From: Hondaea fermentalgiana | Lineage: Eukaryota > Sar > Bigyra > Thraustochytrida > Thraustochytriidae | Assembly (NCBI GenBank): GCA_014084085.1 | Contig: NPFB01000056.1 | Location: 1 to 49,314, forward strand | Length of the DNA: 49,314 nt | Direction of reading: 5' to 3' | Part shown: positions 1-49,314 of the stretch, piece by piece | Layout: every line of letters starts with the position of its first letter | Position numbering within the stretch: the first letter of the stretch is position 1 | Notes under the pieces: generated by a model | What the model saw: only the letters and a program-made list of their open reading frames with translations | Told to the model about the DNA's origin: nothing | Database searches by the model: none | Translations under genes and position numbers: made by a program

Positions 1-1313
1 GGGCTGGCCGCCGGCGCTCGCCCGCGCTGCGCTCTGCGCTCGCCTCCCCGGCGCCTCGCTTTCTTCGTCTGCCTGTCTGTGCGTCTGTCTGTCTGTCTGT
101 CTGCGAGCTCATCAGATCTCCGAATCGATCTCCAGCCAGACAGATCTCAGTGCAGCTCAGGCCCGCGTCGTCTCAGCGCGCAACCTCCGCCTCGGCCGGC
201 AGCGCCTCGCCGCGCCGCGCGCGACCAGCGCCGAGAGCGCGGGCGGAGGCAGGCCGGCAGGCAGCGAGCCCGGCGACCAGGCAGGCAGGCAGCGGCGGCG
301 AGAACAAGGCTTCGAGAGTCGCGGGAAAGAACGGCATTGGAACGGGCGGAGCGAACGGAACGCCCGGGAGCCTCTGAAAAGAGCGCGGCGCTGCCAGCGC
401 TTCAAGTTGCAGTGCCTGCACTGCTGGCCGTGACAGACAGTGTCTCGAGTTGCCAAGTGCACTTGCCCGGCATCCTGCTGACTGCGAGCGCGGCCTGGCC
501 GGTGCAGCCAGGTGGGAGCCCCGGCGGTGGCCCACTCGGGAGCGAGGGCCCCGCCAGTGCCAAGAACTTACTGCGGAGACAGGAGTAGTATAATAACCCC
601 CCCTCTCCTCCCCGCGCCAAGGCGCTCGACATGGCGGCCGTGCACCGGCGAAGTATCATGAGCACCCCCCTGCTGAGGCCGGGGACTCGACCACGTTCCG
701 ACACGTTCTCAACCAGAGACAGAGAAGGTCACTGCTGAGTGGACGATGATAGCAAGTCCAGGGTCGGCGCCGCGCCCGGAACGGATAAGTCGAGACCTCG
801 CAGCGAGATGGATGCGGTAGGTGCGCGCGCGAACTTTACGACACGCGCAGCTCAGCTCTCGACTTGCCTTCTTGTTCTTCTCTCTGTCATCACCTCTTGC
901 CATAGAGTGCCGCGGCACGGTGCGACGCTTTCTTTCGTCTTGCTGTGCGCTGTGATACTTTACTTGCTCTCGCGGCGCGGAGGAGCAACAGAGTCGGGCG
1001 AAGCCGCTCCGTGCCCGCTGTAGAGCGCAGAGGCGCCTGGGCGTAGGGCAAAGGTAGTGCGCGGCGTGCGTGGCGACGCATGTCAGTTTCCGCCAAGGCC
1101 TTGAACCGACGCGAGAGATTAATTCTTGAGCGAAAGCAAGCTCGACGCCACGGGCGATCGCAATCTGAGAGAGCCGCGTGGGTAAGATCAACGACGTAGG
1201 GTGTTGTGCTCGACGCGCCGACCAGTAGGCAGGGAATAGGTCGACTCCCCCTCGCTCGCTCGTTTTTCTTCAATTCTTCTTCTTCTCTCTCGTCTTTTCT
1301 GCATTGCCAAATC
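1..1313. other. 5' spacer without a recognisable gene
   Basis: GC-rich DNA leading into the STPGR gene. It holds a (GTCT)n microsatellite at 83-103, a short open frame from an ATG at 631 (36 codons, good context, unrecognised product), a 71-codon frame from an ATG at 808 to 1023 with two short hydrophobic stretches, and a pyrimidine-rich leader at 1262-1300 just before the STPGR start. None of these frames matches a family I know, so I treat the region as promoter and leader. An exon of an off-window gene cannot be excluded. Confidence 0.5.
83..103. repeat. (GTCT)n microsatellite
   Basis: Five perfect tetranucleotide units in the leading spacer. Confidence 0.9.
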
Positions 1314-3596
1314 ATGTCGCTCCCCATTCGCTCAGATCGCAAGATTGACCTCGAGCTTGACCGGACGCCGGCCGCAGTGGGCCCTGGAAGCTACACGGCG
1401 CACGCCGAATACACTGTGCCAAAGAGTCTCGTGCCCTTTGCAACATCCGGGCAGCGATCTGACTTGGTCTCCAACGTAGGCCTACCTGGACCCGGACAGT
1501 ATGCGTCGGATGGATGGACCGACCGACCCAAGACAGCCAGCAACAAACTCGGCGGCGGCGGGCCTCGTTTGGTCCCTGTCGGTACTGGCGACACTGGCTA
1601 CGGTCAATGCACCTATATCAAAAACCCGGGCGTGGGCCAGTACAACCTCGACAACCAAGGCCCGGGCATGCTCGAGTCCAAGCGTCAAGACAAACTACGA
1701 AGTGAACCCAAGCGCCAGTTCTCGTCAGGTGATCTTCGTGGCGGTCCTGGAATGACGCCTGTTGCGATCCCCGTGCCCGGTAAACACTTTGGCTACGACA
1801 TGGATGAAGTCACCGGCGAAATCAAGCTGCATCCAGTGCCTTTTGTCACACACAAAGGCACCGTCGATGACCGTGTTGGCCCTGGCCATTATGCGAGCGA
1901 AAAGATCCCCAAAGATGCAGACAAAGTCGTCCGGTTTGGCAACTCCCGCACGCGACGGTCGCCCTTCGCTCCAAGCTTCGACCCCACCAAGACCTTAGGC
2001 CCAGGTCCCGCCGGCTACGCCTTGACTTCTTCTGTGCAAGCAAATTCCTCCAAAGGTCCCGGGGGAACTTCGTCTTTTCTCTCCACAACGCCCATGGCGC
2101 ACGAAGTCCGACCGCGAACAACGGACCATCTTCCAAGGCCAGGGTCGAGCGCCTACGCAGACATGGGATCTGTACACACAACAAACACGAATCGTCGACG
2201 GCCTGCGCGTGGCCCGCGAGCGCGCCAGGTTCCCTTTGGGACATCTGCAGCGCGCGAAAACACAGTTGTTCGCAACGCCCAAACCCCCTTTACAGCCCCA
2301 CACCAAATGTGCACGCCAGGGCCCGGAACGTACGGCCAGGTCCGCAAGGTATCGTGGCTCACCTCCCAGCTGCAGGCTCGCGCGCAGCGTGATGCTCAGC
2401 AGGCTCTCGAGGAAAAGAAAATGACAAGGAAGATACCTCGCGGCGCATCCCAGGAATCAGAGGCTCAAGAAACAACGCCGGCCGCGCCAAAACAGGAGGA
2501 GCTTGGCACCCTCAGCGTTTACACACAAGGCGGCGCCGAGGAAGACGACGGAGGACCTACAAGGCCCTTTACGGCCGTCGGATTCATTCGTGAGGCAGTA
2601 CCACGCAGCGTCTTTGGCTCGACTGCGAAAAAGACATCCATCTTTGAAGAGGAGTCAGCGCGTGTGGCCTATCAGCCCGGACCCGGGACCTACCGCCCGA
2701 TGCAAACTGATTTGGAACGACGAGAACGCGAAGATCAAGAACTTTTGGAATACCAGGCTCAGGTCGAGGAAGCTGTCCGCCTTCAGCTTGAGCTGCAGCT
2801 CGATCCAACACCGGAAACCTTTATGATGGACCCGGTCAAACCCCGACTCACGCCGAAAATGATCATCAAACGTAGACAAAAACCTACGTCTTCATTCATG
2901 ACGGGCTCAAAGCGTCTCTCATCCTACGCCGAAGAATGTGATCCCGATGCGCCCTTGACGACAAATCCGCATTTTGCAAATGCTCCCCAAAGGGCAGTTG
3001 GGGCGAGCTCACCGATGCGTGAAGCTGTGGAGGTGCCAAGTGCGGCCTTTCAGAGTTCGACGAAACGGTTCTCAGGACCCGACTCAGCTTTTGGAAATGT
3101 AGATCACGACATCCCCGGACCTGCTGCATATGGTCCCGCTCTCCCTCCACGTTTGCAGACGCCAGGCTCTCCGCAAAATCATGCACGACAGCACCATGCA
3201 CAGCTCATGCGTCACCGTAACCATCGCGCTTCGGCTCAGACACCAAGTCAAGACGGCCGAGGCAACGTGCGTCCGTCGTCCTTTGTGCCCAAATCGCAAA
3301 CAGCAGCTACCTGCGGTCCGGGCGCCTATGCTGTGAGCGGCTCACTGGTGAAAAGGTCTTTCAACGTGACCATGACAAATGGCAAGGCGGCATTGCGAAA
3401 ATGGGAGGCCAAACGATCCGCACAGCAGCAACAACAGCACCTCCGCGCTCTCCAGGGCTCACTAGTCTCTGGCATGTCTTCTTCAATGGTTGAAAGCATG
3501 TACATTGGCACCAGCAGCACTAACAGTGCGAGCCTTGTCAGTACAGCATCCAACAATGACGAGGATACGCGATTCCTCTACGACATGCGAGGATAG
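1314..3596 (+). CDS. STPGR (SHIPPO/ODF3-type) PG-rich repeat protein
   Basis: Predicted 760-residue flagellar/ciliary protein of the sperm-tail PG-rich repeat type. At least nine PGPGxY-like motifs are spread over the whole chain, for example VGPGSY near residue 22, then GPGQY, VGQY, VGPGHY, LGPGPAGY, TPGPGTY, QPGPGTY, IPGPAAY and CGPGAY near the C-terminus. Such repeats are known from ODF3, CIMAP and related proteins, several of which lie in or on axonemal microtubules; a microtubule-inner or surface role here is inference. A charged, probably helical stretch rich in E, Q and R follows the seventh motif, and a Q-rich patch lies near the C-terminus. The frame stays open upstream only through a pyrimidine-rich leader encoding a Ser run with no ATG, so the ATG at 1314 is the start. 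It converges on CFAP36, also a ciliary gene. Repeat-family call is firm; exact orthology is not. Confidence 0.9.
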   Translation: MSLPIRSDRKIDLELDRTPAAVGPGSYTAHAEYTVPKSLVPFATSGQRSDLVSNVGLPGPGQYASDGWTDRPKTASNKLGGGGPRLVPVGTGDTGYGQCTYIKNPGVGQYNLDNQGPGMLESKRQDKLRSEPKRQFSSGDLRGGPGMTPVAIPVPGKHFGYDMDEVTGEIKLHPVPFVTHKGTVDDRVGPGHYASEKIPKDADKVVRFGNSRTRRSPFAPSFDPTKTLGPGPAGYALTSSVQANSSKGPGGTSSFLSTTPMAHEVRPRTTDHLPRPGSSAYADMGSVHTTNTNRRRPARGPRARQVPFGTSAARENTVVRNAQTPFTAPHQMCTPGPGTYGQVRKVSWLTSQLQARAQRDAQQALEEKKMTRKIPRGASQESEAQETTPAAPKQEELGTLSVYTQGGAEEDDGGPTRPFTAVGFIREAVPRSVFGSTAKKTSIFEEESARVAYQPGPGTYRPMQTDLERREREDQELLEYQAQVEEAVRLQLELQLDPTPETFMMDPVKPRLTPKMIIKRRQKPTSSFMTGSKRLSSYAEECDPDAPLTTNPHFANAPQRAVGASSPMREAVEVPSAAFQSSTKRFSGPDSAFGNVDHDIPGPAAYGPALPPRLQTPGSPQNHARQHHAQLMRHRNHRASAQTPSQDGRGNVRPSSFVPKSQTAATCGPGAYAVSGSLVKRSFNVTMTNGKAALRKWEAKRSAQQQQQHLRALQGSLVSGMSSSMVESMYIGTSSTNSASLVSTASNNDEDTRFLYDMRG

Positions 3597-4017
3597 TGGT
3601 ACTTTTTGAATACGAATAAGAATACAGTTCAACGCTACATTGCACCGAATTTGTGATGGACGATCCTGAATAAGCATCATGTTGGAGTGAAGGGAAGTGC
3701 AATGACGCTGAAAACGAGGTGATTTGGAAGATGGCTTTTGGAAAAAGGTGCGAGTTATAGCTTAACATGGAGATTATTTGCAACGTGAAAGAGACAAGTC
3801 ATCCACATCAATATCAAACAGCTCACGTACAAAGACTTATCAAATGAAATGCAAGGTTTTCGCTTTCTGACAATTTTAAAAGTTGCGTGGACGTTTTCCC
3901 GTGTTTGACCTCAAGCGCAGATTCATTTTCAGATATTGCCGAGAAGTTAGCAGATCCCTTTAACAAGACCCGATTTCCCGACACAACCGAGGCAAATCTG
4001 CACTCTTTGTTTTCAAC
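3597..4017. other. Convergent 3' spacer (STPGR / CFAP36)
   Basis: AT-richer than its flanks, as expected for two facing 3' untranslated regions. AATAAG variants occur near 3614 and 3669, but I see no perfect AATAAA on either strand. No gene seen. Confidence 0.6.
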
Positions 4018-5247
4018 TCAGAAACCGGTCCGAGCAAGCGAGGCACGTTGCTGCCGCAGCCGCTCGACCTGCTTGAGCTTGTCCTCAAGACCCGAGATAC
4101 CGTCAGCGCCATTGGTACCGCTGGATTCAATGAGATCCTGCTTCATTCGGCGCGCAAGAGCGTGCGTGAGGTGGCTCTGTTGGGCGGAAATCTTGCGCGT
4201 CTCCGATCCCTTGCTCGCCATATTTTGCGCGTCGATGGCCTTCTGGGCAGCCCCGCCTTCATCGCGCTTCTGTTCCTCGAACTCCTTGAGTCGGGCAGCG
4301 CGCTCGGCATTCTTCTTGGCCAGCAGCAGCTTGCGCTGAGCCTCGAGGTGGCGCTTGCGACGGGCAACGTCGACCTCGTCGAATTCCGCGTCGGCGTTGA
4401 TCTCCACACGAGGCGCTCTGCCGATGATCTTCTCCGCAGCCAGTCGCTGCTGCTCGAGAAGATCCCGCTGCTCGTTGATGTCGCACGCATCGGCGCCTTT
4501 ACCAGCACCGATTGGCGGCAGTGCCGATCGATAACGCATGGGCGCTCCAGACTTGGACTCGGAAGAATTTTTTTCCTCGGCATGAGAGTCATCCTGCTTG
4601 CCCTCCGCCTCCTTGCTTTCCGAGCTGTTTGCAAGCATTTGCAAACGCTCCTCTTCGACAGCAAGACTCAAGGCAATGGCGGCTTCCAAATCCGCTTGCT
4701 CCTTTTCTAGAATCGAGAGGTCCTTGAGTCGCTCAGTCTCCTCGCTAAGCTGGATGGCTTCCTCGAGTGCCGCAGTTTCCTGGCGCTCGAGCAGGTCTCC
4801 CTCCTTGGCCTCGGCACTCGACCTGCGCAGGACCACGGCAAGTTCCTGCGAGTCGCCGTCTTCAGCGTCAAGCTCCATGAGCGCCTCCATCTCGAGCTCC
4901 TTGTTGCGCTTAAACATGATGGCCTTGAAGGTGAGGAAGTCATCGCAGGCAACAAGCTGGCTGACGATGCGCTGCGCCACATCTGTGGCATCCTCCCCCT
5001 TGTACGCGATCTCGCATGCCTCGTAAAAGTCCTCTGCGCTAATCCCCACGTCTGTCAGGTGCTGGGTAAGGAGGCGCTCCACAAGCTCCTTAAAGTCTGA
5101 GTGCGCTTGCGTGTGCGACAACTTGTTCTCCTCTTCATTGTCAAAGATTGCACAGGTCTCATCGATAAAGGTCATCACGGGGACCTCCCATGAGGGCGAC
5201 TGAAGAACCTGGCACATGTACTCAAACACCCATTCCGGGTCGCTCAT
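4018..5247 (-). CDS. CFAP36: CFAP36/CCDC104-like protein (BART domain)
   Basis: Predicted 409-residue protein. The N-terminal 115 residues match the ARL2-binding-protein (BART) fold of CFAP36: it opens MSDPEWVFEYM, then has the LQSPSW and FIDETCAIFD blocks and the LVERLLTQHL helix. In animals CFAP36 binds ARL3-type GTPases at the cilium; the same partner here is inference. After the BART domain come two helices that read as ubiquitin-interacting motifs, residues 159-174 (LEEAIQLSEE) and 183-202 (LEAAIALSLAVEEE). A long charged coiled-coil tail fills the C-terminal half. The frame continues upstream to a GTG near 5331, but the only ATG that starts the conserved domain is at 5247. It diverges from the WW/coiled-coil gene across a 1-kb spacer. 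Confidence 0.88.
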   Translation of the reverse strand: MSDPEWVFEYMCQVLQSPSWEVPVMTFIDETCAIFDNEEENKLSHTQAHSDFKELVERLLTQHLTDVGISAEDFYEACEIAYKGEDATDVAQRIVSQLVACDDFLTFKAIMFKRNKELEMEALMELDAEDGDSQELAVVLRRSSAEAKEGDLLERQETAALEEAIQLSEETERLKDLSILEKEQADLEAAIALSLAVEEERLQMLANSSESKEAEGKQDDSHAEEKNSSESKSGAPMRYRSALPPIGAGKGADACDINEQRDLLEQQRLAAEKIIGRAPRVEINADAEFDEVDVARRKRHLEAQRKLLLAKKNAERAARLKEFEEQKRDEGGAAQKAIDAQNMASKGSETRKISAQQSHLTHALARRMKQDLIESSGTNGADGISGLEDKLKQVERLRQQRASLARTGF

Positions 5248-6297
5248 CGTCTCTGTTTCCCCTTCTTTTCGTCTCCGCGACCGCGGTTCCTGCAATATGT
5301 ATATGATGCACCTACTAGCTCGGAAATTCACGATTTGCTGGGCCTACCGCGCGGGCGACCCTTGGCCCACCAGGCTCGCTTATCTGCCTTTCTGCCTTTT
5401 CCCGCTTGGCCCAATCCCGTGGCGTCCAGATTGGCCCGCGCTTCCCACTCCACTTTACGCGTTCCCACGCCGAGCCCGTCCGCGCCGTGATCTGGCGCGG
5501 AATTAGGTCGAGTATGATGTGCCGCGGGGATGTCGTTTTCATTTTACCTTTCTTCTTTTCATGCCTTGTTTCGCTAGCTGTCCGGTCATTTGCAGCGACC
5601 AGAATACTGACTTGACGAATAGGTCGAGAAATGTGCGCCACTGGCAAAGGAACTTGGACTCATCCCCCACCCAAAAATTTAAGAGAGAAGAAAGAATGAG
5701 AGAACATCGCTTTTTTCCCGCGCGGGCTCCGCGCCGTCCGAGGACGTGCCTAATCAATTCCTTGCAGTAGAAAAAAAGTTCGCTCCTCGCCTCGGGCCCG
5801 CGTCCGTCCTTTTCAGCTTCCTTTTCCCGCACCGAAAACGCAAGACGTACGAGCCCGCGCGCAGGAGTGCATTTAGTTTATCCGCCCTGGCCTCGCCAAG
5901 AGCGGCTGCAGCACGACGAACGCGGCGGCTTCATGATCGGCCGATCCGAGGAAACGGGAAAACTTAAGCGAGCCATCCATGCATACGGAAGGAATAATAA
6001 ATACCCAGCCAGCTGGCAGCTGAGTCCTGCAAATGAAAAGCTGGGTCAATGAGGCGGCGCTCTCAAACCTTGCACAACAAAAAAGAAACTGAAAAAAACG
6101 CAACGGATATATTGCGCTCGCTTGCCTCTCTCTCTGTCTGAAGGGAGACAATAGAAAAGGGGACTAAACGACGCGTTAGGCCCGTCGTGAAGGCCGCGCC
6201 GCGGCCAGGAGACCGCTTGGCCGGAGCAGTCATCCGGACAGGAAATCAGGGCTTCGTGATCGAGCGCAGCGTGCGCTCCTGGAGTAGGACGCCCGGG
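5248..6297. other. Divergent promoter region (CFAP36 / WW protein)
   Basis: About 1 kb between two head-to-head genes, the natural place for both promoters. It has short AT-rich patches (5660-5700, 5990-6005) inside GC-rich DNA, and a CT dinucleotide-rich run near 6121-6140. Every open frame here is short and unrecognised. No RNA gene seen. Confidence 0.5.
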
Positions 6298-9200
6298 ATG
6301 GCGTTCGGAGACGTCGATGAGGACGAGGATGATGCAGGCAAGCAGGCGCTCGACGGCGCGCCTGCCGAGCTTGCAGCAGAGGACCAAATCGCTCAAACCT
6401 GGCTCGAATGCGAAGACGAGCAGGGAAACCTGTACTATTACAATCAGCAAACAGGAGAGTCTGCGTGGACGCTCCCGGAAGGAGACGTTGTACCTACCGT
6501 CGTGCCCATCTCGATTCTCCCTGCAGAAACGCGCGCTGATCTCGAAATCGACGCTCCTGCAGACATAGGACCCGGTTCTCCAAGCGAACGTCAGCTTTTG
6601 AATCAAGATCAAACATGGGAGCAAACGCGTAGCGACGAAAACACCAAGGACACGCGCAGTGTCACCTTTGTCCTTGACAGTGCCGGTCCCCAGGAGATTG
6701 GGCAAGAAGTCCCCTCCTCCACCCTCGAAAAAAACGACGACAATGCCGCAATGTCCGCGACTCACGCAAACGAGAACGTAAACACTGATGAAACGAGCTC
6801 AGACCAGCTGCACACAGAGGAACAAAAAGTACAAGAAGGCGATGCGACGGATGAAGTATGTGTGGAAGGCAAAGAGCCAGGCGACTCGGAAAGTCAGGAG
6901 AGAAGTCAGCAAGAGCAGTTCGCCAGATATCGCAAAGAATCTTTATCGAGACTTGAGTCGTTGCGCGGGGAGCGCAATGAACTTGCCGATGAGCGCGATG
7001 GACTTGCGCACAAACTCGTGGCCACGCAAGCTGCCCTGCAACGCGCGCAGCTAACCGTTTCGAACCTCGAAAAGGAGCTTCAGGCAGCCACCAAACGCGA
7101 CGAATCAATCATCTCCGGCCTGCGCAAGGAATTTGAGTCTCTCAAAGCCTCCAATGAGCAATACGCAGAGTATGCTCGCGTGAGTGCGGCCAGTCTCAAG
7201 GTCGCGCAAGGTGATCTCGAGGCACTGCGATCGAATTACGAGCGTCTTCAAGCAGACCATGACCAAGCTGTGCACGAAGCAGATGAGCTTCGTGCAGCCG
7301 CGTCGGAGCGAGCTGCGGCTGAAGCAGACCTAGAAGCGCGAACGAGCGATCAACTTTCACAGGCCAATGACGAAGCCTCTCGTCTCAAGCATGATCTCGC
7401 TCGTCTCGTCGAAGAGCTTGCGCAAGCGAAACGCGAGCTTGCTGACACCAAAAGCGAGCTCAAACGGGCCCAAGGTGACCTCGCGCGCACGTCTGAAACC
7501 CAAGCTCAAACCGAACGTCGGTCCGAGATTCTCCTCGACGTTGCCAAGGAAGAGGCAAATCAAGAGATTGCAACACAGGTGGCCAGCGCACGAGAGGAGT
7601 CCGCGGCGCAATGTAAACGTGCCATGGCACAGGCTATTGGTATGCTGGAGAGCCAGGTCCAAATTGCCCAGGATGCACATACCAAAAATGGATTGTCCAA
7701 GATTGTGGGGCTTCTTGCAATGCATCACGAGGGGAATTCACGTGAACAGCAAGCAGGAGCCATGACAGCTCAGCAAGCCCAGCTTGATGCGCTTGCTACG
7801 ACGATTCATGATCTGCAAACGCGACTTGCAGGAACGCAAACGCTCGAGAAGGACCTGGAGCAAGCATCGAGGCGTTCACAGCAGCTCGAGCGCCAAGTCA
7901 CCGCGCTAACAACTCGAGTGGAAGCAGCCGATGCGGACACTGCAAAGGCTGTACGCGAAGTTGAGCAGAGATCCAAGTATCTTGAGCAAGAGCTACGAGC
8001 AGCCATTGATGAGATTGAGGCGGGCAAGGTCCGCGAATCCAAGCTTTTGGCCCAGGAGATCAAGTTGCGTGTTCGCGTGCAAGATCTCGAGGCGGGCAAC
8101 ATACAAGTCCCACAATACGACCCAATGCTGACCAAAGAACTCTCCGAAGCACGATCATCCCTTGCCACGGCGCAAGAAGATCTACACATTGCCCGACAGG
8201 ATGTCGAAAGACAGCATGCCCGGCTGGAATCCTTGCAGGCTTCCGAAGCCGAGCTCAAGCTGGCTCTAGAGAATGCTCGTGAAGAAGCGATAGAGAGCGC
8301 AAAACGAGCGGAAGCTGCGGAAGCTGCCACACAGGCCGCCCAGGAAGAGGCGCAGGCGTTGCAAGGAGCTGCCGAGGAAGCCTTGGCAGAGGTGCGGCAT
8401 GCCAACGCCGAAGCTAGCGAACTGCATGGTTTGCTCGACGTCGAGCGTCGTCGCCATTTTCAAGAGCGCACTGCTCTCCTTTCAGAGTTGGATCTGCACA
8501 AATGTGCGGCGTCCGCACGCCGAGAAAAGGCCGCTAAACTAACCACGCCAGGTGAATGGCATCGTTTGCGGTTGCGTGCGCGTCTGGATTGCGATGCCAC
8601 GAAAACGCTGGGCGCGCAGGTCCAACAAGATCTTCAAAACTTTGCGGAGGTCTTGCGCTCGGCCAAGCGTGACCTTGGCGAACGCACACGGATGGCGGCA
8701 GCAGCGAGGGCGGCAGCTGCGGGTCCCGAGATTAACAACGAGAAACGCACGCCTCGCGACGAGCGTGATTTAGATGTTTACTCGATCGAATCGCTTGCGG
8801 TGTCTCCAAGTCCAAACCAGGCCGCTCGACCGGAGAGTCTTTCCAAGCGTAAGACCATGGCTTTCTGTAGAATACATCCTCAGATTTGCCACATTATCAA
8901 CAGCTCGGTCATTATGGCAAACCGAGAGATGCTCGAGCTTTGCAATGCGCATGGGCAAACTCGCCGTTGGACTTTGCAGGGTGTAGCTGACTCGTACGTG
9001 AAGAACCGGCAGACATTCGACACCTTGAGACTTTCGGCATTTTGCTTTGCGACGGATCCTCGGAGTGTTTACTGTGCAATTCTACACGGCCAACGCCAGG
9101 CTGCGCCGAAACTGAGCCTCCTTGGAGACTTGAGCGATCCAGGTCTCCTTGCTCAGTCCTTGTATGGTCTCGTGCAGCAAATCGGCTTTGCAAACCATGA

Positions 9201-10011
9201 CCTTGCCCTCGAAGTGTGCCGAGTCGATGATCGCAGCAGCAGGCTAATCTTTCGGACAGACAGTATCGCATGCAGGTCGCTGCGGGCTGCGCAGGCTCTG
9301 GTAGATAGCTTACCTGTGGATCCTGAGCGCACACTCGTGCACGAAAGACCGGCATCTGCTCCGCTTGTGCGGCGGGCAAAGATCAAGAAGGTGGGTCTCC
9401 GCAAAAAGCTAAGGAAACCTAAAAAGACGCGTCGGACAAAGCGTGGACGAGGCGTGGCCGAGGACGAAGAGGATGGCATTGCCGGAAACATTCTCGCCGA
9501 CCGCGAAGAGGGGATGATGTATGTACATCACCAGGATGGTGAGAGCGAGGGCGAGGAATGTACTGGCGACGAAAACGACGACGAAGAAGACGATGGCGGG
9601 TGCAATCGGGCGCGAAATTCTCAAGGCCGAGCCACATCTCCAGCGTATCACGAGGTTTATACAATTCTTGTCAACGATCATCCTCGTATTCAATTCGTGG
9701 CGCTCACGAGGGCCGTAGGACCTCGTCCGCGTCATATGGGTTCGATGTGGGCAAATGATGGTGCGGAAGCGGTTACGTCCAGGTTACTGGGAACAGGATC
9801 TATCATGGATGAAATCGCAACTGCGACGCGCGCCTGGCAGCTTGGGCAAAAAGTGTCGGGACGGCACCCGCTGCTAAATCAATTGAACTACTTGCATGCA
9901 CCAGCTGCAACGGTGCAATTGGTCACGCATGTAACGCAAGCATTAAAGGACGCAGACTATTCGCTGCTGCATCTTGAGAGCGCGCAGGCAGTTTTGGGTC
10001 GTTCTTCTTGA
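6298..10011 (+). CDS. WW-domain long coiled-coil protein, function unknown
   Basis: Predicted 1,237-residue protein. An acidic N-terminus leads into one WW domain at about residues 33-62, with the first Trp at 35, the YYYN strand at 47-49 plus Asn, the second Trp at 57 and Pro at 60. WW domains bind proline-rich ligands. Residues about 230-820 are almost continuous coiled coil rich in E, Q, A, K and R. The last 350 residues form an apparently globular, unrecognised domain with several Cys, then a very basic patch near residues 1060-1085, an acidic stretch, and a short C-terminal helix. The WW-then-coiled-coil plan recalls centriolar CEP164, but the WW sequence and the C-terminal part do not clearly match it, so I give no name. 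The ATG at 6298 is the first in frame; upstream the frame is open only to a GTG. Confidence 0.85.
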   Translation: MAFGDVDEDEDDAGKQALDGAPAELAAEDQIAQTWLECEDEQGNLYYYNQQTGESAWTLPEGDVVPTVVPISILPAETRADLEIDAPADIGPGSPSERQLLNQDQTWEQTRSDENTKDTRSVTFVLDSAGPQEIGQEVPSSTLEKNDDNAAMSATHANENVNTDETSSDQLHTEEQKVQEGDATDEVCVEGKEPGDSESQERSQQEQFARYRKESLSRLESLRGERNELADERDGLAHKLVATQAALQRAQLTVSNLEKELQAATKRDESIISGLRKEFESLKASNEQYAEYARVSAASLKVAQGDLEALRSNYERLQADHDQAVHEADELRAAASERAAAEADLEARTSDQLSQANDEASRLKHDLARLVEELAQAKRELADTKSELKRAQGDLARTSETQAQTERRSEILLDVAKEEANQEIATQVASAREESAAQCKRAMAQAIGMLESQVQIAQDAHTKNGLSKIVGLLAMHHEGNSREQQAGAMTAQQAQLDALATTIHDLQTRLAGTQTLEKDLEQASRRSQQLERQVTALTTRVEAADADTAKAVREVEQRSKYLEQELRAAIDEIEAGKVRESKLLAQEIKLRVRVQDLEAGNIQVPQYDPMLTKELSEARSSLATAQEDLHIARQDVERQHARLESLQASEAELKLALENAREEAIESAKRAEAAEAATQAAQEEAQALQGAAEEALAEVRHANAEASELHGLLDVERRRHFQERTALLSELDLHKCAASARREKAAKLTTPGEWHRLRLRARLDCDATKTLGAQVQQDLQNFAEVLRSAKRDLGERTRMAAAARAAAAGPEINNEKRTPRDERDLDVYSIESLAVSPSPNQAARPESLSKRKTMAFCRIHPQICHIINSSVIMANREMLELCNAHGQTRRWTLQGVADSYVKNRQTFDTLRLSAFCFATDPRSVYCAILHGQRQAAPKLSLLGDLSDPGLLAQSLYGLVQQIGFANHDLALEVCRVDDRSSRLIFRTDSIACRSLRAAQALVDSLPVDPERTLVHERPASAPLVRRAKIKKVGLRKKLRKPKKTRRTKRGRGVAEDEEDGIAGNILADREEGMMYVHHQDGESEGEECTGDENDDEEDDGGCNRARNSQGRATSPAYHEVYTILVNDHPRIQFVALTRAVGPRPRHMGSMWANDGAEAVTSRLLGTGSIMDEIATATRAWQLGQKVSGRHPLLNQLNYLHAPAATVQLVTHVTQALKDADYSLLHLESAQAVLGRSS

Positions 10012-10091
10012 TAGACTTTGGCGACTCGATCCAGGTTCAATGAACACCAATACGATACGATGGCATACGAATCGTCTTTTTGCAACCAAAT

Positions 10092-10140
10092 AGACAAACA
10101 AACAGACAAACAAACAAACATACGAACGAACAAACAAACA
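10092..10140. repeat. Imperfect (AAAC)n tetranucleotide array
   Basis: Runs of ACAAACAA with GAC and TACG interruptions, in the 3' region of the WW-protein gene. Confidence 0.8.
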
Positions 10141-10266
10141 GGCGATTTTCCTTTATGTTTTTTGTTTGGCGCCTGTATTCCTGTTCTATTTTTATGTTTT
10201 GGAAAATGAAAGAAAAGAGAGCAGTTTGAATTTCAATTTGTGATCAAAGCCACATGTGAATGAATG

Positions 10267-10272
10267 AATAAA
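10267..10272 (+). terminator. Candidate poly(A) signal of the WW-protein gene
   Basis: Perfect AATAAA 256 nt after the stop codon on the coding strand, in a locally AT-rich stretch. Confidence 0.5.
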
Positions 10273-10377
10273 TGACTGTATCAATCAATGTTGCCGTGAA
10301 AGCATCGTTTCGCATCGATGCTTGAATTGTGGAAAATATGTTGCGCGCGCGCGGGGGGAAGGGGGGGGGAGATTGAA

Positions 10378-10413
10378 GCTGAGCTGAGCTGAGCTGAGCT
10401 GAGCTGAGCTGAG
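10378..10413. repeat. (GAGCT)n pentanucleotide array
   Basis: Six perfect GAGCT units at 10381-10410 plus partial flanking units, ending directly against the stop codon of the Tat-SF1-like gene, so it would sit at the very start of that gene's 3' untranslated region. Confidence 0.95.
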
Positions 10414-10414
10414 A

Positions 10415-11602
10415 TCACGGTGCGCCGGCTTCAAACTTTGCTGCGAGAGCGTCAAGACGACGGTCTTCTTCCTCCCCAGCTGTGGCTTTCCGAAAGTCGG
10501 TAAATCCATCCCAGAACTCGCACACGAGCTTGCGTTGCGCAAACCAGCGTCCGTGCATACGCTCAATACAGAGCTCCGCGGCACGCGCAGAGAGAAAGCG
10601 AACGATGGCCACGCCCTCCGGATGACGCTCGAAAACAGTCACCTTCTTTACGTCCCCTAGCTTGGCGCACTCGTCGAGAAGGTCCTCTTCGAGTTCACGC
10701 TTGAAATTGGGGTCGTCCCTCACCTCTTTGTCAGCAGGGTCGAAAAGGTTCTTCAAAACGACGATACGCAGTCCTCTACGATCTTCGACACCCTCTTCGT
10801 TCCACGACAAGGCCTGTTCCTGCTCCATGCGTCGGAGCTTGAGTGCACGTTCCATCGTGTCCGACGTTTCGTGGCCGTCCATACCACCACTATTCTGGGC
10901 AGGCTGATCCATTGCCCAGGCGGGCTGCTTTGTAGCGCGTTCGACATGCATTTTGGTCTCTGGATTCCCGAGACGCAATTCGCTATCGTCGAGAATAGTG
11001 ATGGCGTTGTCGACACTGGGTGCCAGCTTGTACACTACAATAGCGTCTCCCTTTGGCTTGCCGTTGGCGTCCGTATAAATTTTCACGCATGGTTCTCGAG
11101 AGAGAGGGTCTGTTTGGAGAAGTCCACATTTGGCAAAATGGTCCGCGAGTTCCTGCGCTGAGGCGTCGAGAGGGACATTTGACACGTACACTGCAGTGAT
11201 GGGCCGCTTTCGCTTTGCCCGCTTCTTCTTTGAAGCTGGCCCGTCTGTCGCGGAATCACCAGGAGGCGCAAAGGCGGTTTCGAGTGTTGACGACTCTGCT
11301 GACGAGCTTGCTGCTTCTTCTGTGTTTGAAGGTTCTGCTGATGGCTTTGTTGTCTCCGCCTGATCGTTGCTTTGCTCGTCAAGAAGAGCTCGAAGAAGCG
11401 CGACGTCTTGGAGCGGCTGCCAGCCTTCCATGGACTCGGTCCACACGAGCGTGGTAGCTGAGATCTTGCCGAGCTCGAGCAGTCTACGCAGCTCTGGCAC
11501 GAGCGCCGGGCCCTTTGGCTCTGGTCCACCGTCCGCATACATGAAGCGCGTAAGTTGTGGCAGGCTCGCGTGGCCCTCATTTGCCGCACTTGTTGACGCC
11601 AT
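10415..11602 (-). CDS. HTATSF1: Tat-SF1/Cus2-like splicing factor (GYF-like + RRM + UHM)
   Basis: Predicted 395-residue nuclear protein. Residues 17-72 form a GYF-like module (LTRFMYADG, then the VWTESMEGWQPL block). A Lys/Arg-rich patch at 125-133 may be a nuclear signal. Residues 136-224 are an RRM (AVYVSNVP, then KGDAIVVY) and 278-370 a second RRM that is a U2AF homology motif, with Arg352-Trp353-Phe354 at the diagnostic R-x-F position, followed by CEFWDG as in Tat-SF1. Family members bind ULM peptides of SF3B1 in the U2 snRNP and act early in spliceosome assembly. The ATG at 11602 is the natural start. It has no acidic C-terminal tail, unlike human Tat-SF1, and in length is closer to yeast Cus2. 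The GYF-like N-terminus is recorded in several protist homologues, to my recollection. Confidence 0.88.
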   Translation of the reverse strand: MASTSAANEGHASLPQLTRFMYADGGPEPKGPALVPELRRLLELGKISATTLVWTESMEGWQPLQDVALLRALLDEQSNDQAETTKPSAEPSNTEEAASSSAESSTLETAFAPPGDSATDGPASKKKRAKRKRPITAVYVSNVPLDASAQELADHFAKCGLLQTDPLSREPCVKIYTDANGKPKGDAIVVYKLAPSVDNAITILDDSELRLGNPETKMHVERATKQPAWAMDQPAQNSGGMDGHETSDTMERALKLRRMEQEQALSWNEEGVEDRRGLRIVVLKNLFDPADKEVRDDPNFKRELEEDLLDECAKLGDVKKVTVFERHPEGVAIVRFLSARAAELCIERMHGRWFAQRKLVCEFWDGFTDFRKATAGEEEDRRLDALAAKFEAGAP

Positions 11603-12117
11603 GCTGGACAGCCAGTGCAGCGGCCAGGTCTATGCTATGCGCGAGTCAGAGCTTGTCCGCGTTTGCTCCAGCGCCACCTTCCCAAGGCCCGCACGAGGGC
11701 TCCTCATGCAGCGGCTGCAACGCCACGCCACGCAAGGATCATTGCTGGTTGTGCTCTTTGCCTTGCGTGGGTCGCCGCGCAAGTGAACCCCCACACAAAA
11801 AAAAGAGTGCCGTAACGAAAAGGGAAAGGAGAATGCTGAGTAAGCAAGCAAGCAAGCAAGCCACAGCCAGTCCTCGAGGACGTCAAGAAGCGAGCGAAAA
11901 AGAGATAAAGCGAGCACATTGTCATTTGAGTTCATGTTTCCAATAAAGGAAAAGAGAAGAAGATTGGGGGATAGAAATTCCAGGGCCACGTCAAAATTAG
12001 TGTTTATTTATAAATCTGCCTTCCTTCCTTTCGACACCACTGCAATCGGCATCAACGCAATCAGCACCACCAATCTCCCGGTTTGGTCGATCGACACTAT
12101 AAACGCTGTGGCAATCT
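11603..12117. other. Spacer between oligopeptidase B 3' end and Tat-SF1-like 5' end
   Basis: Holds the promoter of the Tat-SF1-like gene and the 3' region of the oligopeptidase. There is an AAGC tetranucleotide run at 11840-11862, and a reverse-strand AATAAA near 12003. Open frames here are short and biased in composition. No gene seen. Confidence 0.6.
12003..12008 (-). terminator. Candidate poly(A) signal of oligopeptidase B
   Basis: TTTATT on the plus strand, that is AATAAA on the coding strand, 110 nt beyond the stop codon. Confidence 0.55.
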
Positions 12118-14445
12118 TTAGAGACGCGAAACCCCGAGCTGTTCAACAAGGTACGCAAACTCGAAGGCCTTCTCACGAATGTACTTGTAGCGGTCAGACG
12201 CGGAAAAGTGGCCACTCGAAAGATCGACCTTGAGGAGCAAAAGATTGTCGTCGGTCTTCTTGTCGCGGAGATGAGCAACCCACTTGGCAGGCTCCCAGTA
12301 CGCGACGCGGGGGTCAAAGAGGCCAGCCGTGACGAGAATGGACGGGTAGTCCTGCGCAGTAACGTTGTTGATCGGTGAGTAGGAAAGCATGTACTCAAAG
12401 TACTTTTCCTCGTTCACGTTGCCCCACTCGGTAAACTCGCCCGTGGTGAGCGGGATCGAAGTGTCCGACATGGTCGCCACAACGTCCACGAAGGGAACGC
12501 CGGCAATGCAGCACTTGAACAGGTGCGGGGCCATGTTCAGGACGGCGCCCATGAGCAAGCCGCCTGCAGAACGACCCGTAATGCCGAGCTGCTCGGGCTC
12601 CGTATACTTTTCAGCAATGAGATGTTCCGCGCAAGAGATGAAGTCGTAAAAGGTGTTCTTCTTTTGCAGATATTTGCCATGGTCCTCATACCAAGGACGG
12701 CCCATCTCGCCGCCACCACGGATGTGTGCGACAACGCAGCAAATGCCATAATCCATGAGCGTGATGAAGGAAGGCGTAAAGTCTGGCTCGTTGCAAATGC
12801 CATAGCTGCCGTATCCGCTCAGATAGACGGGGCCCGGGGTGCGAGACTCGCGCGGGGCTTCAAAGCCGACATCCTTGCGGTACACCATAGACATGGGGAT
12901 CATCACGCCGTCGTGACCACGAGCCTCGAGGCGCTCGCAATGGTAAAGCTCCGGGTCATAGTTTGGCACTTCCTTGCGATGCACAAGACGCATGTCCTGG
13001 GTTTGCATGTCAATGTCGTATGTCGTTGGCGGCGTCACCATGGACTCGTACATGACACGCACGGTGTTCGTGTCAAAAACTCTGTTGACGCCGAGGCCAA
13101 CGCTGGAAATAGCGTCCGGAAAACCCTCGATCTTCTTGAGCGAGGGCTCGGCACCACTCTGGTCGAGAAGCCAGATGGCAGTGAACCCACCCTCGCGGCC
13201 TTCCACGATGAGATGGTTGGCGAAGGCAGTCGTATCCTCAATGTTGACGTCCGGGTCGTACGGGATGACGTCGGTCCAGTTCTCACGACGCGGGTCTTCG
13301 ACGGGTGCAGACATGAGCTTTTGGTTTTTGGCGCCATCCGCATTGGTGACAATGTAAAACTTGTCGCCACAATGGTCGAGCGAGTAGCGCAGCCCGTCGG
13401 TGCGAGCATGGACAAGCGTCATCTCGTCGCCAAACTGGGCAGTTTCGAGATCAAGGATGCGGATCTCGGTGGCCTCGGCGGTGCCGGACTCGCACATGAT
13501 GAAGCGTCCGCTGAGGGACTTGCCAAAACCCATCCAGTACTCTTCATTCGACTCCTCGTGCAAAAGTTTGTCCTCGGAAAAGTCAGTTCCCATGCGGTGC
13601 CAGTAGAGCTTGTACGGGCGGTGGGCCTCGTCGTGCACGGCATAGAAAACGCTCTCGTTGTCCTTGCCCCAGACGAGGCGGCCGGTGAGTTCCGGGAGCT
13701 TTTCGGGGATTGCGCGGCCAGTGCGTGTGTCGAAAAACTTGGCATTGTACGTTTCAAATCCGGTCTCATCGAGAGAGTACGCGAGAATCTGATGATCCGG
13801 AGACGGCGAGAGTCCGCCGAGGTCGCAGTGCTTTTTGCCCTTGGCCTCCTTGTTCATGTCAAGAAGGATCTCCTCGTTGGCGCTACCTACTTCTTCCTCC
13901 GACTTGGCGCGGCAGTAGATCCGGTACGACTTGCCCTTGATGGTGCGCGAGTAGTACCAGTAGTCGCCGTACGGGTAGGGCACCGAGTCTTCGGTTTCCT
14001 TGACATGGCTTAGCAAATCCTTGTAAAGCGCCTTGGACAGGGGCTTGAGATGGCGCGTTTGGTACTCGCAGTAGGCGTTTTCGCGGCGAAGGTGTGCGAT
14101 CACCTCGGGTGCCTTGCGATCGTCGTCGCGCATCCAAAAGTAGTCGTCCATGAGTTCCTTGGGCGGATCCATCGGGTTTGCGCCTCGGTTTTGGCCCTCA
14201 ACCTTGCCAACGAGCACCTTGGTCGGGCGTTTCTCCGCCACGGGCGGCACGCTCGCAGCCTTGTCGCTCAGCGCGCGCCCCCGCATCCGGCTCGCGGCCA
14301 AGAGTCCCAGCGCGGATACGGCTCCGAACGCGAGCTTTACGCCGCGCCCATCAAAGAAGCTCCCGCCTCCGCCGCCGCCGCTGCCGCCATTGCGGCCTCG
14401 CGTTTCCACGGCGCCGGTCGCCTCACCTGGCTCGAGGATCGCCAT
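12118..14445 (-). CDS. OPB: Oligopeptidase B (S9A serine peptidase), membrane-anchored
   Basis: Predicted 775-residue prolyl-oligopeptidase-family enzyme that cleaves peptides after basic residues. Conserved blocks include DDYFWMRDD in the N-terminal propeller region, YGSYGIC, and the nucleophile elbow GRSAGG with Ser626. The other triad members are Asp711 in GLFDPRV and His746 in SSGHFS. Acidic residues around the catalytic domain fit the Arg/Lys preference of oligopeptidase B, but specificity is inference. Unlike bacterial and trypanosomal forms, which start directly at the catalytic body, this one has about 85 extra N-terminal residues: a Gly-rich stretch, then a hydrophobic segment near 36-52 that may anchor it in a membrane or form part of an organelle-targeting signal. 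The glycine run is encoded by a GCC-repeat-like tract. ATG at 14445. Confidence 0.92.
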   Translation of the reverse strand: MAILEPGEATGAVETRGRNGGSGGGGGGSFFDGRGVKLAFGAVSALGLLAASRMRGRALSDKAASVPPVAEKRPTKVLVGKVEGQNRGANPMDPPKELMDDYFWMRDDDRKAPEVIAHLRRENAYCEYQTRHLKPLSKALYKDLLSHVKETEDSVPYPYGDYWYYSRTIKGKSYRIYCRAKSEEEVGSANEEILLDMNKEAKGKKHCDLGGLSPSPDHQILAYSLDETGFETYNAKFFDTRTGRAIPEKLPELTGRLVWGKDNESVFYAVHDEAHRPYKLYWHRMGTDFSEDKLLHEESNEEYWMGFGKSLSGRFIMCESGTAEATEIRILDLETAQFGDEMTLVHARTDGLRYSLDHCGDKFYIVTNADGAKNQKLMSAPVEDPRRENWTDVIPYDPDVNIEDTTAFANHLIVEGREGGFTAIWLLDQSGAEPSLKKIEGFPDAISSVGLGVNRVFDTNTVRVMYESMVTPPTTYDIDMQTQDMRLVHRKEVPNYDPELYHCERLEARGHDGVMIPMSMVYRKDVGFEAPRESRTPGPVYLSGYGSYGICNEPDFTPSFITLMDYGICCVVAHIRGGGEMGRPWYEDHGKYLQKKNTFYDFISCAEHLIAEKYTEPEQLGITGRSAGGLLMGAVLNMAPHLFKCCIAGVPFVDVVATMSDTSIPLTTGEFTEWGNVNEEKYFEYMLSYSPINNVTAQDYPSILVTAGLFDPRVAYWEPAKWVAHLRDKKTDDNLLLLKVDLSSGHFSASDRYKYIREKAFEFAYLVEQLGVSRL

Positions 14446-14673
14446 GTTCTTCGCTCTCCCGGGTCGCGTTTGCTCTCTCGTCGCTCAAAGGTTCGCTCGA
14501 TCGCTCGCTCTGGCTGAGTTCGCAGTTTGCTTCTTCGCCAAAGATCGTGCGTTGCCTTCTCCTCGGCCTTCATTTGGACCAGCCTGTCAATGTGCGAAGA
14601 AGAGCTATCTAACGTAAGTGGAGAAGCTTAAGATGCACCATGGCATCGCAGAAACGTCGGTGTGGCGGCCAGC

Positions 14674-14779
14674 GATGCCGGGAGCGCCGGATGAGGCATG
14701 ATAGTTGGCGTGGAGAGTGATGGGCTGATGCCGGGAGCACCGAATGATGCATGATAGTTGGCGTGGAGAGTGATGGGCT
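14674..14779. repeat. Tandem duplication, 2 x 53 bp
   Basis: Unit 1 at 14674-14726 and unit 2 at 14727-14779 differ at only three or so positions (near 14686, 14691 and 14694 of unit 1). Each begins GATGCCGGGAGC and ends GTGATGGGCT. Few differences mean a fairly recent copy event or selection to keep both units. Confidence 0.92.
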
Positions 14780-15810
14780 GGCTCTTGCATGAGCTCATGT
14801 GATGATGCGAGAGGCGTTCGTACGCTTGAGATGGCAGTGGCAGTGGCCCTGGCTGGCTGGCTGTCTGGCTGTCTCGCTTTTCACGCTGCCAGATCAAGGC
14901 ATCAGCCAGCACAATTGAAAATTAATAACGCTGCTGGTGTGGCGAACATCATGACTCATTACGTGAATCACGAACATTTCGGCGTTGAACATCGAGCCCT
15001 GAACAACGATGACAATTTTGCAACCAAATTGAAGACAGATATCCTGACTTTCGGCAGGCCAGAAGCACAGGAAAACATGGCCGAGTTCGAGTTTGTAAAG
15101 CCCTAACAAGCTCTCGCGACATGGCACCAAGAATGAGCCACTTTGCTTCGAACAACTCTGTGTATTCTGTCTGCGTAACATCGACACATCCAGGCAGGCT
15201 GGCTGGCTGACTGGCGAGCAATGACAGCGGCATCCACAACCTCAGCCAGCCAGCCAGCCAACCAGCCAGAGTATAACTACTGCTTCCCTCCTCCGCACCC
15301 ACGTGCAATCTTCGTGCCGATCCCACGTAGGTCACAACAGCCCTTTATTTCGACCTCTCAGTCAAGGCCCTACGCTCGCCCTTCGTCCTCCTCCGACGCG
15401 GGAAGACGGCATTCGCCCGAGCGCATCTCCGAGGCGCACACCCTCCCTCTCGCGTCCTGTTCCCCGTCCCCGACCATCTGCAGCTGCTGCTGCTGCTGCT
15501 TCTGCACGCCGCGCCGTCGCGTCGCCCTGCGCGTCCCCGTCTCTGCTGCTGTGTGTAGGCAGGGCGTGCAGCGCTGCTTGTTCTTGTAGTCGCGCTGGCC
15601 CGCGAGGCGAGCCTGCTTGCGCATACGTCCCAGGATTGCTCCGCCGCCGCGCACAAGGTGCACAAGGCGCGTCGGACGAGGGGGGGCGCATGCTTGCCAC
15701 TACGGCAAAAGCAGCGCAATAACTTACCAGTGTTTGTTGATCAGCCGTGGCCGGAATACTATACACAGACGCGGTGCACAATGGTTTCTTCGCGCTGATT
15801 TGCTCTTCTG

Positions 15811-15857
15811 GGCTTGGCTTGGCTTGGCTTGGCTTGGCTTGGCTTGGCTTGGCTTGG
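15811..15857. repeat. (GGCTT)9 pentanucleotide array
   Basis: Nine perfect units at 15811-15855 followed by degenerate GGCGTGGCGC. Confidence 0.97.
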
Positions 15858-16103
15858 CGTGGCGCGGCTCTTCACAATCTACTGGCGGCCGTCCGCGGAG
15901 AACGAAGCGTCGGGACACCGCCGTTCCGTGAAGCAGGCCGGCATCGGCATCGGCATCGGCAGCGAGGGCAACGTTACGTACTACCGCTTTGGCGGCCAGC
16001 CAGCGCCTCCTTCCTTCTTTCTCCCCCTCCCTCTTTCCTTCCTTCTTTTTTTTTCTTTCTTCCTCTCTGCGCCGGCAGCTCGCGCGCCTTTGCTTTTCCT
16101 TTC

Positions 16104-16139
16104 TTTTTATTTTATTTTATTTTATTTTATTTTATTTTA
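16104..16139. repeat. (TTTTA)n pentanucleotide array
   Basis: Seven units about 270 bp upstream of the desaturase start, preceded by a long pyrimidine-rich run. Confidence 0.95.
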
Positions 16140-16404
16140 CTTTCTGCCCGGCTGGCTGGTCGCAGAGAAATGAAAGACTAGAGCTCGCTCCGACTTGCGG
16201 GCGCGCGAAAGTTGATTTGTCCCGGGCGGGGCAAGTCGAAAGGTTAGGTTAGAAGTTCGTTTGGCGTCATCATCGGTGATTACGTTTCGAAAAAAAGTTT
16301 CATTCCTGATTTGGACTTGGTTGACTTTCCGTCCGCAGCGCAGGCAGAGGCGAAAGGCACGCGCGGGACGGAGACCGGCGCCGCGCCCGGCCGAGCGCGC
16401 GAGG

Positions 16405-16468
16405 ATGGCGCCGCACGTGCAGAGCGCCACGGCGGTGACGCGGGTGGTGGCGACGCCGAAGCAGCCCC

Positions 16469-16499
<31 letters not shown>

Positions 16500-17634
16500 G
16501 CTCGAGAGCGGCAAGCATGAGTGCGCGCGGCGCAAACGGTACGAAGCACAAGGACGGCGGCCGCCGACCGCCGCCGAGGAGGCCCTCGCGAACCTCCTGG
16601 GCCTGAGGTACTACGAGGACCTCCGGACGCTCATGTTCTGCTGCGTGTATTTTACCCTCGTCGGACTCCAGCTCAAGTACGAGGTCCCCTTCCGAAGCGC
16701 GCGCTTCCTCGTCTTCTGGCTCACGGCCTTTGTCTCCTTTCAAGGCGCCGTCACCGTGCACAACGCTGTGCACTGCCCAATCTTCAAGCAAACGTGGAAA
16801 AACCAAATCTTTCAGACCGTCCTCTCCGTCTGGTTTGGCCACTGCGCATCCTCGTACGTGCCCGGCCACAACCTGAGCCATCACCGGAACCTTCAGACCA
16901 ACAAGGATGTGATGCGCACGACCAAGATGAAGTTCAGATGGAACTTTCTCAACGGCTTGCTCTTCATGCCCACCATCCTCATCAGCACATCGGCCAACGA
17001 CGCTGCCTACTTCAATGCCCAGGCGACACTTAAACGGCCTATCTACTACCAGCTGCGTTTCGAGGCACTCGTCTATGTCAGCTTTCAGCTACTCGTGGCC
17101 TCTGTGAGCCCGGAAAAGTGGCTTTTCGTCTGCTGGCTCCCCTGCCTCATTGGCAAGTATGGCATCATCTCGCTCAACATGCTGCAGCATGACGGAGTCG
17201 ACACCGAGTCCAAGTACAACCACAGCAGGAACTTTGTCGGCCCCATCCTCAACTACTTTTGCTTCAACAATGGCTACCATGGTATCCACCACATGTTTCC
17301 CGGCAAGCACTGGTGTCTTCTCAAGCATGAGCACGAGACGCGTGTCAAGCCCCACATTCACCCGAACTTGGACCAGGACAACATTTTCGCCTTCATGTTC
17401 GAGCAGTTCATTTACCCTGGCAAGCGCATTGATTATTTGGGCAACCCTGTGCCTATCATCGATGACGGTCCCGATGAGCCCTGGTTCTATTCTACCACAG
17501 AGACGTGGTCTGACCGCGACGTCGATCCGCGCGTCTGGTCCAAGAAGATTAACCAGTACGGACCTGACGGAAAGCCTGCGGGTCCAGTGGGCGGTATGGC
17601 CCCTCGTGCGGCCAAATCGTACACGACCATGTAG
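16405..17634 (+). CDS. Membrane fatty acid desaturase-family enzyme
   Basis: Predicted 409-residue di-iron membrane oxygenase. The three histidine boxes are present: HNAVH at 119-123, HNLSHH at 155-160, and HGIHH at 292-296; a further His262 (QHDG) lies before box three. Four hydrophobic segments flank the boxes (about 75-90, 100-117, 184-195, 222-255), as in the endoplasmic-reticulum desaturase superfamily. The substrate and regiospecificity cannot be read from sequence. No cytochrome b5 domain is fused, so it is unlike the front-end delta-4/5/6 type and must use a separate electron donor. The N-terminus is odd: ten consecutive Gln at residues 22-31, coded mostly by CAG, in a cytosolic, otherwise basic leader. 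The frame is open upstream only to non-ATG codons; the first ATG is at 16405. In a thraustochytrid, polyunsaturated lipid synthesis would be the natural context, but that is inference. Confidence 0.9.
16466..16499 (+). repeat. (CAG)n encoding polyglutamine
   Basis: Near-perfect CAG run with one CAA, inside the desaturase reading frame (residues 21-31). Confidence 0.93.
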
Positions 17635-17698
17635 GGATCGAGCCAAGCCACTGCTTCACATATCAGACCATTAGACCATTTTGCCGGCGCGATGCTGG

Positions 17699-17741
17699 CC
17701 TGCTTGCTTGACTGTTTGCTTGCTTGCTTGCTTGCTTGCTT
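17699..17741. repeat. (CTTG)n tetranucleotide array
   Basis: TTGC/CTTG units with one interruption (GACTGTTTG), shortly after the desaturase stop codon. Confidence 0.9.
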
Positions 17742-18047
17742 TTTTTCCCCTCTGTTTTTGGAATAGAAAAATGCGAGCAAGTCATGATGCAGTCTCGTGT
17801 TTACGTGGGATTGCCTTTGTGTGTGTATCTCTTCGCGCGCACGCACGAGGTGCGTTTGACAACTTTGTTTTGTTCACGTCAAGAATCGCAAGTCCCAGAC
17901 TCTAATTCATTTTCTCCTTTTACTTACTTCTCCTCTCCTCGATCTTTTTCCCCAAAGCAGTCGCTTGTCACAGTTCACAAAGTTTATAGACCAATGTTTA
18001 GTCTGGGTGCGGAAGTTCTCAAGGGCTTTATGCTCTCCTTCTCCAAC

Positions 18048-18053
18048 AATAAA
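18048..18053 (+). terminator. Candidate poly(A) signal of the desaturase gene
   Basis: Perfect AATAAA, 414 nt after the stop. The distance is long, but this is the only perfect signal in the spacer on this strand that I see. Confidence 0.4.
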
Positions 18054-18098
18054 TTACACGCACCTCTTTATACTTATAAACGAAGTGGCAAGTTGTTA

Positions 18099-18104
18099 TT
18101 TATT
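18099..18104 (-). terminator. Candidate poly(A) signal of the coiled-coil membrane protein
   Basis: AATAAA on the minus strand 363 nt beyond the stop, lying 46 nt from the opposing forward signal. Confidence 0.4.
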
Positions 18105-18466
18105 CTTTGGGTCTTCTACGAGTTCATGCGTTCTACTCTCTGTTCCTTCGACGATCGAGCGCACTACTGCCTCGACGGGCCAACGGGATCCAGAGAAGAA
18201 GAAGAAGCCGGATTCTGCCGTGAGCCGGGGGCCAAAGTTCGTCTTTTCGAGACTTACGAGTCACCTCCTTTAGGCTCATGATGCTCTCTCACCAAACAGC
18301 TGGGCAAAAGCCAGGGCATGCCTCGAGCGTCCGTATTTCAATTCGTTCTTCCCATTCTCTCTCCCTCTCTCTCTCTCTTGCTTTCAGACTCGCTCTCACT
18401 CTCGCTCGCGTGCTCGCGCTTGCACAATCCTCTATGGACGTGCGCACATCCCGCGAGACTGACTGC

Positions 18467-18946
18467 TTAGAGAAAATGGCTGTGCTTGGTTGCCTTGTTG
18501 TAGAGACGGTAAAAGAAGGCAGAGACGGCCCCCAGCGCCGCCAACAGGATGATGAATGGCAACTTCCAGCCGCCCTGCGAAGCCGTAGCCTTCTCCTTGG
18601 CCTTGTTGACTTTGCCCAGGACCGAGAGCTCGACCTTTTCGAGATTCTTTTCGATGTTTTGCTCGCTTTCGTGAATCTTGTCCAGCATTTCCTCAAAGTG
18701 CTTGTTCACGCGCGCCAGCTCATTCTCGAGCCGGTGATGCAGCTCTTCGAGCTTGCGGTCGTTCTTCTCCGCCGTCATCTCCAGCATCTTGACAAAGTCC
18801 GTCTCCTTGAGCAGCTTCACAAGTTCCTCATCCTCTTCGTCGGTCTCCTTCGCCGCTGCGCGCTCGCGCCGCGCCTCCGCCTTGCCAAAACACGCAGCCG
18901 CCACAACCGCCGCCAGCAACAGAAGCCACGCCGTCGCGACCCTCAT
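18467..18946 (-). CDS. Small type I membrane protein with lumenal coiled coil
   Basis: Predicted 159 residues. A signal peptide spans about 1-25 (MRVATAWLLLLAAVVAAA). Residues 30-120 are highly charged and heptad-like, including DEEDEELVKLL and KLEELHHRLENELARV, so a coiled coil is likely. A transmembrane segment spans about 129-145, and a 14-residue basic, aromatic cytosolic tail ends in HSHFL, with FF at the membrane border. The layout resembles the stalk, membrane anchor and sorting tail of ERGIC-53/VIP36-type or p24-type cargo receptors but lacks a lectin or GOLD domain. A role in early secretory traffic is therefore only a guess. The frame is open upstream to a TTG; the ATG at 18946 starts the signal peptide and overlaps a (GACT)n leader. 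Confidence 0.75.
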   Translation of the reverse strand: MRVATAWLLLLAAVVAAACFGKAEARRERAAAKETDEEDEELVKLLKETDFVKMLEMTAEKNDRKLEELHHRLENELARVNKHFEEMLDKIHESEQNIEKNLEKVELSVLGKVNKAKEKATASQGGWKLPFIILLAALGAVSAFFYRLYNKATKHSHFL

Positions 18947-19831
18947 GACTGACTGACTGACTGGCTGACTTACTGTCTGTCTACCCTCTCCGCGTCGAGC
19001 GACCGCTTTTGCCTTGCGGTCCTCCCCGCGTCCAGCCCCTCCGCCGTCGCCGCCGCACTCCGCGCGCCGCGAGGCTTCGTGTCCGCGGTCCAGGTGGTCT
19101 GCGATCAAGCTCTGCTTGCTGGGCCTAACGAGCCAAGATCAAGATCATACAGTCGCATCCCCTGTAGGCCTATGTCTCAATCAGCCAGCAGCATTGGTCA
19201 CCTCCGATTGAGGTAGGCCTGGTAAACATGTGATAGCGTGCTCGCTCTCAGTTCTGGCCATACGCTTGAACGGAATGCAAGGTCTGTTGCGAGTCCAGCG
19301 AGGTAGCACAGAGGAAAGATAACAGCCTTGAATGCACGCACGTACGCTCGCACGCACGCACCGATTTCTTTTTTCCCCAACGAAAATACGTTCCAGGCCT
19401 ACGCGACGCGAACTCGGAGTGTAAAGAGGTTCACATACCAACATCTATCAGGCGCTCAGTTCCGCAAGGCTCCAAAACGAATTGAACGAATAGAGCAAGC
19501 CAAAAATAGCACACCAAAGAACTACTCGCACTTATCGGTCAGTTATCCATCTATCCATCCATCCATGAAGGTACTGTTGTCAACCAGACAAACTTGAACC
19601 ATTCTTTGCCACAAGGCTACAAGACGAATCGAAATAACAAAACAGGCAAAAAAGCAAACGAAAGAAACGCTTTGGTAGGTGACGACCGTAATCATCGGTC
19701 AGCTATCCAGATAAGAAGGTATCGTCGTCGTCGTCGTCGTTGTGGTCGTCGACATCCTGAAAAGGACGTGAGGAAGAGGCTGGTAAAAAAATCGGAATGA
19801 TATTGGTGGTGGCTAGGAGGGGTGTACAGGC
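18947..19831. other. Spacer between centrin 3' end and coiled-coil membrane protein 5' end
   Basis: Contains (GACT/GTCT)-type repeats at 18947-18982 in the leader of the minus-strand membrane protein gene, three AGGCCT palindromes (near 19162, 19214 and 19397), a GCAC-rich run at 19333-19360, a CCAT run near 19545-19566, and a GTC triplet run at 19723-19750. No gene or RNA seen. Confidence 0.55.
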
Positions 19832-20442
19832 TTACGCAAACTGCTTCTTGACCATGATGCTGTAGAACTCTTCAAAGTTGATCTCGCCGTCGTTGTCGGT
19901 GTCGGCGCGCTCAATCATCTCCAGCAGCTCGGCATCGGTCATGGTCTCGCCGAGCTCGTGTGCCACGCGCTTCAGGTTGCGGTGCGAGATCTTGCCCGTG
20001 TTATCGTCGTCAAAGAGGTTGAATACCTTCAGGATGTCTTCGCGCGAGTCCTTGTCGCTCATTTTGGCTACATGTACAAGTGCAATACCGTTAGTGATTC
20101 GTCTCCTTACTTGTCCTCCTCGTCGCCGCCGCCGCCGTCATCACTTCCGCTTTCAACATTGCTATGTGAGAAACACTTACCCGTCATCATGTCAAGGAAC
20201 TCTTCAAAGTCGATGGACCCGCTCCCGTCCTTGTCGATGTCACCAATCATTTGGTAAATGGTCTGGTTCTTGGCCTCAAAGCCGAGCGACTGCATGGCAG
20301 CCTTGAGCTCCTTGGGATCGATCGTTCCGGACCCATCGGTATCAAACAGGTTGAAGGCCTCACGGATCTCCTCGATCTCATCCTCGCTAAGTCCGGGTCG
20401 GCCCTCCGTGTACTTCTTGTTCTTGCGTTGCGTGCGGCTCAT
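19832..20442 (-). CDS. CETN: Centrin (caltractin), two exons
   Basis: Join of exon 1 (20442 down to 20181) and exon 2 (20067 down to 19832), giving 165 residues. Four EF hands are visible: [12 protein letters not shown] and [12 protein letters not shown] in exon 1, [12 protein letters not shown] and [12 protein letters not shown] in exon 2. The splice joins [11 protein letters not shown], the usual centrin linker. Centrins are calcium-binding proteins of centrioles, basal bodies and striated fibres. The order of the basic N-terminal leader, [17 protein letters not shown] and DDDNTGKIS favours centrin over calmodulin. An in-frame ATG lies 15 codons upstream at 20487, but other upstream ATGs are out of frame and the [10 protein letters not shown] start is the usual centrin type. 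The C-terminus MVKKQFA is short. Read without the intron, both halves look like separate small proteins. Confidence 0.95.
20068..20180 (-). other. Centrin intron (113 nt, GT-AG)
   Basis: On the minus strand the donor reads G|GTAAGT after ATG ACG, and the acceptor reads ATGTAG|CC before AAA ATG. Splicing creates GCC (Ala) across the junction and restores the conserved centrin frame. Unspliced, the frame runs 24 further codons from the donor (residues GKCFSHSN...) to a stop at 20107. This is the only intron I can support in the window. Confidence 0.93.
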
Positions 20443-20942
20443 TTTGGATATGGTGTTTCTGTTCCCTGTGACGTTTATTGCATTCATTCATTCGTTCGAC
20501 CGCATTGTACGTATTGTTTCATTGTACACGTTTGCGCACACACACGGCGTAAATGTGATAGCAAGCAGCAAGTAAGCCCCATCACATCGCGCGCGCGTCG
20601 CGATGGCCGTCGCCGTCGTCGTCGTCGTCGTCGTCAGGCACCACCCGTCAGTCCAAGATCATCGACCGTGCCTCGCGCGCCCCCGTCTCCTCCCTCGCCG
20701 CGGCGCGCGGCGCCCCGCGCGGCAACGTCCGCTCGGCCCTCTCCGTTTCCAGCGTGCCAGAACTGGCCATCCGCCCATCCTTGGCCGCCATCATCCCGGC
20801 CTCCCCGCTCTCCGGGCGCGGCGCGCCGCGCCGCCGCGGGCCTGCTCTGCGCGCGGCCGCCTGCGCGCTCGCCCCACGTACCGTGCGTGCGTCTGCCGCG
20901 AGCGTGCGTGGGCTGCGCGCGAGGTCTCGCGTCCTCTGCTGC

Positions 20943-20974
20943 CTTGCTTGCTCGCTCGCTCGCTCGCTTGCTTG
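20943..20974. repeat. (GCTC/GCTT)n array
   Basis: Tetranucleotide units CTTG, then CTCG repeated, then CTTG again. Confidence 0.9.
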
Positions 20975-21186
20975 TTTGGGTTTCTGTTGCAAGAAGTCGA
21001 GACGCCCGTTGGGTCGCCCGCCTTAATGGAGAGGCGCCCCCCGGGACGCGTTACGTTACGCCGCCGCCCCGTAAGGTGGTCTCTGCATAAAACCGTTCAA
21101 CTTGGGCCGAGCCCGGAGGGAGGGAGAGGTGGTGAACGTCCTCACGCACGCATCACTAGCCAGTAGGCCAGCTGGCCAGCAAGCAA

Positions 21187-21246
21187 CGCAAAGCAAAAAG
21201 AAAAGAAAAGCAAAGCAAAGCAGAGCAAAGCAAAGCAAAGCAGAGC
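21187..21246. repeat. (AAAGC)n pentanucleotide array
   Basis: Degenerate AAAGC/AAAAG/AGAGC units about 220 bp beyond the SMU1 stop codon. Confidence 0.9.
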
Positions 21247-21468
21247 GAGCGCCAGCTGGACTTTTCTTTGCAGATCTCAGCGAACGCAAGGTTACTTGAT
21301 GGTGAAAGTTTCCGCAGGAGCATGGAAAAAGAGAGGGGGGACATTCGGTTTTGGGACACGAGGTGTGAAAAGATGTCAAAGGCCCAAATCATTCTTGTTT
21401 TTCATTAGCTTACAACACGCGGCGCGGCGCAACTCGCGAGAGAAACCCACAGAAAGAAAGACGTGCAA

Positions 21469-23232
21469 TCAGGAATCTCGCAGGAGCTGGAGTCGACCGC
21501 CAGCGAGAATGGCAGCGACGCGAGCATGAGCAGCGATCGGCGAGTGCACAAGTCCCAATGTCTCGATTAATTCTTGCTCATCATCACTTCGTAGAGGCAC
21601 CGAACTAGGCTCCGGGGCAGAGGCTCGAATGCGAGAGACATCCGCAGAGGCGAGGTCGATGGAGTCCTTGCCGCGACTAGCCCAGTCGTAAATGTACAGC
21701 TGCCCATCCTCTGCTGCAGCACAAATGCGCGAAGGCTTGTCTTGTGCGCAGCAGCTAAACGTGAAGCGAGTGCGATCGTTCGGACACGTGAGATCAACTC
21801 TTGCAAAAGTCATCTTTTCCCCTTGCGCAGGCCCCACCAGCAGTGAGATCTTAGCCGATTGCGCGCAAGCGACCAGCACAGGACGCCCTCCGCCCCATGC
21901 ACACGTGTCAAGTCCACTCACGGGTCCATCGAGCGTAAATTCAATCACAACTTGCGCTGAGCGCGCATCCCAAACAATAACCTTGTGGTCGCTGGACCCT
22001 GCTGCGACATAGGCATCGTCGCCCGCCACAAAGCACACCGCATTGACCTGCGCTTGCGGCCCGCGTAGCGTTTGGATCGCATTGCCAGTCTCAGCGCTGA
22101 AAATTCTTACCGTATGATCTCCGCCGCCCGTCACAATCCGATTTCCTGTCGAAGAAAACCGCACGCAGTTCACAGGCACCTTGCCGTGCGCACGTTTGAT
22201 ACGCGTCACGCGCTTGCCACTCGCAACATCCCACACAATCACCGTTCCGTCCAGACTTGAGCTGGCGAGATACTTGCCGTCGCGACTCCAATCGAGACCG
22301 AGAACAGCCTTTTTGTGCATCATAATGTCATTCTCTTGCTGATACACCAGGTCTTTGCGCAAGAATCCACGCGCAAGGTCATAAATCTCGATAAAACCGT
22401 CAGCGGTTCCCGTAGCGATACTCTTTCCATCCCACGAGATGCATGCCGCATTTAGTGTCACATCCTGGCCCATTGTAATCTTTGCATATGCCTCAAGCAA
22501 CCTTTTCTTGCCTCCAGACTCAAGCTGCTTTGCATCGATATCGTCATTGCCGACCCCGATAAGGCCTCGCTTTCGCGCGCGTTTTAGCTGTGCCGCAAGC
22601 GTCTCTTGGCTGCCAGAGAAGAGAGAAGGCGAACGACGTTTTCGTTTCTTGCTATCCTTGCGCTTGCGCCCCTCGTCGCCGTCCTTGTCATTGGCCTCAA
22701 TGCGGTCCAGCTCTCCTCGAAAAGCGAGCGCTTGGCCAAGCAGCTGAAGAAGCTGTGAGGGTCCCGCCTCCGTCAAACACGCGCACACACTCCGTGCTAG
22801 CGTACTCAGCGCGCGAGCGCGCTCCCCTTTCGCAAGCTGATCGCGTCGCCGTCGCGCCGCGCTGTGCCGATTGTGGACCAAATTTTGTAACTCGTCAAAA
22901 CGAGCCCCATTCTCTTTCTTCAAAGCTTCGAGATCTTCGCTGTCGCGCAAAATCTCCTTGGCTGCACCTTCCTCGCCACGTTCTACGAGGTCCGCGAGAA
23001 TCTCCTCGTACAGGCTCCACATGACACTACGAGGGAGCTGGCACTGATTGAGGCTGGAGAGTAAGGTGGCCCAATCCTTTGCTTCGATCAATGCGCCAAT
23101 CTTCGTCACGTCCGGGACCACATTCAAACGCACGTCTGCCTCGCTTTCAAGCGTGCGCGCTGTCTTCTCCAAGCCGCTCTCCACGAGGAATTGGAGCACC
23201 ACGCGGAGCACTTCGTTGGCGTCGACCTCCAT
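21469..23232 (-). CDS. SMU1: SMU1-like spliceosomal LisH-CTLH-WD40 protein
   Basis: Predicted 587 residues. An N-terminal LisH helix pair at about 6-38 (VLRVVLQFLVESGLEKTA) and a CTLH region at about 40-98 precede a basic linker with KRKDSKKRKRR near 190-205. The WD40 propeller covers about 265-587, including GTADGFIEIYDL and SSSLDGTVIVWDV. The diagnostic SMU1 stretch, with FLRKDLVYQ and RAHGKVPVNCVRF, matches the human order of blocks. SMU1 binds RED/IK and acts in spliceosome activation, with effects on short introns. The ATG at 23232 begins the conserved domain; the extra upstream frame starts only at a GTG. With the Tat-SF1-like gene this makes two splicing factors in a window whose genes are nearly intron-free. 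Confidence 0.92.
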   Translation of the reverse strand: MEVDANEVLRVVLQFLVESGLEKTARTLESEADVRLNVVPDVTKIGALIEAKDWATLLSSLNQCQLPRSVMWSLYEEILADLVERGEEGAAKEILRDSEDLEALKKENGARFDELQNLVHNRHSAARRRRDQLAKGERARALSTLARSVCACLTEAGPSQLLQLLGQALAFRGELDRIEANDKDGDEGRKRKDSKKRKRRSPSLFSGSQETLAAQLKRARKRGLIGVGNDDIDAKQLESGGKKRLLEAYAKITMGQDVTLNAACISWDGKSIATGTADGFIEIYDLARGFLRKDLVYQQENDIMMHKKAVLGLDWSRDGKYLASSSLDGTVIVWDVASGKRVTRIKRAHGKVPVNCVRFSSTGNRIVTGGGDHTVRIFSAETGNAIQTLRGPQAQVNAVCFVAGDDAYVAAGSSDHKVIVWDARSAQVVIEFTLDGPVSGLDTCAWGGGRPVLVACAQSAKISLLVGPAQGEKMTFARVDLTCPNDRTRFTFSCCAQDKPSRICAAAEDGQLYIYDWASRGKDSIDLASADVSRIRASAPEPSSVPLRSDDEQELIETLGLVHSPIAAHARVAAILAGGRLQLLRDS

Positions 23233-23606
23233 CCTGGCAGGTCGACTGATTGTGCAGCTCACTCGTCCGCCTCCTGTCCAGGCAGCGCCGCGGCCGATGG
23301 AGGGGCAGGTGGGCAGCCGACCGGCGGGCGAGCGAGCGGGCGAGCGAGCCGATGCACGGGACGCTCTTCTTTCTGCAACACAGCAGTCGAAGGTCTGATT
23401 GAGCTCATCGTCCCAGATGACGGCCACTCATACCTTCTATTGTTCAAGCTAGACCTTTGTGGACGTCAATATCATAAATACGCTTTGTTGACGCTCGGGG
23501 CATCTGATCCTGCTGTAGGCCTAGGCCTAGGTAGAGGCGACAAGGAAGGCCTAAAGTGAAAAACAATGAAGAACAAACATAAACATATTTTGGGGAGTTG
23601 CCTTCC
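23233..23606. other. Short spacer between giant-gene 3' end and SMU1 5' end
   Basis: Contains the SMU1 promoter and the 3' region of the giant membrane-protein gene. It has a nested AGGCCT palindrome cluster at about 23514-23553 and GAGC/GGGC repeats near 23328-23345. No gene seen. Confidence 0.6.
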
Positions 23607-26600
23607 TTACACATCAATGTTACGACCGCTGCCGCCAACAAAGCTCGGGTTACGACTGGAAATCTCCGAACTCTGGCTGCGATTGCCAGAGAAGAAGCTG
23701 CTTCCGAGAGAAGCGTCGTACTCGTCAATGCCACGGAATTCATTGTATCCATCGTCATCGTTTGCATCAACAAAGACGGCCGGCGCAACTTGGCCATCAC
23801 GTACCGACGGGTACGATGAGAACGAATTGTGCTGCGCCGCACGGATTCGCGAAACAGGACGCACGCTGTTGCGAAGAAGAAATGCAGAAGGCCAGCGACC
23901 CTCGACGAGCTTGGGACACACACCGTGCTTGTCAAGGCGGTTGCGAATCTGCCAGGTGCGGTCATTGAGCGCAGCGCGAATCATGCGGAAGACGTAGAAC
24001 TCGGTGCATAAGAGCATGAAGATGCCGCCAATCAAGACTGCTGAAGTGCCCTCGATGACTGCCACCACATCAAAGCAAAGGGCATCTTCCTCCGAGAGAC
24101 CGATAAATAAAAGTGGCTCCACAATGTACTCGCAAGCATCTCCCGTGCCAGACTCGACAATGAATTGTGCCAGCTGCGACACCTCGAGAGCAGCGGCAAC
24201 AATTGCAACAAGCAACACCAAAAGAGCCTCCCATGCAGCCACAATCTCCGCCGAGAAGAGTAGTGTGCGCTGCTCGCGCTCGTGCAGCGGCACATAGAGA
24301 AGAATAAGTAGCAGCAGACAGAGAACGATGGGCGCCACCAGCGTGAAGAGAACGTAGACAATCTGCAAGAAAGCAACCGCCAGCTGCGCCACAGCGTCAT
24401 CGCTCGGAACGCCTTCACTGATGGCCGTGGCGATGCCCACAGAGGTGTAGCTTCGGCGTTGCAGCTCGGGCTGCAAGACACCAATCATTGCGCCTGCGAT
24501 GCCCTTGTAGGTAAAGGAGATGAGGTTGAGGAAAGATCCCACGAGAATCAAAAGTCCCGAAATACACACGAGGCCACCTGCCGCGAGCTTAGCGCCTGGG
24601 CTAAAGCCATACAAAAGGTTGCGCTCGTCTGGAACGAGAAAGACGTGGCGGTGCAGCGCCTGCTTGGCGACGGTAATAGGCTCCGTATTGAGATCATTGA
24701 GTTTGTCCTCGAGATCCTCATCCTGCGCAATTACGCTGCGATGCTTGGCAATCATGTATTGATTCACCACGAGGGCGAGCATCGTTGCAATCACAAACAG
24801 GTAGATGCTGAGACCTGGCTCAACAATGACGTCCACAATAAAGACGTCGTCAGGCAAGAAGTCGAGCTGCGCAACATATGTCGAGGTAATGTAGAACCGA
24901 AAAGCCACCTGCAACATCACCAGAACGTAGGCATCAATGAGACTCCACTTGCCCAGCGAATCGAGGACCTCAAGCACGCTACCGCGACGTTTGTGGCTCA
25001 GTAGCGTCGGCGGCGTGAACCATGCCACCAGAAGCAGGACCGACTTGGTGTGCGGCCATGCGCCCGAGGCAACGAAGATGATGAGCGCCAGCGGGTATGT
25101 TCCGGCGTTCCACATATCATTGATCGAGGAGGCCAGCGTAAACTGAAGGATCGGCAGCGACTGCGTGGTGTCACCAGCGATGCTCATCGTGAGCTTGACC
25201 GTGGCGCCAACCGTTCCAATGTTTGCGGCGATAAAAAGTGCCACGGCAACGAGAATGAAAAAGGGCACCGCAAATTTGGGAACAGTCGAGACCAATGGGT
25301 GCCGAAACATTGACGAGAGACGTCGTTCCACAAGAAGAAGATCCTCACCCTTGCCGGAGAGATCGCCATTGCTCTTTTCTTGCAGGCGATTGAAAGCCAG
25401 AAACATGAGCTGATTCCGCCTGCGTGCGTGGAGGGGCATCAGAAAGAGACCCGCAGCAATGGCACCTCCCAAAATACCCACTCCGGCGTACCCCATAAGC
25501 GAGGCTGCATCTGTGAGCTCCTGCTTCTCGAGAGGATCAAAGGTGAACTCAATGCCCGTGCACTCGCGGCGTGCCGTCGCAATGGCCAGATCGACGTATT
25601 CCTGGGCATCGCTTTGGCCTGCAAGGGCGGTCACCGCCTGCACGATCGTGTTGAAACCCTCCGTGAGATCTGCGGACGCACGATCATCCGTGATGGCACC
25701 TGCATCCTGCAAGGCCTCCAGCATGGGCGACGTGCACTCGCCCTCGCAGCGAGCGGTCAGACGCACCTGCTCCGCGGTAAAGTTGAAATCTTGAATGCGC
25801 AGGCCCTCTTCGTCGAAGATGGACAAAAGGCAGGGAACGTTGCTCGGCTTGTAGTACAGATCGAGCAGATTGCCCAGACGCAAATCGAGAAACTGCTGAA
25901 TATCTATGCGGTGGAGCAGGTCCAGGCCAAAGTCCAAATTCGTCAAACGCATACCCATGCGAAGCTCGTTCTTCACAAAGCGTGTCTCTTCGAGGGCGCG
26001 GCTCTGGCCACGCACGAGCGAACGGTCTTGGTGTTCCTGCTCCTCTTCAAAGAAGGAGGCGGATGAAGAAACAGAGACATCGTTACCACCGCCACCACCG
26101 GCGCCAGGGGCCTCAAGAAGCTGGCGGCGTCGTCTGCCACCGCCGCTCTTTTCGACGAAAAGATCATCGAATTCGTACGTGAGCGCAAAAGAGACCTCCA
26201 GAGCGCCTCGCGTTGTGAACGCAGTTGTTGTTGTGTACGGGTTTCTATAGGTGTAGTCGGTCGTGTCAAAGAGGCGCAGTTTGGTTACTTCTGCGGCTCC
26301 CTCGGCGCCCGTACCAAGTCCCTCAAATTGAAAGTCGCCCACATACCACGTTGCCAGACCGAGACTGAGGCCATTATAGTACAGCTCGGTTGCGTTGAAG
26401 AGATCAAAGACACCCACTTTGACCTCGTTCACATATCGATCGAGCATCTTGTTGATATTGATGGAAGACACCGGGTTGAGCAGGTCAACTTGAATGAGCT
26501 CCTTCATCCTCGGCGGAAACGTCGAGGCGGAAAAGTTCATAAAGCGGCCCGTCACGTTGTAGTCCGGGTACTCGACGCCTGTACAGTCCTCCTTGAGCTT

Positions 26601-29600
26601 GGCCTCGCTCACAATCAAGTCAAGTTCTGCATTGATCAAATCGCGCACGGGACCCTGCGTAAAGTTGGGCACTTGCTTGCGGAAGACGGCGACCAAGAGC
26701 TCGACGAGAAGTTCCACGACATCCCTGGCTTCTTGCGAGAGGAAACTACCGTTGGTGGTAATGTCAGGTCCGTAGACGTCGGGAACGTACGCCTGGAATT
26801 GCGGGACAAAGAAACCTCCCTCGTACATGAGGCGCTTGATGGTGCAGTTGAAGGCATCGGCGCGAATACCAAACGAGTTGGTGGTCTCATTAAAGTAAAT
26901 GATCTCGCCCATTTGGACAAGAGACAAGTCTGTCTGGTTTACGGCCGCGGCGAAGAGCGCTTCGAGCGAGACATTGCCGAGCTGGAGGACAACGTCAACA
27001 TCGTCGTGGAGAACATCATCCGGCCCAGCCGAGGCGTTAAAGACGATAGCCGCTGTCTCGAGCTCAAAACCAAAGTTGAGTTCGATCAGATTGTCGCCCC
27101 ACTCAAAGGTGTGCTGTGTCGTGAACTTGGCCTCATCTCCCTCGTCGCTCGTGTACGGCTTGAGCACGTCCACGTTGGTGAGACGGTCGACGTTTCGCAC
27201 GACAATGTCCTTGAGCTTGAAGTTGAAACCTGGAATCAGACCTTCCGTGTCTGGCTCGTAGTTGTACGAGCTCATGTCCAGGCGGAGGGTGGTGCTGTTG
27301 TCCGCCTCAAGCTCAAAGACCTTGTACAGCGGGTCGAGGATCGACGGATAACGCGGATCTGCCACCGTGCGCGCCAGGTCCTGCAGCGTGAGCTGTAGCG
27401 ACTCCGCCGTGATGGAGGCCGAGAGTGCAGCAATGTATGCATTGTTCTCACCCGTCAAATCATACACGGGCTCATTGTTGACCACAGGGCGCTCCCACGA
27501 GGCCGGATCGTCGCCACGCGGGTTCGGCTGCTCCGTGGTTCCTTGGCGCAGAAAGTCGCTGATATCGCCAAGACTCGGTAGCGGAAGCGCCGAGGCAAAA
27601 ATCGTCCCGTTAAGCGGGTCCGTCTGGGTCAGACACTCGCTTCGCGTGTACGGAGGGTCGAACTCGGTGTTGAACAACTTGATCGTCTCGTTCTGGACGC
27701 GATCGATGACGTAGTTGAGAAAATACTCGATCGTGTCCTGGTACTCGTTGGTCTGAAGCTTTTGGTTCCAAGCCTCGAAGGCAGCGCCGATGCGATAGGC
27801 GGTGAATTCCTGCGGACCGTTCGGGAAAACAAAGCCATACGTGTAGTCGTTGACGTTGATCTCAAACTGGTCGAGCGAATGCGACTCGAGTACGGCCAGC
27901 AGACACTGAAGCGTGAGCAAATTGCCGATCTCGGACTGGAACACCTCGTTCTTGAGCACTTCAAGACCCAGGACGCCGGAAAATTCAAGCTGCAGCTCGA
28001 GACGGATGGCAAAGTCCTCGTCGGCCCACTTTTGTCCCGAAACAGAGGCATCGAGCGAGATAGGGAGCTCAAAGCCGAGGTAGCCAACTTGGGCAACGCT
28101 GCCGTTTTGAAGATTGACGGTGCCGTCGCCCCAGGTAAACTCAAAGTTCATCGCGTAGTCGTCCGTGGGCGCAGGCTGCAGCAAAAAGCGCCAGATCGAG
28201 TTGAGATCTGTGACGCGGAAGGGACCCACGTCGATGACAAAAATGTCTCCGCCGTATTGCTCCGAAACAAGAATCGTCGGGAAAGCCTCCCAGGTGCCAT
28301 CGGACGGGTTCTCAAAAATGTACGCCGAATCCGGATCATTGTTGATGGCGCCTTCTGGACGATCAAAGACCAGATATCGAAGCGTCGCCTGAATGAGCGC
28401 GTTGATGTCAACCGAGTTGCGGAGAATTGGGTCACCGCCAATGAGATTGTCGACGAGGTTCTTGACCGCATCGATCGCCAGCGTGTCGGTGAGGTTGAAG
28501 AAACGATCGTTGCCCGCGTACGTGAGGGGCACATACGATGGGCACACGGGCGGCGCGTCAACAAAGACAGTATTGTCGAGGTAATCATTGAGCTGCGGGC
28601 GGACGTAATTCTCCAGAATATACGGAAAGTCGTTGGCAAAGGTTGGCTTGAACAGCGTGTTGACCACGTCCATGACGTCGAGAATGAGGGCGTTGAGGTC
28701 GAAAAAGTTGACGACGGAGAAGTCCTCGAGCACGTCGGCCGAGCCTTGGAGACCGCTGACGCGGAAATGATCAAAGGTAGTGAAAGCACAGCGCAAGACG
28801 TCCATTCCTGCAAAATTCTCGCCCACGAGCTGTCCGACCTGGAGCGCAAAGAGTTTCTCCTGCTGGAAAAGCTGGTACGAGGTGATCTCCATCTCGAGGC
28901 CTTGGAAGCCGATGCCGGTGCCAAAGGTGAAACGTTCCAGTGTCGTTTTGCTTGTCTGCATCCAGTCTCCAGGCCGCATCTCAATGTCCCATGTCAGATC
29001 AAAGCGAAAGTTGGCAAGACGGAGATTGGTCACTGCAGTGTGTTCATATGGAGTGCCAAACTGGTCAGGATTGGCGAAACCGTTGTCGAAGATCTGAAAG
29101 TTGTCAAACTTGTTGATGTCGGTGAGCCGGAAGCCAATGAGCCGGAGCGAGTTGCGCGTGATGAGTTCACCAAATTCCACCATGGGATAGTCATCAAGCT
29201 CAAAGTACTCCTTCAGGTCCGCAATCTCGTAAACGCCCGTACCGTCGGTGAGAATGCTGACCACCTCGTTGATGGTGAGGTCGTTGTGGTAGCCCGTCTC
29301 GCTCGACTCTCCGCCAAGGTAGTCGTTGAGCCCAACGGAGATGGCCTCGAAAATTTCATTTGTGCGAAGGCTGGCCCAGGTGCTCGGGTCCTCGAGGTTC
29401 GGCAGGCGGCCCGGGTTGAGGGACTCGTCCTGCTCGAACTCCGTACGCCCACGAAGACCGGCAGCCTTGTAGCCGGCGACATCGTTTGAGATCTCCTCGA
29501 TGAACTCGTTGCCTGGACCCAGCGAGCCGTCGTCTGCGTACGCGGAGTTGCGAGCGAGGTTGCACATGATCTGTTCGAGAATGGCTTGGATAGTATTCAT

Positions 29601-30455
29601 GAGGATGTCGATAACGGGCTGGACGATCCAGCTTGGAATGTCACCGACGGAGGTGTTCTCCAGACTAAAGCCGTCCGAGATGGAGAATCTGCAACCAGAC
29701 TCGTCGTCCAGAAAGTCGAAGCGAGTAGGCGGCGAATAGTCAAAGTCTGGCGAGAAGAAGTTCATCGCAAAGGAGGCCCCGATGCCTCCCTCCTCGGCGC
29801 TCATCTCATTCTTGCGAAGGTAGACCTCAGTATTTCCTGTCACGGTAAAGTAAAAATTGCCAAAAATCGGCACTGGAATGCCGAGACGCATATCTTCGAA
29901 GCGAAGGCGCCCGAAGCAGTTGACCTTGAGGTCATTGATGCCTGCGTTGACGCGCTGCACATCCTCGCCGCTGACCCGGCTCAGCGCTCCAAGCGAGAGG
30001 TCCACATAGTCGACCTGAGCGTTGTCGCACCTTAGGTCATAGAGCCAGAAATCACCGTCGGACACGATATCGCCGATTCTCCGCGTAAAGGTCAACCACA
30101 AGTAGGAGATCTCCACTTCGGTGTTTTTGACCCAGTTCGGCATATCCTCTGCGGACGCGTAGCATGAGTCGCTGTAGCTCGGGCATGGGCCCGGGTTCGT
30201 GCCGAACTGGATGCCGGCGAGCGCCGCATTGAGCTTTACGAAATCCTGTTGTACCACGAGTTTGCGTCTCTCCTTGGCCGGGTCGCTCCTCGCCGCGGCC
30301 TCCTCAGCCGGGTCCTCGTAGCGCACGCGGACCTCGGCCTGGGACGTATCGAATTCCAGGGCTTGCGTCTGCGCCGCCAGCGTTGTAGCCAGCACCGCGA
30401 CGACGGCCAGCACGACCCGTCCCGCGGCGCTCGCGACGCTCTTCACGCGTGCCAT
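23607..30455 (-). CDS. Giant membrane protein: tandem ectodomain repeats fused to a PqiA/LetA-like domain
   Basis: Predicted 2,282 residues. A signal peptide ends near residue 32. Residues 33-1650 form a large lumenal or extracellular part made of about five similar units. Each shows beta-rich stretches, a Cys-hydrophobic block (around residues 180, 556, 851, 1204 and 1542), then amphipathic helices, often followed by a Cys motif such as DCTGVEY (1290) and ECTGIEF (1631). This pattern suggests TULIP/BPI-like lipid-binding modules, which is inference. Residues 1651-2160 are multi-pass (about ten segments) and resemble PqiA/LetA: NDMWNAGTYPLALIIF, LGKWSLIDAYV at about 1834-1844, and a second diverged half at about 1955-2160. 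Bacterial PqiA/LetA is the inner-membrane partner of MCE lipid-transfer proteins. The Cys ribbon of bacterial PqiA is absent. A Ser-rich cytosolic tail ends the chain. Likely role: lipid handling at a membrane; location unknown. Confidence 0.8.
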   Translation of the reverse strand: MARVKSVASAAGRVVLAVVAVLATTLAAQTQALEFDTSQAEVRVRYEDPAEEAAARSDPAKERRKLVVQQDFVKLNAALAGIQFGTNPGPCPSYSDSCYASAEDMPNWVKNTEVEISYLWLTFTRRIGDIVSDGDFWLYDLRCDNAQVDYVDLSLGALSRVSGEDVQRVNAGINDLKVNCFGRLRFEDMRLGIPVPIFGNFYFTVTGNTEVYLRKNEMSAEEGGIGASFAMNFFSPDFDYSPPTRFDFLDDESGCRFSISDGFSLENTSVGDIPSWIVQPVIDILMNTIQAILEQIMCNLARNSAYADDGSLGPGNEFIEEISNDVAGYKAAGLRGRTEFEQDESLNPGRLPNLEDPSTWASLRTNEIFEAISVGLNDYLGGESSETGYHNDLTINEVVSILTDGTGVYEIADLKEYFELDDYPMVEFGELITRNSLRLIGFRLTDINKFDNFQIFDNGFANPDQFGTPYEHTAVTNLRLANFRFDLTWDIEMRPGDWMQTSKTTLERFTFGTGIGFQGLEMEITSYQLFQQEKLFALQVGQLVGENFAGMDVLRCAFTTFDHFRVSGLQGSADVLEDFSVVNFFDLNALILDVMDVVNTLFKPTFANDFPYILENYVRPQLNDYLDNTVFVDAPPVCPSYVPLTYAGNDRFFNLTDTLAIDAVKNLVDNLIGGDPILRNSVDINALIQATLRYLVFDRPEGAINNDPDSAYIFENPSDGTWEAFPTILVSEQYGGDIFVIDVGPFRVTDLNSIWRFLLQPAPTDDYAMNFEFTWGDGTVNLQNGSVAQVGYLGFELPISLDASVSGQKWADEDFAIRLELQLEFSGVLGLEVLKNEVFQSEIGNLLTLQCLLAVLESHSLDQFEINVNDYTYGFVFPNGPQEFTAYRIGAAFEAWNQKLQTNEYQDTIEYFLNYVIDRVQNETIKLFNTEFDPPYTRSECLTQTDPLNGTIFASALPLPSLGDISDFLRQGTTEQPNPRGDDPASWERPVVNNEPVYDLTGENNAYIAALSASITAESLQLTLQDLARTVADPRYPSILDPLYKVFELEADNSTTLRLDMSSYNYEPDTEGLIPGFNFKLKDIVVRNVDRLTNVDVLKPYTSDEGDEAKFTTQHTFEWGDNLIELNFGFELETAAIVFNASAGPDDVLHDDVDVVLQLGNVSLEALFAAAVNQTDLSLVQMGEIIYFNETTNSFGIRADAFNCTIKRLMYEGGFFVPQFQAYVPDVYGPDITTNGSFLSQEARDVVELLVELLVAVFRKQVPNFTQGPVRDLINAELDLIVSEAKLKEDCTGVEYPDYNVTGRFMNFSASTFPPRMKELIQVDLLNPVSSININKMLDRYVNEVKVGVFDLFNATELYYNGLSLGLATWYVGDFQFEGLGTGAEGAAEVTKLRLFDTTDYTYRNPYTTTTAFTTRGALEVSFALTYEFDDLFVEKSGGGRRRRQLLEAPGAGGGGGNDVSVSSSASFFEEEQEHQDRSLVRGQSRALEETRFVKNELRMGMRLTNLDFGLDLLHRIDIQQFLDLRLGNLLDLYYKPSNVPCLLSIFDEEGLRIQDFNFTAEQVRLTARCEGECTSPMLEALQDAGAITDDRASADLTEGFNTIVQAVTALAGQSDAQEYVDLAIATARRECTGIEFTFDPLEKQELTDAASLMGYAGVGILGGAIAAGLFLMPLHARRRNQLMFLAFNRLQEKSNGDLSGKGEDLLLVERRLSSMFRHPLVSTVPKFAVPFFILVAVALFIAANIGTVGATVKLTMSIAGDTTQSLPILQFTLASSINDMWNAGTYPLALIIFVASGAWPHTKSVLLLVAWFTPPTLLSHKRRGSVLEVLDSLGKWSLIDAYVLVMLQVAFRFYITSTYVAQLDFLPDDVFIVDVIVEPGLSIYLFVIATMLALVVNQYMIAKHRSVIAQDEDLEDKLNDLNTEPITVAKQALHRHVFLVPDERNLLYGFSPGAKLAAGGLVCISGLLILVGSFLNLISFTYKGIAGAMIGVLQPELQRRSYTSVGIATAISEGVPSDDAVAQLAVAFLQIVYVLFTLVAPIVLCLLLLILLYVPLHEREQRTLLFSAEIVAAWEALLVLLVAIVAAALEVSQLAQFIVESGTGDACEYIVEPLLFIGLSEEDALCFDVVAVIEGTSAVLIGGIFMLLCTEFYVFRMIRAALNDRTWQIRNRLDKHGVCPKLVEGRWPSAFLLRNSVRPVSRIRAAQHNSFSSYPSVRDGQVAPAVFVDANDDDGYNEFRGIDEYDASLGSSFFSGNRSQSSEISSRNPSFVGGSGRNIDV

Positions 30456-30609
30456 CCTGCGCCGGGCAGCCAGCCTTCTTGCCCTCGACGTATCGCGTTG
30501 ATTGTTTGCCGCTCCTCACTTCGCTTCACTTCCCTCCGCTCGCCCCTGGCATCATCGCATTTCACGCCGGCGCCATCCAGACGGGGCTCTCCTCCTCCTC
30601 ATTCCTGCT

Positions 30610-30644
30610 CCTGGTACGTACCGTACCGCGGGTACGTACGCAGG
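30610..30644. promoter_or_regulatory. GTAC-rich inverted repeat
   Basis: Arms GTACGTACC (30614-30622) and GGTACGTAC (30631-30639) are perfect complements around an 8-nt centre that itself contains GTACC. CCTG and CAGG extend the stem with one unpaired base. It lies 155-190 bp upstream of the giant membrane-protein start. GTAC is the core site of SBP-type copper regulators in green algae; that such a factor exists here is unproven. Confidence 0.4.
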
Positions 30645-30760
30645 CACGTGTCCCCCGAATTAGGTCTTGCGCCCAAGGCTTCTTTCTACCAGCAACTAAC
30701 ACATCTCTGGTCACTCCCTGTGGTGCCCGACATGGATGAGTGACAGTGATGGTGGGTGGG

Positions 30761-30787
30761 TGAATGAATGAATGAATGAATGAATGC
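30761..30787. repeat. (TGAA)n tetranucleotide array
   Basis: Six perfect units of TGAA. Confidence 0.95.
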
Positions 30788-31636
30788 CACGCCATTCATG
30801 GCGTGCGTGCCAAGGGACCACATGGATGCCACGACCACATGGATGGACTTGCGCTCTCTACTCCTCCGTCGTCCATTTCCTGTCCACTGCACAGCGCGCA
30901 CGACACGGGCGCCCCTCGTCGTCACCGGTAGCAGGACTGCCGCTGCCGCAAGCAAACTCAGAAGAGCAGGCTGGCGGTGCTCGGAGGAGTAGAGTAGTAA
31001 ACCACAACCAGCCGCGGCTGCGGCTTTTTGGGTCTCTCTCTCTCCAGGGCCGGCAGCGGATCTCCAGTATCGCGCGATCTCGAGATCGCTGCTGGTCCAG
31101 CTCCGCCATCGTAGACACCAACGTGAACACCCGCTTTCCGCGCTTAGGGGTCGCGCGGCACGCGCTGCTGTTAAACTACAGCAAAAGGCGGCGAGTCCAT
31201 TGGCCGCCGCCGTCCGTCCATCTATCCATCCAGCCATCCATGCAGCCATCCATAAAGACATCATGATGCATTGTCGAGCACCGTCTGCCCGCTCGGATCG
31301 TCGGCGCCGGGTTTCGGGTTCGCGCCGCGGATTCGGACCGGCAGCGGCCACTGCGAGCGGCCGCAGTCGCGTACTACGGTACCGGCGGAAGCGGAGGATC
31401 CCCCGGGAGGGCAGCGCGCGCAGGGACGGCGAATCTGTTTATCCGATGGAGGGACACATCGTGCACGGTAACGTCCCGGACACCAGAAAAGAGATTGGGG
31501 TATCCGGGAGGGGGAAAGACCTTGATTGGGTCTGGCCGCGTTTTGGGGGACCGCAGACGCGCGTGTAGAAAGAATACGCTTTGCAGGGAAGGAGAGGCCG
31601 GCTCGCGTGCAAACGGAAGCGCGAGGGCTCGCGCGG

Positions 31637-31710
31637 TCGCTCGGTCGCTCGCTCACTCGGTCGCTTATTCGTTCGTTCGTTCGTCCGTTCATTCGTTCGT
31701 TCGTCCTCGC
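31637..31710. repeat. (TCGC/TCGT)n array
   Basis: Degenerate tetranucleotide run changing from TCGC/TCGG to TCGT/TTCG, about 200 bp upstream of the U-box protein start. Confidence 0.9.
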
Positions 31711-31899
31711 GCGAGAGACGCGCTTCGCGTGAAGCGTAGACGTCGCGAGCCTCGTTTCCTTTTTCCGCGGGACGCGGAAAGATTAAAGATCTGCTGCGAC
31801 GTCTTCGAGCAGAACAAGTCGAAGTCTGCAGGGCGTTCGCCTTCGCCTTCGCGTGCGCCTTCGCCCTCGCCTTTGCATCGCCCGCTTGCCTGCAGCACG

Positions 31900-33765
31900 A
31901 TGAGCGACAAGGACAATGAGCTGAACAACTGGACGTGCCCAATCCTACAAACCATCATGCGAGACCCCGTCGTCGCTGCAGATGGACACACGTATGAGCG
32001 AGCAGCGATGGAAGAATGGTTCCGGAGCTGCAATGACGCTCAAGTGACCTCGCCCATGACGGGTTTTCCCCTGCCAAGTAGGATCCTCTTTGCCAATCAC
32101 AACCTGCGCAAGTCTATTGCGGACTATATCGCGCGAAATCCGGATGCCGAAAAAGACATGACGACCAAGGAGGAAATCGCAGCTCTCGTGGAACGCTTCC
32201 GCTCGGGCGGCGAAGCACGCCCCGACTCACCACCCCTCATTGACCTGCGCTCTGACGCAGAAATCGCCGCTGCGAACGCAGCAGCAGCCAAAGAAGCTTC
32301 AGCGGCATCAACACCCGTCGATACCTCGAACGGCGTGCAGGTTCATATGGTTCGGCCGCCGCAAACTTCAGGCGCTTACGCGGCGAGCGCGAGCGCAGCT
32401 CCCCCCACTGCTGCAGCTGTCGCAACTCGTGCCAGCTACACGCTCGCACCGCCGTCGACTCTACTTATTGGGTCGCGAATCTCTCATCATAGCCAGTCAA
32501 ATGAACTTGACCTCTGGGAGGCCGATGACAGAGGTTTCTTCAGGTCTCGCGCTCGAACGAGAATGAGCAATAACGCAACGTTTACATGCGCTGCCATGCT
32601 CCGGGTGCCCAGCAGTGATGTAGACCGCAACGTGGAGCGACAATTTGTCGTCACAGGCGGCTCTTCAGGCGCTTTGTCCGTTTGGGCTTATGCACACCGA
32701 GATGGTCCAAAACTCGATTGCGTTCAGACAAACGCATCGCTCGCCCGCGCTCACTCAGAGGGCATCACCTGCGTTTCGAGCTGGGCGCACAGCGTTTCCA
32801 TTGACGAGCCCGCAAGTCGACCCATTCTGGTCAGCGGCTCGCGCGATCGCTCGGTGAGAATTTGGCGCGCGGCGACTGCAGCACCCTCAGCGGGTGGATC
32901 TTGGAATTTCGACCTCGCCGCCAATCTCGAGAAACACACTGATTTCGTAACTTGCTGTGAAATTGAAGTGGGATCTGGAACGCTCGTCACGGGTGGCGGG
33001 GACTGGAAGACGTGTTTGTGGGACCTCCACCGTCTCGATGCGGGATGTATTAGCGAGTTTGAGGCTCACTCGTACGCCGTGCGATGCTGCGCGTGGTCCA
33101 CCTCGGGTCAGTATGCGGTGAACGGATACGAGCATGGACATCGTGTAGGCGCTTCCGGACTGGCTGCGGCTGCAGGAGCCTGTTTTGCCTCTGGTGGCGA
33201 TGACGAAATGGTCTACGTGACGGACCCGCGCGCAAGCGGCAATGGTAGGGTCGCGCAACTCTCCACGGGCGCTGCCGTGCTAAGCATGTGCTGGGGCCCC
33301 ACCGACGATGCTCCGGGCGCGCTGCCTTGGCTCGCTGCGGGCGGTGGGGTACCTCTCGATTCCTTCAACGCAAGTTCAGATAATATTGGCGGGTGGGTTC
33401 GCGTCTGGGATCCTCGCATGTGGAAACCTGTCGGCGATTGCTGTAGTTTTGGAGCGACCCCCATTCAAGACCCTTCTGGCGCTGTCTACGATGCGGCTGC
33501 CAGTTCTCGAACCCTTCAGGTGCACCGCGCGTCGAGCTCGGAGTGGGAATCGGACAAATCTCGCGAGGCGCACTCTACAATGGTCTCCGGCCTTTCCCCC
33601 GTTCGGGTTGCCGACGGCACAATCGCTCTGGCAAGTGTCGGTGACGACCACTTTCTGCGTCTTTGGAAACTTCCTCGCGGTGTAGGGGACAGCATGCTCA
33701 AGCCTGCACTATTGCAGGCGATCCGAACCAACTCCTCACCGTGCTACGTCGGGCTCTTGGCTTAA
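31900..33765 (+). CDS. U-box / WD40 protein, putative E3 ubiquitin ligase
   Basis: Predicted 621 residues. The U-box is at the extreme N-terminus (about 9-80): WTCPILQTIMRDPVV, then DGHTYERAAMEEWF and HNLRKSIADYI, the regular order for E2 binding without zinc. A low-complexity Ala-rich linker (about 115-170) leads to a WD40 propeller over about 175-615, including VSGSRDRSVRIWR, VTGGGDWKTCLWDL and ASVGDDHFLRLWKL. The propeller presumably selects substrates. Prp19 also joins a U-box and WD40 repeats, but its coiled-coil and Prp19 regions are not seen. WDSUB1 has the opposite order with a SAM domain. I therefore give no symbol. The frame is open for 135 codons upstream but only from a TTG; the ATG at 31900 opens the conserved region. 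Its 3' end converges on the sulfatase gene. Confidence 0.88.
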   Translation: MSDKDNELNNWTCPILQTIMRDPVVAADGHTYERAAMEEWFRSCNDAQVTSPMTGFPLPSRILFANHNLRKSIADYIARNPDAEKDMTTKEEIAALVERFRSGGEARPDSPPLIDLRSDAEIAAANAAAAKEASAASTPVDTSNGVQVHMVRPPQTSGAYAASASAAPPTAAAVATRASYTLAPPSTLLIGSRISHHSQSNELDLWEADDRGFFRSRARTRMSNNATFTCAAMLRVPSSDVDRNVERQFVVTGGSSGALSVWAYAHRDGPKLDCVQTNASLARAHSEGITCVSSWAHSVSIDEPASRPILVSGSRDRSVRIWRAATAAPSAGGSWNFDLAANLEKHTDFVTCCEIEVGSGTLVTGGGDWKTCLWDLHRLDAGCISEFEAHSYAVRCCAWSTSGQYAVNGYEHGHRVGASGLAAAAGACFASGGDDEMVYVTDPRASGNGRVAQLSTGAAVLSMCWGPTDDAPGALPWLAAGGGVPLDSFNASSDNIGGWVRVWDPRMWKPVGDCCSFGATPIQDPSGAVYDAAASSRTLQVHRASSSEWESDKSREAHSTMVSGLSPVRVADGTIALASVGDDHFLRLWKLPRGVGDSMLKPALLQAIRTNSSPCYVGLLA

Positions 33766-33916
33766 AATTAATAATGACGAAAAAGGTGCTCGCGCTAATA
33801 CGCTTAGCACGCACGTTTGCAGCTCTCTTTGTGGAGAAAACTGTTAAGATGTCATCTCGAAAGCCGCGTCTGCCTTTGCAGAACATTCCTTGATTCGGGT
33901 ACCTTGGCCGTTTGTC

Positions 33917-33922
33917 AATAAA
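33917..33922 (+). terminator. Poly(A) signal of the U-box/WD40 gene
   Basis: Perfect AATAAA 152 nt after the stop in AT-rich sequence, 57 nt from the opposing signal of the sulfatase gene. Confidence 0.65.
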
Positions 33923-33978
33923 GCTATCATACAGACTACAAGCCAATCCTCGCGTAAAAGCTCACAACTCAAGTCTAT

Positions 33979-33984
33979 TTTATT
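33979..33984 (-). terminator. Poly(A) signal of the sulfatase gene
   Basis: AATAAA on the minus strand only about 19-24 nt beyond the stop, followed on that strand by AT-rich DNA. It implies a very short 3' untranslated region. Confidence 0.5.
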
Positions 33985-34002
33985 ATTATTATTATTTCCT
34001 TT

Positions 34003-37000
34003 TTACAAATTGTTCTCATCAAACACAAAGGGAAAACGAAAGAGATCGTCGCGACCAATTTGCGTGTGTTTAACGCGCAAATATGGCTCCCCCACAGGCA
34101 GCGACGAGTTTGCCAGCCACTGTCGACATTGTACGAGCTGCTGTCGACGCTTTGCTCGCGCTTTACGCGATGGCGTGTACGCTTGATCGTAGTTATCCGA
34201 GTGTAAATAGTCGAAAAGAGCCTGTGTCATGCGCTTTGCTTCTTCAGGAAACTCCCCGAGAACGCTCGTCATCTCGGCTGGATCGGCCTCGAGGTCGTAT
34301 AGCTCGATGGGGTCCAGCTTCCGAGGAATCGCCTGGCGCGGATCACGAGGTTCTGCATAAAGCTTGAAACGTCCTCTTCGAACTGCGAAGCGCGCACTGT
34401 GGGCCATGCAGTCCGCTCCATGAGCCCATCCTCGAAACTCAAAGAGAAGACTACGATCCTCATTGGCCGAGAAAAGGTCGACACCTTCAACGGCGCTTGT
34501 TAAGCTGGCATTGAGTGAAATGCCCGCATACCGGGCCACCGTTGGCAAAATGTCTGCCGTCATTCCAGGTCGGGACCACAGCGTATTTGCGGCAAGCCCA
34601 GGGCCGCGCATCACAAGCGGGACACGAAGCCCTCCTTCGTACAAGGAGCGCTTGCCGCCACGAAAAGGCCCTGCAGACCCTTGGCTCGCAAAGTAGACAC
34701 CCGCATTTTCAGGACCGTTGTCCGATAGGTAGACAATGAGTACATCATCGCGCAAGCCCTGGCTGTCTATCCAGTCGACAAGACGCCCAACTTGCTGGTC
34801 ATGGTCCTTCAAGAGAGCGCGGTAAATTTGCAGTGGCAAGTGTGGGTCTGCTGCCTCATTTGGAAATCGTTCCTTCTCAACAAGGGAAGCAAATTGTCGT
34901 TCTGGAAACGGCAGCTTGGCAAACCCGAGGCCAAGTTCACGTGCCTGCTGGCCGTCTTCAGCCAGGTTAAGCGGCGCATGCGCGTTCTGAAACCAGAAAT
35001 TGACGAAGAACCTTTCCTTGCGTTCGACACGTGCACGTAAGAACTCAATTGTCTGCGTGACCACATCGCGTTGAATATGCGAAGCAAAGTACAAATCGTT
35101 GTGTTCGTATGTGGCCGAGCTCGGTAACACTCCTTTAGAAGCCGAATACACTTTGGCTTCGTCGATGCCATACGATGGATGCAGAGGCGACCGATGGGCC
35201 TCGGTTTTGGGCAAGTTGCCAAGGTGCCACTTGCCAAAGTGACCCGTGACAAAGCCTGCCTCGCGGAAAAGCCTACTAAGATACACGTTGGGACGCGCAC
35301 GTGGGACAATCGGGTCCTGCAATGGTGCTTGCGCATTCGTGGGCGGTTCATCCGTGGCTGCGCCCAGATATGGCGTCACGCCAAAATATTCGCTCTCTGC
35401 TGCCGAAGTTGCTGTCTGCCAGTGCATCGCCACAGCGCTGTGAAACGGGTATCGACCCGTCATTAGCGAGGCGCGCGTTGGCGAGCAAACCGCCGCGTTG
35501 GCATAAAAGTTGGAAAACACCACCCCCTGACTCGCGAGTCGATCCAAGGATGGAGTGTTTGGTCGGAAAACAGAACCTCCAGCGCGGTTCATGTAGCTGT
35601 CATCGTTGTCGTGAGGCTCACTTTGTACAGGGGCATTGAAAGCGGACAGGTCACCAAATCCCAAGTCGTCCGCAAGCATGATGATGATACCACGTACGTT
35701 TTTCTGTGCAGCCCTCGCTTTGTTTTCTTGGGCGGAAGACATTTTTTGTCGTGTGGAAAAGGCAGCCTCAAAGTGCTCCCGACAGCTACCTCGCACGCTC
35801 GCGCGTGGTGTTGTATCAGGGTACATTTCCGCGTGCCATGTTTGGAGACCTGCAATGTGATGAGCGGCTATACTTTGCAGTTTGGACACCTTGACGAGAT
35901 TGGCTCGCTCGTAGTGGCCCTGGTGTGCCGCACCTTCGTCATGAACTCGGTAAAGCTCCACATGCAATGGGTTGGATACATTGCCGAGTTCGCTCGGCTC
36001 GAGGAAAAGTTTGTATTTGTGGTCATACATGATGGCGAGGCGCGGCGCCACCTCGATGCAATGGCTGTCCGGCGTGGGCTCTCGCCACTCCCAAACGAGC
36101 GGGGCACGCCGTAAAGGGAGAGATCCTGGCCCTAAAAAATAAGCCGAGTGGTCGATGCCGTCTCGTTCGGCCGATCCCTTTAACGTCGGTATTCCGAAAA
36201 AGGACACACATGTGGGTGCCCAATCAAGAGCGCTCACGAGATGCGGTCGGCTCTGAGGCGTGTGAGTGACCACGGATGGGCTCGTCCAGACCAGAAATGG
36301 CACGCGAATACCGCCATCGTAAAGCGAACGTTTTTTGCCTCGATAGTGCGTGCTTCCAGCGGCGTGGCCATAGATTTCGGGAGTCTCGGGTCCATTTGTG
36401 CTCGAAACCGCGGCCAGAAACGGGAGGTTTGGCGCCGTTGCAAAGAGTGTGTCGATTACATTCCCAACGAGCTCGCGCTCTCTGCGTTTGTTCGCTCGAT
36501 GAATCATGCGAGGACATGATTTGTATCGATGAGGATGCGTTGTGCGTCTGCGAATGTCGCGGCAGGTGGGTGAATCGTCCGAGACGCCAGGCTCGCGCTC
36601 GAGCAGCTCGCGCGCCCAAGATCCGGATTCGAAGGCGAGATCAACGGGCGGGAGCCACACTTGTGCATAGAATCGTTGATTCGCATCTACGCAGCGCTTA
36701 ATAAAGTGCTGTGCTGCGCGCACAGCTTGCTGCGCGTCTGCCGTGATGAGATGGTCGTCGGTGTCCGCGGCAATGTCAGAAGGGAGATCCCAAGTTCCAA
36801 AGTGGCCAACTTTGACATTGGCGGCGCGCAGTGTTTTCAGTAGCGCGTTGTGATCCGCTGGTATAAGCGAGTAGTCAGAAATATCTTGGGCGTGAAGCGT
36901 ACCATGGCGGGAGGGATGCTGGCCCGTGATCCAGGCAAGCTGGGATGGAACCGTGTCGGGGCTGGCGACACGGAAACTCGTATACGACGTTGGTCGTGAA

Positions 37001-37323
37001 CTTGTGATGTTTTTCCCTCGTGGAATTGCAGCGGGGCCCTCGGCCGCAAGGTCACCGGTGCCAACGTCTGGTAAGAGGACTAAAAGCACGCCGTCCAAGG
37101 TTTGGCTTGACTGAGAGGATGGAGCTTGGGCGTCGTGCCCTTGCAATTCAGAAAAGATTCCAACGAGGGTAATGTTGTCAAGCGCTTGGGCTTGTCGCCA
37201 CCGAATGAGACAATCAATCAGCACGACGACCGCAAAGCCGAGGAGGATGGTCACGCACGTGCGGCGTTTGACGCGTTTTCCACCCGCATCCTTTTCGAGT
37301 GGCGCGACTTTGGCGAGGCGCAT
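34003..37323 (-). CDS. Double sulfatase: pseudo-sulfatase plus active-type sulfatase
   Basis: Predicted 1,106-residue type II membrane or secreted protein with a hydrophobic anchor at about 22-41. Two alkaline-phosphatase-fold sulfatase units follow. The second (about 540-1040) keeps the catalytic set: metal ligands Asp552-Asp553, the formylglycine motif CSPTR with Cys613, Lys698 and His700 in FGKWHLG, Asp868-Asn869 in SDNG, and Lys891. The first (about 76-500) keeps the scaffold and the GKKRSLYDGGIRVP block but has Thr124 where Cys should be, Gln for the motif Arg, PDVG for DDLG, FGTWDL for FGKWHL and STNG for SDNG, so it should be inactive. Such enzymes hydrolyse sulfate esters in glycans after FGE/SUMF1 converts Cys to formylglycine. 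The substrate is unknown; sulfated wall or scale polysaccharide is a guess. ATG at 37323. Confidence 0.92.
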   Translation of the reverse strand: MRLAKVAPLEKDAGGKRVKRRTCVTILLGFAVVVLIDCLIRWRQAQALDNITLVGIFSELQGHDAQAPSSQSSQTLDGVLLVLLPDVGTGDLAAEGPAAIPRGKNITSSRPTSYTSFRVASPDTVPSQLAWITGQHPSRHGTLHAQDISDYSLIPADHNALLKTLRAANVKVGHFGTWDLPSDIAADTDDHLITADAQQAVRAAQHFIKRCVDANQRFYAQVWLPPVDLAFESGSWARELLEREPGVSDDSPTCRDIRRRTTHPHRYKSCPRMIHRANKRRERELVGNVIDTLFATAPNLPFLAAVSSTNGPETPEIYGHAAGSTHYRGKKRSLYDGGIRVPFLVWTSPSVVTHTPQSRPHLVSALDWAPTCVSFFGIPTLKGSAERDGIDHSAYFLGPGSLPLRRAPLVWEWREPTPDSHCIEVAPRLAIMYDHKYKLFLEPSELGNVSNPLHVELYRVHDEGAAHQGHYERANLVKVSKLQSIAAHHIAGLQTWHAEMYPDTTPRASVRGSCREHFEAAFSTRQKMSSAQENKARAAQKNVRGIIIMLADDLGFGDLSAFNAPVQSEPHDNDDSYMNRAGGSVFRPNTPSLDRLASQGVVFSNFYANAAVCSPTRASLMTGRYPFHSAVAMHWQTATSAAESEYFGVTPYLGAATDEPPTNAQAPLQDPIVPRARPNVYLSRLFREAGFVTGHFGKWHLGNLPKTEAHRSPLHPSYGIDEAKVYSASKGVLPSSATYEHNDLYFASHIQRDVVTQTIEFLRARVERKERFFVNFWFQNAHAPLNLAEDGQQARELGLGFAKLPFPERQFASLVEKERFPNEAADPHLPLQIYRALLKDHDQQVGRLVDWIDSQGLRDDVLIVYLSDNGPENAGVYFASQGSAGPFRGGKRSLYEGGLRVPLVMRGPGLAANTLWSRPGMTADILPTVARYAGISLNASLTSAVEGVDLFSANEDRSLLFEFRGWAHGADCMAHSARFAVRRGRFKLYAEPRDPRQAIPRKLDPIELYDLEADPAEMTSVLGEFPEEAKRMTQALFDYLHSDNYDQAYTPSRKARAKRRQQLVQCRQWLANSSLPVGEPYLRVKHTQIGRDDLFRFPFVFDENNL

Positions 37324-37684
37324 CTTTACTTCCTATATGTTGTGTACAGCTCGCTCACACCGCTCGTCTTTCTCCCGCTTCCTTCCCCCGCCACCGCTCC
37401 CCCGCGTGCCGTACCCGCGGAGCGACGCACGCCGCGCCGCGCCGGGCTGGTTTGGGCTGCAAACTTTTGTTTTGCGTGGGCACGCCGCGGCACTGCTTTG
37501 AGTATTGGCCCAGAAAGAAAGAGGAAACAAGGAACTCCTATGAAAGACAGGCAGCCTGCCGCTGCCTCCCTGTATACGTTGATGGGCTCTAAAAAAAAGT
37601 GTAGAAGATGACTAATGTTTGCTAGCGAAAAAAGAGTGGGCCCGTGCTGTTCATTGCAGCCGGGCTGACTCGGACTGGCGGGTC
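37324..37684. other. Spacer between TMX2-like 3' end and sulfatase 5' end
   Basis: Contains the sulfatase promoter and the TMX2-like 3' region. There is a small A-rich patch at about 37505-37535. No gene seen. Confidence 0.6.
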
Positions 37685-38536
37685 TCAATTGTCCTTGTTC
37701 TTCGGCTCGGACACTGACTTGCCCAGGCTCCTGTCGGCAAGGGAAAAGTAGGCCTCGACACTACGCTTGTCAAAGGCCGCTGGCACCGCATTCCCGTCCG
37801 TGTCGAGAGGAGGCAGTCGGCGCTGCTCGACGCCGTTTTGGAAGAGGAGCATGCTCGGCAGCTGGATGGACTCGATGGTGGTTTGGACCTTGAGCTTGGA
37901 GGCGGTCTCGTCGTTGTCGCCAAGATCGACTCGAGCAAAGGTCAAGTTTTTCGACGCGTGCTTGTCGGCGAGCCAAGAAAATGAAGGAACGAACTCGGCA
38001 CAAGACTGGTTGCCCTCGACTCCACAAAATAAAAGCACACTCTTGGATTTTGCCTTTTTCGACGCGGTGCCGCTGGCACTGGAGGCAGATTGTAATGCCT
38101 CAGCCTGCTCGGCATCTATTTCCTCGACCTTTTCACTCCATGCGAATTTCGGACTTTGCAGGAGGATGGCGAGCATGCTAAAGATGATCACATACCAGTA
38201 AAACACGGTGCGATTGCCGAAATACGCCATGAGCACCACCGCAAGTTTGGAATAGGTGATGGCCGTCGACACAAACCCCTCGATCGACCTCGCGCGGCGG
38301 TACTGCATGGCGAGATAAAGTGCTAGTGTGATGAGAATCTCGAACTCGCGGGGAAGACCCAGATAGGCGTCGAGCTGGAAGAGGCCTCCGCCAGTTTCCT
38401 CGCCATTTCCTGTGGCAGCGGCTGCCCTCTCTGCCAACGCTGGATCGGGGCGTAGCAGCAGCAGACGCACGGGCACATATGTCACCAGCAGCGCCGCGTT
38501 CACCAGATAGTACGGCTGCAAGAACCTCGAGGCCAT
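37685..38536 (-). CDS. TMX2: TMX2-like thioredoxin-related transmembrane protein
   Basis: Predicted 283 residues. Hydrophobic segments (about 9-28, 66-77, 95-127) precede a thioredoxin-like domain at about 163-265. The N-terminal LQPYYLVNAALL, the block of REFEILI, and the arrangement of Trx features follow human TMX2. The active site reads NQSC with Cys179, so only the second Cys of CxxC remains, as in animal TMX2 (SNDC). Pro227 of IQLPSM is the cis-proline. TMX2 is an endoplasmic-reticulum protein linked to redox and calcium regulation; a catalytic disulfide role is doubtful. The C-terminus ends KNKDN, not a clear KKxx retrieval signal. ATG at 38536, head-to-head with GDAP2. Confidence 0.9.
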   Translation of the reverse strand: MASRFLQPYYLVNAALLVTYVPVRLLLLRPDPALAERAAAATGNGEETGGGLFQLDAYLGLPREFEILITLALYLAMQYRRARSIEGFVSTAITYSKLAVVLMAYFGNRTVFYWYVIIFSMLAILLQSPKFAWSEKVEEIDAEQAEALQSASSASGTASKKAKSKSVLLFCGVEGNQSCAEFVPSFSWLADKHASKNLTFARVDLGDNDETASKLKVQTTIESIQLPSMLLFQNGVEQRRLPPLDTDGNAVPAAFDKRSVEAYFSLADRSLGKSVSEPKNKDN

Positions 38537-39001
38537 CTTGCTCCGAGTCGTTCACAAGTGCGTGCGTGCACGCGTCCGCTGAGCCCTCCTTATTCAGCGC
38601 CGCTCTCCCTGTTGTGTCGCTTGCTCTGCCGCCAAAAAGACGAGGACAGCGAGCTTGCGCTCTTCTCCTTCCCCTTCTCCTTCTCCTCCTCCTGCTTTGC
38701 TTCGTGCGCAGAGCGACCTCTGCGCCCGACGCGCGCGCGCACGCCCGCAAGAGCGCCCTCGCGCTCGGTCTCCTCGTTCTTGTTGTTGTCGCCAAAGATG
38801 CCGCTCGGACCACCAGGCCACGCGACCCGACGCGACCCGACGCGACGCCTCGCCTCGCCTCGCCTCCGGCCGCAGTCTGCGCGGCGCTCTGCGCGGCGCG
38901 CTGCGACCTTCGCTCGCGCGCCCGCCGCACGCCCTGCCGCGCTGGTCCCGGCAAATCGGTTTTGCCGCGGCCGCGCAGGCTCGAGCCTCGCCGCGCTGAC
39001 C
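38537..39001. other. Bidirectional promoter (TMX2-like / GDAP2-like)
   Basis: 465 bp, pyrimidine-rich near 38655-38700, with CGACGC/CGCCTC repeats at 38815-38870. An in-frame ATG at 38798 could extend GDAP2 by 68 Arg/Ala-rich residues. Confidence 0.6.
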
Positions 39002-40648
39002 ATGAGCGAGGCCCGGGCCTGGCGCGACGACGCGTGGTCGCCCGTCGCGCCAGCGCCCGAGTCGGAGCTCGACGCCGCCCGCCAGGCCGAGGCAGCGGCA
39101 GACCGGCGAGCGGGCGAGAAAGGCGAGGAAGGCGAAGAGACCCACGCGAACCCCGCCAGGGCCGGCGCCACGAGCAGCGGCGACGAGGCGCGCAAGGGCG
39201 CTGCGGGCGCAGAGGGCCAAGGCAAACCGCCGGTGCCACCACGGCCTGCCAGGTCATTTCGCAATGGCGCCTCTCGGTCTTTGTCGACGCCGTCCTCGTC
39301 GCCGACGGGTCCGAAGGCAACCTTTGCAGCACGCGAGGAAATCAATGCGACGATTGAGCTCCTTTGCGGCAACGCTCAATCCTTTGTAGATTTGCATGTC
39401 GACGCCCTCGTGAACCGCACCAATGAACGTCTCAACGACTGGAGCGGTCTTAGCAGCGAAATCTTGGCACGAGCAGGACCCATGCTCGAGGAAGAGTGTT
39501 CCCACGTGCCGTCCAAATGCCACATCGGCGAGGCCAAGATTACCGCTGGGTGCCAGCTGCACGCAGCCTATGTGATCCACACGGTGGGACCCAAATTCTC
39601 GACGCAATACGAGACTGCCGCCCAGAGCGCATTGCACATGTGCTACCGGAACGTCCTGACGATTTGTAAAGAGCGGCGTTTGCGCAGCGTCGCAATGCCG
39701 CTCTTGTACTCACGTGAACGGGGATACCCCCGAGAAGACGGAGCGCAGACTGCCGTTCGCACCATTCGACGGTTCCTCGACCACTTTGTAGATGATTTTG
39801 ACCGCGTCGTGCTGTACCTCGGCAACGACGCCGAGGACACGGCGCACATACGGCGCGCCTTGGCCCTGTACTGTCCCAGGTCACGCGCCGAGGAGGTCTG
39901 GTCCATGTCCGTGCTCCCCGAAAACACGGGCAACGAATGGGGCGAGATTGTCTTGGAAGATCGTCGAGTTCGTATTTCATCCTCGTTCCCATCGGTAACC
40001 TCGACCGTGGATGGGAACTACATGCCGGTGGGGCGGCCAGGACCCCCTCCGCCGCCACCGGCGCGGGCTTTCACCGAAGTGGTGTATGGTGTGGACACGC
40101 TTGTGGATAATCTCGCGTACACGCGATTGCTGGAGCGCGCTGATGACGAGGACTTTAAGGACATGGTGGCCCTCAATATTATTTACCGTGGAGGCAACGA
40201 CATGATGGGACGGCCTATTGTCGTGATTGCTGCTGCGAATCTGACCCATGAAGTTCGCGAAGAGCGATTGCTCTTATACTTTGTCCATGTGTGTGACAAG
40301 CTTTCGCGCCATCCGAAGGGGTTTGTAGTTGTCTTTTTCGACCACCCTGGCGCCTCGGAACATCTTCCTGGGCTTTCCTGGTTCAAGCATCAGTATGAAG
40401 AGGTGATTGGTCGCAAATACAAGAAGAATCTGCGTCGCATGTATGTTGTACATGCGACCTGGCAGCTCAAGGCTCTCTTTTGGGGAGCGATGCCCTTTGT
40501 CTCGTCCAAGTTTTGGGACAAATTTTACTATTTGGACAGTCTCGAGGAGCTATATCGCTATATCCCGGCAGAGTGCATCCTGTTGCCTTCCGTCGTTTTT
40601 CGTCATGACAAACGTCTCGAGGTTCAGGCCGCCCAATCCTGGTTCTAA
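39002..40648 (+). CDS. GDAP2: GDAP2-like protein (macro domain + CRAL-TRIO/Sec14)
   Basis: Predicted 548 residues. A low-complexity acidic and Pro/Ser-rich leader (1-105) precedes a macro domain at about 111-292, with VNRTNERLND, GEAKITAGC and IHTVGPKF in the usual order and RGYPREDGAQTAVRTIRRFL near its end. A Pro run at 347-353 links it to a CRAL-TRIO/BCH-like domain at about 365-535, with GRPIVVIAAAN and the YVVHATWQLK block. The same two-domain order defines GDAP2. Macro domains bind ADP-ribose-type ligands and Sec14-like folds bind lipid; the precise role is not settled. The ATG at 39002 (context GACCATGA) is chosen. An in-frame ATG at 38798 would add an Arg-rich segment that might be a presequence, but it could equally be leader. 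Confidence 0.9.
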   Translation: MSEARAWRDDAWSPVAPAPESELDAARQAEAAADRRAGEKGEEGEETHANPARAGATSSGDEARKGAAGAEGQGKPPVPPRPARSFRNGASRSLSTPSSSPTGPKATFAAREEINATIELLCGNAQSFVDLHVDALVNRTNERLNDWSGLSSEILARAGPMLEEECSHVPSKCHIGEAKITAGCQLHAAYVIHTVGPKFSTQYETAAQSALHMCYRNVLTICKERRLRSVAMPLLYSRERGYPREDGAQTAVRTIRRFLDHFVDDFDRVVLYLGNDAEDTAHIRRALALYCPRSRAEEVWSMSVLPENTGNEWGEIVLEDRRVRISSSFPSVTSTVDGNYMPVGRPGPPPPPPARAFTEVVYGVDTLVDNLAYTRLLERADDEDFKDMVALNIIYRGGNDMMGRPIVVIAAANLTHEVREERLLLYFVHVCDKLSRHPKGFVVVFFDHPGASEHLPGLSWFKHQYEEVIGRKYKKNLRRMYVVHATWQLKALFWGAMPFVSSKFWDKFYYLDSLEELYRYIPAECILLPSVVFRHDKRLEVQAAQSWF

Positions 40649-41170
40649 TCCCTACTGGCTCCATCACTTTCTTTATAAACTGTATACTCTGTTTCCGCGT
40701 CGCAACGTACGCCGGACGCTTTGCACTGTGTGAGGCGTATTGGAAGGGGAAAAAAAGCCAATCTTTGTTACTACTTGGCCTCCTCGACTCGAGACACTGG
40801 CGGCTTTGTCAAAGTTCGAAGATTTGTCTTTGGCAAAAATCGAGCGAGAAGACTATCATCTTTGCGGAGCCGCGCCGCGCAGTCGCGCTTCGGTCCGGGA
40901 GGCTCCTCTCTCGCTTGGACGGGCAGAGGCGCTGGCTGAGGCGCGGCACGAAACGAGTTGCGGGAGAAGGCCTCCAGACGAACCGCGTGCGCAAGGCGAA
41001 GAGACGACCAGAGGAAGGGACGATTCCGAACTCGAGTCCATCTTGCCTCGAGGTCTTCGCGGAGCAGCTCCCAGAGCCAACAGCCACGTCGAAGCGGAGA
41101 ACACGTCACGCGCGAAGGAAGTCAAAGGTGTCAGCCTGAAAAAGCTCTGACTGACCGCGAAGGCCCGCCG
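40649..41170. other. Spacer between GDAP2 3' end and beta-helix protein 5' end
   Basis: Ordinary GC-rich DNA. The frame of the next gene is open upstream of its ATG through about 70 codons of basic, Ser/Arg-rich sequence from a TTG; I treat that as leader. No separate gene seen. Confidence 0.6.
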
Positions 41171-43831
41171 ATGAAGGCAACTGTGATGATGTTGAGGGCC
41201 ATTCTTTGGTGGATCTTGCTTGGCATGAATGTGGCTGCAACGAAAGAGAACATGACCGGCAGCAGCAGGGTGAAGTGGTCGTCTCGCTTCGTGGGCGAAG
41301 ATGCCTTTGGCAATGTGTCGGCTGCCCGCGCGCTCGAATGCGGCGCACGGCAATTGGCAGTGAAGTTCGCACGAGTCATGCCTCTTGAGCCGGCGGATCT
41401 CACAGATGCACTTCAACTCCATCATTGGTGCCCTCAGAATCAAGTGGATACGGCACTAGCTCGTCGGCTTTCTAGGAGCGTGCCGGGAAACCTTGCTACC
41501 GCCCGCAAGAGGAAGACGCAGCTCGAGAATGCCAATGACGCGGGCGCGTGCCCAATCTTCGCAGTGGGTCCCGATGAAACCTATGCTCGCATAGAAGACG
41601 CTCTTCAGGCGTCGCGGCAACAATCTGATAGCACATGCAAGAAGATTGAGCTCGCCCCGGGCATTCACTACTTGAATGAAACGCTGTCAATCGGCCCCGA
41701 AGACCATGGTGTGCACGTGACAGCTCGAGAGCCAGGCACAGCGTGGCTGAGCGGGGGCTTGCCGGTCGAGATCGAATTGACAGACGTGAATGTGCATCGC
41801 AGTCGAAATAGTGAAACTTCATTAGTGACGGCTCGACTCGAACATGTAAGCGAAATGGCCGGCCTCTTTGGAGTCTCTCCACACGTTCGATTCCAGCGTG
41901 CGCGTTGGCCGAATGGAGACACAGAGCGAGATCAATGGGGATACGCGAGCCCAAAGTCAGGTCACGTCAGTGTCAAGGCTGCGCGTATCAAAGCGTGGAT
42001 CAAACCTAAAGCTGGCCTCAAACCGAAAACGGTCTTGGTGGATCTGCGCAAAAAAGACAACCCGAGTGGATTTGTGAAAAAGGATTCTGCAATGAAGGCC
42101 TACAATCGCTACTCTTCAGGGTCTGGAGGCATGTGCTCGGACATGTGGGACTTGAGTGAACAGAGTTCGTATTGGTGCGGAAATGCGTCTGCCGGGGGCT
42201 GGGCCGAAGTGGACCAGCGATGTGTGGCGCGTGGGCAGCTCGAACTGCCCGTGGGTCTTGCACTGTACGAGAATAGCTCCGAGGCGCGGCGGATGCGCAG
42301 TTGGTCGGATGCTGCGGCTGGTCCGGCCGTAGTGCACGCTTGGCACTCGCAGAGCTGGTTTACAAACATGTGGAGCGTCAAGTCACATGATCGCGAGACA
42401 GACGAGCTGTGGTTTGGAGCTGGTGGGTCTCAGGGCGGACGCAGCTGGTGTGCGTGCGACGAGTGCGCGTACGCTGGACAGTGGTGTCGGGGCGAAGGTG
42501 ACACGCGTCTTATCAGTGGGACTTGGTATGTGGAAAATGTGGCCGAGGAGCTCGATGTGCCTGGTGAGTTCTACTTTGACCGCAAAACGCGAACCTTGCA
42601 GCTGCTACTGAACACGAGCGATGTGGAGGACGCACGAGCGCGAGGCACGGGTCGGCTGACACTCGTGGTGCCGGTACTGCAGACGCTAGTCTCGATACAC
42701 AATGTATCGAACGTTACGCTTGAGGGCATTGGACTTCGGGATGCACGCGCAACCTATCTGGAGCGGTATGGTGTTCCGTCTGGAGGTGACTGGGCACTTT
42801 ACAAGGGTGCAGCTGTGATGGTGGAGGATGCGGAGTCTGTGCGCATATCCCGTTGCAACTTCGTCCGTCTCGATGGCAACGGTGTTTTGTTGTACGGGCG
42901 TGTCCGCAAGGCGATCCTGGAAGAGAATGAGTTTGCCTGGCTCGGCGAGTCGGCCATGGCGGCGTGGGGCCGTACGCGCGAGTGGGATGGGCGGGATGGG
43001 CGACAGCCTCGTGGGACTGTGGTGCGACGCAACGTGGTTCGAGAGATTGGCATTTACGAGAAGCAGGCAAGCGCGTGGTTTCAAGCCAAGGCGTGTGGGA
43101 CGCGATTGGAGGACAATCTCTTTTTTAACATGCCTCGCGCAGCCATCAACTTTAATGACGGATTTGGAGGCGACAACGTGGTAACGGGTAATTTGCTCTT
43201 TAACACATGTCGCGAGTCGGGTGATCACGGCGCCATCAACACGTGGGACCGCATGCCGTTTCTCTGGGACGAGTCTGGCGAACATGGTTTCGATGCCTTG
43301 CCCACACGCATTGCTGAAAACCTCATTTTTGCCAATTACGGAGCTTCGCAGGCTGTCGACAACGATGATGGAAGCTCGTACTACCACATTGAGGACAATG
43401 TTATGTTCAATTCGGAGGGTTTCAAGATGGACTATGGTGGTCATGACTCCGTCTTTCGGGGTAATTTGGTGGTGGTGTACCCTTATGACGGTCAGAATTG
43501 CTTTAATGTCGCAGATTTCCGTCATGGACACGCCCACCATTTCGAGAACAACACGTGCATCCTGACGCAAGACTTTCACGCGGTGGACAAGGTCGGCCAC
43601 GCGACGGGCCCGTGCGATGACCCCTCTTCGCGACTCGTGTTACGCAACAACCACTACTACACGCCTACGGGGAATGCCACGATTGTCTGTGGCTCGGAGC
43701 ACCTTTCCTTGCCGGACCTGCAAGCGCAATACCCGGGTCTCGAGGCACGTTCGACGGTCGAGGCTGTCCCGCCCTCTTCGGACATCTTGGCCATGTTGTG
43801 CAGCAAACTTCGCTCCTTTGCACCGCAGTGA
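41171..43831 (+). CDS. Secreted right-handed beta-helix (pectate-lyase-like) protein
   Basis: Predicted 886 residues with a signal peptide at about 1-25 (MLRAILWWILLGMNVAA). An N-terminal cap of unknown type includes Cys-rich stretches (near residue 460-490, CACDECAYAGQWC) and several Asn glycosylation sequons. From about 540 onward regular parallel beta-helix rungs appear, with repeated N-x-V/I/L-F turns such as NGVLLYGRVRKAILEENEF, LEDNLFFN, VTGNLLFN and RIAENLIFANYG. This fold occurs in polysaccharide lyases, epimerases and glycoside hydrolases (GH28, GH110 and others); no catalytic set could be fixed, so the reaction is unknown. Proteins of this plan are common in marine algae and protists. 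The ATG at 41171 is the first before the signal peptide. Together with the neighbouring sulfatase it may belong to surface polysaccharide turnover, which is inference. Confidence 0.85.
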   Translation: MKATVMMLRAILWWILLGMNVAATKENMTGSSRVKWSSRFVGEDAFGNVSAARALECGARQLAVKFARVMPLEPADLTDALQLHHWCPQNQVDTALARRLSRSVPGNLATARKRKTQLENANDAGACPIFAVGPDETYARIEDALQASRQQSDSTCKKIELAPGIHYLNETLSIGPEDHGVHVTAREPGTAWLSGGLPVEIELTDVNVHRSRNSETSLVTARLEHVSEMAGLFGVSPHVRFQRARWPNGDTERDQWGYASPKSGHVSVKAARIKAWIKPKAGLKPKTVLVDLRKKDNPSGFVKKDSAMKAYNRYSSGSGGMCSDMWDLSEQSSYWCGNASAGGWAEVDQRCVARGQLELPVGLALYENSSEARRMRSWSDAAAGPAVVHAWHSQSWFTNMWSVKSHDRETDELWFGAGGSQGGRSWCACDECAYAGQWCRGEGDTRLISGTWYVENVAEELDVPGEFYFDRKTRTLQLLLNTSDVEDARARGTGRLTLVVPVLQTLVSIHNVSNVTLEGIGLRDARATYLERYGVPSGGDWALYKGAAVMVEDAESVRISRCNFVRLDGNGVLLYGRVRKAILEENEFAWLGESAMAAWGRTREWDGRDGRQPRGTVVRRNVVREIGIYEKQASAWFQAKACGTRLEDNLFFNMPRAAINFNDGFGGDNVVTGNLLFNTCRESGDHGAINTWDRMPFLWDESGEHGFDALPTRIAENLIFANYGASQAVDNDDGSSYYHIEDNVMFNSEGFKMDYGGHDSVFRGNLVVVYPYDGQNCFNVADFRHGHAHHFENNTCILTQDFHAVDKVGHATGPCDDPSSRLVLRNNHYYTPTGNATIVCGSEHLSLPDLQAQYPGLEARSTVEAVPPSSDILAMLCSKLRSFAPQ

Positions 43832-45114
43832 TTTTCCGCATGTTATACATGACTCCGACAGTCACTGCCACCGCCGCCAACGAAGTATATCAGCGAAGTA
43901 CCAACGAAGTGCCAGCGACTTTTGTGTTGCAACGATTTGTTCGCCCACCAGTTATGCTCGCACACGAGCTCATTCGACGGGCCAGGCTCGCGGTCCGGCA
44001 GCGACTGAAAACGCTGTTTTGAAGTGCGCGACGCGCCCGCACTCTACCGGCTTGTCACCTCCAAGGGGGCTAGCCCACCCTTCCCTCCCTCCCCAAGCAA
44101 AGGTAAATACTCTTGCAGGTGCAGGTGTCCTTGAGATTGGTTTATCGATGTTTATGGTAAATCTTGCACACGCTGACGCCGGCTAGCCCATTTACAGGCC
44201 ACGCCACACCACGACGTCCGGCTTTCCCTTGCAGCCTCACTGCGCGTGCTCGTCGCAGGTCGTCCCGCGTCCTGCGTCCCGCGTCCCGCGGCCCGCGCGC
44301 GGCCGCTCTCCCGCTCGCCTCTCCTCGTCTCGCGATACGTTGCGCGGCCTGTGCCTGCGCGCGCGTGCAACTTGCGGTGTCCACAGACATGGGACGGCCC
44401 TGTACAGGCCTCTCTTCGGAGCCACGGACCGGGACTTACTTGCCTGCACCGCCGCTACCGCCGCCGCTGCTGCCGCTACCGCCGCTGCTGCTGCCGGCCG
44501 CGCACGGCGCCTCGCGCAGGCGTCGCGCCGCGCCCTCCGCCACCCGAACGGTTCGCAGCTGCAGTCGCGCGCCCCGAAAGAAAGTCCGCGCGGGGGCGAA
44601 GTCTTCAGGAGCGTCGCCGCCTGGCGCGTGCACGCCCGGAAACACAATGCACCCAGTCGATCTTTGTATACGTCCGTAGGTAAGCGGTCGGCGAGCTGGA
44701 AATGGCCGTCAAGGCGTACGTCTGATCAGGCGCACGTCAGTCAAGACGTACCGGCGGCAGGCAGCAGCTGCAGCAGCAGCAGCAGACGGAAGCCTAAACA
44801 TCAGTCAGGTCGGCGTCGCCTAGCCGAGCTCATCGAGCGCGATACCTCTCTTGCTTCTGCGGCGGCAGGAAAACAAATTGGCGGGCGGCTGGACCCCGGT
44901 GTGGACCGCAGCGGCCGAGACCTAGCTGGGGGCCTAGACTAGGCAGGCCCAGTGTAAATGAGAGTGAAAGAAAGAGCGAGATCGGGATCGGGGCCGTAAA
45001 ATCTAGACCTAGCTACAGCTAGCGGTGCGGCTGGCTGGCTGGCGTAAATTAGTGGGAGAGTAGCAGGAATGGAAGCAGAGCAGCAGACGCGCGAGAGGCT
45101 GCAGCCTGTGCTTT

Positions 45115-45131
45115 GGGGGGGGGGGGGGGGG
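45115..45131. repeat. G17 homopolymer
   Basis: Seventeen consecutive G, followed by AAGGGGG. It is 148 nt before the poly(C) run on the same strand, so the two are complementary and could pair. Confidence 0.95.
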
Positions 45132-45279
45132 AAGGGGGTTGTGCGGACGAGCAGAACCGAAACAGGAGCCCTGCAAGGAAGGTCTCGAAGCATCGCGTCT
45201 TGACTTGACACCCCCTCTTGACCCCGGGGCGCATCGCATTGCAACGCATCACAAGGCATCGCAAGGCATCTCTTCACCG

Positions 45280-45325
<46 letters not shown>
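45280..45325. repeat. C46 homopolymer in the actin leader
   Basis: Forty-six consecutive C ending 49 nt before the actin ATG. Length may be imperfect in the assembly, since homopolymers are hard to sequence. Confidence 0.95.
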
Positions 45326-45327
<2 letters not shown>

Positions 45328-45374
45328 GTCATCTCAAGTCATCCAGCATTCCGCTCTCGCTTAGAGACAAAACA

Positions 45375-46508
45375 ATGCACGAGGGCGAGGCGCACGCTAT
45401 CGTGATCGACAATGGTTCCGGCATGTGCAAGGCCGGGTTCGCGGGCGACGACTCACCCATGGTCGTGTTCCCAGCGATCGTAGGCCGGCCAAAGAATTTG
45501 GGGACGAGACTTCGCCCAAGTGAGCCGGAATGCTACGTCGGAGACGATGCCTTTTCGAAGCGAGGAGTGCTTTCGCTAAAGTATCCGATCGAACACGGCA
45601 TTGTGACCAACTGGGATGACATGGAAAAGATCTGGCAGCACACATTTTACACGGAACTCCGCGCCGAGCCGGAAGAGCATCCGGTTCTGCTCACCGAGCC
45701 CCCGCTCAACCCCAAGGCGAATCGCGAGCGCATGGTCCAAATCATGTTCGAAAGCTTCAACGTTCCAGCAATGTACGTTTGCATCCAGGCGGTGCTGGCT
45801 CTCTATGCCTCGGGGCGCACGACGGGCGCGGTGCTGGACAGTGGCGACGGAGTCACCCACACGGTGCCAATTTTCGATGGCCACGCGCTGCCACACGCCG
45901 TGCAACGTATTGATCTTGCCGGCCGCGACCTCACCGACCATATGATGAAGCTTTTGACCGAGCGCGGCTACTCGTTTACAACGACGGCAGAGCGGGAGAT
46001 TGCTCGAGACATTAAGGAAAAGCTTGTCTACATTGCGCAAGACTTTGACGACGAGATGGAGCGCTACGGTGACTCGCACACGAACGAGAAAGCGTACGAA
46101 ATGCCGGACGGAAACGTCGTCATCCTGGGTAACGAGCGCATTCGATGCGCTGAGGCGCTCTTCAAGCCGAGAATGCTGGGCAAGGAGGCGCTCGGGGTGC
46201 ACGAGGCCATGTTCCAAACCATTTCAAAGTGCGACGTTGACGTGCGCAGGGCGTTGTTTGCAAATATCATCTTGTCCGGAGGGACGACCTTGTACCCTGG
46301 TCTCGCCGAGCGCCTCAGCACAGAAATGACGGCTCTCGTCCCAAGTTCGGTTTCGATCAAGGTCATTGCTCCAGTGGAGCGCAAGTACTCGGTGTGGATC
46401 GGGGGCTCTACCTTGGCGTCGCTTTCCACCTTTGTCGATATGTGGCTCACCAGAGAAGAGTACGACGAAGCGTCCGGACTCTCCATCGTGCACCAAAAGT
46501 TCCTTTAA
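45375..46508 (+). CDS. Divergent actin
   Basis: Predicted 377 residues, full actin length. Core actin signatures are intact: [17 protein letters not shown] at the nucleotide site, [19 protein letters not shown] with the usual methylated His position, [42 protein letters not shown] and KYSVWIGGS. It departs from conventional actin in the DNase I-binding loop (residues about 39-52, [14 protein letters not shown] in place of the usual glycine-rich MGQKDSY type), at 26-31 (DSPMVVF), in [11 protein letters not shown] near 225, and at the C-terminus, which ends HQKFL rather than the common RKCF. The D-loop and C-terminus make filament contacts, so altered polymerisation or partners are likely, but it is closer to actin than to any Arp. 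A conventional paralogue probably exists elsewhere. ATG at 45375. Confidence 0.9.
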
Positions 46509-47698
46509 TTGTACAGTATTCCATTCTTGAGTGCAGTTGTCAAGAGCCAATAACAATTTTGTTTTGTTCGAAGAGTGAAAGCCGACCCAGCTTACTCGAG
46601 TTCGTGGTGCGCCAGATGCTGTTTTCCTTCTTCTCGACAAAGTGTTGGTCGACAACGTGCAAGAAGTTGATGGACGTGGTGAACGTTTTCATTCTTCGCG
46701 AGTCAAGCAAATGAATAAGTCTTCCAATAGGCCAAAAGACGTGAGCAATATTCGTCTCCTGTTTCCACCTTACGTTGGCAAGCAAGCCAGCAAGCAAGAC
46801 GTGAGCATCTTACACCTTCGTTTAGCGAGCAAGCATAGCGAGCAAGCATCGCAAGCAGGCATAGCAAGCAAGCAGCAAAAGGTTCATATATCAAGGCAGA
46901 GCAGCAATGAGGACCCTGGAACAGCAATATTGCGATCAAGAACAGGATTTCTGCGTCGAACATTACTCTGTCAAAGAACGATGTTGGCGAACAAGAGTCT
47001 CTTTTGCATGCTTCTTCTTTTCCAAGTACTGACTTGCATGCAAGCACAAGGGCCTCTCAAGTTCATGACGTCCTCGCCGTAGGCCACCTGAGACGAGACA
47101 AGCTGTCGAGCGCTGCACTCTGTCTTGCAGGCGCGTCCCCATCATGTGAGACGACGCGCGTCGCCCATCATCGCCTCGCGCCTCGCAACGTCATCGTCGC
47201 TCGCTCGCGTCTCGCGACCCAGGCGCCTCGTACATCCTGCCCCGTTTGCTTGCTTGGCTCCGCAAGCTCGAGTTTGCAGTGCAGCCGAGTGCAGCGCACA
47301 CGCACAACCCGAGCCACCGTGGCCTCCAGGACGGTGCAGCGCGGGCTGCACGGGCGGCCAGGAAGGATGGACGTGTGCGTGCGGCTTGTGCGTGCGTGCG
47401 AGCGTGGGTCGGCGGGTGCGTGGGTGTTCACCGCGTGCACGCAAGCTCCGCCAAGCAGGCATGGTCTAGGCCTGGTCGCGTCCGCGATCTTCTTCATGCT
47501 CGCTCGCTCGCCCGCCCACGCTCGCTTGGGCTCCGTCTGCTTGCTGCTGACCACCGCCTCGCCTCGGCAGGCTCGCGCCGCAAGAGCGCGCGACATTCCG
47601 CGTCGCAGGAGCGCGAGGGGCCGCTCGCTGGCCGCTGCCTCGCCATCGATCGACCGACGAGGGACATTCTCGCAGGCCCGTGCCGCCCACCGGCCCAC

Positions 47699-47741
47699 CC
47701 CTCGCTCACTCGCTCGCTCACTCGCTCGCTCGCTCACTCGC
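47699..47741. repeat. (GCTC/ACTC)n array
   Basis: Tetranucleotide CTCG/CTCA alternation, about eleven units. Confidence 0.92.
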
Positions 47742-48738
47742 TGCCAGGCGGACGCCGGCGGGCGACCGGGCGAGTGCAGGGCGTCCGTCTGCGGTGGCGG
47801 CTGCGAGTGAGCGCGCGTGGAGACGTGCGTGTGCGCCGGGGCACGCGCACCTTCGCGCGCGCCTCACTCGCCTTCTTTCGTACCTCTTCCCGGCGATGCT
47901 TGCGTGCTTGCTTGTGCATTTATGCTAGTCAGTTGATGGAGGTCCGAAACGCGGCGTGGGCGGAATAGATTTTTTTAGCGGCAGCAGCAGCAGTGCAGCT
48001 GCAGCTGCAGCTGACCGCTGAGTTGCTGCGATGCGAAAGGATCGACCGCCGCTTGTGCACGCCAGCCACCTCGCGTCGCCTTGTCCTTCTCGTTTTTCCA
48101 ATCCTTTCGCAGCTTGCTGTTGCTGTTGCTTGCAGTGCTGTCTTTTGTTTGCTTTTGCATTGCCCACCTGCCGCCGTACGATTCGAGGTGTGGCTGCGGC
48201 CTCCTCCTCCTCCTGTGGCTGCTCGAGCTTGCATTGCCTGTGCAAGATTGCATTGCATTGCATGCGGTGACTTCTTGCACACGCATGCGGTTATTTCTTG
48301 TGTGCATTGACAGTGACTGCATCACCGCCAACCTGGGTGCTGCACCTGCCGTCCATCCTCGATCATGACGCGGTCGTTCGGTCAATCGATGGACCGATGA
48401 ATCGATGGATCGATGAGCGCATCGAAACTTGACTTTGACCGTCCTGCTCCTCGTGCCGGCGCAGGCTGTGCTGAAAAGAAACGTCCACTTCATGTCAATC
48501 AAGATCGCAGACGATCCATCATCCATGATCGTCGCTCGCGGGCCGTGCTCCCGCTCCCTCCCTCGCGCGCGATCGATCCAAACGCGGCCGCGCGGCGCCA
48601 TTCTTTCTTTCCCTCCCTCGCGGCAGCGGCACCTGCCTGCTGCTGCAGGCTTTCTATTCCTTTCTTTCCTTCGTCCATCGCGGCCTCGAGTCGCATCCAT
48701 TCCATTCTCTGTGTCACTCTGTCAATCTTTCGCTTCCT

Positions 48739-48763
48739 TTTTTCTTTTCTTTTCTTTTCTTTT
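48739..48763. repeat. (TTTTC)n pentanucleotide array
   Basis: About five units. Confidence 0.92.
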
Positions 48764-49261
48764 TGGGCCGGGGTGTGCGCGCGTGTGCATCGCAGTGTGT
48801 GTGCATCGCGGCACGTGCGCCCACTCGCGCCGACCGCACGGGCGCAGCCCCTCTGCCCCGCCCCGCCTGCGCTGCGCCGACGTCCCGCGGCCGCCTCCCG
48901 CTCCCCGCCTCCCTCGCCGCCCGTCGGTCCACCGCGCGTCTCCCGCGCAGCAGCCGCGCCGCCGTGTCCACTCGCGAGCCCCGTGCTCCCTCCTTCACCC
49001 TCCCTCCCTCCCTGCTCCCTGCCTCCCTCCCCGCGCCTCTCCACTCGCGCAAACCGCCCGCACACTCGACAATCCGCGCCATTCCGCACTTGCGCCGCCG
49101 CCCGCAAGTGCGCTTTCCCCGCCCCGCCCGCGGGGGTGTGCGCCTCCGCACACACTGCGCGCGCGACCTACTGTGTGCCCTGTGTGCACGCCTCTCCTTC
49201 CCTCCCTACCTCCCTTTCCACCCACGCAGTCATAAGGTATAGATAGTAGTAAAACTACCGC

Positions 49262-49314
49262 AAAGTAAAGTAAAGTAAAGTAAAGTAAAGTAAAGTAAAG
49301 TAAAGTAAAGTAAA
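49262..49314. repeat. (AAAGT)n pentanucleotide array at window edge
   Basis: Over ten perfect units running to the last base, so its true length is unknown. Confidence 0.97.

What the first reader, a model, noticed from the sequence alone, without database searches (positions are those of the whole stretch)
23607..30455. Possible one-chain eukaryotic lipid conduit: tandem ectodomain fused to a PqiA/LetA-like membrane domain
Seen: a signal peptide, a 1,600-residue repeat ectodomain and a C-terminal multi-pass domain in one uninterrupted frame. The membrane part carries PqiA-like blocks (NDMWNAGTYPLALIIF; LGKWSLIDAYV). Known: bacterial PqiA and LetA pair with separate MCE proteins (PqiB, LetB) that form lipid tunnels. 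Inference: here the tunnel partner has been replaced by a different, fused, repeat ectodomain, giving a self-contained lipid-transfer machine at a eukaryotic membrane. I know of no described function for such a protein.
Basis: partly seen in the sequence, partly recalled or inferred. Interest (0 to 1): 0.88.

Follow-up and report, generated by a model that had tools for sequence, protein, structure and literature searches.

The report
Protist tandem-TULIP lipid relay on LetA
In a thraustochytrid (a marine single-celled protist), one 2,282-residue protein joins a membrane domain related to the bacterial lipid transporter LetA to a repeat arm that is predicted to lie outside the membrane as five lipid-binding tubes in a row, so it would likely hand lipids between a membrane and something beyond it in a single molecule, a job that bacteria split among separate proteins.

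The parts
23607..30455 (-). whole open frame, 2,282 aa, tandem-TULIP-LetA protein
   Evidence: Pfam PqiA E 1.7e-9
30360..30455 (-). putative signal peptide (residues 1-32, hydrophobic 10-28)
   Evidence: hydropathy; not tested with a signal-peptide predictor
29463..30266 (-). N-terminal cap (residues 64-331), BPI N-domain-like
   Evidence: cap HMM; the cap region of the family profile hits BPI E 7e-7; own model of this half is poor
28470..29453 (-). ectodomain unit A1 (residues 335-662)
   Evidence: unit HMM; A1-A2 similarity E 3.8e-17
27573..28514 (-). ectodomain unit B1 (residues 648-961)
   Evidence: unit HMM; B1-B2 E 2.1e-6
27480..27572 (-). linker between the two A-B pairs (residues 962-992)
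   Evidence: unit boundaries; the middle gap exceeds the two gaps inside pairs in 26 of 28 four-unit chains
26481..27479 (-). ectodomain unit A2 (residues 993-1325), TULIP fold in the model
   Evidence: model, (from residue 1005; its first 37 residues are of low confidence); Foldseek TULIP hits
25491..26552 (-). ectodomain unit B2 (residues 1302-1655), next to the membrane, TULIP fold in the model
26049..26144 (-). low-confidence basic loop in B2 (residues 1438-1469, holds RRRRQLL at 1441)
   Evidence: pLDDT under 50; position
25374..25508 (-). linker transmembrane helix TM0 (residues 1650-1694)
   Evidence: model helix 646-690; hydropathy peak 1657-1675
24699..25286 (-). first 4-TM PqiA/LetA module (residues 1724-1919)
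24912..25145 (-). Pfam PqiA match (residues 1771-1848)
25044..25055 (-). P-x-x-K motif (1801-1804)
   Evidence: P..K in 65 of 65 first modules
24933..24950 (-). K-W-S-L-I-D motif (1836-1841)
   Evidence: [KR]W[SA]xxD in 62 of 65 first modules
23934..24599 (-). second 4-TM module (residues 1953-2174), degenerate motif
   Evidence: model; 0 of 65 second modules hold [KR]W[SA]xxD
23610..23618 (-). C-terminal tripeptide I-D-V (2280-2282), clade-specific tail
   Evidence: pattern [IV][DENQ][VI] at the end of 10 of 11 thraustochytrid-type chains (list)

Best explanation
This gene encodes one chain in which a LetA/PqiA-type membrane domain is fused to a repeat arm predicted to be five TULIP (BPI-like) lipid-binding units, and it likely works as a membrane-anchored lipid relay. 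SHOWN by sequence: the frame, the PqiA match, the repeats in A-B-A-B order, the absence of CxxC zinc ribbons, and relatives with shorter and longer arrays. PREDICTED by the model: the two modelled units have the TULIP fold, and the membrane part is one linker helix plus two four-helix modules with short strands between the helices. INFERRED: the arm lies outside the cell or in the lumen (hydrophobic N-terminus, 17 N-glycosylation sequons in the arm and 1 after it); by counting helices, the short strands of both modules then lie on the arm's side, the side on which LetA meets its tunnel partner LetB (recalled). The LetA-like domain would load or unload single lipids at the outer leaflet, and the TULIP units, each a tube with a hydrophobic inside, would pass them along the arm to or from a partner membrane, particle or wall. 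The number of A-B pairs would set the reach. Whether lipids slide through touching tubes or are handed over by moving arms, and in which direction, is open.
Confidence: 0.62

Rival explanations
1. Lipid scavenger or receptor: the arm binds lipids or lipid-bearing particles from bacteria or sea water, as LBP and BPI do, and the LetA-like domain brings them in. The arm is a grabber, not a bridge to a second membrane.
For: Nearest solved relatives of the cap are BPI and LBP; thraustochytrids feed by absorption (recalled); extracellular topology is inferred from the hydrophobic N-terminus and sequons.
Against: Does not by itself explain arrays that grow by whole A-B pairs up to eight units. It is a special case of the best explanation with a set direction, so it is not excluded.
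Confidence: 0.22
2. The TULIP arm is only a tether or structural stalk and the membrane domain has lost transport, as its second module has lost the conserved motif and the zinc ribbons are gone.
For: No CxxC in the chain, against four in LetA; [KR]W[SA]xxD is absent from 65 of 65 second modules.
Against: The first module keeps P..K in 65 of 65 and [KR]W[SA]xxD in 62 of 65, which points to a conserved function. In bacteria too mainly one of the two halves holds such motifs (W[SA]xx[DE] in 30 of 30 usable second halves and 5 of 32 first halves; the stricter [KR]W[SA]xxD in 16 of those 30 and 0 of 32).
Confidence: 0.1
3. A simple gene-prediction or assembly artefact that joins a bacterial pqiA gene to a eukaryotic repeat gene.
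For: PqiA is mostly bacterial (recalled; PMC5507252 says usually prokaryotic).
Against: One frame without a break; 55 of 81 database proteins have a cap, units and both modules; five homologues are from transcriptomes by their source names (MMETSP: P0017, P0018, P0031, P0063, P0064); and eight further own-genome frames match PqiA, four of them with units.
Confidence: 0.01

Closest known systems
CETP/BPI proteins of protists and amoebae with a C-terminal PqiA domain (one sentence in Wong and Levine 2017, PMC5507252)
   Same: BPI-type domain(s) outside, PqiA domain at the C-terminus, 9-12 TM helices (9 here by the model)
   Different: That text (section 2.1 read whole, the rest by word search) names no tandem arrays, stramenopiles or diatoms in what I saw; the window chain has five units in a cap plus two A-B pairs, relatives have three to nine
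LetAB / PqiABC of Escherichia coli
   Same: LetA-like double 4-TM domain; a long outside arm of another fold; arm length varies by repeats (three MCE rings in PqiB, seven in LetB, per PMC12436622 passages)
   Different: Arm is predicted TULIP instead of MCE, fused in one chain, not known to be a hexamer; zinc ribbons missing; canonical motif in the first and not in the second module
BPI / CETP / LBP
   Same: TULIP fold in model; the family cap hits the BPI N-terminal domain
   Different: Secreted, two TULIP domains, no membrane domain
Bridge-like lipid transfer proteins (VPS13, ATG2; recalled, and named in an abstract listed, PMC7613979)
   Same: idea of a long hydrophobic arm between membranes
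   Different: Different fold (repeating beta-groove), not fused to a LetA-type domain (recalled)

Membership tests
PqiA domain family (PF04403) | profile match above the curated cut-off | tested here: met
   38.2 bits, cut-off 23.8
LetA/PqiA transporters (NCBIfam subfamily/equivalog) | score above the curated cut-off of the whole-protein models | tested here: not met
   25 against 260.35 bits and 29.3 against 562 bits: a relative, not a LetA/PqiA orthologue
LetA/PqiA transporters (NCBIfam subfamily/equivalog) | two modules of four helices in the LetA fold | tested here: met
LetA/PqiA transporters (NCBIfam subfamily/equivalog) | two CxxC-CxxC zinc ribbons | tested here: not met
   LetA has CxxC at 31, 51, 233, 248; the window chain has none
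LetA/PqiA transporters (NCBIfam subfamily/equivalog) | an MCE-domain partner in the same genome | tested here: not met
   no MlaD/MCE domain (PF02470) found, 0 candidates; control rings in 4 of 14 genomes. Six-frame search of a 238-contig assembly: a gene cut by introns or missing from it could escape
TULIP superfamily (BPI/CETP, SMP) | TULIP fold | tested here: met
   16 of 16 Foldseek rows after LetA; a prediction, for units A2 and B2 only
TULIP superfamily (BPI/CETP, SMP) | sequence profile match to BPI/LBP | tested here: inconclusive
   family profiles E 7e-7 and 1e-5 to BPI through the cap; none for the window chain alone, for ten thraustochytrid-type chains or for 14 repeat units
TULIP superfamily (BPI/CETP, SMP) | binds a lipid in a tubular cavity | not testable with these tools
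   no coordinates and no assay
MCE tunnel proteins (PqiB, LetB) | MCE domains | tested here: not met
   no MCE family in the Pfam scan of the chain up to E 10
PqiA-anchored CETP/BPI proteins (Wong and Levine 2017) | CETP/BPI ectodomain with C-terminal PqiA domain | tested here: met
   with the limits given for TULIP above; their figure and list of members were not seen

The most novel reading that the evidence does not exclude
A third architecture of lipid bridge: tandem TULIP tubes, grown by whole A-B pairs to three, five or nine units on a LetA-like pump, form one continuous extracellular or lumenal lipid duct whose reach is written in the gene, rebuilding in a single eukaryotic chain, without MCE rings or zinc ribbons, what bacteria do with LetAB.
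Probability: 0.33. Interest if true: 0.88.

Novelty: new variant of a known kind. Interest (0 to 1): 0.67.

Why it matters
If true, the same transport problem has been solved twice with the same motor and different arms: MCE rings in bacteria, TULIP tubes in protists. That makes an open question testable, namely whether TULIPs act as tunnels or shuttles (stated as unknown in PMC5507252): chains with three, five or nine fixed tubes on a membrane motor are a natural experiment in arm length. The family is found in thraustochytrids, several named diatoms and Trichomonas, so it bears on how marine protists may exchange lipids with their surroundings.

Tried and rejected
MCE ectodomain: rejected, no MCE match in the chain or found in the genome. 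Swapped order of the two LetA halves: the first module scores better with bacterial second halves in 56 of 65 and the second with first halves in 51 of 65, but the window's own second module leans to second halves too (13.1 against 7.7 bits), and the tree joins both eukaryotic modules (98/99) against both bacterial halves (with a long-branch warning); separate duplications with a reversed division of labour fit better than a swap. The bacterial set was the 30 best-scoring loci plus LetA and PqiA; two second halves (L110, L119) were empty extracts and were dropped. Unit-only PDB sequence search: nothing. Profile of the ten thraustochytrid-type chains (A1) against PDB: LetA at E 0.98, no BPI. 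Single-sequence PDB search: best E 0.23, a CRISPR protein, chance. Own-genome searches for Pfam BPI families: no match, but no control rang, so uninformative. Model of residues 30-1120: too poor to use on its own. Viral contigs: 7 stretches fitted the pattern, none confirmed. Pfam for the four own-genome PqiA chains without units: PqiA only. Strand amphipathicity: mixed. Literature: ten searches; only PMC5507252 held both 'PqiA' and 'TULIP domain'. Seen of papers: PMC5507252 section 2.1 and passages; passages of PMC12436622 and PMC12800296; a word search of PMC6791001 without a match; the rest only as listings. Preprints and most subscription papers are not in that library, so absence from print is not shown.

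Full report
What is there. The window is part of contig C190 of a 36-Mb, 238-contig genome. Two paralogues in it, on C26 and C87, were returned as P0074 and P0077 on contigs of the same lengths under NCBI names of Hondaea fermentalgiana, a thraustochytrid stramenopile. The frame 23607-30455(-) is intact, 2,282 aa, with an in-frame stop 60 nt upstream.

Ectodomain. Profile self-comparison shows repeats about 290-320 positions apart. Iterated unit models over 87 proteins (81 database proteins, the window's included, and six own-genome chains) place in the window chain a cap at 64-331 and units at 335-662, 648-961, 993-1325 and 1302-1655. After iteration the A and B models find the same units, so all units are one family; the cap is not detectably related to them, much as the two halves of BPI were seen as a repeat only from the structure (PMC5507252). 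Fold: only LetA and CETP (9.1e-4) pass Foldseek E 0.001; BPI follows at 1.6e-3, and rows 2-17 are 16 of 16 TULIP-type proteins. The poor model of residues 30-1120 (pLDDT 46.9) gives LBP, CETP and BPI first at E 1.5e-6 to 2.2e-5, which I use only as support. By sequence, a 66-row family profile hits BPI at E 7.1e-7 and LBP at 0.0037 and a 27-row profile hits BPI at 1.2e-5, in both cases through the cap; the window row of the first profile starts at residue 1005, so its cap columns come from homologues, and the window's cap is tied to them by the cap model. LBP_BPI_CETP is reached at E 0.05 or better by 3 of 27 relatives, best E 7e-5; the one score shown, P0073, is under the curated cut-off (18.4 against 28.8). 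A profile of ten thraustochytrid-type chains finds no BPI, and one of 14 own-genome units finds nothing. So TULIP is supported for the family cap by sequence, and for units A2 and B2 by predicted fold only.

Array grammar. Of 81 database proteins, 55 have a cap (in some only part of it) and both membrane modules. They have 2 units (25), 4 units (28, plus P0017, counted as 5 by the script because one unit was cut in two), or 8 units (1, P0081, 3,634 aa). Many are close relatives, so these are not independent events. In 18 four-unit chains outside the thraustochytrid-type group, unit 1 resembles unit 3 (E 5.5e-63) and unit 2 resembles unit 4 (1.1e-73), far more than 1-2 (0.0035), 1-4 (0.0087), 2-3 (2.2e-9) or 3-4 (7.8e-5). 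In 10 thraustochytrid-type chains 1-3 is again the best (5.5e-18), while 2-4 (1.5e-6) is weaker than 3-4 (7.3e-9). In 26 cap-plus-two chains (C113 included, P0068 left out) the first unit matches position 1 best (5e-99) and the second matches position 4 best (4e-112). The gap between units 2 and 3 exceeds those of 1-2 and 3-4 in 26 of 28 (all). So arrays most simply grow by insertion of an A-B pair between a fixed outer A and a fixed juxtamembrane B. The Trichomonas chain P0072 (1,074 aa) has one detected unit after its N-terminal region, near the size of an ordinary two-domain BPI.

Distribution. All three protein searches scored only the candidates sharing most words, so this is a sample. 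The own genome has 14 PqiA matches in nine open frames: the window chain, C26, C87a (cut by the contig end), C87b and C113 with units; C182, C159, C14 and C189 without. No MCE domain was found.

Conserved sites. In the first module P..K is kept in 65 of 65 and [KR]W[SA]xxD in 62 of 65; in the second 12 and 0 of 65; the looser W[SA]xx[DE] in 62 and 9 of 65. PqiA was found in 84 of 150 sampled bacterial genomes. From the 30 best loci plus LetA and PqiA, the motif half is the second: P..K in 30 of 30 usable second halves and 10 of 32 first halves, W[SA]xx[DE] in 30 of 30 and 5 of 32, the strict [KR]W[SA]xxD in 16 of the 30 and 0 of 32. The tree favours separate duplications over a swap, with a long-branch warning.

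How it likely works. Shown: architecture and conservation. Predicted: TULIP units and LetA fold. Inferred: an outer or lumenal arm (hydrophobic N-terminus; 17 sequons in the arm and 1 after it), single lipids loaded or unloaded by the LetA-like domain, and hand-over along the arm. If a BPI-like unit is about 6-7 nm long (from a recalled 13-14 nm for two-domain BPI), five units could reach about 30 nm; this is an estimate, not a result. Direction, ligand, partner, oligomeric state and membrane are unknown.

Prior knowledge. Wong and Levine 2017 (PMC5507252; [quoted passage not shown] The words 'diatom' and 'stramenopile' and 'multiple TULIP', 'more than two' and 'chain of' do not occur in that text. 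The partner facts on PqiB and LetB are from passages of PMC12436622. The fusion is therefore known in principle; the tandem arrays, pair grammar, zinc-ribbon loss and model were not met in ten library searches.

Noticed in passing
23610-23618 and homologues: 10 of 11 thraustochytrid-type chains end in [IV][DENQ][VI] (I-D-V here; P0075 does not); none of the 76 other chains listed does, though some are truncated. It may be a sorting or PDZ-type tail (recalled idea).
   Followed up: partly
L013:3823-6930 (C159) and L016:2479-5664 (C189): Two own-genome PqiA chains carry an extra N-terminal block of about four hydrophobic segments; in C159 it holds a GLW loop reminiscent of claudins (motif recalled). 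Pfam finds only PqiA.
   Followed up: partly
26049-26144 and the last unit of P0077, P0078, P0079, P0080: RR.?L dibasic sites recur in ectodomains: 37 (overlapping ones counted) in 57 chains against 16.1 expected by shuffling, in 20 of 57 chains; P0002 and P0074 have none. Possible processing sites.
   Followed up: partly
window 24699-25286 against bacterial pqiA: The canonical PqiA motif half is first in the eukaryotic family and second in bacteria, with a tree that favours separate duplications.
   Followed up: partly
P0078, P0080: Proteins filed under the dinoflagellate Durusdinium trenchii are 42% and 34% identical to Hondaea C26; contamination or transfer not tested.
   Followed up: no
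P0003: Full-length relative with no Pfam family up to E 1 and very long branches in the module tree.
   Followed up: no
window 21469-23427(-), 31495-33765(+), 34003-37323(-), 45375-46508(+), 12118-14445(-), 10415-11602(-), 6187-10011(+), 4018-5331(-): Neighbours look like ordinary eukaryotic genes: WD40 protein, U-box/WD40 protein, sulfatase, actin, prolyl oligopeptidase, RRM/GYF protein, WW-domain protein, BART-domain protein (two further frames scanned gave no family or a weak beta-helix); no evident link to the finding.
   Followed up: partly
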